NCBI GenBank assembly: GCA_950295325.1
Contig: OX485804.1
Coordinates: forward strand, 21,454,001 to 21,518,000
Source of the DNA: Polytrichum commune
Taxonomy: Eukaryota; Streptophyta; Polytrichopsida; Polytrichales; Polytrichaceae
DNA length: 64,000 bases
Direction of reading: 5' to 3'
Shown here: piece by piece, positions 1 through 64,000 of the stretch
How the letters are laid out: each line of letters opens with the position of its first letter
How positions within the stretch are numbered: the first letter of the stretch is position 1
Position numbers and translations under genes: made by a program
The notes under the pieces: model-generated
The model's input: only the letters and a program-made list of their open reading frames with translations
Databases searched by the model: none
What the model was told of the DNA's origin: nothing

Positions 1-228
1 TGTAATTTGCTAACTACAAGCCTTGCCATATACCACTTGACACTGTCAACTTTCACTCACTTTCCATCAAAATTATCCATTATAATTTACCACGTCATAT
101 ATAAACATTGACCTACACCACCAAAAATAACACACCACCAAGAAAAATAAATATTTATATAGTCTAGGTAGTTCCTCATAGTCCTAACTAGTCAAGAACA
201 TCAAACATGGTTGTTTGGGTAGAACAAC
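1..228. other. Gene-free stretch
   Basis: AT-rich sequence with no supported gene. A 20-base stretch near position 13 (ACAAGCCTTGCCATATACCA) recurs near 30069, so part of this is probably old repeat. Confidence 0.5.
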
Positions 229-366
229 ATAACATTATTCAAATCCATAACATTGTTTAGTGGGACTGGCATATTCCATGGAATATTTCCCACATTTAGT
301 TTGGATGAGAAGAATATTTTGTGAAGAAGTACTATCAGTCCCACTAAACATTGTTATGTTATGAGC
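229..366. repeat. MITE-like element, family A, copy 1
   Basis: The ends are inverted repeats. CATAACATTGTTTAGTGGGA at 246 matches the reverse complement of the sequence ending at 358 with one mismatch. The left side carries the same outer sequence (CATAACATTATTCA) as the copy at 44248, while the right outer end is shortened. A loose fragment of the same end lies near 2472. It has no coding capacity, so it is a non-autonomous DNA transposon remnant whose superfamily I cannot assign. Confidence 0.7.
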
Positions 367-1497
367 AAACTATAGAAACGACATACTATAGTATTGATAA
401 TTTTGAAACAAACCATTGCTTTTTTTGTATATGTGTTTTTCTTTTTCTTTTCTTTTTTTGAGAAGACCAACCCACTCGGGTTCAGATTGGCCATTGAACT
501 TCATCGAATAGCACTAGATTGACACTTGATCCACTCATATTTGATCTGGGCCACCGGGAACAAAATAAACTGAAACACATAAATAAAAAAAATCGGATAG
601 ACTGGATGAGAATTGATCCGGTTTGCGTAGATGGATGAGAACCAAAAGATTTGAACTGCTTTCATCTTAGACCGGAGTTCCAACAATATAAATTCTCTGG
701 TAAATCATCACTCTAACTTAGAAGATACTTCATTACATGTGTCGCATACAATAATAGAAAAGGGGATGTATATATATATATGAAAAGTTTTCTTAGATTG
801 GATTGGGTCTCTTTGAAAGGATCGGACTGAAGTGGACCGGTGTCGAGTGCAATGCCTACTCAAATGTAGTCCAAATTGGAGCAAATGTTTGGATGAGATT
901 GGACTACACCACCAAAAGCTAAAATATAGTCTAGGTTATTTCTCAAAGGTAACTAAAAAGTTAAACATCTAGTAAGGATATCCACGTGAATACTTGCAAA
1001 GAGTCCAAAGCTTGAAGGGGACCTTTTGGAGCCTGGGCTAATCTTTTTGGCAATTATTTGAGTGCCAACCAGTATGTAGTTGTTACATGTCATGGTCATT
1101 GGCCAAGTCTACCAATGCATGAGCTTGGAAACACCTGCACTAGCATCTCATAACCGACAAGGAATGGTGTGGCCATGGAGATTCCGAGGCAACATCATTT
1201 TAAGAATTGCAATTGCAAAGAGTCGTAAACTTGAAGGGGCCCAAATGCTCTTCATGTAGTCTCGACCTTTCTAGGTTCCTTTTCAAGTTTACAATTATGC
1301 AATGACATTTCATGGTGTACCTAATTGTTGTTCCATGGGCTGCATAATCCCTTAGATCGATACTGGTGACGGAACAGATTGAAAAACTCATTTCTCGTCC
1401 AAAATACGTTTATTGTATTCGGGCCTAATCTTGTTTGTTTGTCTTTATAAGAATCGCATGTTTGAAATGGAATGCAAGTTACTGGATGCCAAGGACC
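367..1497. other. Gene-free stretch with short repeats
   Basis: No coding region is supported; open frames are short and unlike known proteins. There is a short TA microsatellite near 769-781. A weak direct repeat of about 35 bp sits at 995-1030 and 1211-1245 (both contain TTGCAAAGAGTC and CTTGAAGGGG). Confidence 0.5.
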
Positions 1498-2045
1498 AAA
1501 CGACCAACTTATGGCCACTTCACACACGAGCCAAGAGCCATGACCATGAAATCGTGAGAGCCCAAAAGAAAGTGTCCAAAGGCCGTCCCAACACACCTCC
1601 AAACTCATGTAGTGCAGTCACGGACTCTCAAGTGTAGTGTGAAGTCATATGTGACCGGGCCCTCAACCAAATGCTATTTCAATGGATGTCTATTCATGCG
1701 GGTTCTCAACACATGATAAAATAGAATAAACCAACGGTTGTGAGCGGTCGGAGTGTCACGGTCTCCCGGTTTTGTGTTAGGCCACCCTCCAAGAGATGGT
1801 TTTTGAAAGTAGTCCAAGTGACCATGAACACATGATCCATTCGATGCCATGTAGGATTCCATGTAGACTTTACATCCATCTTACAGTCACATACTCCATT
1901 GGTCCCTCAAGCGTGGTGTGAAGCGACTTTGGACCGGCTTTGCCTTTTCCACCAATGAGAGTGCTTGAAGTGCAATGGTCACGGGCTCTTAGTCTCGTGT
2001 GTGAAGTGGCCCTTAGATTATGAACACGTGGCCAAAGACCACAAT
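1498..2045. repeat. Foldback element with long imperfect arms
   Basis: The left arm (about 1500-1640) and right arm (about 1910-2045) are inverted copies. GGCCACTTCACACACGAG on the left pairs with CTCGTGTGTGAAGTGGCC on the right, and the similarity continues with interruptions through the AAGAGCC and GTGACCAT blocks. There is no ORF of transposase type. The exact ends and target-site duplications are not clear. Confidence 0.6.
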
Positions 2046-2814
2046 GCAGTTCCCAAATTCATGTGACCAACGACCGAAATTTTAAGACACGTCTATACAG
2101 CTGTACTCGTTCACACGTTTTTAGAAAACCAATGGCCTTTGGCCACTTGACAATCAATGAGATGAAATTGGTGACTACTGAAGACCAATATATTGAGAAT
2201 CAGGAGCCCTGGCCCACAACATAATTGTTGTGGCCAAAGACAAGTGACATCTTGTCTTTACAAGTAGCTAATATATATATATATATATATATATAGGGTA
2301 TCACTTGAATAAAGTGGACCCTTTCTTTCCTCTCATATGGTTTACAAGATTTATGCTAAGTGTCCCTCCCTTAGAAAAAGACATTTTAGCAACACAAATC
2401 TTGATGATTAGGTTGTGAGCATAGTTGATGATTGATCCTTGTTGTTATTCCCTCACATTTGTTTGGTTGATGCATAACATTATTCAATTGAGTTTGTATG
2501 TTGGGTGGGGCCGGGAATAAGCCAAAATTCTATTTGATATTATATTATGAATGTCTCACATACAGTAACACGAGATGATTTGAGACTCGTGATGTTTTAT
2601 CAACTTTAAAAGATAAAACTGAATTACAATCCCACATTCCCACATGGCACCCATTTCAAATTTCAATCTTACTCTAGCAAAACATCATTTAGTTTCTCAA
2701 GATTTCCTTTAACAAGTGGGATGCACAAGATGTTTTGTATGAGCCAATTCTAAAGTCAAATTAGATGCAATGGATTCACAAATCCAAGCATGAGTGGACA
2801 TCCACCACGATTGT
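2046..2814. other. Gene-free stretch with AT microsatellite
   Basis: An (AT)n microsatellite lies at about 2271-2296. A 16-base fragment of the family A MITE end lies near 2472. Nothing in this stretch looks coding. Confidence 0.5.
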
Positions 2815-3245
2815 ATAATTTGCACACTCAACATCTAGTCAATGAACTTTGACCACCTCTAGAATAAGCATATAAGCTTCAAATTTAAAAATTCAAATTC
2901 TCACACATATTATGTACTCTAAATATATGTATAAAGTCTACAAACATTATGTTTAGAAATTCAAATTCCTCATCCATATTGTATTTAATATGGAGAATGC
3001 AAAAGAAATTTCCCCAACTTGGGAACTTCAACTTTATAACCGTTAAATCTTCTTAAATTTTGTTGAAAGGAAGAGGTTTTTCCTCCCTGATTTTCATAAT
3101 GAAGTGGGTTTCTACATACAAGTGAGCAACCCTAAATATGTATTGGTGATATAATCAGCTGAATTGCCCCCAACATCGTGGGTGGTATGAAAGTTTCAAG
3201 GTCATTGGAATACTTCGTAGGCAAGCAAGGGCTAATAAGTTACGT
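2815..3245 (+). repeat. Dispersed repeat D, copy 1 (5' truncated)
   Basis: It shares ordered blocks with 48650-49150, 55843-56290 and 60533-61012. These include GACCACCTCTAGAATAAGCA, a TTCTCAAATTTTG-like block, TGGTTTCCACATACAA, and a final block resembling ATCAAGGGTGGTATG followed by GGCAAGCAAGGGCTAA. This copy lacks the upstream block (TTTAGTAGTGTGGGCAACAC) found in the other three. No ORF is conserved between copies, so it behaves like a solo LTR or other non-coding repeat; which one is unknown. Confidence 0.65.
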
Positions 3246-3810
3246 CCATTCTTTGGCAGCTGTAACCAACTCCATCCTCTCACCACTAACGTCACAAGAC
3301 ATGCTCAACTTGCAAGTGGCTGTGTAATTCAACTAATAAAGTACACTAAATATGAATGCAAACACTAAATATCAACAACCCTCTGAGAGTAAGTAACATT
3401 AAATGTAAACTCAAACACTAAATATCAACTATGGTAATATGTGGAAGTTACATGTTTGAATTTAGTGCTAGTAAAGATATGATTCTTTTTTTAACAATAA
3501 TAAAAGAAGAATTCCAACATATCTTCTAACATATCTTCTAACACTAATTGTCAAAAAATTAAAAATTAGTGTTGAGCGGAGTAAGGCGGTAACAACATTA
3601 AATATAATCAACATATCCTATTTAGTGTAGTTCTCAGGTGCACAGTGGTGTATAATGTACATACATAGTGTAATTACACTCGGAGGTCTCCAAGGCTCTG
3701 ACGTACTCTGACCTCCTGATGGGTCCAATGGCGGACGAGGCCTGACTGCAAAGCCTGACTGCCTTTAATCATGCAGTGGGGACCAGGTGTGTCAGGGCCT
3801 TGAAAGAGAC
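3246..3810. other. Gene-free stretch
   Basis: Contains several ACACTAAATAT direct repeats (about 3345-3440), suggesting decayed MITE sequence. No gene is supported. Confidence 0.45.
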
Positions 3811-4452
3811 ACAGATATTGTTGAGGATTTGGGCACAGTTACTGGTGCTGCACTTGAAAGTTAACTGTTACCGGGTTCTAACTTTGTCTCTGCGGAATTT
3901 TGTCATTCCTCGATCTGCAACTTTCATGCACCTGCTATGCTATCCGCTAGAGCACCTGATATGCACAGATATTGTTGAGGAATCGGCGCGGTCACAGTTA
4001 CTGGTGCTGCAGTTAAAAGTTAAACTGGGTTCTAACTTTTCTCTGAGGAATTTTGTCATTTCTCTGCAACTTTCATGCACCTGATATGCTATCTGCTAGA
4101 GCACCTGATATGCACAGATATTGTTGAGGAATCGGTCACAGTTACTGGTGCTGCAGTTAAAAGTTAAACTGGGTTCTAACTTTTCTCTGAGGAATTTTGT
4201 CATTTCTCTGCAACTTTCGTGCACCTGATACGCTATCAACTAGAGCACCTGATATGCACAGATATTGTTGAGGAATTGGTCACAGTTACTGGTGCTGCAG
4301 TTAAAGTTAACTGTTACCGGGTTATAACTTTGTCTCTGAGGATTTGTGTCATTCCTCTGCAACTTTCGTGCACCTGAGATGCTAGCAGCTAGAGCACCTG
4401 ATAAGCTGGGAGCTAGAGCACCTGATAAGTTAGCAGCTAGAGCACCTGATTT
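3811..4452. repeat. Tandem repeat array, four ~150 bp units plus ~25 bp subunits
   Basis: The phrase ACAGATATTGTTGAGGA begins units at 3811, 3965, 4114 and 4258, giving periods of 154, 149 and 144 bp. Units share GTTACTGGTGCTGCA, a TCTGAGGAATTTTGTCAT block and GCACCTGATATGC. From about 4376 the array changes to 24-25 bp units built on AGCTAGAGCACCTGATA. Long frames across it reflect the repeat rather than a conserved protein. Confidence 0.85.
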
Positions 4453-4849
4453 GCTGTGTAGTTTTCCAGTTTAGGAGACAGGACGTCAGAGTAAGTTATC
4501 TATCTATCCTTCCTCTGGCATTGAACAGGCCCTGCTGCTCCTTGCTGCACACTTGTTTCTTGGTCTACTTCGTTATACTGTGGCCTCTAGGTGTATCCGG
4601 ACTACAGGTAAATATATTTTGGTAACTTAGATTGCTCTGATCTAGACTTTCCCCACTGATAAGAGTAAAGACAAATGATCACAGTGAGTATGTAAAGGAT
4701 GGGCATGCTCAGTTAGTATTAATTAAGAACTTAATTACACAATGAATCTGCTGTACCACCATGTCACCAGTATTGACAGTCCTGTAACAAAAAAATCATG
4801 TGCTCAGTTGTTTCCAGACTTCAATTTGCACTTCATACCACTATGCTGA
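4453..4849. other. Gene-free stretch
   Basis: Unique-looking AT-rich sequence. I see no ORF, RNA gene or repeat worth naming. Confidence 0.4.
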
Positions 4850-5044
4850 TTATCCCAATTAGTGTGTGTTATTATATGGAGTTACACAGTGTTATAACTA
4901 TTTAGTGAGAATGTAATATTTATCAAGCAAAGTCAACTATGTTTTATTATGTCCGAACAACCTATTGAAATTTGGTAGAAAACATTGAACTCTTGAGTAA
5001 GATCTTATTGCACTACAATTTGTAACATGCACTAATTGGGATAA
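4850..5044. repeat. MITE family B, copy 1
   Basis: Ends are inverted repeats: TTATCCCAATTAGTGTGTGT at the left and GCACTAATTGGGATAA at the right. The interior aligns along its length, in opposite orientation, with 34762-34967. It is about 195 bp and non-coding. Target-site duplications are not clear. Confidence 0.75.
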
Positions 5045-6937
5045 TTAGTGTAGTAGAAAGAAAAAAAAAAGTTACATATCTATGTTTACTAATTTATTTT
5101 CTACTATGAGTATCTTAGAGGTTATGAATACTATTCTCAAATTTTTTTTTATAAATTCAATTGTCCACTTAAGGTAGAGGGTAAAAAACCATCCCTTTAA
5201 GTGATGAATAAAATATACAAATATTCAGGAATGTGATAAAATTAAAAGGTTTTATTGTTACTGAGTGAAAGAAGATACACATGCAACGAAGTATGCCTTC
5301 TTTGGATTTAAAGTGCAAAAGTGATAATGGGTTCAAAGCTTCATTGATAGATTACCCAAGAAGTGTAGGAGAACATGATGTTAAGGTGGTGGAGATTCAT
5401 AGAATGAAATTGTACTTATTGCACAAGAGTTTATGAAGTTGGTTTAGGTGGGGTGTTAGTTTTAAGACCCCCTACCTTAGACCTTTGGCATGTCACTCAT
5501 ACAATTGAAAACCTTTGGTTTAGAAACCAGGCAGTACCTAGACGATGAAAGTTTGAAGGCAATGTCTTTGTTCCTAAGAGGTCTAAACATCCCAGAGATG
5601 GAACTCCCAACTTCATATGGATAGACATCTTTTTGGTGATTTGTTTCCCATAAGTAACTTAATTCTTGAAACTATCTATTATCATTGAAAGCTTGATCAC
5701 AAAAATGTATCAATGGTTATCTTCTAGTTTCTTACAAGTGTTGATATCTGACAAGACATTCTCATAGTTTTGGTACTTGGAGAACCTGTAGGATTATATA
5801 TTTATTTCTCTTGTGTTCAAATGAGAGCTTCACTTCCTTGTCAATTGACATGCAAGACCATGAGGACGGACATATTTCAGTTCTGTACATTCAAATCTAC
5901 TAAGCCAACATTAGGTGACTCAACATTCCCAAAAATCTTGGAGTTAGAACATGTAATATTTGCTACTTCCTCCACTCAATGGTATTTATAAATTTAGCCG
6001 CCTCTATTAATTTTCTAGTCAAAACATTATGAGATTTGTATTCATGGTAAATTCTTGAACAATTACTTTTGACTCTAAGAGGATACAAAATGTTCTAAAA
6101 AGTTTAGCATATCATGTATGTGACCCTTTGATCATTAATATGTAACATAAGCATAGACCTTATAATTTATTGAGAATACTAATGCCAAGTATCATGTGGT
6201 TACACTAACGATCAAATTGTTGACCTTAAGTGCAATGATTAGGAATGCATTGGGAAAAAACATTCATAATTGTTGGCTATATGCTCATAAATCACTTTGT
6301 ATTGACAAAGTCGTCGAATTGTGACGCAGGGGATGAAAAGTATTTGCCTTACAAATTAGCACATATGAATTTTTGGAAGATATGAGGCACATTTGGATGA
6401 AATAAAGTCTTTTTGGATAATTCACCCTTGGTCAAAGCTGCATAAAATGAATGTGCCTAACTTGATTACTTATCTTAGTTAGACACCTATGTTTAAATGG
6501 TGTGTGGTTGGGTGTGGATCAAAGAATAAACACCAAAAACATACGTGTTTAAAATAAATTGGGCTATGTGCCCAAATATGTAACAATTCTAGGCTCAACA
6601 ATCAACATAATTGTGGAGGGAACTTGCCTTGTCATTTTATAACAAGCACTTGCTTTTAAAATACCATGAAATGTTGCTAAATTTCGTATCTCATTCGAAG
6701 ATTTAGGATAAGTCCCTACTCTTTTAATTGAAGTTGAGAATCATGTTGGAATTATGGAAAACAACAATAACTAACCATTTTAGACACAATTACCCTACTA
6801 AAAATGTAAACTTGAGATAAGTTTATAGAACATGGTTGAGGGACAAGACCTAAACTCTCATGTCGGAGGTGGACGTCTTTTGAAGACTATATTAGCCATG
6901 TTAAGAATGAGATTCTAAATATAATATTGATGATAAT
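5045..6937. other. Gene-free stretch
   Basis: AT-rich with no supported gene. The longest frame (73 codons at 5770) has no recognisable domain and no intron or promoter context. Confidence 0.45.
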
Positions 6938-7327
6938 TTAGGGCCGGTTCACACTATGGCCAAACTTCAAGAGGAGAAGCGTTTGGACCAATGAAAATGC
7001 AGAAATGTCCAAAGTCCGTCCTCTTGGCCTTCACACTAGAGGCCGAAGTCCAAAGGACGTCGCCTCCAAAAGAGCCTAGGTGGGAGCACTCTTAGAAAGT
7101 TATGGCGCCAAGAGTTCGGCCTCTCGAGCAAAGTTTGGGTCGAGCAAAATGCTCGACCCAAACTTCCGTCGAGAGGCCGAACTTTTTTTTCATTAAAATA
7201 TTCAAAATCTGACAATGGATTATTTTAATATACTTTTTCAGCCCAAAGGCTTCTCCTCTCGACATAGTTTGGTCCAGAAAAGTGACGCTTTTCCTCTCGA
7301 CTTGGGCATAGTGTGAACCGGCCCTAA
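6938..7327. repeat. 390 bp MITE with nested hairpin
   Basis: The ends are near-perfect terminal inverted repeats: TTAGGGCCGGTTCACACTAT at the left and ATAGTGTGAACCGGCCCTAA at the right. Inside, 7114-7182 is a second inverted repeat whose outer arms are GTTCGGCCTCTCG / CGAGAGGCCGAAC. Its inner arms are AAGTTTGGGTCGAGC / GCTCGACCCAAACTT, with a short loop. There is no transposase. I find no clear target-site duplication, so the superfamily is open; the GGGCC ends fit PIF/Harbinger-like or hAT-like elements. Confidence 0.85.
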
Positions 7328-9151
7328 GTATCGTCAACCTATGATGACAAAACAAAGATAAGATGAACCAAATCAACAAGAATGTGCTTGTTTAGTGTTG
7401 GCATCCAAAAGTCTGTGTAGTCCACAATTATTTGGAACTTATTTGGACTTCTGTACGTATGTATATTTTCGTGTGGACCACATTAAATAGTGCACTACAT
7501 TATTTCATACAATTAGAATAGAATATGTCAATGCTAAAGAGTTTATAATACTATCAAATCTTCCCATTCTTAACAAATTTGATGAGCTTTGAAGAAGAAA
7601 ATTATCTTCAAGTTCTGAAGATTCTAAGCCCACATTAACTCTTGGATCATACTAATTTCACCTGAGCAGTGGATGAAAGCTGTAGAGTACTAAAGGTGTG
7701 ATGGAAATAACAACACACCTAGTTGAGTAAACAAACGGACAGGCATAGAGTTGTGCACCTGTCACTATTGAAGTTAACAAGCTCCAGAGAAGATATAAGA
7801 TTTCACCAAGATATGTTACTGACCTTCTTCTACCTATCTACATCTCAGCCTCCTCAAGAATAAAAGCCATGCGATCTCAAACAGCTTCAACACTCTCACA
7901 TAGTTTGCCATAGTCCTCTTTTTGTCGAGTAGCCAAGAGTTCCAACTCCTTCTACCAAGGCAAGAGTTGCAAACTCAGTTCTTAGCTAGGTTTTAGAGCA
8001 GGATGTGTGACGAAGTTGTTTGTGATTGAGCTTTGATCCTGGAATGCACAGTTGATCCAACTTAGAAGTTCATGTAGAATCAGCTGTTTCTTTAAGTCTT
8101 GAGAGCTAACATTGACAACTTTCTTGCAAGTTCCAATACAAAGTTCAAGGATTAGTGTTGGGCTGGTGTCAGTTTTGCCAAAGGTAGGTCTTAACGGGCT
8201 GCTAATTCCATTATTCACTTCCTCAACAGGGCTTATGCATCAGAGGGGGGGTGGCATTTGGTGAGGATGTTTTTGGGTTCGTAAGTGAGCATTACATGCA
8301 TGTGATAGAAGGCTTACATTCACTATGTTGTGTGTCATCTGTGAATTAGAAAGCTGCAAGGGTTTGTCTCTCTAGATCTCCTGGCCATGGCCTCCAACAG
8401 ACTCTGCCCCCCACCCAAGGTTATGTGTGTCTTAGTGTCTTTTGAAATCTGTGTGAGCCCAATATGAGCAAGCCTCATTTTTAGCTTGTGATTAACTCAA
8501 ATCTGCATTAGCTTAAGCGCCAACCACTATTCTTCACTAAGTAGCTGGGAAATTGAAATCCTTATCCAGGTTTGCTTTGACTTCTCTGTGGGGTTGTGCC
8601 TATGTGTTGGAGACATCTCAAGCGAGGCATTCTCCTCCCTTGGCATGGTTTTGAAATGATGTACTGTGAGTTCTTGCACACCTTGCATTGCTGTTATAGC
8701 CATGTAAGTGTGTTTGATTTGTATTGACATGGGTATGTTTGGTATGTACTGAAGATTTCTTACACTTGGAAAGTCATACACCAATTTCAGAGGAAGTTTG
8801 TGCAGTTTCAGTATGACAAGGCTTCATGTTGGTGCTAAGAGCAGGTCTTAATCTGAGACATTGGTGTTGGTTTTTAGCCTTTCTCTTAAGGCAGGTTTGG
8901 GGCTTGGACAATAGTATGGGCTGGTTTATCATCCACTTTATCAGTAGGGCCATGCTAGCAGTAGCAGTAGCAGGTGGCGTCTGCTGAGGACTTCTTTGGG
9001 TGGGGTAATTGAGCATTATAGACATGTGGTTTGAGACCTAGCTTTGTATCCCCATTTCTTTCATTATATACTAGATATTATTTGTGAGGAGCCCTACTAA
9101 GGCTGTAGCAAGACATCCTTGTGGTATTACCAAGTCATGAGAGCAATGAGA
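7328..9151. other. Gene-free stretch with diverged duplication
   Basis: About 8140-8310 and 8830-9040 look like old copies of one another. Both contain a GGGCTGGT block, then a CCATTATTCACTT / CCACTTTATCAGT block, then TTTGGG..GTAA..TGAGCATTA..ACATG in the same order. No frame is conserved and no gene is supported. Confidence 0.4.
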
Positions 9152-9850
9152 CAAGCTGGAGGAAAGTAAGGAGGTTTTCCGCAAGGAGTGTAATTATGCA
9201 TGAAGAAGTTCCTTCGAGCTTTACTTGCTTGTTGTACTTCTTCACATACTTACGCTTCTAGCGGAAGACCTCCATGATTAGCAAGCTGGAGGGAAGTAAG
9301 GAGGCTTTTCGCAAGGAGCGTAAATATGCATGAAGAAGTTCCTTCGAGCTTTTACTTGCTTGTTGTACTTCTTCACATACTTACGCTTCTAGCGGAAGGC
9401 CTTCATGATCAACAAGCTGGAGGAAAGTAAGGAGGTTTTTCGCAAGAAGCGTAAATATGCATGAAGAAGGTCCCTCGAGCTTTACTTGCTTGTTGTACTT
9501 CTTCACATACTTACGCCTCTAGCGGAAGACCTCCATGATCGGCAAGCTGGAGGAAAGTAGGGACGTTTTTCGCAAGAAGTGTAATTATGCATGAAGAAGT
9601 TCCCTTGAGCTTTACTTGCTTGTTGTACTTCTTCACATACTTACGCTTCTAGCGGAAGACCTCCATGATGGTACCACAAGCAAAGGAAGACCTCCATGAT
9701 CGGCAAGTTGGAGTAAAAGTAAGGAGGTTTTTCGCAAGGAGTGTAAATATGCATGAAGAAGTTCCCTTGAGCTTTACCTGCTTGTTGTACTTCTTCACAT
9801 ACTTACGCTTCTAGCGGAAGACCTCCATGATGGTTCCACAAGCAGACGGA
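9152..9850. repeat. Tandem array of five ~130 bp foldback units
   Basis: Units start at 9152, 9282, 9413, 9543 and 9704 (phrase CAAGCTGGAGGAAAGTA, slightly varied), giving periods of 130, 131, 130 and 161 bp. Each unit is itself an imperfect inverted repeat. Its first part (GGAGGTTTTTCGCAAGAAGC, then ..ATGAAGAAG) pairs with its last part (ACTTCTTCACATACTTACGC, then ..GGAAGACCTCC). The last interval holds an extra short copy of the end block. Non-coding. Confidence 0.9.
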
Positions 9851-10129
9851 GGTGTCATTTAGCCAGTTAAGCCGAGGGTGTGGAAACAATCAACTACCCA
9901 AGCAAAATCCAATTATCGGGTGGTCATGTGCTTACTTGCTCCAACACAATGCAGGTACTTGCAATCTCGTTGTTGATGCTTGAATGTGATGCAATTTTTG
10001 ACAAGATTATTGTTTATAGTTTGTGATATGCATTCGCATCTTATATCCCAATATTTGTTCAATAACTTTGCCAGGTCTAAAGAACAGGTTTAGCCAGTGA
10101 TAGGTTTTGATACTGAGGTCATCTATTGC
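9851..10129. other. Spacer between tandem arrays
   Basis: Unique-looking sequence with no ORF or repeat of note. Confidence 0.4.
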
Positions 10130-10480
10130 GGATGGGCTCAAGGACCCAAGTCTTGTGTTATGGCAATATCACTTTGGTGTCATCAAATTTCATGGGGATA
10201 GGTGAGTGTCTAAATAATTAACAAAAAAGTTTTGAGGTTGATATAATCCTGGAGGCTGTTGCTGATACATTGAAGGATTTTAGTTTTATGTTATGGCAAT
10301 AACACTATGTTCTCATCAAGTTTCAAAGTTGATGGTGGAGCTTTCAGATTGAATGGTGGCTCATCCTACCAACTGCAAACTTACAAGAAAGTTGGAGGTC
10401 AATTTGATCCTGGAGTCTATTACTGACACACCTCAAGGATCCCAGTAAGCGTTATGGCAATAACACTTTGTTCGCATCAC
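10130..10480. repeat. Degenerate tandem repeat, about three units of 130-165 bp
   Basis: The phrase GTTATGGCAATAACACTTTG or a close variant occurs near 10157, 10290 and 10451. Each occurrence is followed by a TTC/TCATCA block and preceded by a CAAGGA-like block. Non-coding. Confidence 0.6.
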
Positions 10481-11654
10481 ACACAAGGGCGAGCGTTGCA
10501 TCAACTTCCAAGTAGCAACAGTCTGTTGTGAATGTATTGTTGAAACTGTTTTTTGTCCTTAATAGCATACCTGAACAGTTGTACAGTACAGCTCAAGATT
10601 CTGTAATATTTTGTTTTTTGGGAATAGAAACAAACCAAAAGACCTGTAGGAGCATCAAGGGGTAACTTTGGAAACCTGGGTCAAGTTTATCCTTGATGAC
10701 AGGAACATAGCATGAAAGTGCAGACAGTAATTTCCTCACCAGTGGTTCACTGAATGTGAGCCTGTTGATATTATTGTATAGAGTTTGTCACTGCCCAATT
10801 GTTCACTGGGCATAAACTCGTCTTTTTAAATTTGAAGGCAGCAGTTCTCCATCAGGAAGAGCCTCAAGTTTTTGTTCCTCGCAACTTTCTTTATTTCTTA
10901 CCACCATCTGTATCATGTGCAAGCAATTGAATATTCTTGGGCTTACCCTTGATGCCCTTGGGTTTGTGGTTGTGTGTTGATAAAAAATCAGAATGATGAG
11001 ATTCTTCTTTGCATGTGTGCATCCCAATTGTTAGATTAATCTGTAAGTTAGCAATTTGCATCTGGAACACTATATTCGTTATTTGGAGACTTTGGAAAGT
11101 CTCAAAATAAATTGGACCCATAGTTTCGGATGCGAATATTGTGAACGTAGGGAACATCGGGAACATCGGGAACAATTACATCATAATGTTTTAGAAATCC
11201 ATATGCGATGGAACTATATATATTACTAAATATAGTAAGTATGGGGATGAGAATCAAATCACACAATTACACGATTATTTGTTTTTTTGGGATTGTGTTG
11301 AACAAAAGTAATGAATCCATAAATAGCCATCTAATTTTATATGTATTGACTCTTGGAATCGCATCCGAAACATAAAGCTCTTGGCCTATTGTGGTTGAAT
11401 TGAATGGCACATCCCAACTGCAACAATACTTAAAATAAATTGACAATGTTAATTGGAATTTACAAATTAACATAATATGCAATATTAAATAGTTTGGATT
11501 CCACATCCGTAAATATAAACATATACTAGAAAACATTTGATAGCGCATGGGAAGGGTGATTCCACATCCGTAAATCAATACAGTCATGCAATGATATTAT
11601 ACTAGTTGTAATCTATAAAATGTGTCTAATATAATATTCAACCCCAATGTCATA
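10481..11654. other. Gene-free stretch with degenerate CCGTAA half-sites
   Basis: No gene is supported. Short phrases resembling one arm of the palindrome found further right occur here: GATTCCACATCCGTAAAT near 11498 and 11559, and a TTTCGGATGCGAA phrase near 11122. They are not paired into palindromes. Confidence 0.45.
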
Positions 11655-11923
11655 TACCGTAACACAATAGCTGGTTCGTCCCCTGGCGAACGAATATTTA
11701 TTTATTTTGAAAAAATAAGGTTCGCCTCTCAAAAAACTGAATTTCTCAATTTTCATTTTTAGCAAAAAAATCAGTAAAAATGACCTTAAATGGCTTAGAA
11801 ACACCAAAAGATTGCAAAAATTAATTAATTTTATTTTCGTTTTTCTATCTTCATAATTTCATAATTTTTACGTTTTTTATTTTTAGAATTATTTTTGAAC
11901 GAACCAGCTATGGTACTACGGTA
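11655..11923. repeat. 269 bp MITE-like element E, left copy
   Basis: Reverse-complement comparison with 40941-41210 shows one difference by eye, a run of 7 versus 8 A. The element has its own ~25 bp terminal inverted repeats, TACCGTAACACAATAGCTGG at one end and TACCGTAGTACCATAGCTGG (reverse complement) at the other. If TA is taken as a target duplication, the element proper starts CCGTA, as in Tc1/mariner-type MITEs. It is AT-rich, non-coding and ends 55 bp from the stop codon of the DUF7869-type gene. Confidence 0.85.
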
Positions 11924-11978
11924 TTAATGACAAACAAATACACATTTCAACTAACTTTGGTCCCGACGTACATCAATA

Positions 11979-14900
11979 TCATTCCCTCTCTTCATCTTCA
12001 TCTTCAACTTCATTTCCATTTTCAAGATCGTTTTCCGCAGCTGCGATACGTGCCAAGTTGTCTTTGGCAAAATCTATATGTTTTTGCGGGATGGTCATTG
12101 TCTCTGATTTCGAACCTTTGCGTGGTTTCCAAGCACAAAGTATGGTATCTGTGTTTATCCAAACCGGTTCGTATGATGAGTCCATTGTCCATTTGAAACC
12201 TTTTTTGGTGTCCCACCCTAAATATGTCCGGAGCACATTTTGATCTTTGGTGCTTGGACGGCAATATTCCACCTCAATTTGGCGAAAATTTGGACTAGTT
12301 GAAACAAAGTTTGGTGATGACAATGCTTTCACCAACCAAATTGGCTTGGGATGCTCCTCATCCCCAGCACGTACGAGCAGCAAATAACCTTCGTGGCAAT
12401 CAACCCCAACACGAAACGACGGCTCCGGTTGATTGCGAGCAGGGCCAACATAATGATCGTCCGCAGCGAACTCTTCACGAACGTCCCCATTGTTGAACAA
12501 CATGGCCTCAGATTCCACGACTGTCACTCGACTTTGTGGCCAAAACCCTTGTGTCAAACATGAATGTGTATCAACATCGGGTGCTATCAATGCCGTGCGA
12601 ATGCGATCCCAATACGCAATCAATGGTTCGTGGGTATCCCTAACACGTCTTGTGATGTCTTCCTCGCACAATTCTTTCCAATACTCAATGAATCCAGATA
12701 TACCTTTGATGATTTCTGGCCCATTCCTCATGGGGTTGGGTGTGCAAGGCTTCGGCTCACCATCAAGTAGCACACATTTGCCATCTTCGTTTTTGCGCCA
12801 AATGAGTATCCCTTCCTCCGGACCCCAATTCGGGGAAGTGCACAAAACTTTGAATTGCATGGCGGGCAGACCATCGTCACGCATATAAAATCGGAATTGT
12901 TGAGCCTTGGTGTGGCCCACTAGTCGGTCAGACCCCTTAAGAATGAATGGTTTTATAAACCGTTTGAAATCGGGCACTTCTTCAATCAAATGTGGAATGA
13001 CTGGCACATTGTCCAAATCCATATATGATTTCATGAGAAGAGGAATTGTCGGAAAATCCTCCTCGTGCAACTTCATACTCCAACGTCCAAATGAAGCGTC
13101 GATGTCATCGTGCGTGTGGCCAACCATCAAAAAAGACACAAACACTTCTTTGAAAATGCCCTTGGCTACCAGCAATGACCAGAAACAAAACACGTATCGA
13201 CATTTGTTATCTTTGGCACAATTGTCAAGTTGCACGTGTAGAGTTCGAGGCAAAGGTTTAGCAAGAACGGGTTGTTCAGGCAGTTCTTGAAGTGAAGATA
13301 GACAAACTTCCTTCCCCTCTAGCACAGCCTCATAAATCGGAGTTGTTCCACATCCAACAAAAAGAGCACGCGAGGATGATGTTGGCGGACTCTCAAGATC
13401 TCGTAGAAGTTTTGCAAAAGACCCTACGGTATGATTGGCGTCGCCTGGATAGAAATCCAAGCCATAATGTGCATACTTGACGTCCACATGGCCATGTGCA
13501 ATCATACCTGAATTAAGACATACAAATGATAAGTACATTCCAATATCATATATATGAAGGAAATATGATATTGCCGCAAGTAAGGAACAACCATGCACAG
13601 ACGAGTTACGGATGCGCATCCGTAACTCTTAAAAATGAATATGTGGGCACGCCAAAAAAATGAAAACCAACGAACCTGTGACAGATATTGGCAACTTGAA
13701 ATATCCATCTGTGGCCTTTATTTTCCGCGCATAACAAGGGCAAGCGGTCTTCGCATGGTCCATTTTGTCATGAATGATTGTCAACACCTCGTTCGGCCTC
13801 ATTATCGATAAGGCGCGATTCTTGTAGTAGTCTTGACGGTGTGCCTCCTGGGTTGTTGACATGCTCAATGTATTTCTGTTGATGTCTGGTGTGCAACTCG
13901 GTCCCTATTGGATGTGCGTCTCGAAGGCCTTTATATTTTTCACAAGTAGAACACCTAGCAAACTTATCCCCGGGTCTCTTCGTAATGTATTCAGCAAACT
14001 GTTGATTCTTGATCACACTCAATTTTGACAACGAAATCGGCCCACATCCAACATTTTCACCAACTTCATTAACATCCACGAGTATGTTCTTCCATTTTGT
14101 CCCTATGGATAAAACCATCTGAACAACCTTTTCCCCCGACGGCAAAGTGCGTGTCTTGTGTGGCATCACATCCGCTAATGGCATAATGATGGTTGACAGA
14201 GTTGCAGCCGCTTGGAGTGTTGCCTCCCTGGGCTTCTTTGTACCTGAGTTGCCATGAAACCGAGAACACCTTCCTTGCAGCGAGTAGTTCCGGAACCTAT
14301 AAAAATCTGCCTTTGAAACGGCATGAATAATGTACCATGCCCGGCAACAAACTTCTATATTTTCCAAGGTCACAACCTTACAACCTCCGGCATCCAAGTG
14401 CATGTTGCGATGTACTTCAAGTTTCTTGGCAGACCGCATACGAAAGTCGGCAAGCCACATCTCTTGCCTCAAAGATTTGATTTTGCCACGGGGAAATAGT
14501 TGGCAGCACTTCTTCGCACAACAATCCTTTGTGGCTACGGACCTAATAGATGTGTCTCCCAATGTATGATCTCGACGACGCTGCGTGGGTTCACGAGGCA
14601 CACGAACGGAATCATATTTACGACGACCATGTCTGGGACGCATTGTGGCGAACAAAGACTGTTGCAGTTGCTCAAATCGGCGGGATTGATCCCACAAGCT
14701 CACACCATCGTGATGAACACTTCGCAAAGGCCATCGACGGAGAGAGAACCTCCAACCAAGAGGCACTTCCGATGGAAGTAAGGAGTTCAATATGCACACC
14801 CCAACATCGTCCTCCCCGAGGGGTTTTGCATCAATACAATCCGTTGGATTCGAGTTCCTACAAACACCGTTGGCCATGGGAACGGCACATGCATTGAGTA

Positions 14901-15081
14901 GTACAACATCAAGATCAACCCACTGCTCCCGCGAATAACCCTCACATGGTGGTATGATTTCATCATCTGCATCGGCCACACCATTTGTAGCTTCCTGTTC
15001 CACGACATCTTCAAACTCGCTAGCATAGCTTAACGGTTCCGAGGAGAAATCGGACGCACTTTCACCGATGTCGGAATCCAT
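11979..15081 (-). CDS. DUF7869-type protein, probable transposase relative, two coding exons, one frameshift
   Basis: Coding exons run 15081-13676 and 13507-11979. The 168 bp intron has a GTTCGT donor and a TTCAG acceptor. The joined product would be about 977 residues, but only if one base in the GGG run at 13850-13852 is skipped, because the frame changes there between the YIEHVNN and QEAHRQDYY segments. The C-terminal half carries what I recall as the DUF7869 signature: an HDKMDHAK segment (Asp438/Asp441), QLDNC..NK (Asp563) and GHTHDDID (Asp602-605). The spaced acidic residues suggest an RNase H-like transposase fold; this is inference. The N-terminal half has an acidic start, a Cys/Lys-rich patch (KDCCAKKCC) and a CSTCEKYK pair of cysteines. 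The tail is acidic (EDEDEERE). The start ATG is five bases inside a TTGTAG acceptor, so the leader is spliced. A 24 bp palindrome sits in the intron. It is broken as read; a homopolymer assembly error is equally possible. Confidence 0.8.
13508..13675 (-). other. Intron of DUF7869-type gene with 24 bp palindrome
   Basis: The GT-AG intron joins a phase-1 junction (codon split G|GT) so that ISVT-GMIAHG reads through, which fits family sequences as I recall them. Positions 13604-13627 form a perfect palindrome with core TTACGGATGCGCATCCGTAA. Compared with the main motif, both arms carry the matching change (GGAC to GGAT, and GTCC to ATCC), so symmetry is kept. Confidence 0.8.
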
Positions 15082-15085
15082 GGCC

Positions 15086-16200
15086 ACTACAAGAGAGCCA
15101 AATGAAGAATGAGATAAAATATAAGCAGTGTATGTTTACGGACACTCGTCCGCAAATCATTATCTGATAAGAGATGTCAGGGTTAGGCGCAAACGTCTTG
15201 GCAAATTAAACAATGTATGTTTACGGACGCCCGTCCGTAAACATCCCTATGTCAAATGATAATTGTGTCCAAAACAAATAGGGTTGCAAGGAACCAAGAA
15301 GTCCTAGCCCCATTTACATTTACACTAAATTTTACCTCCTGGCCTTACCAGTAATGTATTTGAATGTGTACCAACGGTTTGTCTGTTTACGGACGCGCGT
15401 CCGTAAACATACCTTTACCTCATTACTAAACAGATGCAAGAGGTTTGTATGTTTACGGACGCGCGTCCGTAAACCTACCTTTACCTCATTACTAGAACAG
15501 ATGCAAGAGGTTTGTATGTTTACGGACGCGTGTCCGAAAACCTACCTTTACCTCATTACTAGAACAGATGCAAAAGGTTCAAGATTTACGGACGCGCGTC
15601 CGTAAATATTCATCAGAACAAATATGCATACTATCAAAACAGATAATAATTCACAGCCCACATTGTAGATGACATACCACCATGTGACACCAAAAGGATG
15701 CATGTTTACGGACGCGCGTCCGTAAACCTACTTGTAAATGCTCAATGAGCCAATGAAAATAGATTGAGATACTCAATGATGCAACGAGCCACTGAGAGAT
15801 TCAATAAGATATGAGATATTCAATAAGCAAATAAGTCAAGAGATGTAATGTTTACGGACGCGCGTCTGTAAAGTTCCGTAATTTGCGGCGTCATAATAGG
15901 ACACTTGAAGCGTGAACAATACCTGTCAGAAATAGAATCCATCACATTCAGAGATCCAGATAGTGCAAATCGAATATGGGTTTAGGGTATAATAGGTTCA
16001 TTGCAATAGGATCTATACCTGCGCGAAACAAGTATCCACCACACTACAAGGGTCTCAAGAGCGCAACCCACATCTGAGATGCAAAAAGAGTCCCTTAGTG
16101 GGGGGATTTCCCTTAAGTACTCGTCGTCTTCCCTTGGATCCTTTCTTCAGCATAGGATACTAGCCGCCAACTCTTTCATAAAAACAAAAACCTAATATTC
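15086..16200 (-). promoter_or_regulatory. Leader, leader intron and promoter region of DUF7869-type gene
   Basis: Read on the minus strand, a plausible non-coding first exon ends at 16019 (CGCGCAG followed by GTATAG). A second possible donor lies near 15930 (CTGACAG followed by GTATTG). The leader intron ends at the TTGTAG acceptor before 15086. It contains eight or more palindrome copies between 15135 and 15872. A telo-box-like TTTAGGG lies near 15980. The transcription start is not defined by sequence. Confidence 0.45.
15135..15872. repeat. Palindrome cluster 1, with a ~66 bp tandem array
   Basis: Copies of TTACGGACGCGCGTCCGTAA, perfect or mutated, are centred near 15146, 15230, 15396, 15463, 15530, 15596, 15716 and 15862. 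The four from 15384 to 15607 are 66-67 bp apart and share the spacer phrase CCTCATTACTAGAACAGATG. The copy at 15384-15409 is a perfect 26 bp palindrome with TG..CA ends; those at 15451, 15584 and 15704 are perfect over 24 bp. Mutated copies differ mostly at CpG sites. Confidence 0.95.
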
Positions 16201-19200
16201 CAACATGGAGAATGCCAGCCTTGCAATGGAATGTGTATTCATGGCGGCCAACATGCATTTGACCATGACTCCACATAATGACAAAGCAAAAGGCATCTAT
16301 ATATTTATGGTGTACAACAAAGCAAGTTGGTTAATATTATATGAGCAATAAACATTGTTGAGGGGGGGTTTATATTAATGGAGTACCCAATATTAAGAGT
16401 TCATTGTAGAATTTGTGGACAAAAAATTATAGAATCGTATAAAAAATCCACCACAACAACATTTGTAGTCCATGGACTATAAAAATATATGTGCTTCGGA
16501 AATAATCTAGCAACTATTTAATTGTTTTGCATACAATCTTATGATATTAGAATATCATGTTCTCTCCTATCATCTTGCATTTAATATTGTAATACAATCG
16601 GCCACCACCCTACCATCCAACCCTTTTAATTTCCCCACCTACACAAAAAATTATTAATACATACAGAAACTTTGATTTCCGTGAGGCCATGAAAGTAGAA
16701 CATCTATGGACCTAGGTAGGATTTAGGGTTTGGTGGGTTTAGGGTTTGGTTGCAAGCATTCTTAGTTATTGAACAACACCAATTATTTTGCAAGATGGAG
16801 TAAGTGGTGAAAAAGTATATGACATTGAACAAATATTCATGAAACTGTCAATAACAATTCTAATTGCCATGTATAAAATCTTCATTCGGTATCCTTTAAT
16901 GAGAGCCATAAAACTTGGGTTATGTAACCCTAACTTTCATTTTTTTGAATCTTACTTTTTTTGGGTGAAATGTACCCCTTACATGCAAGTAGAAGATTTA
17001 GCCGGGACTTGTTATCCTTTGATGTGACCCCAAGTTTAAAATGAAATGAAGGGATACAAATATGGAAACAATTAAGGCTTCAAAATATTGAAGATCATTA
17101 TAATATTTATGTTCCAAACCGGCTTTAGCCATTTGCTCTTAACATATACTTTTGATGAAAGGTTTTGAAGATCTTATATATTAATTGGTATTCTTTAATG
17201 GAGTACTTAACACATCAATCCATGTCACCATGGAAACAAAACTCTAGAATAAAAAACAGTTTGCTACTACTTGATGTAGGTAATATACAAGCTCGTGGAA
17301 GGATTCAATGAATCCCGATGGTTGTTTAATGTACAAGAGGGATGTAAATTCAATACATACCCTTGCGTGCACTTTTAATACAAGCTTACTAGACCTATGT
17401 TCAAAGGGATTGAATTAATTCGTAATGTTGTGCAAGATAATATCATAGGCATATGACTTCAACCCTATTAGATGGTATGAAATAAGAGCTTATAACTCCA
17501 AACAAATACAAACATTTTCAAGAACTCTTGACACAAGATTCCAAATAGTGTAGTTGGATTGACATCCCCCACTACCTCATTTTATCATTAAAACTCTCAA
17601 ATGAGAGGCAAGCAATTTGGCCTCATGATTACAAGAAGTAGGGTAGTTGAATGCTCACCCTAGGTTCTAGACTTGCATTCATGCTAAACCCCTTAAACCC
17701 TAAACCCTCAACCCATAGTATTATGTCGTTCTTCTCAAAATATGGTGAAATTTCTTCCAAGCCTCGCACTTCGAGGTTATGTTATTGATACCGGCTTAGG
17801 ATGACCTCAAGTGACGGACGAGAGTTATGTTTTCCAAGAATTAAAGAGATTAACATGCAAATTCATCCAAACCGAACATGAATGTCATTATTGTTCACCC
17901 TCTTTAGTATGACAAGTGTGAGAAACACAAAAAGGTCATGTTATCTAGGTGTCGTCTTCTCATTCATATGACAAGTGGCGTAAAGTTGTCATATTATTGA
18001 GGGAATATGAAATTATCATAATAAAAATGAGCGCAAAGATATATATACAACAAGTTTAATAGGCAATATAGATGATATGAAATAAGAGCTAATAACTCCA
18101 AACAAATACAAATATTTTCAAAGACTCTTGATAGAGGAGTCCAAAGAGTGGCATATGTCGATGTTTGTATTTACAAAATGCTTAATCTTTAAATTTTTTT
18201 TATTGATGTAATTTAATTGTGGACAATGATATACTATCATACAATAAATAGTTGTAGCATATCGTAATTCGTAATAATAAGCGATAGTTAGTGTACTAGT
18301 CATTTAAAGTCCACTTACCTTCATATTGCAACAACTCCACAAAAAAATGTTACACTTGAGTTACTCAACCTCATATTGTCCTATAGTTTCAATACCGAAA
18401 ACTTCCCTAGGCTTATCATTGTGAACTTAATAAACATTAGGATTTGTATTGTAGAATGGGTTTGGTTAGGGTATTAATAAATGAAAGGTGACTAATATGA
18501 CTCCAGGTCATGCATCTTCACCTTATGTTAGTTGGGCTTTGTCATAAATATGATGCTACATTGAAGGACTAATATCAAACAATCTATCATGTGGAGTTAT
18601 GAAGTAATATGGTGTGAGTTGGGTTAGCACCATAGTCGGTTGGCAGAACAACAATTCCCAAATAAACCTACAAATGAAAATGTGAAATATATAAATATTT
18701 ATGTCGACATGGAAAAAATGAAATAAGGGTGATATTTAGGTTTCAGACCAAGAGCCTGCCACTATTTAATGAAAATAAGGGTTTCAAGAGATTATTTTAA
18801 ACAAAGACTATATTCGAGTACAAGGTACAGAACCCAATTGTCACTGGTGCTATGTTTTTACAATTTGTATCTTACATGCTATGTTACTACCATGTCCCTT
18901 ATCCTTTTGTCATTGTTAAATTTTAATCATATAATTAATGGTACACATTATATGTCACTTCCACTTATTACCATTAATAGTTGAAATTTAGTGTTTGAGT
19001 TCACAGTTAAAAGTACCTTACTTTCATAGGGTTAGTGATATTTAGTGTAATTGGATGTTGCGACTGGATGATGGTGACATGTCAATTAATACTTATATGC
19101 ATATGATATTGAGCAAGAAGTGTGTATAATGGTTGTTGAGTTGGTGGATGCCGTTTTGGGAATCAATAATGCAGAAGGCTTTGATTTTAATGTTAATTTG

Positions 19201-19619
19201 CATTTGGTTCATTTGGATGATGTTTTTTCACGTACAATATTAAAGCGTCAACGTTATGCATCATTGTTGTCTAATTTTTTATTAGACAACTTGTTTCACT
19301 TAGGTAGGCAACACTAGACTCAGATCACTGGACTCTTATTTCAAGAATTATTGAGAACGCTTGTATTTGTTTGAAGTTATACGTTATTATTTCATACAAT
19401 ATATGTAATAATTGCTTACATCCGTTGTGTGTGTTTTGAAGTTCATATTTCTTTTGTTTTTTTATTCACTCAATAGTACGACAATTTTACAGCGTTTGTC
19501 ATATTAACGAGAAGACAACATGTCGATAATACGACATTTTTTGTGATTTCCAAACGTGTCTTACTAAAGAGGGAGAGGTGTGCCACATACCTCTCCAATA
19601 TGAACCTATAGGGTTCAGC
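16201..19619. other. Gene-free region between the two divergent genes
   Basis: No coding region is supported in about 3.4 kb. AAACCCT-type motifs occur at 16718-16753 and 17691-17716. An ~85 bp direct repeat (GATATGAAATAAGAGCT.. and AACTCCAAACAAATACAAA) lies at 17471-17555 and 18071-18155. Repeated ATTTAGTG/TTTAGTGT phrases near 18980-19045 resemble decayed MITE ends. No palindrome copies are present. Confidence 0.5.
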
Positions 19620-19966
19620 CACGTGGCGATGGGGTGCGGGGTGGATGGGACGTTGGGAGTCGGGGCGTTTGGGGGGCTCCTCTTGAGTACTTAAGGGTTT
19701 TAGGGTTTCATTCGCCCATTTTCACCCTCTCATTTCTCCGCCTCCCCTCTCTCGCTCTCCTTCCTCACATTCTTCTCACGCTCCTCTCTTGCTTCTCTAG
19801 GGTTTGTTGTTGTCACCCTAAACCCTCTCCTCCCCGCGTTCCTCTTGTTGTTGGCGCTTCTCTCCGCGCTCCTCTCCTCTTGCTGTTGGCACTCCTCTCC
19901 TCTCCGCGCTCCTCTTGTTGGTGGCGTTGCTCCTCTTGCTGTTGGCGCTCCTGGTCACCTCACAAG
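19620..19966 (+). promoter_or_regulatory. Promoter and CT-rich leader exon of the ParB-like gene
   Basis: A telo-box-like AGGGTTTTAGGGTTT at 19694-19708 is followed by a strongly CT-rich stretch (about 19725-19965), typical of plant 5' leaders. A plausible splice donor, CACAAG followed by GTTGTT, lies at 19966/19967. The next acceptor is directly before the ATG at 21476, so this would be a non-coding first exon. The assignment is inferred from base composition and splice sites. Confidence 0.55.
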
Positions 19967-20720
19967 GTTGTTTGTTGTTTGTGTTTGTGTTTGTTCTTGT
20001 GCTTGCTGGTTTGCTTTGCTTTGCTTTGTGCTTGTGCTTGCTGGTTTGCTTTGCTTTGCTTTGTGCTTGTGCTTGCTGGTTTGCTTTGCTTTGCTTTGTG
20101 CTTGTGCTTTGCTTTGCTTTTGCTTTGCTTTGCTTTGCTTGTGCTTTCTTGGCTTGTGCTTTACTTTGATTTGCTTTGCTTTGCTGATTTGCTTTGCTTT
20201 GCTGATTTGCTTTGCTTTGCTTTGCATTGCTTGTGCTTGTTGGTTGTGCTTGCTTGTGTTTTGTTGTGCTGGCTTGGTTGCTTGTTTGATTGTTGGCCTC
20301 TTGCATAATGACATAGGTTGCTTGTTTGATTGTGTTTTAGTTAATTTCTTGCTTTGACTTGCTTGTTTAATTGTTTGATTGCCTGCTGCTTGTGTCATTG
20401 TTTGTGCTTGCTAGCTGGTTGTGCTTGCTTGTGCTTACTTGTGATTGTTTTTTAATCTTTTGTTTATGTGCTTGCTTGTGATTGTTTTTTCTCTCTTTTG
20501 CTTGTGTGCTTGCTTGCTTACAGTTGTTTGATTTGTTTGTGCTTGCTGCTTGGCTTTGCTTTGCTTGCTAGCGTGGTTGTTTGTTTACTTGCTGGCCTCT
20601 TGCATAAGTACATAGATTGCTTGTTTGATTGTGTTTTAGTTTATTTCTTGTTTTTTTACTTGCTGGTTTGATTGTTTGATTGCTTGGTTTTTTTTGTTCT
20701 TTGCTGGTTTGCTTGTATTT
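19967..20720. repeat. TTTGC/CTTG minisatellite in the leader intron
   Basis: Pyrimidine-rich low-complexity sequence made of TTTGC, TTTGTGCTTG and TTGCTGG units. At 20002-20112 a ~45 bp higher-order unit (TGCTTGTGCTTGCTGGTTTG) repeats three times. Long open frames occur on both strands only because the repeat lacks stop codons. Confidence 0.85.
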
Positions 20721-20797
20721 TGCATCATATACAAAACCACCTTCCTGAAAATCCGGAACCCTCTCAACAAGGACCAGATTAACCAATGTAGGGCTTG

Positions 20798-20900
20798 AAG
20801 TTTACGGACGCGCGTCCGTAAACTTTGACGCACCAGGTGGGTGAAGCATGCAACATATATCCAGAACTTACGGACGCGCGTCCGTAAGTTCTGGATATAT
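20798..20900. repeat. Palindrome pair, including a 46 bp perfect palindrome
   Basis: 20798-20825 is a perfect 28 bp palindrome (AAG...CTT around the core). 20855-20900 is perfect over 46 bp: core TTACGGACGCGCGTCCGTAA with 13-base arms ATATATCCAGAAC and GTTCTGGATATAT. As single-stranded DNA or RNA either would form a near loopless hairpin. Confidence 0.95.
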
Positions 20901-20943
20901 TTAAAAAACAATATTATTACTAATGGACAGTATATTTTCCTAA

Positions 20944-21234
20944 TTTACGGGCGCGCGTCCGTAAACTAGTGACATCCAAGTAAACCCCACTCCTAGTTTA
21001 CGGACGCGCGTCCGTAAACTAGTGACATCCGAGGAAACCAAATTCGTAGTTTACGGACGCGCGTCCGTAAACTAGTGACATCCGAGTAAACCCCATTCCT
21101 AGTTTACGGACGCGCGTCCGTAAACTAGTGACATCCAAGTAAACCCCATTCCTAGTTTCCGGACGCACGTCCGTAAATTAGTGCTAACCCCGTAAACCCA
21201 ACTACTAGTTTAAGGACGTGCGTTCGTAAACTAG
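20944..21234. repeat. Palindrome cluster 2: six copies at exact 53 bp spacing
   Basis: Palindrome centres fall near 20955, 21008, 21061, 21114, 21167 and 21220, each 53 bp apart. The second and fourth copies are perfect over 30 bp (CTAG...CTAG) and the third over 28 bp. The first has one mismatch, and the last two are decayed. Spacers are near-identical (GTGACATCCGAGTAAACCCC), so this is tandem amplification and not CRISPR. It lies in the leader intron of the ParB-like gene. Confidence 0.95.
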
Positions 21235-21297
21235 AACTATCTTATTAAATCTTATCTTTGTTCATAGTTGAGATTCTCATCCCCAACTACCCGTTGA

Positions 21298-21433
21298 TAG
21301 TTTACGGATGTGCGTCCATAAACTACATGTGAAATTTCGTATTGACATATGCAAAATCTTTTCGGATAGTTCATTCTGACATTATAATTCAAAACAACCT
21401 ATGGAAAGTTTACGGACGTGCGTCCGTAAACTT
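21298..21433. repeat. Two decayed palindrome copies before the ParB-like start
   Basis: 21298-21325 (TAG...CTA) and 21406-21433 (AAG...CTT) keep the TTTACGGA/TAAA arms but have CpG-to-TpG/CpA changes at the centre (GACGTGCGTC). The second lies 43 bp upstream of the ATG exon. Confidence 0.9.
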
Positions 21434-21475
21434 GACATTGATCATGATACTAAGCATTGTTTTTTGCATTTGCAG

Positions 21476-24400
21476 ATGGCATCTACAAAAAGACCTGCAA
21501 TTGACCAGACATTTGAGTTTCTTCCGCCTCCACTTCCACCCGCCATCAAAGATATAAGCCACAACGATCACTACAAGCCAGTCGAAGACACAGTAGACAA
21601 CTGGACAGTTTACGTAGAGAAACTTGAGAATGACACATTCGTACTTAGATTTGGGTATCAAATGAATACCAAAGATATAGACGTAGATAAATGGGTTAGA
21701 GTTAAAAATTGGTCAGTAGAGTGTGCAGTGGCCCAAGGTGACTATGTCGTCATAGATCTTGAAAAACAAGATGACAGAGTCACAATTCTTCTTCATGAGC
21801 ACAGACATCCATTCCACAAGGCTGAATGCGAAAATGGCAGCCCGGATGCGGGTTGCTTCAATCTTGCAACTGAATTCCAAGACTATGCATGCAATGCACC
21901 TTGGACGGGTAAGCGGCTTGGAAGACTCCTCAACAATGTCACGAGAGTGAATGGGGCAGTCCTGGAGTCCAGAAAGGGGAAAAGGAAGAAGAAAGTCGTT
22001 TCTGAACGACAACCGCGTGTTCCACAGACAGTCCCGGAAGGACCAAGACCGTCCCAAAGTGGAGCATCGAGAGGGAGCAGACCATCCAGTAAACGCTCCC
22101 ATTCACAGATGGAGTCATCTGGACTTACCGAAGGTCCAGATGTCAGCTCCACCCTTACTGTCGCACCACTTCTAAAGAAAGGAGAACGCCCGAACTCTGA
22201 TCTATCAACAAAAATTCAACAAGAGTTCGACGAAAAAACGAAAGCCTGCTGGCCAATGGGCAGGTATTTCACATTTGACGTGGATGTTTATAAATGTCAC
22301 CAGGGCACCGAGAGTATGAATACTCGGGTGCAAGAAGAGAGCGGGGTCTGGTGGCAGATGAACAACATCATGAACAACCCGAAAGCTGACCGGCAGACCA
22401 TATGTGTGACCCCAAAGGATCCAATCGTGGAGGTCACACCAGAACATTGGTCAATTATTAAGCAAGGGGAATTCTACATCGTGGACGGCCAGCATAGCGT
22501 GGAAGCGGCAAAAGCTCTCCTCGCAGACGATAATTGGAAGAGCCCTCTGAAACCCACAATCCGATATTGGAAGGCACTTCTCGTGCATTCAGAGGACTCC
22601 AATCAGCTCATCGCCATATCTGCCTTCCTCAACCAGACAAACAAAATCAAAGCGTTTGAGGCGTCATGGGCAGCCAACATCGTGGCTGGTAGGACCTTGT
22701 GGGAGGAGCACGGTTGTCCACCAAAAGAGAGGGACAACGCAGTCGTCAAGAATCCCAAATGGCAGGTAATATTCCCAAATGAATTTACGGACGCGCGTCC
22801 GTAAATTCTCCTTCACTCTTTCTGTAAACTTTTCCTTTATTCTTTGTGTGCTCCAAGTTTACGGACACGCGTCCGTAAACTAGACGGTTCTCATTCCATT
22901 TTTTGATCTCATTTCAACAACTCATTTGTTTCTCTACTTGCAGGCATTCAGCAGTGCGATTGTGACGAAGTTCTCAAGCATTGACATGAAGCAAAGCGGC
23001 ATGAAGACAGTGCAAGATCTGAAGGGCGAACTGAAGCTCATCACTTGGTCGGGTAGAACCTGGGCTATCTGGATGCGCGTCTTCCATGCACACAGCAACG
23101 GAGAACTCATCAACCTTGAGACGGAGAAGAAGTACAAAGAGGACCTGAAGATTAAGGTGCCTCCAATCCTCAGAGAGTTCTTCCGTCCCTTCCAAGGGTT
23201 GCTCGATGCCGAGCTTTGCAAGGCGGCAGAACACCTTCTTAAGGAGACTCCGAGAAGGACAGCGCCGTATCCAAAAATCTTCCTCAAACGACCAAGGTTT
23301 ATGAAGCCTTCAACGTACCATATTAAGGAATGGTGCGAATACAGGAAGAAGAAGACATTGGCTATGAGGGAGATAGGCAAATTGGTACCCGCCTACAACC
23401 TTACGGATGTAGATGGTGACATTGTGTGGGACAACTGGAGGGGATTGAAAATAGCATACCACATCAATGGCGTCTCAATGAAGGCATTGATAAGAGCAGC
23501 ATCTCCGTTCTTGGCCCAGCGCTCAAGGAAGAACGAGAAGAAAGGTTCTATCGACGAAAGGGAGACAACTTTATATAAACACTTCCTCGATAGAAAGAAG
23601 AATGCCAAATTCGAGGGTGTCGCGAGGTTTTGCGCTGTGACATCACAATTCAAGTTCGGCAAGTGGGACACCCATGCTTCGCGGGCCACTGTGAGAGATG
23701 ACCCCCGGGGTTGTCCTTTTGCTATCTTTGATTTCCGTGCATTTCCAAATTCTTGGAAACAACCTCCTCCGGGGACCCCTTTCTACGACAGCTTCTTGAA
23801 ATCTTTCAAGAGCTTTCGGTCCCCTGCACTTCTGGAGCCAAACGTGTGGCTGTGGATTGTGGACCAAGAGAGATCCGCAGCGGTCGTCGACCTATACAAC
23901 TCGACGATGGATCTCGAATACAATATCTTCCACAGCACATACGTCCCCGCGAAGACGGAAGGCATCGCCGTCATCGAAGAAGCAAGGGGGGTAAAGCAGG
24001 TCGGCGCTATATGTCTCTATTTCTTGACACGGAAGTCTTCGCCAAGTGGGCGTTTGCCTGTAAAGGCGAAGAGCGTGTTCAAGAAAATTTACCAGTTGCC
24101 GCCTCCACACCCCAAGGAGCTAATGGACGAGGCGATGTTCGCAATCTGCCCAGCAACCGAGCTCCGAATGGACTTTTACATAGGAGTATTGAAAGCTGTG
24201 ACTGTGATGAGTGAGACAGTGTACAACGTCTTTGGGGGGGACCAAATTTGTTTATGCGGCATTGGTAAGTACTTAAAAAAACTTTCATGCCTCCACCTGA
24301 TGCAACTTTATGGCCGCGCGACCGTAAAGTTTAACCACCTAGTTCATTTCAACTTTGCGGCCGCGCTGCAGTGCATATTTACGGCCGCGCGGCCGTAAAG

Positions 24401-25940
24401 TTATCAAACCTAACCCAGTGTGCATTTTACGGACGCACGTCCGTAAAATGCACACTGCATCATGTTTGTATGTCCATCTTCCCCGTCAATTCAATCTTGA
24501 TACCAACAATCCACTAACTTTTTTTATTTGGTGCAGATGCTTGGGTTGCAGGTTAACTCGTTTGTGGGGGTTGGCGACATGGATGAGTGCAAAGATCACA
24601 GGAAGCTTGCAGAGAAAATGGATGTCAATGACTTCTTGGATATCATTACCCCACATCCTGTTGTTCCTCTTGCCTCTAGAGAGGAGCCTTCTCATGCAGG
24701 CGGGTGGGGCAGCGATGGAGACGATGATCCAATGTCTCCAAGGGGACAGCCCTCCAGGCAGGAAGACTTGCGCGGTCTTGCTCGTCATCCAGTGTATCGC
24801 GTGGCGTATCTCCTGGGTGAAGACGACATGGATGCAGAGGAGGCGCAGCCCAACGTCACTCCAATTCGGGTGCCTCATAATATGCCTAGTCTATCACCCT
24901 TTGGGACTCCCACTTCTCGAGTTGGGCTTCCTTCCACTGCGGGGCCATCTCGTGCTGCAAGGCTTATGGCGGAGAGGGATGCGGACCTTGCTGCAGAAAC
25001 CGGATGCACGGCGTCCTCTGGTGGGGGAGAGCCCAGTGAGCAGGCGGCGCTCCCGCCCATGGAAGGTAGAGATATGCTAGAGTTGATATCGAGGCCCGAT
25101 ATCGACTCCTACCGTGCAAGCCGGCGGCAGAGGAACAAGACGCCTTACAACGAATACCCCGAAGGCGCCGTCTTGGAACTCTCAGATGAAGACGAGGATG
25201 AGGTGAGGCTGTACGCTTCCATCTCCGCCTTGCCTTCTGAGCCAGGCAAGGTGAAGAGAGAGCCCATGTCCGTCTCCGAGCTGGACGAGAAGATGGAGAA
25301 GAGGATGAAGGAAGAGCTTGACATGCGGCTCCGGGAGGCCAACGAAGAGCACGCCAGGAAGATGGCCGCCATCCAAGCTGAGATGGAGCAAGCTAGGTTG
25401 GAGTCTGCTCGGAGGCACGCCGACCTCATGGCTCAAAATCAACAATTCTTGGCTCAAAGCCAACAATTCATGAGCATGATGGCAAGCTTGCAGGCAAGAC
25501 CCCAGGTGGTGTATGCAGCGCCCGAGCCCGCCATGTCCGTGCCCCCCGTTCTGGTGCGCACTCCTTCTAGCAGCCACACGGTGTACATACCGGAGCACAC
25601 CTATACGGCCCCCGCGTTGGTTGTCCCGCCCCCTCCCCAGGTTGCTGCCGCTCCAGAGCCCTCCCCTCCCGCCATAGGAGACGATGAAGATGTCAACATG
25701 GGCGACGCCCCCCTCGCCGATGAAGATGTACATATGCGGGGGGGCCAAGACTCCTCGCATGAGGATCAACCTTTCGTCGGCACGCAAGCGTCGCAAGCAG
25801 GTGGAGCCGATTTGTTGGTGGTGGAAGACACGCAGGGCGAATTTACGGACGCGCGTCCAGAACCTGGCCCCGCAACTGGGCCTGGTGAGGGAGGCACTGC
25901 CGGCGAGGAACTCACCGCTGAAGAGGTAATCAACCTTTGA
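21476..25940 (+). CDS. ParB-like / degenerate DNA-methyltransferase-like protein, three coding exons, one frameshift
   Basis: Exons are 21476-22765, 22944-24264 and 24537-25940. All junctions are GT-AG, and the ATG follows directly on a TTTGCAG acceptor. The product would be about 1337 residues only if one G of the seven at 24234-24240 is skipped; with six G the exon 2/3 junction reads VYNVFGGTKF..YAAL. Exon 1 has a basic NLS-like patch (RKGKRKKK, residue 166) and a ParB/sulfiredoxin-like motif, DGQHSVEAAK (Asp337-His340). Exon 2 resembles class-beta N4/N6 DNA methyltransferases: a FAIFDFRAF segment stands where DPPY would be expected (near residue 693), then LEPNVWLWIVDQE, then an F-x-G-G SAM-motif-like site near residue 860. 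The missing PP suggests it is catalytically dead. Exon 3 is acidic, then a Glu/Arg-rich coiled coil (about 25280-25490), then Pro-rich. ParB-methyltransferase fusions are familiar from phages and bacteria, as I recall. No HTH is seen. The function is unknown; a mobile-element gene is likely. Confidence 0.7.
22766..22943 (+). other. Intron 1 of the ParB-like gene with two palindromes
   Basis: The donor is CAG followed by GTAATA and the acceptor is CTTGCAG. It holds a perfect 28 bp palindrome at 22781-22808 (GAA...TTC around the core) starting 15 bp after the donor. A one-mismatch copy lies at 22857-22880. The centres are 74 bp apart. Splicing is phase 0. Confidence 0.85.
24265..24536 (+). other. 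Intron 2 of the ParB-like gene with variant palindromes
   Basis: The donor is GTAAGT and the acceptor is GGTGCAG. 24378-24399 is a perfect palindrome with a changed core, TTACGGCCGCGCGGCCGTAA (A to C in one arm matched by T to G in the other). 24304-24331 is the same variant with two mismatched pairs, and a weak relic lies at about 24351-24372. 24416-24457 is a 42 bp palindrome, perfect apart from its central CA pair, with arms CAGTGTGCATT / AATGCACACTG around the main core. Confidence 0.9.
25841..25862 (+). repeat. Palindrome relic inside coding exon 3
   Basis: The left arm and centre of the motif are intact (ATTTACGGACGCGCGTCC) but the right arm is lost. It lies within the open frame of the ParB-like gene and is read as FTDARP. 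It is the only copy inside accepted coding sequence. Confidence 0.8.
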
Positions 25941-25953
25941 GCATGCCTCCCTC

Positions 25954-25975
25954 TTTACGGACGCGCGTCCGTAAG
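25954..25975. repeat. Palindrome 14 bp after the ParB-like stop codon
   Basis: The core TTACGGACGCGCGTCCGTAA is perfect over 20 bp and lies between the ParB-like gene and the FCP1-like gene. It is the rightmost intact copy in the window. Confidence 0.95.
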
Positions 25976-26258
25976 TTCCCAGTCAGCCAGCTTTCGTGGC
26001 GTGTGCATATTTTCGAGTTCGAATCTCGACTTCGCCCGCGGCGGCGGATCCAATTTTGCTAGTGTAGGCTCAATTAATCTTAGGAGAGACCTTTAGTGAC
26101 AATGTAAATTATTCGCGAAATGTATATCACCAAACACATTAATACAATTTTTTGAACTGCATAGTTCTTCGGATACTTGTTGCCTCGCATTTCTTTGTTG
26201 CGTTTTTGCATGCTTGTCATTTGGTTTTCCTGGGTAGTGCCATTCACCTAGGTAGTAT

Positions 26259-27868
26259 GTGTCATCACAGGGTCCGTCGGAGATATGTCGCCACCCCGCC
26301 GAAAGACCAAGCCATATTATGAGGAAAAACTTCATAATATTTGACCTCAATGGCGTGCTTTGTCAATCCACACATATCTCCAATAGTGCGTCCAAGGGTC
26401 CCTACCGTACTCCACAAGACATGGATTACGGCGGGCGCTTCGATACACTAATTAACAAGAAGGTTGTGCGCGTCCGGCCCGGCTTGAGGTGCTTCCTTCG
26501 TGAGGTCCTCGGCTTGGCCCATGTCATCATCTGGAGCTCCATGCTGATGGACAACACGAAGGCCGTCGTCAGTTTCCTTTTCCGAGAACTCGCAATGCCG
26601 TGCTTGCTTCTCGGTCAAGAACATTGCGATGACCTTTATGACCGTAGCGGCAACATTGTACCTAAGGTCGGAGGAGGCCGCGGACCTCAATTCCTTAAGG
26701 TGTTGAGGAAGAACCTCTGGGTGGGCGTCCCAATGTTGGAGGGGGTCCCCCAAGGTTATTGGCCCACTCCGGAGAACACGCTCCTCATTGACGACAGCCC
26801 GGCGAAGAGCGTTCTCAACCCCCCGGGCAACTGCATTTTCCCGAACCCTTGGGAGGGCGATAGAAACGACAACTTCCTAGAGTTAGAATTAAGACCCTAC
26901 ATTAGAAGGCTTGCCCATCACTCCGGAAGTGTCCCGGATTTTGTCCTCTCAAATCGTATTGGCAATAGACCTCTAGGCCCAAGAGATACAAAATTTAGGA
27001 GGTTGTACGGCTTTGCTGAACTCAATAAATTGGTATGAGAACTTTGATACTTTTTGGCTCCGTACTTGGACTCTCCATGTTTATATCTAACATTTCTCTC
27101 CTTATTTTGTAAATGTATTTTTGTGCCTTAGTTGCCTCACCAAGCATCCCAAAGTCTCGGACATGGCATGTCTACATCTCAGCCGGGCCCCAGCTCCCCT
27201 TCCATTGGTGTGACCGACGTTTCAATGCCTTCACTATTTCAATTTTCGGCCGTCGATGCCGCCTTTGCCGTGGATTACTCCAAAGACTCGGGGTTCGAAG
27301 ACGGAGTTGTCGATAGCCCTCCTCCAAAGGTTGCAAAGCTCAATTACGCTCTACCCCCATCCCCATCTCCCCTCCGCAATGAGAAGCACGTTCGAAACCC
27401 ACGGTCGACCAGGCGTCTTTGCATGGATGAACCCCACATTGATGTCCCGGCCTTTACGAACGTCCCGGTTGTGCTTGTGTCTACTCCCCTCGATGTCCCT
27501 GAAGATCAAACCGCCGCCCCGAAGGCCAAGGTGCCCCACTATTGGCATTCTCAAGTTTTTCGTTCATGATGTCCGCATATTAATTTAGTGCATTTCAAAT
27601 TCTTGGGTTTTTCGGACTTACATCCGTAACTTATACTAACCCACGTCGTTATATATATTTATGGTCATTGTTTCAGACCCCAATATACATGGATGTGGGA
27701 CGTGCATCCTCCACTCCGTCATTGGATAGGCGAACACTGAAGACTGCAACTTGCGAGTCTGATCGTTGTTTGGCCCTACGAAAGAGTGCAAGACGTTCGG
27801 TTTCCCAAACACGTTCGTATTCCACTTATTCGGTAGGGGGTCGGCCAATATGGGAAAATGGCATATAG
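26259..27868 (+). CDS. FCP1/NIF-like HAD phosphatase, three exons
   Basis: Exons are 26259-27032, 27132-27530 and 27677-27868, all phase 0 with GT-AG introns (donors GTATGA and GTGCCC, the second weaker), giving about 454 residues. The first exon is an FCP1-homology (CTD-phosphatase-like, HAD) domain. Motif I is IIFDLNGVL (Asp29), with Asn in place of the second Asp, as in a plant FCP1-like subgroup I recall. RPGLRCFL and IIWSS (motif II) follow near 73-94, and LLIDDSP (Asp178/179) is the C-terminal metal site. The C-terminal region is Ser/Pro-rich with basic patches (RKSARRS). The ATG is uncertain: a basic alternative start in another frame (MSPPRRKTKP at 26285) would need one frameshift. 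The TAG at 27866 is followed by 44 further sense codons in the same frame. It lies 319 bp after the ParB-like gene and may belong to the same element. The substrate is unknown. Confidence 0.7.
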
Positions 27869-28003
27869 TCGAGGGCTGGGAATGGGAATAAACAAGGTTA
27901 CAGTCGCGGAGCCAAGATATTTAGAGCCATGGACGCCATGAAAGCAAAAGAAAAAGAAACGGCCGCAAAGGCTAATAATAGTATTTCAAAAACAAAAGAG
28001 TGA
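27869..28003 (+). pseudogene. In-frame extension of the FCP1-like gene beyond a TAG
   Basis: After the TAG at 27866-27868 the frame stays open for 44 codons to a TGA at 28001. It is rich in Lys, Ala and Glu (KAKEKETAAKANN), unlike random AT-rich 3' sequence. It probably represents the original C-terminal helix, cut off by a recent nonsense change. Alternatively it is simply 3' UTR. Confidence 0.45.
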
Positions 28004-30365
28004 CGCCTATTCATGGTCCAAATGTATAGGCTATATTAAAATACATATAGATGTGGATTTGTGTTTCTAGGGCTTTGGCCTAATAGTGGATATTCCACTT
28101 GCATTTTGTATTTTGACCCTCTTCAATGAATATGATATCCATTTCCTATATGCAAATGTTGTAATTGTCCCATTTCCCTATTTTTATATGTGTAATTACA
28201 TGCATTTGAGTTTCATATTTGTTTCCATATTGGGAACATAGCATATTTGTAGTGTATTCATTCCTATAAATGTGAAAGCCACGTCCTTAAATAGTCTCAA
28301 AATTAACAAAAAGTCTCCAAATAACGAATATAGTGTTCTGGGCTACAAAAAACAACTCCACAACTTTGCCAAGGTTGTTGCAGAGGCTCGAAACACTCAC
28401 CACACTTGAAATGTATTTGGATGGTCTTGCAGATGTGTCTATTGAGAATTAGTTGGTTTAAAACCATCTTGATATACTTTTAAGTCCCATTAGCCTTTTC
28501 GGTTTCCTAAACTTTTAAACCAATTTCATTTCATAGCAACTTCACTTACGAATAACTTAGATCGAGAAAGGTGCACATAGACTGCTCTCTCAACTACGAT
28601 TGTGAATTGCACTTGAAGCAATCATTGACTTCACCCCAATGCAAAACCTTCATTGCTTACCGCACCTCAAAACATAGACTCTTTCCATTGAAATCGGCCA
28701 ATGGTTGACTATTCTAATATTTGAAAATAACATATCATGCCACCTCTGCTCTTACAATGTAAATTAGTGGAAAATGAGGCACACTTTGTGTTGGAGTGCC
28801 ACCTCTCTAAGGAGCATTATATATAGATTTCCTTATTTTTAGATATGTTATTAGGCCATCTCAACTCTTTCTTTTGGTTGAACCACCAAGTTGATATTAA
28901 CTCAGCCTTATTCTCATATAGGCACTCTGGAACTCTAGGGAATTAGCCTTTTAATCACCATGTTGATGTATTTTTTTGTCCCTTTTAAGCCTTTCGGCTT
29001 CTTGGACCTTGACATCAATTTCTTTTGATCTCATCTCATAGAACCTTTCGAATACTAAACACAATCTTGGTGGGTGGGGCACCACAAAGTTGTTGAGATT
29101 TAGCATAAGGGGGGAATAAATTATATAGGCAAGGTGGTATATTCTGTTTTTCCTTAACCCCTAAAGAACCATTAGACCATATTTAGCTTTTTGAACTTTT
29201 TGATTAAGTCCACATACTTTGTTTCAAAGCCACATATTGATCTACAAATGTTAGGGGGATCAATCTTGCAGGGTTTTATTTTGGGGTCAAATTTAAAATC
29301 ATTTGATAGTGTTTTGCTAATTTTTACCTATCAAAAACATGGTGACATTTGGGAATTTTGGACACACTTTTAGACACTTTGGAGGCATTTTCACATCGAG
29401 GCCAGTAAACAGGGTTAGGTGCAATCATAACTAAAATGGATCCAAAACCTTGGAAAAACATGACTTTTTGTAAGTATATGCATCTTCTTATCTACTACTT
29501 GGATTCATCTAATTGAGAAATTTGTTTTTTATGGAATAAATTGCGCAAAGAAAACCATATTCAACATGTGCCCAAAGCAAAGCCTAAGGAACCACAGTGA
29601 ATAAACTCCAAAAGTAAAATTTCTTTTTTGTAGATGGGCTAAATTCACATGCAAAGGTCTAAAAGGAAAAAACCAACCTTAAAAATAATAATACAACCAT
29701 CAAGAAGGCAACACCAACCATATACTAGACTTAAACACCTCCTGGATTATTGCATCATTGGGATTTCACGACCTAATCTTGAATGATATAAGAACAAAAT
29801 ATCAATGTCCTCAATGCTATTACATCCAATCCATATGGGTGATTTGAGAAAAATCCTAAACTGACACCCACTTTAATGTCCCCATTTGAAAACGTGATTT
29901 GAAAACATTTTATAAATTCTACTTTGCTCTACACGTGGTCCTACAGGGTTAAGCGATGATAGAGGCCCTCCGGATTGTATTGACATTTGAACCTAGAAGG
30001 GTTTATATATTATGAGCACGTGGTCCATTTCACCATAGCACTCTTATTTAAAATATTCGCTCTTGACTACAAGCCTTGCCATATACCAACCAAGTATAGG
30101 TGTCCCATTGAGAAGTGTGACCACATAAGGCCCACATTTGTAAGACTAAGAACCAATTGGTTTTGCAATCATTTAAAGCATGCATGATCATACAATACAA
30201 AAATCTCATAATTTGGCATAACTTGCGTTTTGCAGACATGGTGCAATTTGCGAGAAGATTATGTGTTGTTGGGACCGCAATTTGATGTGTAACTAGATAG
30301 TGTTGAGAATCAAGAATGAGCTAAAGTGGCAACCAGAATGCCCCTCTTACATTATAACATTACTA
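28004..30365. other. Gene-free stretch
   Basis: AT-rich sequence without supported genes. Two paragraphs about 450 bp apart share a theme (CTTGATATACTTTTAAGTCCC.. near 28470 and TGATGTATTTTTTTGTCCC.. near 28963, each followed by TTTCGG or TTTCGGCTT), suggesting an old duplicated repeat. 30060-30150 (GCCTTGCCATATACCA.. and TATAGGTGTCCCATT) has diverged relatives near 31060 and 35080. Confidence 0.45.
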
Positions 30366-30507
30366 AACAATGTGCCTTTTTTCATGTGGGCCCCAAGAAT
30401 ATAATCATGGGATGCCGCAACTAGTGCAAATTCAGCCTGACTTTACACTATTTGCGGCATCCCATGGTTATATTCTCGAGGCCCACATGAAGAAACACAC
30501 ATTGCTT
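30366..30507. repeat. 142 bp hairpin MITE
   Basis: Two ~60 bp arms are inverted copies separated by about 20 bp. CATGGGATGCCGCAA on the left pairs with TTGCGGCATCCCATG on the right, and TTCATGTGGGCC pairs with GGCCCACATGAA, with few mismatches between. As RNA it would form a long hairpin. Confidence 0.85.
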
Positions 30508-33500
30508 AACAATGATATGTATAGAGTCATTCAATAAATTAGGGTCTCTTAAGTTTGACCATAAATATCTATTGTCACTGAAATCTGATTGTTGGAAATA
30601 GGCTCATACCAAAAAGGGAGGGTTGGTTGCACAATTACCAAGAGGACCAAAACACAAAGGGACCAAATTAAAAAGAGGACCAAATTATCGAGAGGCGAAT
30701 GATTACCAAGAAAGCGAGATTCACCCTGCTTGTGCTCATACCAAAAAGTGAGATTCACCTTGTTTGCGCTCATACCAAAAAGCAAGATCCACTTTGCAAT
30801 TGTTATGATCCTTGATACACTGAGAGATTCTCGGGGTGGGAGATTATCTATGTCCCATGTATGAAATCATCAATTTCAATATTACAATGTTGCACTTTGT
30901 GTTACTCCATAATGTCATACACTACACTAATTATTTATTATTACTAATCCATGTTAAGACTACAAAAACTTTGTAATATCACATGCACTTTGGTTGCCAC
31001 ATGTGTGATACTATGGAGTTTAGAATGTATGTATTCTTGGATCCATACTTAATCACATACCACTCAAATATAGGTGTCCAATTAAGATAAGTACCCAAAT
31101 TAAGCAATATACCTTAGTGAAAATGTGAGTCTACAGAATACAATATCCCCATGTCTGCAATACAAGTGCTAAGCAACCCTAACGGAAAATTTGATGTAAA
31201 TGTTCGATTAATTTGAAGTCATGCATTCAATGGGTTTTATTTTGGATTGGGTGTTTGGCAATGCGGGATAATATATTGAGGCCACGGCCAGAGATACCTT
31301 AGAAATCAAAATAGAGCATCGCCAATGGGCTCCTATCAGATGCGCCTATCACAGGCCATTTGACAGGCCCCCTAGGTAGTGCGGGTGAGTGGCGTGGGGA
31401 GGTGCCGGGAAAGCACCTCAACGCGGCACCCACCATGCAGCCCCGGGACCCATATCCGCGGCCATGGTGGCCTGAGCTTGTAGAAGCATGAAGAGCAGCA
31501 CAAAAAAGAAAAAAGAAAAGTCATACACAAATCAAAGTAAAAGTCAAAAAAATTGCATGAATTTTAGAATGAAAATGTGAGAGTTATGGATGATTTAGTA
31601 TGTTATGACTAATGTGACTAATGCCTTGCTAGGGCATTAGTCACATTGATCACAATGCACTAATGTGACTGATTAAGAGCGAAGATGGAAGAAAAAGGCC
31701 AATATAAAAACACGAAACAAAAAGATAAATTCAAGCTAGCATGAAGACACAAAACAGAGACCAAAAAAATCTCGATAAATTAGACATGAAACTAGGTTTG
31801 GGAAAAAAAAAATTAAAATGCGGTTGTAGCCTTGACATCAACTAAATATGACAAAAAAATGAAAACATGGTTGTTGTTGCAAAACGAACAGGGAGTTGTG
31901 ATACAATTTTTGATTGCACTTGTAGGTGTGAAGTCAAGAAAGAACCCCCAAAATAATTACATATTACAACTAGAGTTGTGAATTGAATTAAAACGCAGCT
32001 AAGACTGCCATCCTAGTGTTGACTACATCTAGTGGGAGGAACAAAGCTCACAGTAAAGGGACAAAACTTGCCGAGATCTGGAGGTATTTGGCGAGACACA
32101 GGAGATAACGGGAGTCTTCCCGAACCTGTTGAGGTGCGCTGAAATTGCCACGCCCGCCAAGCATGGTTGGCGGGAGCCATTGGCGGATGCTTGTACAGAA
32201 CTCGATGTTGAGCATAGGGAAGCTTTTGATATCTCAGGATTAACCTATCTATCACATACTAACTATCCTATTTGAGCTCCGAGAACACACACAATTGCTT
32301 TGACATTCAAAGCTACTACACTAAATAGTCCTCATATTGTGGGTCACAATAGTTTTCTAGGGCCTATACTAATCCTCATATGAATTCAATGTAGTCCACT
32401 TTGATTTCAGCTCATGTGCACTACTTGAATACACTCCTTGATGTGTTGGTTGGAAGCAGTGTCGAGGGAGATTTTGGGGCATAATTAGTCAATAACTAGG
32501 TGTTTCCAAGTCCAATTGGATACATATAGATATCTTTCAGTTTTTCTTTGTTAAATTGGGGTATATTCTATAAATTCCTCTAAAATGATTGGTAATATTC
32601 CTGAAATCTTGAACTTCAACCGGTTATTCCTCAAATGCAACCAGTTCATATGTTACTAGTAGTCGTTTCTCCATGTTCATTGGTCGGAAGCCTTCATGTA
32701 GACATAAGTGAAGACCTAGGGTTTTGGACCCATGTTATTTCTACCTTAACTTGAAAATTAGTGTGGACTATGTAAATTATTTCCACACTCATTTTTCACC
32801 CACGCTAATAATACTATTTGGTGGAGTGGATTGGGCGCCCATTGGGTGCCTCTTAGCTTTCTCAAAGCCGACTCTGCAACGAAATTGATTTTACAGTTCA
32901 GGTTGCCAAAAGACTTAAGACTACTTAGTGCTACATTTTGAAATAGGGAAGGACGGAAACTCATTGATAATGGAGTTGCAATGGACACATTCCAAAACAA
33001 AGTTTGTGTCCCCCTTTCCAACCACATCATTACAATACAAGTGACATAATCTTTAATCTCTAGGGATTGGGAGAGTCAACCACTGGCCAGATTCAATGGT
33101 GAGTTCCATGTTTTTAGGTGCGATAAGCAGGAATGAGTTTCCGTGGAGGTCGTGAAAATGGCGTGCAAGCCTCTACCTGATGCAGCTATATATTTAGCAA
33201 AGACATTTTGACTGCCACCTGACTCGAATCCCAAAGAAGGTAAATGACATCAACTTCAAACTTTATTATGGAGCTGTTGACTGATTCAGAGTTCTCCTCT
33301 GTGCCCTGAATCTTTTACATGAGTCTTCACTACTTTTTGTTCTGCAACACAACATCACAAAATGGCTTTGATCTTGACTGGACTCTGATATTACAGTTGT
33401 GCACACTTTTTTCCATGTTGGTCTTGTATTGAGGTTTCAACTCTGCATATTCAAACTCCCCTGTTGGTTTCTAGAATATTAGTTGAACATACCTGTATTA

Positions 33501-33906
33501 GGGCCCAGTTGCATTTAGTTAGGTTCCTTTGTCTATACAGAGCGTACATGAAAATACCTAACTTCGTCCCAATACAAGACTAATGGTCATCATGATTCTG
33601 ACCATTTCCAAACATTCGTTGGGAGGAATCTCACGAATCCATCTTAGGGAAACTAAGATAAGCAATGGATATTCTCATTTCCAAATTCCTCAAGTAGTGA
33701 AAATTGCCTCCAAGGTGAGAACATGAAGGTAGATGAGTATGGTAAGGTTGGGTGACAATTGGACAATCAATGACCTGAAGACAGTTAAACACTGAATTTG
33801 CAACGTGGATCCGCAGATTCAGGTCAATCCAAAAAGTGCACCTTTGATTTACTCCCAACTTGCTTGATCCCAGTCTCTCTGCAGCAACATGGCATAACTT
33901 AAGGTA
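30508..33906. other. Gene-free stretch with small repeats
   Basis: No supported gene. 30610-30790 has repeated CTCATACCAAAAAG(T/G)GAG phrases. 31611-31647 is a short hairpin (AATGTGACTAATGCC / GGCATTAGTCACATT). 31330-31480 is unusually GC-rich but not obviously coding. 32485-32650 resembles 52190-52385 (shared CTCCTCTAAAATGAT, then GGTAAT/GGCAAT, CTTGA and CTTGAACTTCAA-like blocks), so it is a diverged dispersed repeat. Confidence 0.5.
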
Positions 33907-34536
33907 CAGTAATCTCCCTCTTAAGTATGCACCCGTTTAAGTACACATCCCAGTTAAGTGCGCAAATTTTTTGACAAATAAAAGGGTTCATATTTTATTG
34001 TTTGAACATGTTATACAGATGAATGCATGATTTTTTTACAGTTGAAATTCAATGTCAGTTTATTAAAGTTTCGATGAAACGTCTCAAACAATCGTCGCAA
34101 TTCATCATACGTTTGTTCAACTTCCGTTTGAATATCGGAGCAAAGCAATTGGTCGTCGATGTTGAGGACAGTGTTGTGTAGAGCTTCAAAGCCTTTGAAG
34201 TCGGTAGCACTTTCAAATTCAGCAAATGTCTTGATAGGTTGCATTTCGTTGTAGTATGTTCTCCCGATAGTCCCAGACTTTCCAAATGGTGCCTTCATTG
34301 ACCTCATATTCCCGGCCCAATGCCAGCTTGCTTGGCGCGTTCTGTTTTCTCAACTTTGCAATTATTTCACATTGTTGGGCTTCAGTCAAGTGGGTTGCCT
34401 CAAGTTTCATCCGTTTCCTGTTGCGATTCATCAATGCAGAGGGTCTAGAAAGCGATGAGTAAAGTACTCGAACCTACCAGCTAAGTGCGCACCAATGGCT
34501 CCGGTTCAAAGTGCGTACTTAAGCGGGAGATTATTG
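33907..34536. mobile_element. Small pogo-type (Tc1/mariner) element with TA target duplication
   Basis: The ends are inverted repeats, CAGTAATCTCCCTCTTAAGT at the left and CAATAATCTCCCGCTTAAGT reading in from the right, flanked by TA on both sides. Sub-terminal TTAAGT(A/G)(T/C)GCAC-like words recur at both ends and could be transposase binding sites. The interior codes on the minus strand for a CENP-B/Tigger-type DNA-binding N-terminus. At 630 bp it lacks the catalytic DDE domain, so it is non-autonomous. Confidence 0.9.
34011..34434 (-). pseudogene. CENP-B/pogo N-terminal HTH remnant
   Basis: Two overlapping minus-strand frames are involved. The upstream one (34434-34219) carries a psq/CENP-B-type helix-turn-helix with LTEAQQCEIIAKLRK, then PSKLALGREYEVNEGTIWKVW. 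This matches the start of Tigger/jerky-like transposases. The downstream frame (34307-34011) continues with a helical segment (TYDELRRLFETF). No DDE catalytic residues follow. Either the product is a short DNA-binding protein joined by an undetected intron, or the gene is a frameshifted deletion relic; the second is more likely. Confidence 0.7.
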
Positions 34537-34761
34537 TATATAGTGGGTGTTATTCAGTTGGTGGTTGTTGTTTTCCATCTTCTATACTAATCAAATTTGT
34601 GTTCCGTAACTTGTGTTGCATTAGCAATCTATGATACACAATCATGTAAAAGAAAGGATTTCCCTTGGCTTAGTTATGAGTATTGAAAGTGCAGGTGTGA
34701 TGATTATGTCAAGGTAAACACATGGCAAGCTGGGTCCCTCCAATTGTGACAACAACATTAA

Positions 34762-34967
34762 TTATCCCAATTAGTGCATGTTATTAATTGGATTTATGCA
34801 ATGCAAGAACATCTTACTTAGGAGTTTAATTTTTACTAACAAAAGTTCAATTAGTTGTTCAGACATAATAGAACATAAGTGTGACTTTGCTTGATAAAAT
34901 ATTATCTTCTCATTTAATAGTTATAGCACTAAGTAATTCCAAATAATAACACACACTAAATGGGTAA
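34762..34967. repeat. MITE family B, copy 2
   Basis: Inverted relative to 4850-5044 and alignable along its whole length. TTATCCCAATTAGTGCATGT is at the left, and the right end ends in CACACACTAAATGGGTAA. A diverged relative lies at 42900-43124. Non-coding. Confidence 0.75.
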
Positions 34968-36530
34968 TCAGTATATTGAGTCTAGAGTGGGTCTCCTATA
35001 AATTTTCAAAGATGTGGTTTGATCTCTTTTGAGCATGTGTCTGTTTTGTCTCCATTCATAGATCCACACCTAATTGTGCATCACTCAAATATAATATACT
35101 AGGTGTCCCGTTTTAAAAATACCAAATTTGGCCCACTTACTTGAAGGTGTGTGAATCTACAACATTGACCAAAGTGTAAGTAAGTGGTCAGAATCTTGTA
35201 AAGCGTAGCATTGTTCTTCAACTTGAAATGCCAATCTACAAAGGCCATGCATGGTAACATTCAAGAGATATGTATGTTAAGGCTCGTGCAAATAATGGGG
35301 TGCATATCTCATTGTCCAACCTTTTAAACTTCCAGATCTGTGCAGCATGAGATTCATGGAATTGCAGATTTCGCTTTTACAATGGCACACCCAGGGGTTT
35401 TTTTTTATTTGGCTAAACGTTTTACACCTAAATTGTGGGCAACTAAAATTACAATTGGGAAAAGGAGGGAAAATCAAAAGGTTGTAGCCAATCAAAGATC
35501 AATAGTGGGGCCATGGGAGCCACGCCATTGGGGACCAACCCACAACCATCACCACCACAATGGGGCTTGTGCGAAAATGGGTGGTGGCCACCTAGACCCC
35601 TACCTCACCTAAGGGTAGTCAAGTGGCGACTTAGGTGGAGGGGTTTGTCGCATATCCCGCCTCTTACATGTCATTGTCTTCTTGTCATCGTCCGCTAGGG
35701 TTCCCAATTCATTGTCACCAGTTGTGACAACTCTTGTCTACACTAATTTCATCTTCTTGCTTCTAGATGGTTGTTGGTTTTGCCATGTCCTTGTAGGCTT
35801 ACAAGTGACCCATTGAAATAACAATTGAGATTTGGAGAAGGATTGTGCCAACATTGAAGGATTTTCAATGGACGGCAAGTTGTTGCCTAGGATTCTAGTG
35901 TTGGAGTTTCCCACATTTACCTTTCTTTTGAAATTGTGTATGTTGCTACAACCACAAGGCAAAATTATCTAGTTGCAAGTCTTGTGACTTTTGATTCTCG
36001 CAACAATAGCATACCCAACTTCTTAGTGCAAGGATGAGATCTCATTCAGCACATTACAACTGCCGATTAGGATTTAGGATATAATTACTCAGCATATGGG
36101 ATTTTGTTGTACATGGAGCTTGGTGTGTGGAGCAATGCGAATGTATTGGGCACATTTGTGCTTGAGCTTGAAGCTTGAGCCTTGAATCATTTATCAGAGG
36201 CAACAATACCATGGTGGTGATTCGTAGGTGGGATCTTTCAAATTTGTGAAGTGTTTTTTTGGAAGAAAAAAATTTGTTTTTCCAAATCGCAATATGTTTT
36301 GAATGTGAGATCTTGTATGTTTTTGGACTTTTGAGGGTGATAAGTAGTATATGAGATCTCATCTTGGCTTCAACTTGCAAGATTTGTGTTTGCAACTTTG
36401 TAGTGGGGGTGCTCAAATCCTTTGAGATTTCATATTGGTTTCCTTTTGCAAGTTAGTGAGTCTTGTTTGTTCACAACTTGCACCTTTGCATTGTAGGCAC
36501 CAATTGTAGTACTCACTTGTAGGTCTCACT
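34968..36530. other. Gene-free stretch upstream of the hAT relic
   Basis: No supported gene. 35500-35700 is GC-richer with CCACCACAATGGGGC-like phrases and could be the 5' flank of the hAT element. I cannot locate hAT terminal repeats or an 8 bp duplication. Confidence 0.4.
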
Positions 36531-39500
36531 TTGTTTGGTCCATCGTTACAATCCTCAAGCGATGTTCAGATCATGCATGCCACCACAAATTTGCCGAGAT
36601 TTATCAATAAGGGTAAAAGGATAGTGTTCCCAACATTAGTTGATATAGATAAAAGGAAAGAATATGAGGCCAACCGCCAATTTAAGGACAATGGGTTGTT
36701 GTGTATCCTTGGGAAGAGAATGTCCTTGGTTCAGATGGGCCAACTATTTTGCACAATAAAATGCAAACATGTAGTCACATAGAGGGCAAGGATAAGTTCT
36801 TTCAACCAAACATTGACAATCTTTGGAAGTATGATGGTTGTAGGACACGTTTGGTTGATGGCAATGGGTTGAAGAAGGGTGACCATTACATAAAACAAGA
36901 TTGCAAGCATGCAAAAAAGGACAGGTTGCAAGTTGGTAGGATGGGTAACAATGTCTTAGACCAGCTCCACTACCATGCAACCCTAGATAATAAGAGAAAA
37001 TGGGTTCAATTCATCATAGTCTTGCATTTGATGGATGAGGAGAAACCATTGTCTGATTATGAGGCTTTGAAGAAGTTGTTTGATCTTTTAAAGCTCCGAA
37101 ATTGTCCCAAAAAAATACTAGACTAATGGATCTAGAAGGGGGATGGCTAAAGCTTTTGATAGGGTGATTCAAAGGGAGACCATATCTTTTGTTGAGGCAA
37201 CGACCTTTGTTGCAATTATCAGTAATGAAGCCCGGCGGTGGACTCTTCCTACCACATACAAACTAACGTGAGTGTAAGAAGAGGTATTATTTGAGGCATT
37301 AGTGTACATAATATACATAAGGGAAGGTATTGTTTTTCTCTAGTGTGTATATCCATAAAGGCTTTTAAGAAATTTGGAGTAAAGGTAAAGGTAGATGTAC
37401 AGAAGTGGGTCATAAGGTTCAGGGAAAAACTTGATAATATATGTGTTAGTTTCATCTAATTTATAATTTCATTCACTATTGTCATATGATAATAGTCCTC
37501 AGTGACTACCTTGTCCTTTCATGTTAGGGTTTGCATTTTGAGTTTTAGGTGTTTACAAATTGGAGGATCTTGGAGTGCTCATGGGCTCCCTTGAGTTTGC
37601 TCTCCATATTCTGGCCAATTTATTATGTTTTTATCTTTGTTTCTTTGATGCAATAGTTGAGCTACATGCTATGGATGAAAAATTGTTCAATAATTCTCTC
37701 ATTGGAAAGTAAAAGTGGATTTCATATGTATTATTGGCATATTTAATTCATGATATATCTTGTATTTGTAGTGAAGGCATTTATCACATTAAATTTAAAA
37801 ACTTAGTATAAATATATGAGTTCATTTTCTAGCCTATAATTAATGTGTATACATTGTTTTTCTTTATAAACTTCTCGTATATAGGGGGTTTAACTTCATA
37901 GTGACCCGTGCACATCATTTAGGTTTCCAATTAAGAGTCTCCCCCTAGGTGATGAAGCCAACATTGTTGACAACCAATCATGATTGAGCTTGCATGCCTA
38001 TGTGGTGAAGGAGTGGAAGACAGTGCCCGTCCTCATCTCCCTCCAGCGTGTGACGGATGGTGGATAATACGACAAGTGTGAAGGCCTGCGTAACAAAAGG
38101 GGCTTTGGCTAATTGCACCTTTGCTCGCAAATTGGTGCAAACAATGTGAATGTATTCCACTGACGTTGTATAAGGTAGAAATACCATAACCCGTTAACCA
38201 CCCTCTAGCCGTGCTCTAGACCGTCGTCATAATGATGAAGTGCCATTTCTAAAACTGGTCATGGCTCGGCGGCAACTTCAATGTGTGCACACTTAGTGTA
38301 GCCAATGGGAGTCAAGTGTTAATGTACTCATGAGGTAACCGATTTAAGCGATGTTCTGTATGGAAATGCAAATTACAGTGTTCGGTGTAGGAAGAATCTA
38401 GTGAACAAGTAGGGGTTTGGACAACTTTCCACTTTGAAAAATTGTAGCGCTTTTTGTATAGGACAAAAAAATATGAAACAACTTGCATTCTTCATGAATC
38501 CTTCTCGTCTATCTTGGAAAATTATCTCATGATTGTCAGACCAGATCTTCAATGTGAATCACCTTATTTTCACGGGTTATGGTATTTCTACCTTAGGTGT
38601 GACCACAGAAATGAGAGAGAATTATGCCCCATTTATGGTGGGCATCCATTTTTATGCACATCGAGTGGACATGGCCGCTATTACTTTGTCCGCTTTCCCA
38701 TAGTTGTCAAAATTGAGGAGCTTCTCCGATCTTTGTATTTTTTCTTCAATGGCTCCCCCATGAGGCAGTTGGTGTTTACCAAGTTGGCCCACAAATTGGA
38801 GTCAAAAGAGCAAAAGATCCTTCATAATGTGCAAACAATGTGAATTAGCTTGTTGTCGTCTGTCAAACATGTGCTTTCTAAGTATTGTTCATTGGTGGCA
38901 AAACTAGATTTGGAGGCATGTAGTTGCCATGCCACAACAAAGGTAAAGGCTACCTTGCTGGACGTGGAGGTAATGTTGGGCCTTGCTTGCCTTATACCCA
39001 TGTTTTTGTGTTTAAATGCTCTAATCAAGCTTGTACGTACAAGCTCGGGATATATGTTTATGATTTCCTCCCTAATGTGAAGGTTTGTCTGGCTTTATCC
39101 ATGGCGCATGTACATGGATCTTGATAGTTGTTGGACTGGCTATAGTTACAACAATTCAATAAGCCTTTGAATGCCACAAGTGACATTGTTGCCACTACCG
39201 GGATCTCCGACTTGCACAATCAAGAAGAACACAACATGGCATACAAGACCAATGGGTAGACCCATATGGTGCATCCTACGTTTTATATGATCCAACCAAG
39301 CTCCTTCCAGTCATCCCCTACCTCTTAATTATATGTCACAAGGGAGGTGAAATGCCAATGCACCATGGCTACTAAGGGATTGAACAAAGAGTTGGAGCGC
39401 ATGTTCCCCAACAAGACCTCCTCACAACTCTTAGATTATGCCACCTTTGATATTGGCTTTCCAATACTTGGGAGACCACATTCCCAACTGACTTGCAGGC

Positions 39501-39881
39501 TATTAAGGCATTCTATTGCAAGGCTCAAACATTTGGTGTGAAGGAGCTTTTGAACCAACACTACTAGATGGGGGCCTCTTGGATTCACAAACCTCAATAT
39601 ATAGAATGACCATAATCAATAACAATCAATGGGCTTGTGAGTTGCCCATTGTTGAGAACCCATTGGGGAAGTTGTAAGGTAGTGCCCTGGTGGCTAAGTG
39701 TATTTATGAATATGTGAAGCTAGTTGAACTAGCTATGGTATTCCCACTAGGAAGTTTAGAAGATGAAAGAATTTTTAGCACTATGGCATGCGTGAAAAAC
39801 AAACTTATAAACATGTTGACCAACCAATTGGAAGTGTTCAATGAAGTTGTATGCTCAAAAATTCTACACATTAATTTATAG
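36531..39881 (+). pseudogene. Decayed hAT-superfamily transposase
   Basis: Successive plus-strand fragments match the order of a plant hAT protein. 36701-37126 has a CSHIEGKDKF..DNLWKYDG segment, DNKRKWVQF and LSDYEALKKLF. About 37140-37240 has a degenerate VAIISNEA where ISxDE is expected. 38454-38880 has SPMRQLVFTKLAHKLESKEQ and a QTM*ISLLSS block in which a conserved Trp codon has become TGA (38841). 39690-39881 has the C-terminal dimerisation motif GSLEDERIFSTM. Frameshifts and stops separate the pieces, so no active enzyme is encoded. Terminal inverted repeats were not identified. Confidence 0.8.
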
Positions 39882-40940
39882 AACTTCCCATGCCAAGAGG
39901 CCATAGTTAACTAGAAGTTGGAGACAAAGAGAGGTTTCTATGGAGGAGAAATATGAGACATGGACTATTGGCACACTTCTCACTTCTAGTTTAAGTAGTT
40001 TTATTTTGTTGCTCATGCTTTAGGTTTTTTATCACTTGTAAATGTTGTTTAGTGGTTGTTGTGGAGACAAAGCACCAACATTCACACAATTTTGACATGC
40101 AACTCAAAGAGCAATAGTTATAACTCGATAGACCTTTCATGTGAGGTCAGAGTTAGTGTTGCATTCTAAGTATTCAACAACTAGCATGCAGGAGCTTGGA
40201 GGATGAATTTCGAAGAGGGACTTTAGCAATCCCCCTTTTTGTGGAACTTGGAAGCCCAAGCTTGACATTTTGAGGCTTTGATTCTATACATGAGCATTAT
40301 ATAACCTAGGGTACACTTACCATCTTCTGGTGATAGAATAGGAAGTTAAGTGTGTAGGACTTCACCTACAACTTGGAGGTTGCACATGTTGGATTTGAAG
40401 TGTCTCTCTGGAATTGGTAGTTAGAAAATGACATGGTAGGGAGCTAACATGTTGAATTATAACATGTTGTGGCATGTGCATAGCAAGGCATCATGGGGTG
40501 CAATTCATCCAATCCAAAAAGGTCCAAGAGTAGAGTAGCTAGTTTGCATGGGAAATGAGGAGCTATAGCTACCAAAATTCTAACATTTTTTTATTCATTG
40601 TATTTGTGATGTTTGTTTGGTTTCTTCTAATGTGGCTCGTTTTGTGTGCAAACTCATTGCATGTTGCAACGGATAGGGTCCTTGTGCCCGGGGTTCAATC
40701 CCCTCATGCAATTTTGACAATGTTATGATTGAGTGATGAATTTTGGAACTTCGGCCTTGATTGTTGATTTAAAATAATTCCCTATTATAAAACAAATTAC
40801 CACTGATTCATATTTGTTAAACATCCTAATAGCCATTCATAACAACATAATATATGCATAAGGGGCCACATGGCTTCATTATTCTCCTATTTGTTGTCAA
40901 GTCTTTGAAACCGACATTTGTGAAATTTGGCACCTCCTCA
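39882..40940. other. Gene-free stretch downstream of the hAT relic
   Basis: No coding sequence. A B-box-like GGGGTTCAATCCCC occurs at about 40690-40703 without a convincing A-box or poly-A tail, so an old SINE is possible but not claimed. Confidence 0.4.
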
Positions 40941-41210
40941 TACCGTAGTACCATAGCTGGTTCGTTCAAAAATAATTCTAAAAATAAAAAACGTAAAAAT
41001 TATGAAATTATGAAGATAGAAAAACGAAAATAAAATTAATTAATTTTTGCAATCTTTTGGTGTTTCTAAGCCATTTAAGGTCATTTTTACTGATTTTTTT
41101 TGCTAAAAATGAAAATTGAGAAATTCAGTTTTTTGAGAGGCGAACCTTATTTTTTCAAAATAAATAAATATTCGTTCGCCAGGGGACGAACCAGCTATTG
41201 TGTTACGGTA
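40941..41210. repeat. 270 bp MITE-like element E, right copy (inverted)
   Basis: Reverse complement of 11655-11923 with a single one-base length difference in an A/T run, as far as I can compare by eye. It begins TACCGTAGTACCATAGCTGG and ends in the reverse complement of TACCGTAACACAATAGCTGG, with TA at each edge. The two copies face each other across 29.6 kb. Confidence 0.85.
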
Positions 41211-41847
41211 TTGAGTTTGATTCACTATCGACACATCCTAGCCACACCAATGGACTTAACTTTTGCACTCTAACCCTTGTATTTCCTACTCCTTGCCTAT
41301 TCTCCATTTGTACTTTAAGGCATGTACAAATTGGTCCACTCTGGCATATACAAATCCATATCACTCATCATAAAGGCATTCTTAAAATACCGTAAAAATT
41401 GTTGGGCACAAGTTGCATATTGACATGTTAAGGGCATGTTGACTTTAATGTAGTTGGATGCATGCGCATTGCGATTTCTTTGTCAAGTTACCATGGCTTT
41501 CAAAAAACACAGTTGCCTTGACACCCACAAAATTTCCTCCAACCAAAGGTCTTACTTCCTCCAGAACAATAACAGCATATATGGAAGGCTCTCAAGCTAA
41601 CTTGATACTGTCTCGTGTTGTACTCCCTGAACACTTCAGATGCTCTCTTGAACAAAATTATTCAACAAACTCATACGCAAGTTAGGGCCATGGACCCACC
41701 TGCCCATTGATAAACATGCGGCGTGAGCATTGTTGGTGAGCTTTGATTTGCTTGTAATGGAAATATGGCAATTCACTTCCGAAGTGTATAACAATTGCAT
41801 AGATGTTACAAATTTATAAAGATGCAACAATTTTATTACATTACAAC
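41211..41847. other. Gene-free stretch
   Basis: No supported gene; the 75-codon frame at 41458 has no recognisable domain. Confidence 0.4.
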
Positions 41848-42073
41848 ACACCAGCAGCCTTTGGTCCGAGATGACCTTAAACTACCGGATGATGGTGGAG
41901 AGATACCCAAATCTCAAGGGAGAGGTTGGCGGTTCGAATCCTGGCTGTGAAATCTTCTCTCTACTTGACGGAAAACTTGCCAGGTGGTCAACTGCCTCCT
42001 GTGCTTTGGCATTGGCCTGTCAACAATCTGTCTAAAAAATTTAAAAAAAAAAAAAAAAAAACACCAGTAGCCT
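41848..42073 (+). mobile_element. SINE-like retroposon with target-site duplication
   Basis: A 13-base target duplication flanks the element (ACACCAGCAGCCT at 41848 and ACACCAGTAGCCT at 42061, one mismatch). The body has a Pol III B-box-like GGTTCGAATCC at 41931-41941 and ends in a poly-A tract (42043-42060). These are the hallmarks of a tRNA-related SINE moved by LINE machinery. The A-box is not clear. The near-perfect duplication indicates a fairly recent insertion. Confidence 0.85.
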
Positions 42074-42899
42074 GTTGTAATATACAACCACCTCTATCTT
42101 TCACTTGCTAGTCAATTTACTGTGACAACCCTTGGTAGTCTAGTTTCACTAGTAAAATGCAAGCTTAAGTTGCGGAACTTACGTGAGAGAAGGATATGCG
42201 AAAACATTGATAGTAATTGAGTTGTCCTCCTCCGCCTGATTGGTACGAACGAGATGTGCATGGTGTAAGTTATATGACTTTATGCCTTCCTTGCCAACAA
42301 AGTTTTGTGGAAAGTGTAAATGAGTTGATGTTGGAGATGGTACATGTCAAGCTGACTCTGGAGATAGGAATGCCAACTACGCTAAATATACCAATTAGTG
42401 AGAGTGGTATTAATTCAAGTCACACGCACAATCTAGCCAAATCTGAAAGTTACCGAGGCCTGAAATTGTTATTGACTGATTCTAAATTCTTAACTACGGT
42501 ATTTCTATGCCCATTTACCATTGATTTCATGAAAATTTATGCATGCCACATGGTTGATAATGAATAGTGCCAAGTGCTAATATTTTTAGTGATTTAGTGT
42601 CCACTGCTGGTACTTTCATGCCAAGTGTTAGTACTTTAGGTGAATAATGCCAAATGCCGAGATGAACAATGCTTCCTAGATCTTTTGGTGGCACTAATTC
42701 ATACTGTAAAGGAATTTAGTATCACCTTCACTATTTTCGCAGTACTAAATATACTAGTACTAAATTTCCCACTACTTTGGCATATTTAGTATAGTAGGTA
42801 GAAGTAACATTCACATTTTAGAAATGACAATAGGGCCAAAATTCTTTATGGTGACAAAACCTCCAAGGGTTGCTTTTGTATTCTTAGATATGATAATCA
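42074..42899. other. Gene-free stretch
   Basis: One 116-codon frame (42217) is unrecognised and has no gene context. TTTAGTGT and ATTTAGTA phrases near 42595-42790 look like decayed MITE ends. Confidence 0.4.
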
Positions 42900-43124
42900 C
42901 TACACTAGATATTGTATTTAGTGTCACTTACTATTTGGAATTATGCAATGCAATAACTATTTACTATATATCTCATTTCTATGGTAACAAAGGTCAAATT
43001 GGTTGTTTGAACATTATACAACATTAGCATCTTTACTTGGTAAGAAATCTATGTTAATAACATAAAGATATAGCAATGTGTAACTCCAAATAGTAAGTGA
43101 CACTAAATATCATATCTAGTGTAG
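42900..43124. repeat. 225 bp MITE related to family B
   Basis: About 40 bp terminal inverted repeats: CTACACTAGATATTGTATTT at the left and the matching CTAGTGTAG end at the right. Both continue into GTCACTTACTATTTGGA. Interior phrases such as GCAATGCAATAACTATTTA recall family B. Confidence 0.85.
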
Positions 43125-44247
43125 CTTGGACCCGGGTCCTCCCAGCTCGTTGCACCCAAATCCCATACATGAATTAATCTCCCGAGCCAACCCAATCCCA
43201 TACACTTATGCAATCATACGCCCATGTGTCCATATGCTCTTCATGGGCCTCATGCCCGTGCATACTTGCAATATGCATGTACGCCCAAGTTGATGTTCAT
43301 AAGCCCCCCCCCCCCCCCCCCCCCGGTGACCCCCCCACCATGGTCCACTGCCGATGCCATGTCCACCACCTCCCATGGATCTTCCCATTGTACCCAACCC
43401 TTTACCCATACCATCCCAACTTGTTGCACCCATACATATTTATTGATTGTTAAAACAATCTTGGTAAAAACATGTCTCCAACTTTTAATTTTCCTTTTTT
43501 TCCTCACCTAACCCAAGCCCTCTTTATGTAACCCACTTTGTAGTAAACTACACTTGTTTTAGTGTTAACCCTTAAGCATCCAAGACCCCCCATGTTGGGC
43601 CTCTCCATGTACAAAAACACACCATTTTTAACTACATGTTTTCATTTCTAGTGCAATAAGGTTATAAATATGAAATTTTAATATGAAAGGCTAGAAATTC
43701 CAAAATATACATAATGAAAGAAAAAAACCATGTTAATATATTAATTTGGTGGCATTCTAGAGGTGGTAAAAAATGATGACCAAAAGGGACAATCATATCA
43801 ACATTCAAAATGAATGGAACAATAATCCTTGAAGGAAGGTGGTTCCAAACTTCTAATAACTTAAAATTTGTGGGACAACCATGAAAACTTGCACATTAAA
43901 CCATGGTTGGGCTAGGGTGCATAGGTGAAATAAGATAATCCCTATGCAAGCTAGGGTCAAACCTAGGTGACGTATGCAAATCCCTATGTAGCCTTTGCTA
44001 CAACCCAAGCACCCTTAAGCTATGGAGGCCGCACAAGGAAACTTGTGAAGCATGGCATATTTGGAATTCCCTACACGGCACGGGGGCACCTAGTTGGGTA
44101 TGGGTGTTGATGGGTAAGTGGACTACCTTAAAAGTGAGAATGGGTTGGCCATGAGGGACCATGATGGTGAAGGTTATGGGATGAGTATTGGTATCATGGT
44201 AATGATGGGGGTCATACTTTTTATTCTATTTTTGGGGTGATAAGGGG
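43125..44247. other. Gene-free stretch with a 21-base C run
   Basis: A 21 C homopolymer at 43304-43324 is followed by GGTGACCCCCCC. It gives proline-rich artefact frames. No gene is supported. Confidence 0.5.
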
Positions 44248-44396
44248 CATAACATTATTCAGATCCATAACAATGTTTTTGTGGGACTGATAGTATTCCT
44301 GTTTATTTTTCACATTCAAACTGAACACATATGGGAATATCCGGTGAAATTTTGTTTGTCCCACGGAACATTGTTATGGGTTTGAATAATGTTACA
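44248..44396. repeat. MITE family A, copy 2
   Basis: Terminal inverted repeats of about 45 bp: CATAACATTATTCAGATCCA, then TAACAATGTT..GTGGGAC, pair with the right end (GTCCCAC..AACATTGTTATGGGT, then TTGAATAATGTTA). The 149 bp unit is the complete version of the copy at 229-366. GGGG borders both sides and may be a short target duplication. Confidence 0.85.
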
Positions 44397-46929
44397 GGGG
44401 GTTCATGGGGCTGCATAAATCAATTGAAACTAGATATTTGTTTATTTATTTATTTATTTTAGAACAAGGTTAATAAAATGTTCATGAACATGTAGGCAAT
44501 GCAAACTTATAAGGTCTCACTTTCAACTTGGTGGCAGAAGTGTAAGACATATTGAGGGGATAATTTAAAGACCTGAAATGAGTTGTTACATGTTGTAAAT
44601 GTGATTTTGGGATGGATATGTTATTTCAAAAAGAGCATTGTTTCCCAATGGGTCAAAATTATAAATTTATGGGTTTTATGTTGCAATCTTTTGTCATTTG
44701 ATTGTCAAGTCTACATCTCTATTAATATGTTGTTTTAGGTGAACGCTTTTGCATTGCTACTTTTTCAATGTTGTTTGTTTGGTTCTTGAGTGGCTTATAC
44801 AATTTCACAATTGAAATCATACTCGTTTTTCTTATAATTTATAACTAATGTAGCATGTTTGAAAAACAAAGAGGGGATGAGTGCCATAAATTTAGAAATG
44901 ATCAAAGCACACCAAATTGTAGCACGTTTGAAAAACAAAGAGGGGACGAGTGCCATAAATTTAGAAATGATCAAAGCACACCAAATTGTGGGACAACTTA
45001 ATACATATAAGGGTCTCAAAATTTCTTAGAAAAACAGCATAGTAATGCCTGTTAAAATACCCTATTGTCATGCATGTATACAAAAGATACAAGAAGGTAC
45101 TCCCATATTATCACCCTAGTTGCAAAACACCTGGTGGGTGGATGGGAGAGACTATTGAGCAAATCCAAAACCCTAATTTTGTCTCAATGGTTCTAGATTT
45201 TGTCAAATGGCAAGAAAGAGCAACACAAAAACCCAAAGTGGTAGTAATTATTTGATGAAAGTGTTGCATTGTTTGTCTAGCGTCAAGGCACTTTTTATTC
45301 AAGGGGTCAATCTCATCTATGCCCATGTACACACAACATCATCGTGTTAGTGAATATACAACACGAATCTACAAAAAGACTAAACCTTGTCCTATATCAC
45401 ATGTATGGGCCATGCATTCATAACTTCAGTTTCTTTAATATTAGCAATTGGTTTTTGGAGTCAACCTTTCAAAATTGGGATTGAGTTGGTTTTGGTTAAA
45501 TGTCATGTTGGTAAGGGTGATACTTTGTAATGTGATACTTAGTAAAGATGAGATATAACATGTGTTACATATGTCATATTTCATATATACTCTACTGCCA
45601 ACATTATGATTCACACTGGTAGACATTGATATGAATGGTCAAACAATTACCTTGCAAGATTTGTTGATTTCATTTTTTGTCACGTTTGTAATTTTTTATG
45701 GCTAGTTTCCTAGCCAAGTTAAGGATATTTTTTTCTCACTAATAAATTAATTTATGGTTAGCTCTTCACCTCTCTCGCAAACATTCATAAATTATTTTTT
45801 GTAATTTTAAACCTATGTCTTGCATAGACAATGTTCTGTCTTACATTTTTGGATTTCGCTTTTGGAATTATAATACAAAATTGAGCTCCCCTAGCAATGT
45901 ACATGCACACTTAAATCTGAGCTTCGAAAAACATGTTGAGGACATTGTCTTGCGAGTTCCACATGGACTAAACCGATATCCATTGGGGACGGTGGAGTTG
46001 AACTCTATAATAAGATCTACTATTTTTCATCATTTCTATGAATGGATTACCAACAAAGTCTTGTAGATTTCATGAAAGTGATAATTTTTGGCAATAATGA
46101 AAAATATGTAAAATGGATGTGGGAAGAATATTGAAAATATTACCAAAAAATTATGGCATTTATATAAAGAATGATTGCGGATTTAAAACAAATGCATTGA
46201 GGGAGTTCGAATTGATTGGTAAAAGTTAATGCAAGAGTTGTATGTGGTGAGGGTGGTGGTTTTGTATTGGTTTTGGTGGAATTGGTGTAGTAGTAGAAGA
46301 TTGTGGTCTAGGGTAATGTTATCTATATGAAAGAAGATGGATTCTTCGACTCATTTAGTAGTGGTGGTTGTGGGTATGGTTCATTGGCAAAGATAGTGTC
46401 ATTTAATGGTTTGTGCACCCTAGTCAACTTTTTACGTATTTTGTAGAGGATTGCTTTTGGTCATGGGAGATTGTTGTGTAGCCCATGGGGTTTCGCTAGG
46501 TGATTTCTATTTGTGTGTGCTTTATGGGAAGTTATTGATTGTTAGTGGCTACATGAATTTCATATTCTTTATGGGGTAGGCGAAGCGCAATTTTTTCTTT
46601 GAGCATGAACAAGGTTCTAATGATGGGCGACTTGGAGTAGGGCCCTTGGTATATCAAATGTGGTAGGTGATGGGATCCTTGGTATTTTCTTGTGATGTGT
46701 TTGGCTAGTCCTTAATATAGAATGCCAAAATGGCCTTGGTCATTAAGCACAAATAATAATTGTTTGCTAATGCAATTGACATAATTTGGTAGGAGAGTGG
46801 TGATCTTAATTTTGGAGGTCTTTGTGGGAGAGGTGGGTTGGGATATGTGTTATGTTTTTAAGGAGGTTAAAAATATTATTTTTTGTTAGATGAGGACTTT
46901 GTCTAATTGCTTGATGCCACTTTTGGAGG
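44397..46929. other. Gene-free stretch with a 69 bp tandem duplication
   Basis: 44851-44988 is a 69 bp unit repeated twice with two differences (starts TAGCATGTTTGAAAAAC and TAGCACGTTTGAAAAAC). The rest is AT-rich without supported genes. 46200-46929 is GT-rich and could be the decayed 3' part of the LINE that follows on the minus strand. Confidence 0.55.
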
Positions 46930-48085
46930 AGGGGGCCTCATTGTAGGTGCACACTAATCCTGACTTTGTAATTGTATTGAGTATATGTGTTTCTTGTTTT
47001 ATAATTGTGGGAGATAGCATTAGTCGTTTGCTTTGTTTTTTGGCTTTTTCTATGATGATGTCCTTTTGGGTTTTCCATCTGAGTGATGGGACTAGGCGAA
47101 TGCCAAGGTATGTGTATGGTTTGTTTTGGGATAATATGAGGAATGATTTGTTTTGGAAGCAGATGTGTTGTGCTTGTAAGTATTCCTTAAATGTGGTGGG
47201 CTTTAGGTTGGATTATTTGGGCAACATGGAATGTCACATTTGGCCAGGTTGAGGTCTAGGTATGCCCATTTTGAGAAGTTTTTAGTTTGTTCATTTGAGG
47301 TTGTATGTGTGAGATGCTGCCTATGATGATGGCTAGGTTGTCTATGTAGGTAATGGGTTGCACGTGGCTTTGAAAGTGTTAAAGTGCTAGCCGATATTGT
47401 CTTTTCTAGCCATTGTCGAAGTGGGTATAGGAATAGATAGGGGCTTAGTGTTTCTCCTTGTATTGTGCCTCAATTGGATTGATTGGGTTGCACCAAAGTG
47501 GTTCCCATGGAAGGAGGAGGTGAAGATTGTATAGGTGTTGCCAATGAGTTCTACGGCATATGTTGGGTAACCTAGATCTTCCATTGTTCCAAAGGTGTTC
47601 TTGAAGTCTATGTATGTAAGGAAGATGTCTTTGTTGGTGAGACGGGCATCTTCAAGGGTAGCGATTAACATTTGTGTTTATCATGTAGTGTTTCATTGTG
47701 GTCTAAATCCTTCTTGATTGAAGTGTAGAATTATATGTTTCATGCCAAAACTTGCCAAAACTTGTGAGGAGTGTGATTAGTGTGATAGTGCATGGTTTGT
47801 AGATGGCGTTCAATGGGTCTATGGTTGGTGATTAGAAGGGGCTCACCTTTTTTGGGTGTAGCATGATGGTTAAACTATCTTTCCAGTAGTGGGGGATGTT
47901 TCTTTCCGCAGTCACAACCTCGGGGCAGTTAGGAACCTGACATGGTTGGACAAATATTCACTAAGCGCATGAGGGTTATGATAGTTGGTTTAAGGGCGGG
48001 ATGGGACCTACCTTCTCTTGGCAATGCATTGAATATTTGGATTGCTTTGTGACAAACCTCATTGCCTTTATGATGATAGAGAATT
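46930..48085 (-). pseudogene. LINE (non-LTR) reverse-transcriptase fragment, broken
   Basis: Minus-strand pieces occur in the right order for a plant LINE RT. A PHYWKDSLTIMLHPKK block lies near 47850-47900, then a QEGFRP block near 47715. Next are the LEDARLTNKDIFLTYIDF block and DLGYPTYAVELIGNTYT at 47387-47671, where the catalytic FADD-type segment is degraded. A KWAYLDLNLAKCDI block lies near 47240-47280, and YTYLGIRLVPSLRWKTQKD near 47060-47120. Several stops and at least two frameshifts interrupt it. No endonuclease domain, poly-A or target duplication was found. It is inactive. Confidence 0.85.
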
Positions 48086-48649
48086 TCGGAGCTATGAAGA
48101 GGAAGAGGCCATCTATAGTTATATACAAGATGTAAGTTTTTAGTGTAATAGGAGACTCAGGTGGGGTTTTAAGAGATAGTGCACCTCAACCCAAATTAAT
48201 TGGGCAAAAAATACCTATTTAGCACCAAACCAACATTGGATGCCATGAACATAATGTGCTGAAAAAGAGGGTCACGTGGAGCTCACTTGCACTTACACAT
48301 TTGATGTCCAACTCCAAAGTTTTACTGTTTGGGCGGTTGAGGGAATAGGGTTTTGTCCGATCTAAAAATCTTAGTCCTCGGTTTTGTCAATTTGGATCAT
48401 GAAAAGTGGTGTGGCCACATCTAACAGTTGGCGGAGTCACTTCATGTCTTCATCTAGGGGGCCCACTCAACATGGACATTCTTTTATGTCTCAAGAATAG
48501 ATAGGTGAAAGTCATGTAAGTTACTTGATACTTTCAATTGAATTTGAAGGATAGGTGTGATATGAAGTCCATTTAAAGCCCCTAGAAGGTCACCAAGACT
48601 TGAATAAGGAAGAGAAGTTGTTTTTAAAATGTAGGTGTCATCTATTTGC
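48086..48649. other. Gene-free stretch
   Basis: No ORF or repeat I can support. Confidence 0.4.
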
Positions 48650-49150
48650 AAGTATCAATCATCTTTAGTAGTGTGGGCAACACCCTAAAGCAAAGTTAAC
48701 ACCCTTAAAAAATGGCATTCAACTTTGATGTGAGAGATACTCATCATGTTGCAATCGATGAACTTGGGCCAACTCTAGAATAGGCATATAAGCTTCAAAT
48801 TTGAAAATTCAAGTTCCCACATATGCTTATTATAAATAAATAAGATATTTTCTATTTTTATTTAACTCCTTCATTCATACTATCCTGCAAAATCTAGAAA
48901 AAGTTAAGAATTTCACTAGCTATCTCAACTTGAGAACTTAAACTCTTCGATTGTTGGATCTTCTCAAATTTTGGTGCAAAGAAGATATTATTTTTCTTTG
49001 CATATTCTCATAATGAAGTTGATTTCCACATACAAGTCTTCGATCATAAAATATGTTTGTGATAATGGGCTAAGTTGTCCTCAACATCAAGGGTGGTATG
49101 GCATTTCTAACTATGTTGGAATGCACCCTCTAGCAATATTCATAACTTCA
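48650..49150 (+). repeat. Dispersed repeat D, copy 2
   Basis: Begins ATCAATCATCTTTAGTAGTG and GGGCAACACC, then GAGATACTCATCAT, AACTCTAGAATAGGCATATA, a TTCTCAAATTTTGGTG block and CAACATCAAGGGTGGTATGG. It ends at the ATGCACCCTCTAGCAA block. Same orientation as the other three copies. Confidence 0.75.
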
Positions 49151-52100
49151 AAACAATGGCACATAGGCTTTATTTTATTGCATGTGGTTTACAAAGGTGG
49201 TCCAACCTTCAAATAAACGACTTTGGACATTAGGGTATTCTAAAAGTATCTCAATACGCATGTTTTGGTGGAGAATTCCTAATACTTTCGACATTTCATA
49301 ATATTTAAGGAGTGTTTGAGTGGTGTTGGAACCCCTGGTGAAATAAAAGGAAGGCAGTTGACATTGGCCAAAAGACATCTCTATGTTAATGAACTCCTTG
49401 CCAAACTTTTAAGAACACCATTTTAGATGCCTTCAAAAAATTTCCATAATTTATTATTATTAATTTTTTTAATATAACTGTCTTTTGGCCAAAATCATAT
49501 GCTTCACCTTCATTTCACCCAAAGTTAGGGGTTCGGACACCACTTAAACCCCTTCTTCAAAATCACAAAATGTCAAAAGTGGAAAGAAACTCCGTACCAA
49601 AATGTCAGTTTTGAGATACCTTAAGGATAACACGCACTGTAACTGTGCCCATGAAATCATGACAAAGACAAATAAATGCTTGAAAGTTGAAAGGAATTAT
49701 TTGAGAACTATGTTAATGTCATAGTTGTTGCATTTAGCAAGGAATACCCAATATGATTACCTACCCTTAAAGGTCCAAGAGTCCATTACTGTCTCAAGAC
49801 GTCTCGTGGAGGTGTTTAAGGCTAAGTTTCTAAGCACTATTTTGAAATGAAATACGAAAATAATTAGTGACTGTAATCTTCCAAAGGGAAACACCACACA
49901 CTGCAGATGCATAAATCACACAACCAACTCCTCAAATTTAGATTTGCCTAATATATGGGCAACCATAGGAAAAACTTCTTTTGGCCAAACACCTACCCCA
50001 ACTCCAATTACACCCTATGCCAAAATAATAAGAGAGATACTTGGCTACAAAAGAAAAAATGGCCTACTACTACTACCCACACCGAACCTAACCATACAAA
50101 ACATTGAATGCACCTTCACAAATGATAGATAAAAAGAACAAATACAGTTCATTGATAGATGCAACAAGGGCATAAGGTTGGAAAGTCAAAGCCTCAAAAT
50201 TATTACCACAAGGGTAAGAGGAGTGATACACACAAGTATAGAACTAACTGCAAATCCCCAAATCACAATTCATATAGAAAAAAAACCATGAAAAAATCAC
50301 CAAATAGCCATCAAAAACCTAACATACCTTGTGCTCAATAAAAGAAAACTCGACAACAAACAAGAACCTATACTCCCCCCCAATACAAGAAAATGTTACC
50401 TAGTAACAACATAAACCTACAAACAAGAGCCCAACTAGGCATTAAACCCCAACATGCACCATGGGGACTCTTGAGTAGGGTAGGGCCAACAGGCTCAAAT
50501 TCACATCAAGCTTCCCAACATTTTATTTATTTTATAATTATTGTTTTTCCCCTATTCTTGCCATTGTGTTAACTTATATGAGGTAAAGTAGAAAGTCCTA
50601 TATCACACACCCCACCCAAAACCAACACCTATGCATGCCTCTTGATGCCATACGCAGAGCACACCTTAAACCATTGGAATGCTTTTGGGTGCAAAGCGGG
50701 GATGGATTTGGGTGGAAAGTGTGGCAATTCCGGGAGATTGTGGGGTTGTTTGTGGGCAGAATTGGGGTCGAATTTGGGAAAGTGTTGGAATGTAGCTTGG
50801 GGTGTGTTATTAATATGTAATTATTCATATTAAGAAATTATAAGCAAGCTCACATTTTTATTTATTGGATAGAATTGTGTTGGTTTTAGTGTAGGGGTGT
50901 TTTGGAAAAAAAACCAGGGTTGGTTTTGGTTGAAGAATAGGAGCTGTTTAGGGCCATTGTTGGGATGGTTTTAAGAGCTGTTTGCAATGGAAAAAATATA
51001 AGTTTAGTGAGAAATTAAAAAATCTAGTGGTAAGTGACTTCAACCATTATTTATATGATATGCAATTTATTTATTATTTATTTATATGTTTCATCTACTA
51101 TGCCTATGCCAATTTGCTAACCAACCTTGCATACCATTGATCCAAATAGTTTCCAAAAATAAAGTAAATCACTTAAAGTGTAGGTTTAGGTAACATCTAC
51201 CTTATAGCTTGAATAAAAATATATACGAAGTCCATCCAAATAACAAAGAAGTCTTTAACAACTTTAGAAGTGGTAATTATATTTCATCTGTTATACACAT
51301 GAAGTAGTTATCCATTCCCTCTTACACAATTCCAATATAACTAAATCCTTTTATTAACAAATTTTCCCTTCTTTTTCCTTATAAAGATTGTCTTTTTCTT
51401 TTTCTTTTTCTTTTATTTTTAAGTTTAGTTTACTTTTATTTTTAATCTTAAGTTCATTTTACTTTTATTTTTATCTTTTGTCCACTACAGTTCTTCTATA
51501 AAAAGGGATTTTAGAGGACCCTATGAATGCACACAACCTTTTGTTGAGGAATACCATGACCAACATCACTAAGGTAGCCATGTCTTATTCGAAAACCAAT
51601 CTTGTTCATGGACCTACTTTTGAGTGCAAAATGATTCGATATTATCCTAATATGAGTACTTCTGAAATGATTTTAAGGATTAATAAGATAGCTTGGTTGA
51701 GGTAGCCAAAACCCAATGCTCAACACCCACTCAATACTAACAATTTTAGGCACATCTATATAACCATCTAGGAATTTGCATATATGCTCTTTACAATTGG
51801 TCACAAAGTTGAGGTTTAATCATCTTAATCTCATTTCTATGACATTGGATTAGTCTTGCAAACTTTGCTGATCAACTCTGTTTAAATCTTGGATTTTGTG
51901 CAGATCATAAGAGGCCAAACTTCTTGGAAGAGAGCGTATCAAGCTTTCGAACTTAATTGCGACCAACGTAGTGGTACTTACCATCACACACCCCACAATA
52001 GTCCATCTGATTGTTGCAAATTTTCATCTTAATTGTATTGTCCTTGATTACATTTCCTCTAGTACATTCCACTCGATTAAATGTAGTCAATGCTCATCAC

Positions 52101-52189
52101 AATTGATTAACAAACTAACTAACTAACAAGTAAGTTCATGAGCATCTAAACGCATGTCCAACACTATCAATAGACCAGTGTATGGGGAG
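49151..52189. other. Gene-free stretch
   Basis: About 3 kb without a supported gene. 50600-50820 has overlapping 60-76 codon frames on both strands (GC-richer, GTGG-rich) but none resembles a known protein. TTTTTCTTTTTC-type pyrimidine runs lie at 51385-51480. Confidence 0.45.
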
Positions 52190-52385
52190 AATTTTGCACA
52201 CAATTGGTCAAGATCCAAGTGTCCAAGTCCAACCAGTTACATGTTGATTTATCTTTCAGTCTTCCTTTATTATTATTATCATTTTAAGATATATTATGCT
52301 ATGGACTCCTCTAAAATGATCGGCAATTGGCCTCAAGTCTTGAGCTTGAAGCGGTCATTTCTCGAACTCAATCGAGCCATCTGTA
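52190..52385. repeat. Diverged dispersed repeat, partner of 32485-32650
   Basis: Shares CCAAGTCCAA, ATATCTTTCAGT/TTATCTTTCAGT, CTCCTCTAAAATGAT and the following GGCAAT..CTTGAGCTTGAAGCGGT-like block, in order, with the earlier region. The type is unknown. Confidence 0.55.
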
Positions 52386-52788
52386 AGTACCGGTCGGATC
52401 TCCCTGCTCATAGCAAGAGACAGCTCTTACTTGGTCCACAATCAAGTACTTTTCACTTGGAACCTGTGTTCTAAAGCTACAAGTTCCTTAGCATCTTAAG
52501 CTCCAAAGCGGAGTAAATCATAAAGAAAGGAAGAATAGAATTACAGTCTAGTAACGGGTAAATTCCACCCATGAAAGTTACGAGTCTTGGGAATGTTTCA
52601 CCTGCACCTCAAATTAGATCTTCGATTTGTAGCTTGAAAAGTGCAAGCATGAGCACAAACACAGCGACGCCGACAATGGCTGTGACATGTCTGTCAACAT
52701 GATCTAAAGGATCTTCCAACAACCAAGTTTCTTCTGTCTCAACTCGCGAAGCTCTCTAATCTCCATATCCACCCCCCAAACCCAAGTT

Positions 52789-52917
52789 TCCTCTCTCTCT
52801 CTCGCTCCATAGCCAGCCTGCTCTCTTGCACACAACCTGCTTAAAGGTTAGTTGAGATTGCAGGAGGCTCTTCTGAAGTCTTTATGAATCTCCACCCCAA
52901 TTACCCCCACACAAGCA
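52789..52917 (+). promoter_or_regulatory. CT-rich leader of the small gene
   Basis: A CTCTCTCTCTCTCGCTCC tract at 52793-52810 precedes the ATG by about 110 bp, like the CT-rich leaders of plant genes. No TATA box is evident. Confidence 0.35.
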
Positions 52918-53632
52918 ATGGTGTTTAACACACGTTGTTGTGGTGTTTGCATGAGCAGGAAGGTGCAGGACCCTAGGCGTTGCACCAACATATACCATTT
53001 TCCACCTCCAGGATTTAAAACTCTTCATTTCCCACCTCATTGGGGCAATTGGCAACCCCCTGTGAAGGCTCAGGCACCCACTTTTGGACCATTCGATCTG
53101 AAGGTATTATTATTATTATTATTATCCATAGTTGTATTTGTTGTAGGGGCCAATATTGGTGTGATAACTAATCTGTTGCAAATTGAGAGATTGGAAATGT
53201 TGTTGTTCAAGTTGTATATGATGAGTAATTTGTAAGAGCTCTGAGTCTAGGCAGGTGTTTGCTGAGAACAACAATACTTTTCTTTGCCAATTGTTTTAAC
53301 ATGTGAGTACTAATGATGAAACCACACAGACAGAGGAGATGGCTGAGATGAATGCTCTCGTCAAGGAGATTAACGAATTATTGCCTAAAACCAAGGAAGA
53401 TGTTGTGCATGAGGAGTTAATGGAGATGCTAATGGGCAATCCGGAGTTGGAGGCTTGTTTTGCGAACTGGAAGCTTCACACCAACCAAGATGCAGCTCTT
53501 CCGGACATGGCTGGGCATACTGTGCCTGAAACTTCCACACCCGCCCTCTTCGGTAAATGGAGTGCATTTTTCCCATGTGATTGGAAGTTGGAGCCTCGTT
53601 TGTTGCGCGGAAAACCCTCCTCTCTAGAATAA
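52918..53632 (+). CDS. Hypothetical small protein, two exons
   Basis: Exon 1 is 52918-53103 (62 codons). A strong donor (CTGAAG followed by GTATTA) leads into an intron with an (ATT)n run. The ACACAG acceptor at 53329 opens exon 2, 53330-53632, in the same phase, giving about 162 residues. Exon 1 starts with a Cys/Arg-rich segment (CCGVCMSRKV) and a Pro/His/aromatic stretch. Exon 2 begins acidic and helical (EEMAEMNALVKEINELLP). I recognise no domain. Support comes from the CT-rich leader, the matching splice phases and the higher GC content than the neighbours. It could instead be a fragment of a larger dead gene or a chance frame. Confidence 0.4.
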
Positions 53633-53835
53633 AATGGTACCAAACAATTCTCTAGACTCTCTCTTTCCTGGATTGAAAGCATTTTATTCCAGCCTTTATT
53701 GGCTCAGTAAAATTCTGCTTTCAACATCAAACATTTTGTACAACTAGGATGGGCATTGAAGTTAGATAGTTTCACTGCACCTCCATTTCCAAAGGTGACG
53801 CCCACACAAATCACGGAGTTGGTTGACCTTTGTTG

Positions 53836-54745
53836 GTAGAGACTACAGGATTAGTGCAGGATTGTATTGTAACAATGGCACAGATTGGACATGCATTTTT
53901 TGTAGACCTCATTCCACATTGTTAACAAGACTCATACTTTTCAACTCCATGGCCCATAATTCAAGATTCTCTTAGACTTCCTTACTGATTAGAGCTGGTT
54001 TCATTACATCGTGGTGCATTAATAGAGTCTTGGATGTTTAAGCACCATGTCTTCATTTGGTTTTAAGTCAGAACCTAAGGCCCAACTTCAAGGTGATTGA
54101 TGCCTTTCAGTTTTATACCTATATTGGGATCATATTAGAAGTGTGTGGAAACTTGAAAAGGTTAAGATGTTTAGGCCATGTTCAACCCATGTCAAATGCC
54201 TGTATGTTTCACTTAAGTGTGTTTTGCAAAGCTTACTTGTACACCCCAACATCAACCTCTGTTTTTGCTTTACAAGTTATAATTGCAAATATTAGGTTTA
54301 CCTTAGTAGAGACTACAGGATTAGTGCAGGTTTGTAATGTAACAATGATCCAGATAACACATGCTTTATTGTAGACCTCAATCCACATTGTAAACAAGAC
54401 TCATACCTTTCAACTCTAGCACGGAATCCAATTCTAATTGTCATAGACCTCCCAACTGATCCCAGAGCTGGTTTCAATGTTTAGTGGTGCATTACAAGAG
54501 TCTTGGATGTAAAGCATCATCTCTTCCTTTGCTTTACATGGTGAGCACCTTGGGCCCATTTTCAAGGTGATTGATGTTTTTCAGTTAAATACCTATATTA
54601 GGATGTTAGAAGGGTGTGGAACTTGAAAAGGTTAAGACCTTAAGGCCTGTGTGTTTTACTTCTGCACATTTTGCAAAGCTTACCTGTACACCCCAACATC
54701 AAGCTCTGTGTCTTCTTCACAAGTTATTGCAAAGATTAGGAACTG
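53836..54745. repeat. Imperfect 470 bp tandem duplication
   Basis: Units start at 53836 and 54306, both with GTAGAGACTACAGGATTAGT. They stay alignable through GACTCATAC(T/C)TTTCAACTC, TCAAGGTGATTGATG, GGAACTTGAAAAGGTTAAGA and TACACCCCAACATCAA. Non-coding. Confidence 0.85.
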
Positions 54746-55842
54746 TTTTTTCCCCAATACGTGCATTTGTGGATCTTCTACAAGCCCACATGTAGAATCT
54801 TTCTAGGAAATCAAGGTTAGGGTTTTGTTTTGTTTGGGTTTCATGCCAATGTGTTTGTGGTTGGGCTCTGCCTCCTTTGTGCATAGAGGAAGCAGAGAAG
54901 TTCATAACTTCATTGGAACTCTGGCTTCCATATACATCACACACCTTCAGCCCGAAATGTAGGGATTAATGAACTTGAGAATTGCTAAACATCTGGATGT
55001 GTTTCAAGATCTTAACTTGAAGTTGTAGATAGTCCACTGTCTTGGACAGAGCTCAACATTGTGTACATGCTTCACAAGCATTCGCAAGCACCTCAAGGCC
55101 CATTCAGTTTGTTATGAACTCTGGAATCCTGAATTTTTTGGGGAATATGAGAAACTGGCAAAGGTGCAAATCTAAGGAACTACTTTAAGGACCTGGTCAC
55201 AAGCTTGTGCTTTACAAAGCTTAACCCTTTACTGCCCCCGAACCCCTTGGGTTATCCCTCTTAGGCGACAGGTACTCCAGACTGGAGACTATGTCTTCAT
55301 TTAGGCGTCCCACTTGGCACGGAGATTACTTGAGGTGGCAACTCTACTCTTTTGAACATTTATTTCTAATCATTTTCAACACTTTAAATGAATAGATGAT
55401 CTGCTATTCTGCAAAGAGAGGCAACATGCTTGGAAAGAGGTCATAATTTAAGAGAAATCCATTGATACAAATTATGTCTAAATTAGAAAAGGATTGTGTT
55501 TCCAAATGTCATTTTAGAACTGATTAGAAGCAATTATTCTAAAATATGGGATCACCATCCATACCCCCTAGGTATTAAACCTTACTTATAGGTAGTCTTG
55601 AAAATGTTCATAATGTGAATGCTACTCCACAATAGTGTTGATAAAAAATGGTTTAGCAACTCCATACCAAGTTCTAAAGACAGTGGCCCTTACAAGTGCT
55701 ATGGATAATTGCCATCCTTGGGAGATTCTTATATATTTTAAAGAAATTATAGCCCCTGTCCCATTTGATTCATTTTAATTTGAGTGCAATGTTTGAACAA
55801 GGAAGAAATTTTTCTTGTCCACAGATGTTGTGTGTTGTAATT
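54746..55842. other. Gene-free stretch
   Basis: No supported gene or repeat. Confidence 0.4.
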
Positions 55843-56290
55843 ATCAATCATCTTCAGTAGACTTGTGAGCAACACCCTGAACCAACACATGCTTCAAACA
55901 TGACTTTCAAGCTCAATGTGAGAGATACTCATCATCTAGTGAACTATGACCACCTCTAGAATAAGCATATGAAATCCAAATACAACTTCTAAGCATATAC
56001 AATTGTTTCCATCTATTATTAAGGTCCCTATCCATCCCGCCATCCAAATTAAAAACATATTTTCTTACTAATTGCCCCACAATTTTTTGACAATGTGACA
56101 ATTGTGTCTTCTAAAATTTTGTATAGAAGAAATATCTATCCACCAAGGGTCCATGTCTTCGCAATGGAGTTGGTTTCCACGTCCAAATGGTTGATCATCA
56201 TATATGTTGTTGCTAGTGGGTTGAATTGCCCTTGACATCAAGGGTGGTATGAAAGGAATGCAACTGAAGGCAATCAAGGGTTATAACCCC
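55843..56290 (+). repeat. Dispersed repeat D, copy 3
   Basis: Contains ATCAATCATCTTCAGTAG, GAGAGATACTCATCAT, GACCACCTCTAGAATAAGCA, GGAGTTGGTTTCCACGT and ACATCAAGGGTGGTATGAAA. It ends in GGCAATCAAGGGTTATAA, the same end as copy 1. Confidence 0.75.
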
Positions 56291-57489
56291 TACTGGTACA
56301 ACCACAATCGTTTATGGTATTTGGTGTTATATCTATTTGTAACTACAATATAATATAAGACTTTATTACGAATTATAATTCTTCCAAATTATTATAAAAT
56401 TAGTTTTTAGCAAATTTGGTTAGTAAACATTAAAAAAATTGGAAAAAAATTATTCAAGAGTCTTTTGTATCCCACCTCTCCATCTATAATCTACACTTGT
56501 ATGCATGCATAAGTCAGATTCTTGCATTAGGGTAGGCTAGGGTTTAAGACATGATAGGAGTGATTGTTTACCCCTGAATGAGCACATGAGCCTCGATTGT
56601 GGAGAAGGGGTGGTGGTGGTGAAAATGATGAATACTATTGTAGAACTTGGTGACTTCTACTTTTAGACCAGTTAACCCCTAAATCAAGGTCTTATGCCCC
56701 AAATCAATTTATTGGAAATTAACAACCAACCTACCTATAGGAGCCATGTTCTTACTATCACCCCCATCAGTTGGTGCTAGGATACCAAACCCAACCTTCA
56801 CATACCATTGGGATGATATTGCATGCAATTACAGTTTGTAGCGTGGAGATTATTCGACTCCGGAAGTGGCATCAGAGACCCTGATTTATACTACCAGGGT
56901 AAAATTGGAATGGAACAAGCCAAATCTGCTATCCAATATTGGATCAGTAGTGGAAATCTGGTCATGTTTGATTCTTGGGGTTCTTGATGGCAAGATTCGA
57001 AGTGCTGTTTTCTTGCTTCTCATACATGTTGCATGAGTAGGTAAGAAATTTGACAGCACTTGAAGACCTCTGACAAATGCTTCAGTTACTGTTGCAATTT
57101 ACATGAGCAGAATTGACGGTGCAGAATACACCCAGTTCAAGTATTGCTTACATTATAGGGTAATATGGAAGGGTTGCAATGATATACTATAACCTTATTT
57201 GTGAGCTCGGACATCTGCAAATACATAATCCATCTTAAGCATCGACGCAATCAGACAATGTAGAAAAAGACAGTCTCCCAACCTCCACCGCTTGAGTACT
57301 ATCATGATTGCAACTGGCATCACCAATCTATTGAACACATAACAAGCAACCCCATATCTCCACTTCCAAATCAGCCCCCTAAAATCCTACACCCTACAAC
57401 CATTCGATCATCAAATATCGCTACACCAAACGAATGCCAAGCACATAGCATTACATAATTAACTCCCACGAACTTGAACCAAACCAGGA
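56291..57489. other. Gene-free stretch
   Basis: No supported gene or repeat. Confidence 0.4.
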
Positions 57490-58480
57490 ATGAACAAGAT
57501 TCAGAAACTTGTGGAGAAGGCGGAGGTACGGCACCTCACTGGGGATTCGACAACAAAGGCCATCTTCAACGTAAAGCTTAAGTTAGGGCTTGCTTGGCTT
57601 TTTCAGCAACTGGACGAGTAAGAATGATGTATGCAAGACAGCATGGAGTGCTGATGATGGAAGGCTGAATGTGAGTCACAATCTAATCTTTCCTTCTTTT
57701 TTGCATGTATGTTTAGTCTCATGTATGTGTGGCCAGCTTCAGCCGAATGCGGGATCATGTTGTGATGTTAGTCTGTATAGTGGTGTTTGTATGGTGTCAC
57801 AAGAAGTTAACCTAATTTTTGTTACAACTTTTGAATTAACCAGTGAAGATTTCAAGTCAATCAGCCATGGCTAACCGGACTTAAATAAAATAAACGCAGT
57901 AAGGTGCACGAGTATCTGTACAGTTCCTGTGAAGTAAGCACCAATAAGATCCGTTCCTGTTTGTCAATAGTTATGGAAAATGGGGTTGAAAGCTTTGTTC
58001 TTGGTTGTTGCAAAGACGAGTGCATACAACCTGCCGTCGTTTCAGTAGATGTGGTTGTAAAGTAGATGGCTGAAATGGCTGAGAAAACTTTCAGTGATCA
58101 CTGTGTGTGAGGCAAACTTGGACTTTTTACATGTCAAAAGTGTGTGACTTCGAAGGCCTCAAAGAAAAATGAAGGGAGCAGCAGATTTTCAACTCTCAAT
58201 GTGCGTATCCCTTGATGGCTACCTCCATAACTGACAAGCTTCGGGATGCTTTGTTTTCAAGGTCTTGAACGGGGTGTTTCAGGCACTTGGAGGATTGGAT
58301 ACTAAGATGTTGGCAATTGCAGGCCAGTTGACGGAGCCAGTTGCGGTTGCATGTGGTTACGGCGATCTCGAGGAGACAAAGACAAGTGCGTCGTGCAGGT
58401 CTGTCAATTCTTGTGAAGTTTCTAGCATTTTCTGGTGTCTTGTATTTGAAACAGACCAGTTGCATTCCAGAGTGGACTAG
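57490..58480 (+). other. Possible coding fragments, unrecognised
   Basis: Two GC-richer open segments stand out. One is a 43-codon frame from the ATG at 57490 (MNKIQKLVEKAEVR start) with a GTAAGA donor-like site at its end. The other is a frame around 58240-58385 (VFQALGGLDTKMLAIAGQLTE), preceded in another frame by MATSITDKLRDALF at 58214. They may be pieces of one old gene or a retrocopy with frameshifts. No family is recognised and no complete gene can be drawn. Confidence 0.2.
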
Positions 58481-60532
58481 GGTCTATGGTTCGTGACGCA
58501 CTTCAACTAATGAGTGATTATCAATATCGCTTCTCCAACATTGCTACAAATCATCTATAGCAGGAAAAAGCTGGGATTGTGTTGAGATGGGGCTCAGTGA
58601 TTGGATTTTCATCTCCCGGGTGCAACCCCTGGCAACAAGTTGCATCTGAGCGTTGATGCGGGTTCCGCCCGGGACGAATAGAAGAAACAACAAGTTTATG
58701 TATAGTTTGTGATTTTGTGATGTGAGCGAGGTCTTTGGATTCATAGATATGAGTGGAACCATGAGAGAGTGATTTGGAAAATGTAAGAATGACAAGAGTC
58801 CTATCACTAGGAGATTAGAGTATTTGAGACAGGTGATCAACCATGTCAGCCTCGAATGAGAACAGTTCTCATCTTGGCCTTAGTTCTCTTCTTGTTTTCG
58901 TTATATGATTTAGCAGGCCCTGATGTTAGTTTGAAGTGGCTTACTGAGGTTCACTCCAACAACAAAGCCATACAAGATATGTCTGGCAGGTGTGACATCC
59001 CACATCCTCACAAAGTACTGGAGTTTCCATGGGATGATTGGAAGGGAATTGTAATCATTCTGAAAGAATTCCAGTTCATGGTGATGAGAGATGCATAGAA
59101 AGCAACAAACGGGTCACTGTTCTTCTGGTGTATTGACAATCAGGCAGGCATCTGTTTGATGCAGATTACTCCACCTCAAGGGAAATGAAGATTCACAAGT
59201 TACTAAGGAGATTTAGTGTTTTCTTGTCACGAAGATACAAAATATTCCACAAGGTACTTACCTTCCCCACTTTGGTGCAGTAGTTGTGTTCCTTAACAAT
59301 GATAGTTTAATCATTAACGTTTTGCAAAAATCCATGTGCATGGTATTCAGTCTTGACGCAAGCCAAAAGCACACATTGGTACAAGTTAGACTTGACAATG
59401 TTAGGGTTTTGTGGATGTGTCATCCAGCTACTGCATAAGAACCTGAGGAGTTCGGTGGTTGAATGCCGAAGATTTTCAAGCCTGAAACAAATGCATTCCT
59501 CGGCAGGGTGGACCTTCACCATGATTAGTCCACAACAAAGGTTTTGTCCAATTCATGGATTGCACATCAGGCCTGGGGTTGGCGACCACTGGGATTGAAA
59601 ATGTGTTGATTTTGCTACTCTTTAATCACTGTGAGCTTCAACAAGTGAGCCAAACATAGCTTACTGCTTCATCTCTTACTTATCACAGGCAAGATGAAGT
59701 AGTAAAAGTATCACCATTTTCATCACTGGCAATACCCCTGTGCCTTCGGTTAAAAATGTGGAGCCGGGGAGCATATTGAGATAGATCTATCGGCTGTATT
59801 CCTGTATTGAAGTCGTACATTTGATGACTTATAGAGTGTGAGTGGATTTGGAAAGTTTTTGGACAACGCTATTTCAATGAAAGTTGTTTTCATGCAGCTT
59901 CTCCGCTTCATGTCTCAAAACCAACATTTCCAGTGGTTGTCAACATTTCCTTCTAGTGTTTGGGATTCATGTTGCAACACTCACTTCAACAGGCTTCAAG
60001 TTAAGGATTTTGCTTGCCAATGGGCCCCTCGCCCTTTGGGGGGGGGGGGGGCAGTAGTCATGAAAACGTGAAAACACTGGCACTAGATCCATAAACAAGA
60101 AACAAACATATGATGAAATCTGGTAGATTTCATGACTAAGTTGATCTACCAAAAAGTACCATTCATTTCAGCAATGTATTTTTTTATCCAAGCCTACACC
60201 AAGAATGTAACTTTCTGTTCTAATTCCTGGGGCACTTTTCAATGTAACCACGGCACCTCAGATTCTTGCCTGCTGAATTGTTAACCTTTTCTTCTCAGAG
60301 AGCACCCCACGGGCTCTCTCTCAAAAAGAGGAGCCATCGTGGAGCCAATTCATGTTTCCATCCAGGGCTCCACACGGCTTGAAGACCAGATATATAGGTG
60401 CAAGTCTCGTACAATTTCGTTTAAATTGCAAGGAGAACACTGCTTCAAAATTTTTTTGAAGCTTGTAAAAAGTTACTTACTAGACTTGGAGAAGGAAGAC
60501 ATTTTTATACCTAAGATGTTGCCCATTGCGAG
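58481..60532. other. Gene-free stretch
   Basis: An 80-codon frame at 58856 begins with a hydrophobic stretch, but nothing else supports it. A 14 G run lies at 60038-60051. No gene is claimed. Confidence 0.4.
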
Positions 60533-61012
60533 GATCAACCATCTTTAGTAGTGTGGGCAACACCACAACCCAAAAATATTACAAAATTTGACATTTGAGC
60601 TCATTGTGAGTGACACTCATCATCAATCAATGAACTTTGACCACCTCTAAAATAAGAATATGACCTCCAAATTTTGAATTTCATAATTTATATGTGTGTA
60701 TTCTAAATACATACATTTGGATCTATTTATATCAAACATGCTCATTTACCATGTCATCCAAATTTAGGAAATTGGAGTTTTCACTAACTGCCCCAACATG
60801 GGAACTTCAACTTTGTGACTCACCTTCTCAAATTTTGTTGAAACAAAGAGAGTTTCCTTCCAAGATCTTTAATATGGAGTTGGTTTCCACATACAAATGG
60901 CCGAACATTATATATGTTGGTCATAGTGGGCTGAATTTTCCCTCAACATCAAGATGTATGAAATTTTTTAAGCTCATCGGGATGCACCCTCTAGCAAGTA
61001 TAAAGGATTAAA
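60533..61012 (+). repeat. Dispersed repeat D, copy 4
   Basis: Starts ATCAACCATCTTTAGTAGTG and GGGCAACACC. It continues with GAGTGACACTCATCATC, GAACTTTGACCACCTCTAAA, TGGTTTCCACATACAAATGG and CTCAACATCAAGATGTATGA. It ends at GATGCACCCTCTAGCAAG, as copy 2 does. Same orientation as the others. Confidence 0.75.
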
Positions 61013-64000
61013 ACACAAATTCTCTATCCTTTTTTTTTCCATTTATTTTTTCTCCATTGCATGAATGAAGTACAAGCCAAGCAAATGACCTACCAAGAAC
61101 GCTTCATGCAATTGCCCTTAGAGAAAAGGCAACCAAAAGCTCTGATTTGAGTATACTTGGATTTATTCATGAATTTTGGACAATTCCAACCACCGACATG
61201 ACATACATTAGATCACAAAAGTACAGAATTATGGTGATTGGTGAACATGAAATACAAACATTTAAAGTTGTGATTGTTATGTTATTGCTTTTGATGTTGT
61301 CATGTGATGTTTTGGTCCTCACAAGTGCACATCCCATATTATCTATGGACAAGTGCTTAGTCCAAAACATACTTACATGTCAGTTCAAACCAACAAGGTT
61401 GCATGCATCACCAAATTGAAGGCTGAGGTGCTATACATCACTGAGGAGTTCATGGTATCTACACAAACTCATCCACTACGAAGGTGTAAACACAATAGTG
61501 AATTACATTATATCATCTAAATAGTTATTTTGAAACAATTTGGCTTTGAAAACAAAATAAAAAACCTCAATGGAGGCCAATGGGATCAAACTAGAAAGAA
61601 CCAGCCCTCAATCTCGTAAAAAAACTTTTTATATTGGAACCCCTTCATCCACGATGAATGAGTTTACACAGATGCCACAATTCCCAACCCTATATACACC
61701 AAAAGCATACACCTCGATGAGCTTGAATCAAAGAAAACAGTTACAGATGGATACACATACATACATGATGTTGCACATTCTAAATTCTTCCAATTCCTGC
61801 ATGAGGCAGTGAATCATGCTTGGGCTTCTAAATGTACAATCAAGAGCATGATTGCTTCATCAATGTATATATGTGCAACATGACATGAGCAGATCCAGGT
61901 AAATCCCAAACATGTACGTTTGATCCAAGGAATTCCCCACCTGCTCCCAGGTCCACATAATGACGCACGGCTCTCCACAGCAAACATGGCATGTCTACGT
62001 GCCCAGCATTAACTCACTCACTCCCAGTTGTACACAGAATTGTACCATTCGAAGCCTCCCTTGCCCACAACTAACTACAAGCCCCGGCGGGGCTAACTAA
62101 CTCAGTTAACTCACTCACTCCATGCCTCTTCATAGTGAAGTTTTGTGTTTTTGCTTCCCTATGCTAATTTTCTACATAAGATCTTGTTCTCTCAATGAAC
62201 TTGGCCTTGTTGCGAAAAACGCGAGAAGACGAATCCAATGATATCTTATATGACATAGTTAACCTTTGCAATATAATAAGAATGAAGAAATTCATTATGC
62301 ATGGGTTAATAAGGGTGCTCAAAGCCTTCTTGAATAAGAACAAGCTTTTTTTTATATGTTAGTATTACCTTATTTTACATTTGGTAGTCTTATGATAGCA
62401 CTATCACGCTTTCTTACAAACTTATCCTAAATTATCAAAGCCTTATTTTGCCGATGATCCATGCTTGTTGTTAGGTGTTGGTGTTCCCCAAGCTCTAATT
62501 TGTGATCAACAACTCCCCCCCCCCCCCCCCCCAAAAAAAAAAAACCAAAACCAAATGAGGCTTAAATTGAGTCTTCATCCCAATGGAATGAAGGCAACGT
62601 ATATAGGTGATACAAACTTTGTTCTTAAGGGATAGGATACTATTATAGATGGCCAGGGCTAGGCACACACCTCTTGGAGGTAGGCCCCCAACACTATTTA
62701 CCCAAGGTGAAAATACAATCCATTACATTTAGCTTGTCTACGTTGTTTTTTAATTGATGTAATCTTGGAATTAGGAGCAGAAGCCCCAAATTAGTCTAGA
62801 GGGACCCACTTGAGATGAATTAACCACAAAATTATGGGGGTCATGTTTTTACTAAGAGCCCTAAACTTGGGAATATTGTTGGGGTCCAACTTCCAAAGGT
62901 GGGCATCTAGCCTTGGCCGCCAAAGACGTATTGTCAAATCAACAAAACGATCAACATTTCCATGTTTGAAAATATTCCCCCATTCAAGAATACTTATAGT
63001 TTCAAAAAGTTGAAGTCTAGATGTCTCTTGTATTATTATACATCTCCATAATTCCCAACTTTAGAGTTGAAGCATCTTCAACCTCACTTACCTTTTGGTA
63101 TGATATAAGCGGCACGAAACTCATGACATCACTCAGTTGATGAGATGTGTTCATGGGCTCCATAGTATATTTGAGAATTAATCCTCTTGATGCCGGATTC
63201 CCAGTGCTTCAGACTGAATTTGAAGTCAGGACAGTTGAACACACTTCATCAACTGAAAAATGTTATGCTACCAACAATGCTAAAAAAATGTAGTTAGCAT
63301 CAAATTAATATTGTCAAACACTTGTATAACCAAGTATGATATTTTGCTTCCCAATTTACAATTCCAGCATAAGTCCAGATTCAAAATGGGGCTTAAAACC
63401 GGATTTTCGGGTGCAATACTTTATAGTTTTAGTAGCTACTAGTCACTTTACTTTAAACGGCACTTGCTTCCACACATCTACTTTGGTTCCATCAGTGGAG
63501 TACACTTTGCGCCTTCCTTACCAACCACGTCTTGTAGAAGGGTGTGACAATAGGGAACGGCTGATGTTGTGGATGGAAATGGACATTATAGGTTAAAGCA
63601 TCATGCCGTGAGCATGCCTCACATTCCACCATTGGGCCCAGCACTATAGATGAAGCAACACGCCTCACATCGACTCATGACAACACCTTTAGTCTTCTAA
63701 GAAATTTTGAGAACTCATCATCTTTAATGATCAACAATTGTATTTTATTCTTCATAACATTATATGTGAAACATCCTTGAAGCATATTGCTAAACTAGCC
63801 TCATTTTATGTCTCAATATGGACAAATGGATTTATTACTCAATGAGAATTGTTATATCTTCAAGACATAGAAACATTTAGTTTGCAATTCTCTAGTTTAT
63901 GACTTTGCACCATAATAAAACTTTATGTATTCAGCAATATGTATGTTGACCTTCTCCCCCCCCCCTTTTCCGACACAAGAGGGAATTATCACATATGAGA
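61013..64000. other. Gene-free stretch with homopolymer runs
   Basis: About 3 kb with no supported gene. An 18 C run followed by 12 A lies at 62515-62544, and a 10 C run at 63956-63965. Short frames at 61147, 61570 and 63336 have no recognisable domain. Confidence 0.45.

Follow-up and report, generated by a model that had tools for sequence, protein, structure and literature searches.

Private palindrome arrays in DUF7869 DNA transposons of Polytrichum commune: candidate operators for an element-encoded ParB-fold protein

Introduction

What is the role of a palindrome of about 20 bp that recurs over and over within a single group of genes? The question is raised by a stretch of 64,000 nucleotides of the Polytrichum commune genome (contig OX485804.1, positions 21,454,001 to 21,518,000; hereafter, the window), for which a first-pass annotation reported about 27 copies of a CpG-dense palindrome confined to an island of DUF7869-type and ParB-like genes. 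Three roles were proposed there: a binding site for a protein encoded in the island, a replication or transposition signal, or a hairpin in the transcripts.

Results

Searching the 64-kb window with up to three mismatches, we found 26 copies of the palindrome, spanning positions 13606-25974 (11 perfect, six with one, five with two and four with three mismatches), and an additional degenerate one, with five mismatches, at 27610. The rest of the window gave no match at up to three mismatches, nor did any of 100 dinucleotide-shuffled controls, in agreement with the earlier description of a single island far beyond chance. The exact 20-mer had no match in either a viral or a genome contig set, and an Rfam scan of the window returned nothing at gathering scores. 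Across the genome, 2,695 sites were counted at up to two mismatches, family-B sites with a CG centre (see below) included; the island is thus multi-copy. Many of the copies in the window are held in tandem units of 53-97 bp, and single palindromes outside the arrays likewise match the arm of their family. As the annotation had argued, they are not an ordinary MITE: the shared unit is only ~20 bp long and lacks an interior, and the flanks, as judged by eye, share tandem units and have no separate direct duplications.

The island itself is a TIR DNA transposon (Table 1), which the annotation had not described. Its termini form a perfect 28-bp inverted pair, target-site duplications of 4 bp were found in all four element copies checked (CTGG here; ATTA, ATTG and ATTT in the three others), and copies with paired termini are dispersed in the genome, where the terminus has 517 + 494 matches at up to three mismatches. 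The CpG observed/expected ratio is mostly elevated over 11-28 kb of the window. Three of the four solitary terminus matches that we fetched resemble ends of larger elements, two of them the phosphatase end (L026 and L027) and one the DUF7869 end (L029), while the fourth (L028) matched none of the element sequences compared.

Table 1. Features of the palindrome-bearing element. Positions are those of the window; palindromes were placed by predicted exons and a reading of splice signals.
Feature	Position	Strand	Basis and remarks
Whole element, TIR DNA transposon (17,272 bp)	11066..28337	.	termini, CTGG duplication, CpG o/e, dispersed copies
Left target-site duplication, CTGG	11062..11065	.	
Left terminal inverted repeat, 5'-AACACTATATTCGTTA...	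11066..11093	+	
Exon with DUF7869, C-terminal part	11979..13507	-	Pfam PF25273, E=1e-39; border from splice signals
Predicted internal intron of the DUF7869 gene, 1 palindrome (13606)	13508..13675	-	splice signals
N-terminal coding exon of the DUF7869 gene	13676..15081	-	open frame
Predicted leader intron of the DUF7869 gene, 8 palindromes (15136-15871)	15087..15922	-	
Leader region ahead of the ParB-like gene, 10 palindromes, 3' splice signal then ATG	20802..21475	+	5' border provisional
ParB-like exon; ParB/Noc-type domain at ~residues 264-393, motif VDGQH	21476..22765	+	predicted structure
Intron 1, 2 palindromes (22785, 22859)	22766..22943	+	
ORF2 exon, fold unassigned	22944..24264	+	identity 51% to B (partial), 36% to D
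Intron 2, 3 palindromes (24308, 24379, 24427)	24265..24536	+	
ORF3 exon, 1 in-frame palindrome (25843, 2 mismatches)	24537..25940	+	junction uncertain, as the frame is not cleanly joined to exon 2
Perfect palindrome directly 3' of the ORF3 stop codon	25955..25974	.	
NIF/FCP1-like phosphatase ORF	26256..27038	+	Pfam PF03031, E=1.2e-13; relatives in B, C, D
ORF5, unassigned	27132..27569	+	relative at right ends of L026 and L027
Right terminal inverted repeat	28310..28337	-	
Right target-site duplication, CTGG	28338..28341	.	

Within the element, 25 of the 26 sites fall in a predicted leader or intron or directly follow the ORF3 stop codon, and are probably transcribed but not coding. The one site in a coding exon is read in frame as GEFTDARPEP, with the counterpart GEFGSADPNP in family D. 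The 4.9-kb stretch that separates the two leaders is free of palindromes, as is the sequence adjoining the terminal repeats; sites with up to three mismatches come no closer than 2.3 kb to the element ends.

The DUF7869 gene encodes a putative transposase. In a model of its family-C relative, the predicted strand order and conserved acidic positions are compatible with an RNase H-like DDE/D core, and retroviral integrase cores are among the top rows of a VIA-align ranking, at Z of 7.3 or less (below 8) for a model with pLDDT 49.6. Foldseek with this model gave nothing significant and PDB sequence profiles nothing credible (best E 0.084); DUF7869 is also absent from the open-access literature that we searched. 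We only tentatively regard the domain as a probable RNase H-fold transposase core.

Divergent from it lies the gene that the annotation had called ParB-like, a label that predicted structure and a short motif bear out but curated models do not. The model of its first exon aligns to Noc with a VIA-align Z-score of 10.2 (rmsd 2.0 over 96 residues) and to ParB with CDP with 10.1, the next unrelated row following far below at 3.2; mean pLDDT is 46, and 60-88 across ~residues 261-380. As modelled, exon 1 thus has the ParB-CTPase/sulfiredoxin fold. Foldseek alone and PDB sequence profiles returned nothing significant or credible for it (best E 0.38 in each), and Pfam and NCBIfam scans of the ParB-like and ORF2 proteins gave no ParB, DGQHR or methyltransferase match; as no curated ParB sequence model matched, we file the protein as ParB-fold only, not as ParB. 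Relatives of the exon were found by tblastn in families B and D and, weakly, in E (E 6e-4), and the one in family C, to which tblastn with the A and D queries gave no match, was assigned by gene position and its NGQH motif only. In a motif scan, one locus from each of families A-E showed [DN]GQH at the position of the ParB domain, and three stretches of a further family, F, which has no array, did not contain it at all. For ORF2, a relative was detected in family C with the family-D query (E 1e-12). Its resemblance to a degenerate methyltransferase is by eye, supported by no tool, and we do not claim it; a PDB-profile match to the cytochrome c555 trimer 9l08 (1.8e-05, over 34 profile positions, 65-98) was judged spurious.

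Also new relative to the annotation is that the palindromes of related families differ in sequence but stand at equivalent positions. We distinguish five families of DUF7869 elements (A-E, the island belonging to A) and a variant, C2, each with a private inverted repeat of 9-11-bp arms around a 2-bp centre. In families A-D the palindromes are found at equivalent places in leaders, introns and 3' ends, and the in-frame site near the end of ORF3 is common to A and D. At up to two arm mismatches, family-C elements hold 16 C sites only, D elements 47 D sites only and E elements 28 E sites only, while A elements hold 55 A sites and B elements 36 B sites; 40 scrambled arms, used as control, gave no match. 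The only cross-matches are between A and B, as their arms are one base pair apart. One base pair per arm also separates C from C2, while from A to D the change is complete. Genome-wide, with one mismatch, there are 6,190 B, 988 C and 11,977 D sites. Family-E arms contain no CpG, so the CpG density stressed by the annotation is not shared across families, and we rejected it as the key property.

Arrays were present in 17 of the 20 DUF7869 loci examined; of the others, one is an internal deletion and two belong to a family in which no ParB exon was found. The N-terminal DUF7869 exon is 71% identical between the island and family B and 59% between the island and D, and the C-terminal exon is 64% identical between A and D. 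Between A and B, identity is 83% for the C-terminal DUF7869 exon, 51% for ORF2 and 44% for ParB (the B halves coming from two copies). Judged by these identities, the divergent gene set evolves faster than the DUF7869 protein.

The link to genes extends beyond the window, as far as the sites listed and the stretches fetched allow. Among the matches listed, 60 distinct sites are without mismatch, all on one contig (C1), and 59 of them lie within 10 kb of a ParB-like match, a zone that covers only 0.36% of the contig. An even scatter without connection to these gene families, which would have spoken against the annotation, is therefore not what we see on C1.

Discussion

The presence of related families with their own palindromes at corresponding places points to a code for self-recognition, whose reader would be encoded by the element itself. 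The reading that we favour, with a confidence somewhat above even, is that the palindromes are family-specific operators of a large DNA transposon, to which we infer that its own ParB-fold protein binds. A dimer of this protein (the ParB-like exon and ORF2) would read the two inverted half-sites, load at the arrays within leaders and introns, and govern the expression of the element genes, most likely by holding chromatin open against host silencing or, alternatively, by autoregulation. Site specificity would drift among families, so that each would mainly serve its own copies. In favour of this reading we count the private site sets and their corresponding positions, the unrelated palindromes of A and D behind one terminus, the faster change of the divergent genes, the ParB/Noc fold match, the clustering of listed family-A sites with ParB-like genes, and the [DN]GQH motif in A-E but not in the array-free family F. 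The low confidence of the ParB model and the negative Foldseek and sequence-model searches weigh against it, and another protein of the element could be the binder instead. Of the three roles proposed by the annotation, a binding site for a locally encoded protein is thus the best supported.

The centre of the palindrome takes 10 dinucleotides each in families B and D while the arms hold, as for two half-sites. In the other families it is not free: 45 of 59 centres are CG in A, 16 of 17 are AA/TT in C and 27 of 28 are CA/TA in E, which speaks against the reading. The internal-deletion copy, L008 of family E, retains a ParB stretch but lacks arrays, a further point against operators.

The probably transcribed, non-coding position of nearly all sites in the window would suit a role in RNA too, where hairpins in leader and internal introns would alter splicing or small-RNA production. 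In family A, the flanks pair beyond the core (89 of 162 cells, against 61.3 when shuffled; none of 2000 shuffles reached 89), a symmetric extension into differing flanks that simple sequence recognition does not need, and 12 of the 13 two-sided arm changes in families A-D keep pairing. However, the flanks show no significant pairing in B (P 0.125), C (P 0.10), D (P 0.22) or E (P 0.82), one-sided arm changes far outnumber two-sided ones (101 vs 13), changes that keep a wobble are not preferred over those that break pairing (38 vs 28, P 0.27), and the arm sequence is conserved over scattered copies, which hairpins alone would not require. We consider an action in RNA unlikely.

The same extension in family A also resembles a templated correction of imperfect palindromes and, together with the tandem units and the concerted change within families, which fits homogenisation, would agree with palindromes that have no function and spread by tandem duplication, hairpin-templated copying or gene conversion. 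Such passive spread is quite improbable, as the sites persist at corresponding positions, among them an exon and more than one intron, in families whose site sequences are unrelated, the arms hold in B and D while the centre varies, and isolated sites outside arrays match the family arm.

In CACTA/Spm elements, the element-encoded TnpA binds subterminal motifs near the ends. The palindromes are likewise many short sites in their own element, confined to it within the window and, among the genome matches listed, clustered at element genes, and could by analogy be internal transposase-binding sites required for transposition. There is little chance of this: TnpA sites lie near the ends, whereas the window palindromes lie in leaders and introns, far from the termini, and families A and D have unrelated palindromes despite a common terminus, shared also by B, and similar DUF7869 C-terminal exons. 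L008 would speak in the same direction by its lack of arrays if it can move. Since A, B and D have the same terminus, an end signal of the transposase is an unlikely role for the palindromes, and the annotation's interpretation is supported in part. Finally, it is highly improbable that a host protein binds the palindromes to sense or silence the element: host silencing is often drawn to repeats of plant transposons, and 31 of 67 substitutions in family-A sites are CpG transitions, as expected for methylated copies, but each family would need a separate host reader, and family-C copies, near-identical (99-99.98%) and for that reason probably young, keep many sites where loss would be expected.

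Operators read by a ParB-fold protein have partial parallels in known systems. In the anti-silencing system of the Arabidopsis VANDAL transposons, VANC proteins, which carry DUF1985/DUF287, are associated with short motifs that lie in introns and elsewhere in the non-coding sequence of the element, partly in tandem, and related families have different motifs, the transposase being conserved while the other protein diverges (PMC5735166). The VANC21 motif, YAGTATTAY, has 9 bases and is not palindromic (PMC5735166), whereas here we find inverted repeats, a predicted ParB fold and DUF7869 as putative transposase. A Pfam search of the scanned element proteins gave no match to the VANC domain (DUF1985); the likeness would thus be one of function only, in family-specific non-coding motifs. 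Bacterial ParB-type proteins acting on palindromic sites to control distant genes, VirB on virS, where it is termed a transcriptional antisilencer, and KorB on OB, have been shown to form CTP clamps (PMC10770331, PMC11790492), whereas here we have the predicted fold of one domain. The giant algal transposon Sola1-1_Ec32 of Ectocarpus encodes a protein with ParB-like and DNA methyltransferase domains on the strand opposite the transposase, and proteins of this type are proposed to attach to the element that encodes them and to modify it (PMC12477816); it differs in having a Sola1 transposase and a methyltransferase, for which we found no match, and the available part of that source describes no cognate site array. 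The Salmonella autoregulator DndB has a DGQHR motif, against DGQH here, and binds TACG-N10-CGTA (PMC4507180), a pattern that fits A and B sites but not those of C, D or E; as the DGQHR model is also unmatched, we rejected a relationship and regard the fit as probably coincidental. Private palindrome arrays are not described in the accessible parts of the open-access literature searched on ParB and eukaryotic transposons, and the words 'transpos' and 'plant' do not occur in the main text, as available, of a 2025 survey of ParB folds (PMC12704722).

A more far-reaching proposal, of which we are doubtful, is a eukaryotic transposon superfamily with a ParB-parS-like clamp, whose protein would load at private arrays, spread over the element and keep it expressed, protein and sites having co-diverged into at least five mutually private codes in one genome. 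If operators of this kind are confirmed, the idea of self-specific transposon control known from VANC would extend to another protein fold, unrelated to the first, and ParB-fold proteins might then act as regulators in mobile elements of eukaryotes. The families form a natural series of site codes within one genome that shifted jointly throughout each element, with the terminus unchanged in A, B and D, and their thousands of sites make this series testable by a single binding experiment.

The transposon and its palindromes

The island carrying the palindromes is a TIR DNA transposon. A perfect inverted repeat, with its halves 17 kb apart, flanks the island, the element starts with AACACTATATTCG, and CTGG is found on both flanks. 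Four-bp target duplications were present in all four copies examined (CTGG in the window; ATTA, ATTG and ATTT in three others, picked as paired termini from the genome-wide terminus matches), and at up to three mismatches the terminus matches number 517 + 494 in the 408-Mb genome. The CpG observed/expected ratio is mostly 0.8-1.2 over 11-28 kb, dipping at 16-21 kb, and 0.1-0.7 outside. Almost the whole genome sequence is in seven contigs (42-78 Mb), and it contains the LEAFY SAM domain (4 matches, against 0 in 14 control genomes), which places the host among land plants or their near relatives. Of the families of DUF7869 transposons in this genome, the window element represents A; the termini of A, B, D, E and F start with AACAC, one end only having been seen in all of these but A.

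Within the element, TTACGGACGCGCGTCCGTAA has 26 matches at up to three mismatches, 11 of them perfect, with none in the remainder of the 64-kb window and none in 100 shuffles of the window; together with one degenerate copy, this bears out the roughly 27 copies in 12.4 kb counted by the first-pass annotation. All intron positions are predicted from splice signals in the DNA, and the ORF2-ORF3 junction is uncertain, since simple splicing leaves the join out of phase in the window copy. The phosphatase ORF, a gene resembling RNA polymerase II CTD phosphatases, recurs in families A-D at 33-61% identity to the window copy.

Features of the window element and of related loci (L-numbers denote other stretches of the genome)
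Feature	Position	Strand	Detail
Element limits	11066-28337
DUF7869 gene, C-terminal exon	11979-13507	-	2-exon gene; DUF7869 match, E 1e-39
DUF7869 leader intron (predicted splice signals)			8 palindromes
DUF7869 internal intron (predicted)			1 palindrome
TTACGGACGCGCGTCCGTAA matches, ≤3 mismatches	13606-25974
CTTTG/CTTG-rich imperfect repeats, 1 kb, ahead of ParB leader array	19700-20700		long chance open frames, both strands
ParB-like gene leader (predicted)			10 palindromes
Copy centred in a 46-bp perfect palindrome, well beyond the shared core length	20868-20887	+
ParB-like exon, ORF2, ORF3, ORF5		+
Two internal introns of ParB-like gene (predicted)			2 and 3 palindromes
ORF3 coding frame, near C-terminus	25843-25862	+	1 in-frame palindrome, GEFTDARPEP
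After ORF3 stop			1 palindrome
NIF/FCP1-like phosphatase ORF	26256-27038	+	E 1.2e-13
Degenerate TTACGGACGCGCGTCCGTAA copy	27610		5 mismatches
Strong local GC skew, outside element	46001-48000		0.43
Family D, in-frame site near ORF3 C-terminus	L022:7311-7332		GEFGSADPNP
Family C, extra site within ORF3 frame	L031:2809
Family C, extra sites at two other places, DUF7869 side	L001:1217, 2336
Family B, unassigned open frame at expected ParB place	L020:3886-5295		469 aa
DUF7869 acidic positions in RNase H-like order (family C)	11979-13507 (-); L002:2929-5004		HDKMD, QxDNC, GHTHEDxD

Families A-E each have their own site

The genome holds 1,492 first-look DUF7869 candidates, 150 of which were scored, and from these 20 loci (13 + 7) were hand-picked for differing type, making a non-random sample. 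Arrays, i.e., clusters of inverted-repeat sites, occur in 17 of the 20 and are absent from L008, L011 and L013. In families A-E the site consists of two arms inverted about a 2-bp centre, the arms being TTACGGACG in A, TTACGAACG in B, CCCACGGGTG in C, CCCACGGGCG in variant C2 (one locus, L036), GTTTGGGTCG in D and GGGTGAGGCA in E; the centre is mostly CG in A, which makes its site a perfect palindrome. A matrix of families A-E, with C2 left out, is diagonal at up to two arm mismatches: C elements carry 16 sites, of C only, D elements 47 of D only, and E elements 28 of E only. A and B sites cross-match because their arms differ by 1 bp, and for the same reason so do C and C2 at two mismatches. 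At the two-mismatch threshold there were no family sites in the window flanks (46,758 bp) and no matches for 40 scrambled arms; at up to four, one D-element stretch matches A as well. Genome counts at up to one mismatch are 6,190 for B, 988 for C and 11,977 for D.

The arrayless family-E locus, L008, has a deletion spanning from the DUF7869 gene into the ParB gene. The other two arrayless loci constitute family F (L013 covered for 7.6 kb). The extended F locus, L011 + L032 (16.6 kb), holds one unrelated palindrome and an ORF2 relative (E 6e-18, family-E query), and in it neither a ParB exon, by tblastn with queries from A, C, D and E, nor the [DN]GQH motif was found. This suggests rather than proves that F has no ParB exon, since A or D queries also missed the ParB exon of family C.

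Sites at corresponding positions and near ParB-like genes

The gene order of A is repeated in C (L012 + L024 + L031, one locus; L001 + L021 is a second, near-identical copy) and D (L003 + L022, one locus), where sites lie in the leaders of both the DUF7869 and the ParB gene, in each of the two internal introns and at the 3' end of ORF3. In family B (L007, L020 and, from a different copy, L030), they lie in both leaders, in the ORF2-ORF3 interval, within ORF3 and directly beyond its end, and none was seen between the ParB exon and ORF2 in these three stretches; the unassigned frame in L020 is possibly a nested insertion. A ParB-like gene is present in family E too, where arrays adjoin both genes. 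Through their in-frame sites in ORF3, A and D encode a similar protein position by two unrelated site sequences.

The family-A motif has 2,695 genome sites at up to two mismatches, family-B sites with a CG centre included. The first 100 listed places, both strands counted, comprise 60 distinct sites in 8 clusters, all on contig C1. Seven of these clusters, with 59 of the 60 sites, are no more than 10 kb from a ParB-like match (98 scored among 1,046 candidates), a zone making up 0.36% of C1, and the sole site beyond is solitary. For family A, in this listed part of C1, the motif is thus enriched near ParB-like genes, a link that the first-pass annotation had proposed to test.

Predicted folds and uneven divergence

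The model of the ParB-like exon, built from a 5-row alignment, has a mean pLDDT of 46, rising to 60-88 across about residues 261-380. Foldseek returned no significant match for it (best E 0.38), and VIA-align ranked Noc (Z 10.2; rmsd 2.0 over 96 residues) and CDP-bound ParB (Z 10.1) at the top, together with other ParB, KorB, PadC, serine-kinase and sulfiredoxin chains; the next unrelated chain scored Z 3.2. As all chains in the top group share it, a ParB-CTPase/sulfiredoxin fold is credible for the modelled exon, with clamp function a candidate only. The model of DUF7869, made for the 692-aa protein of family C, is weaker, with a pLDDT of 49.6. The order of its strands and its conserved acidic residues are compatible with an RNase H-fold transposase, and VIA-align retrieved integrase cores; the assignment is tentative because their Z reaches only 7.3 (<8) and comparable scores go to actin-like chains and to others of the RNase H-like kind. 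With their 1,492 first-look candidates, DUF7869 proteins resemble a group of transposases, and no paper on them was found in the open-access literature searched.

Identity between A and B falls from 83% in the DUF7869 C-terminal exon and 71% in its N-terminal exon to 55-61% in the phosphatase (partial), 51% in ORF2 (partial), 44% in ParB and 31% in ORF3 (partial); between A and D the corresponding values are 64, 59, 40, 36, 33 and 30%. This unevenness would match a faster-changing partner of the sites, and any fast-evolving gene would match equally.

DNA site or RNA hairpin

From its sequence, we read the palindrome as a candidate DNA site for a dimer, maintained in addition by some symmetry-keeping process. 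The arms are held in B and D around a centre that varies freely, and most centres in A, C and E are one or two particular dinucleotides. An RNA role for the palindromes is unlikely. Flanks past the core do pair above shuffled expectation in family A (89 vs 61.3 of 162 cells; 0/2000 shuffles), but the same measure falls short of significance in B, C, D and E. Arm changes in A-D, whose counts are inflated by kinship among copies, comprise 101 one-sided and 13 two-sided cases; pairing is kept in 12 of the latter, above independence by a rough estimate, but single changes that keep a wobble are not favoured (38 vs 28, P 0.27). A role as transposase end signal is argued against by the termini of A, B and D, which end in the same AACACTATATTCGTTA.

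Relation to known systems

If the palindromes are family-specific operators for the ParB-fold protein, their closest functional parallel would be VANC/VANDAL, where, according to PMC5735166, a DNA transposon has motifs in its introns and upstream regions that undergo tandem gain and loss, targets are family-specific, and a conserved transposase accompanies a variable second protein. The element described here likewise combines family-specific non-coding motifs with a conserved DUF7869 beside a divergent second protein. A ParB-like protein fused to a methyltransferase is proposed to act on its own transposon in Ectocarpus by PMC12477816, which also cites ParB-like transposon proteins from green and red algae. 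Such a protein in a eukaryotic transposon is therefore already known; no cognate site array for one, nor a family-differing one, was found in the open-access literature searched, relative to which the family-differing array appears to be the new part. The bolder case would be a CTP-clamp reading: the antisilencer VirB and the long-range regulator KorB are both described, in PMC10770331 and PMC11790492, as CTP clamps at palindromes, and the sites here are palindromic too, with the ParB fold coming from a predicted model.
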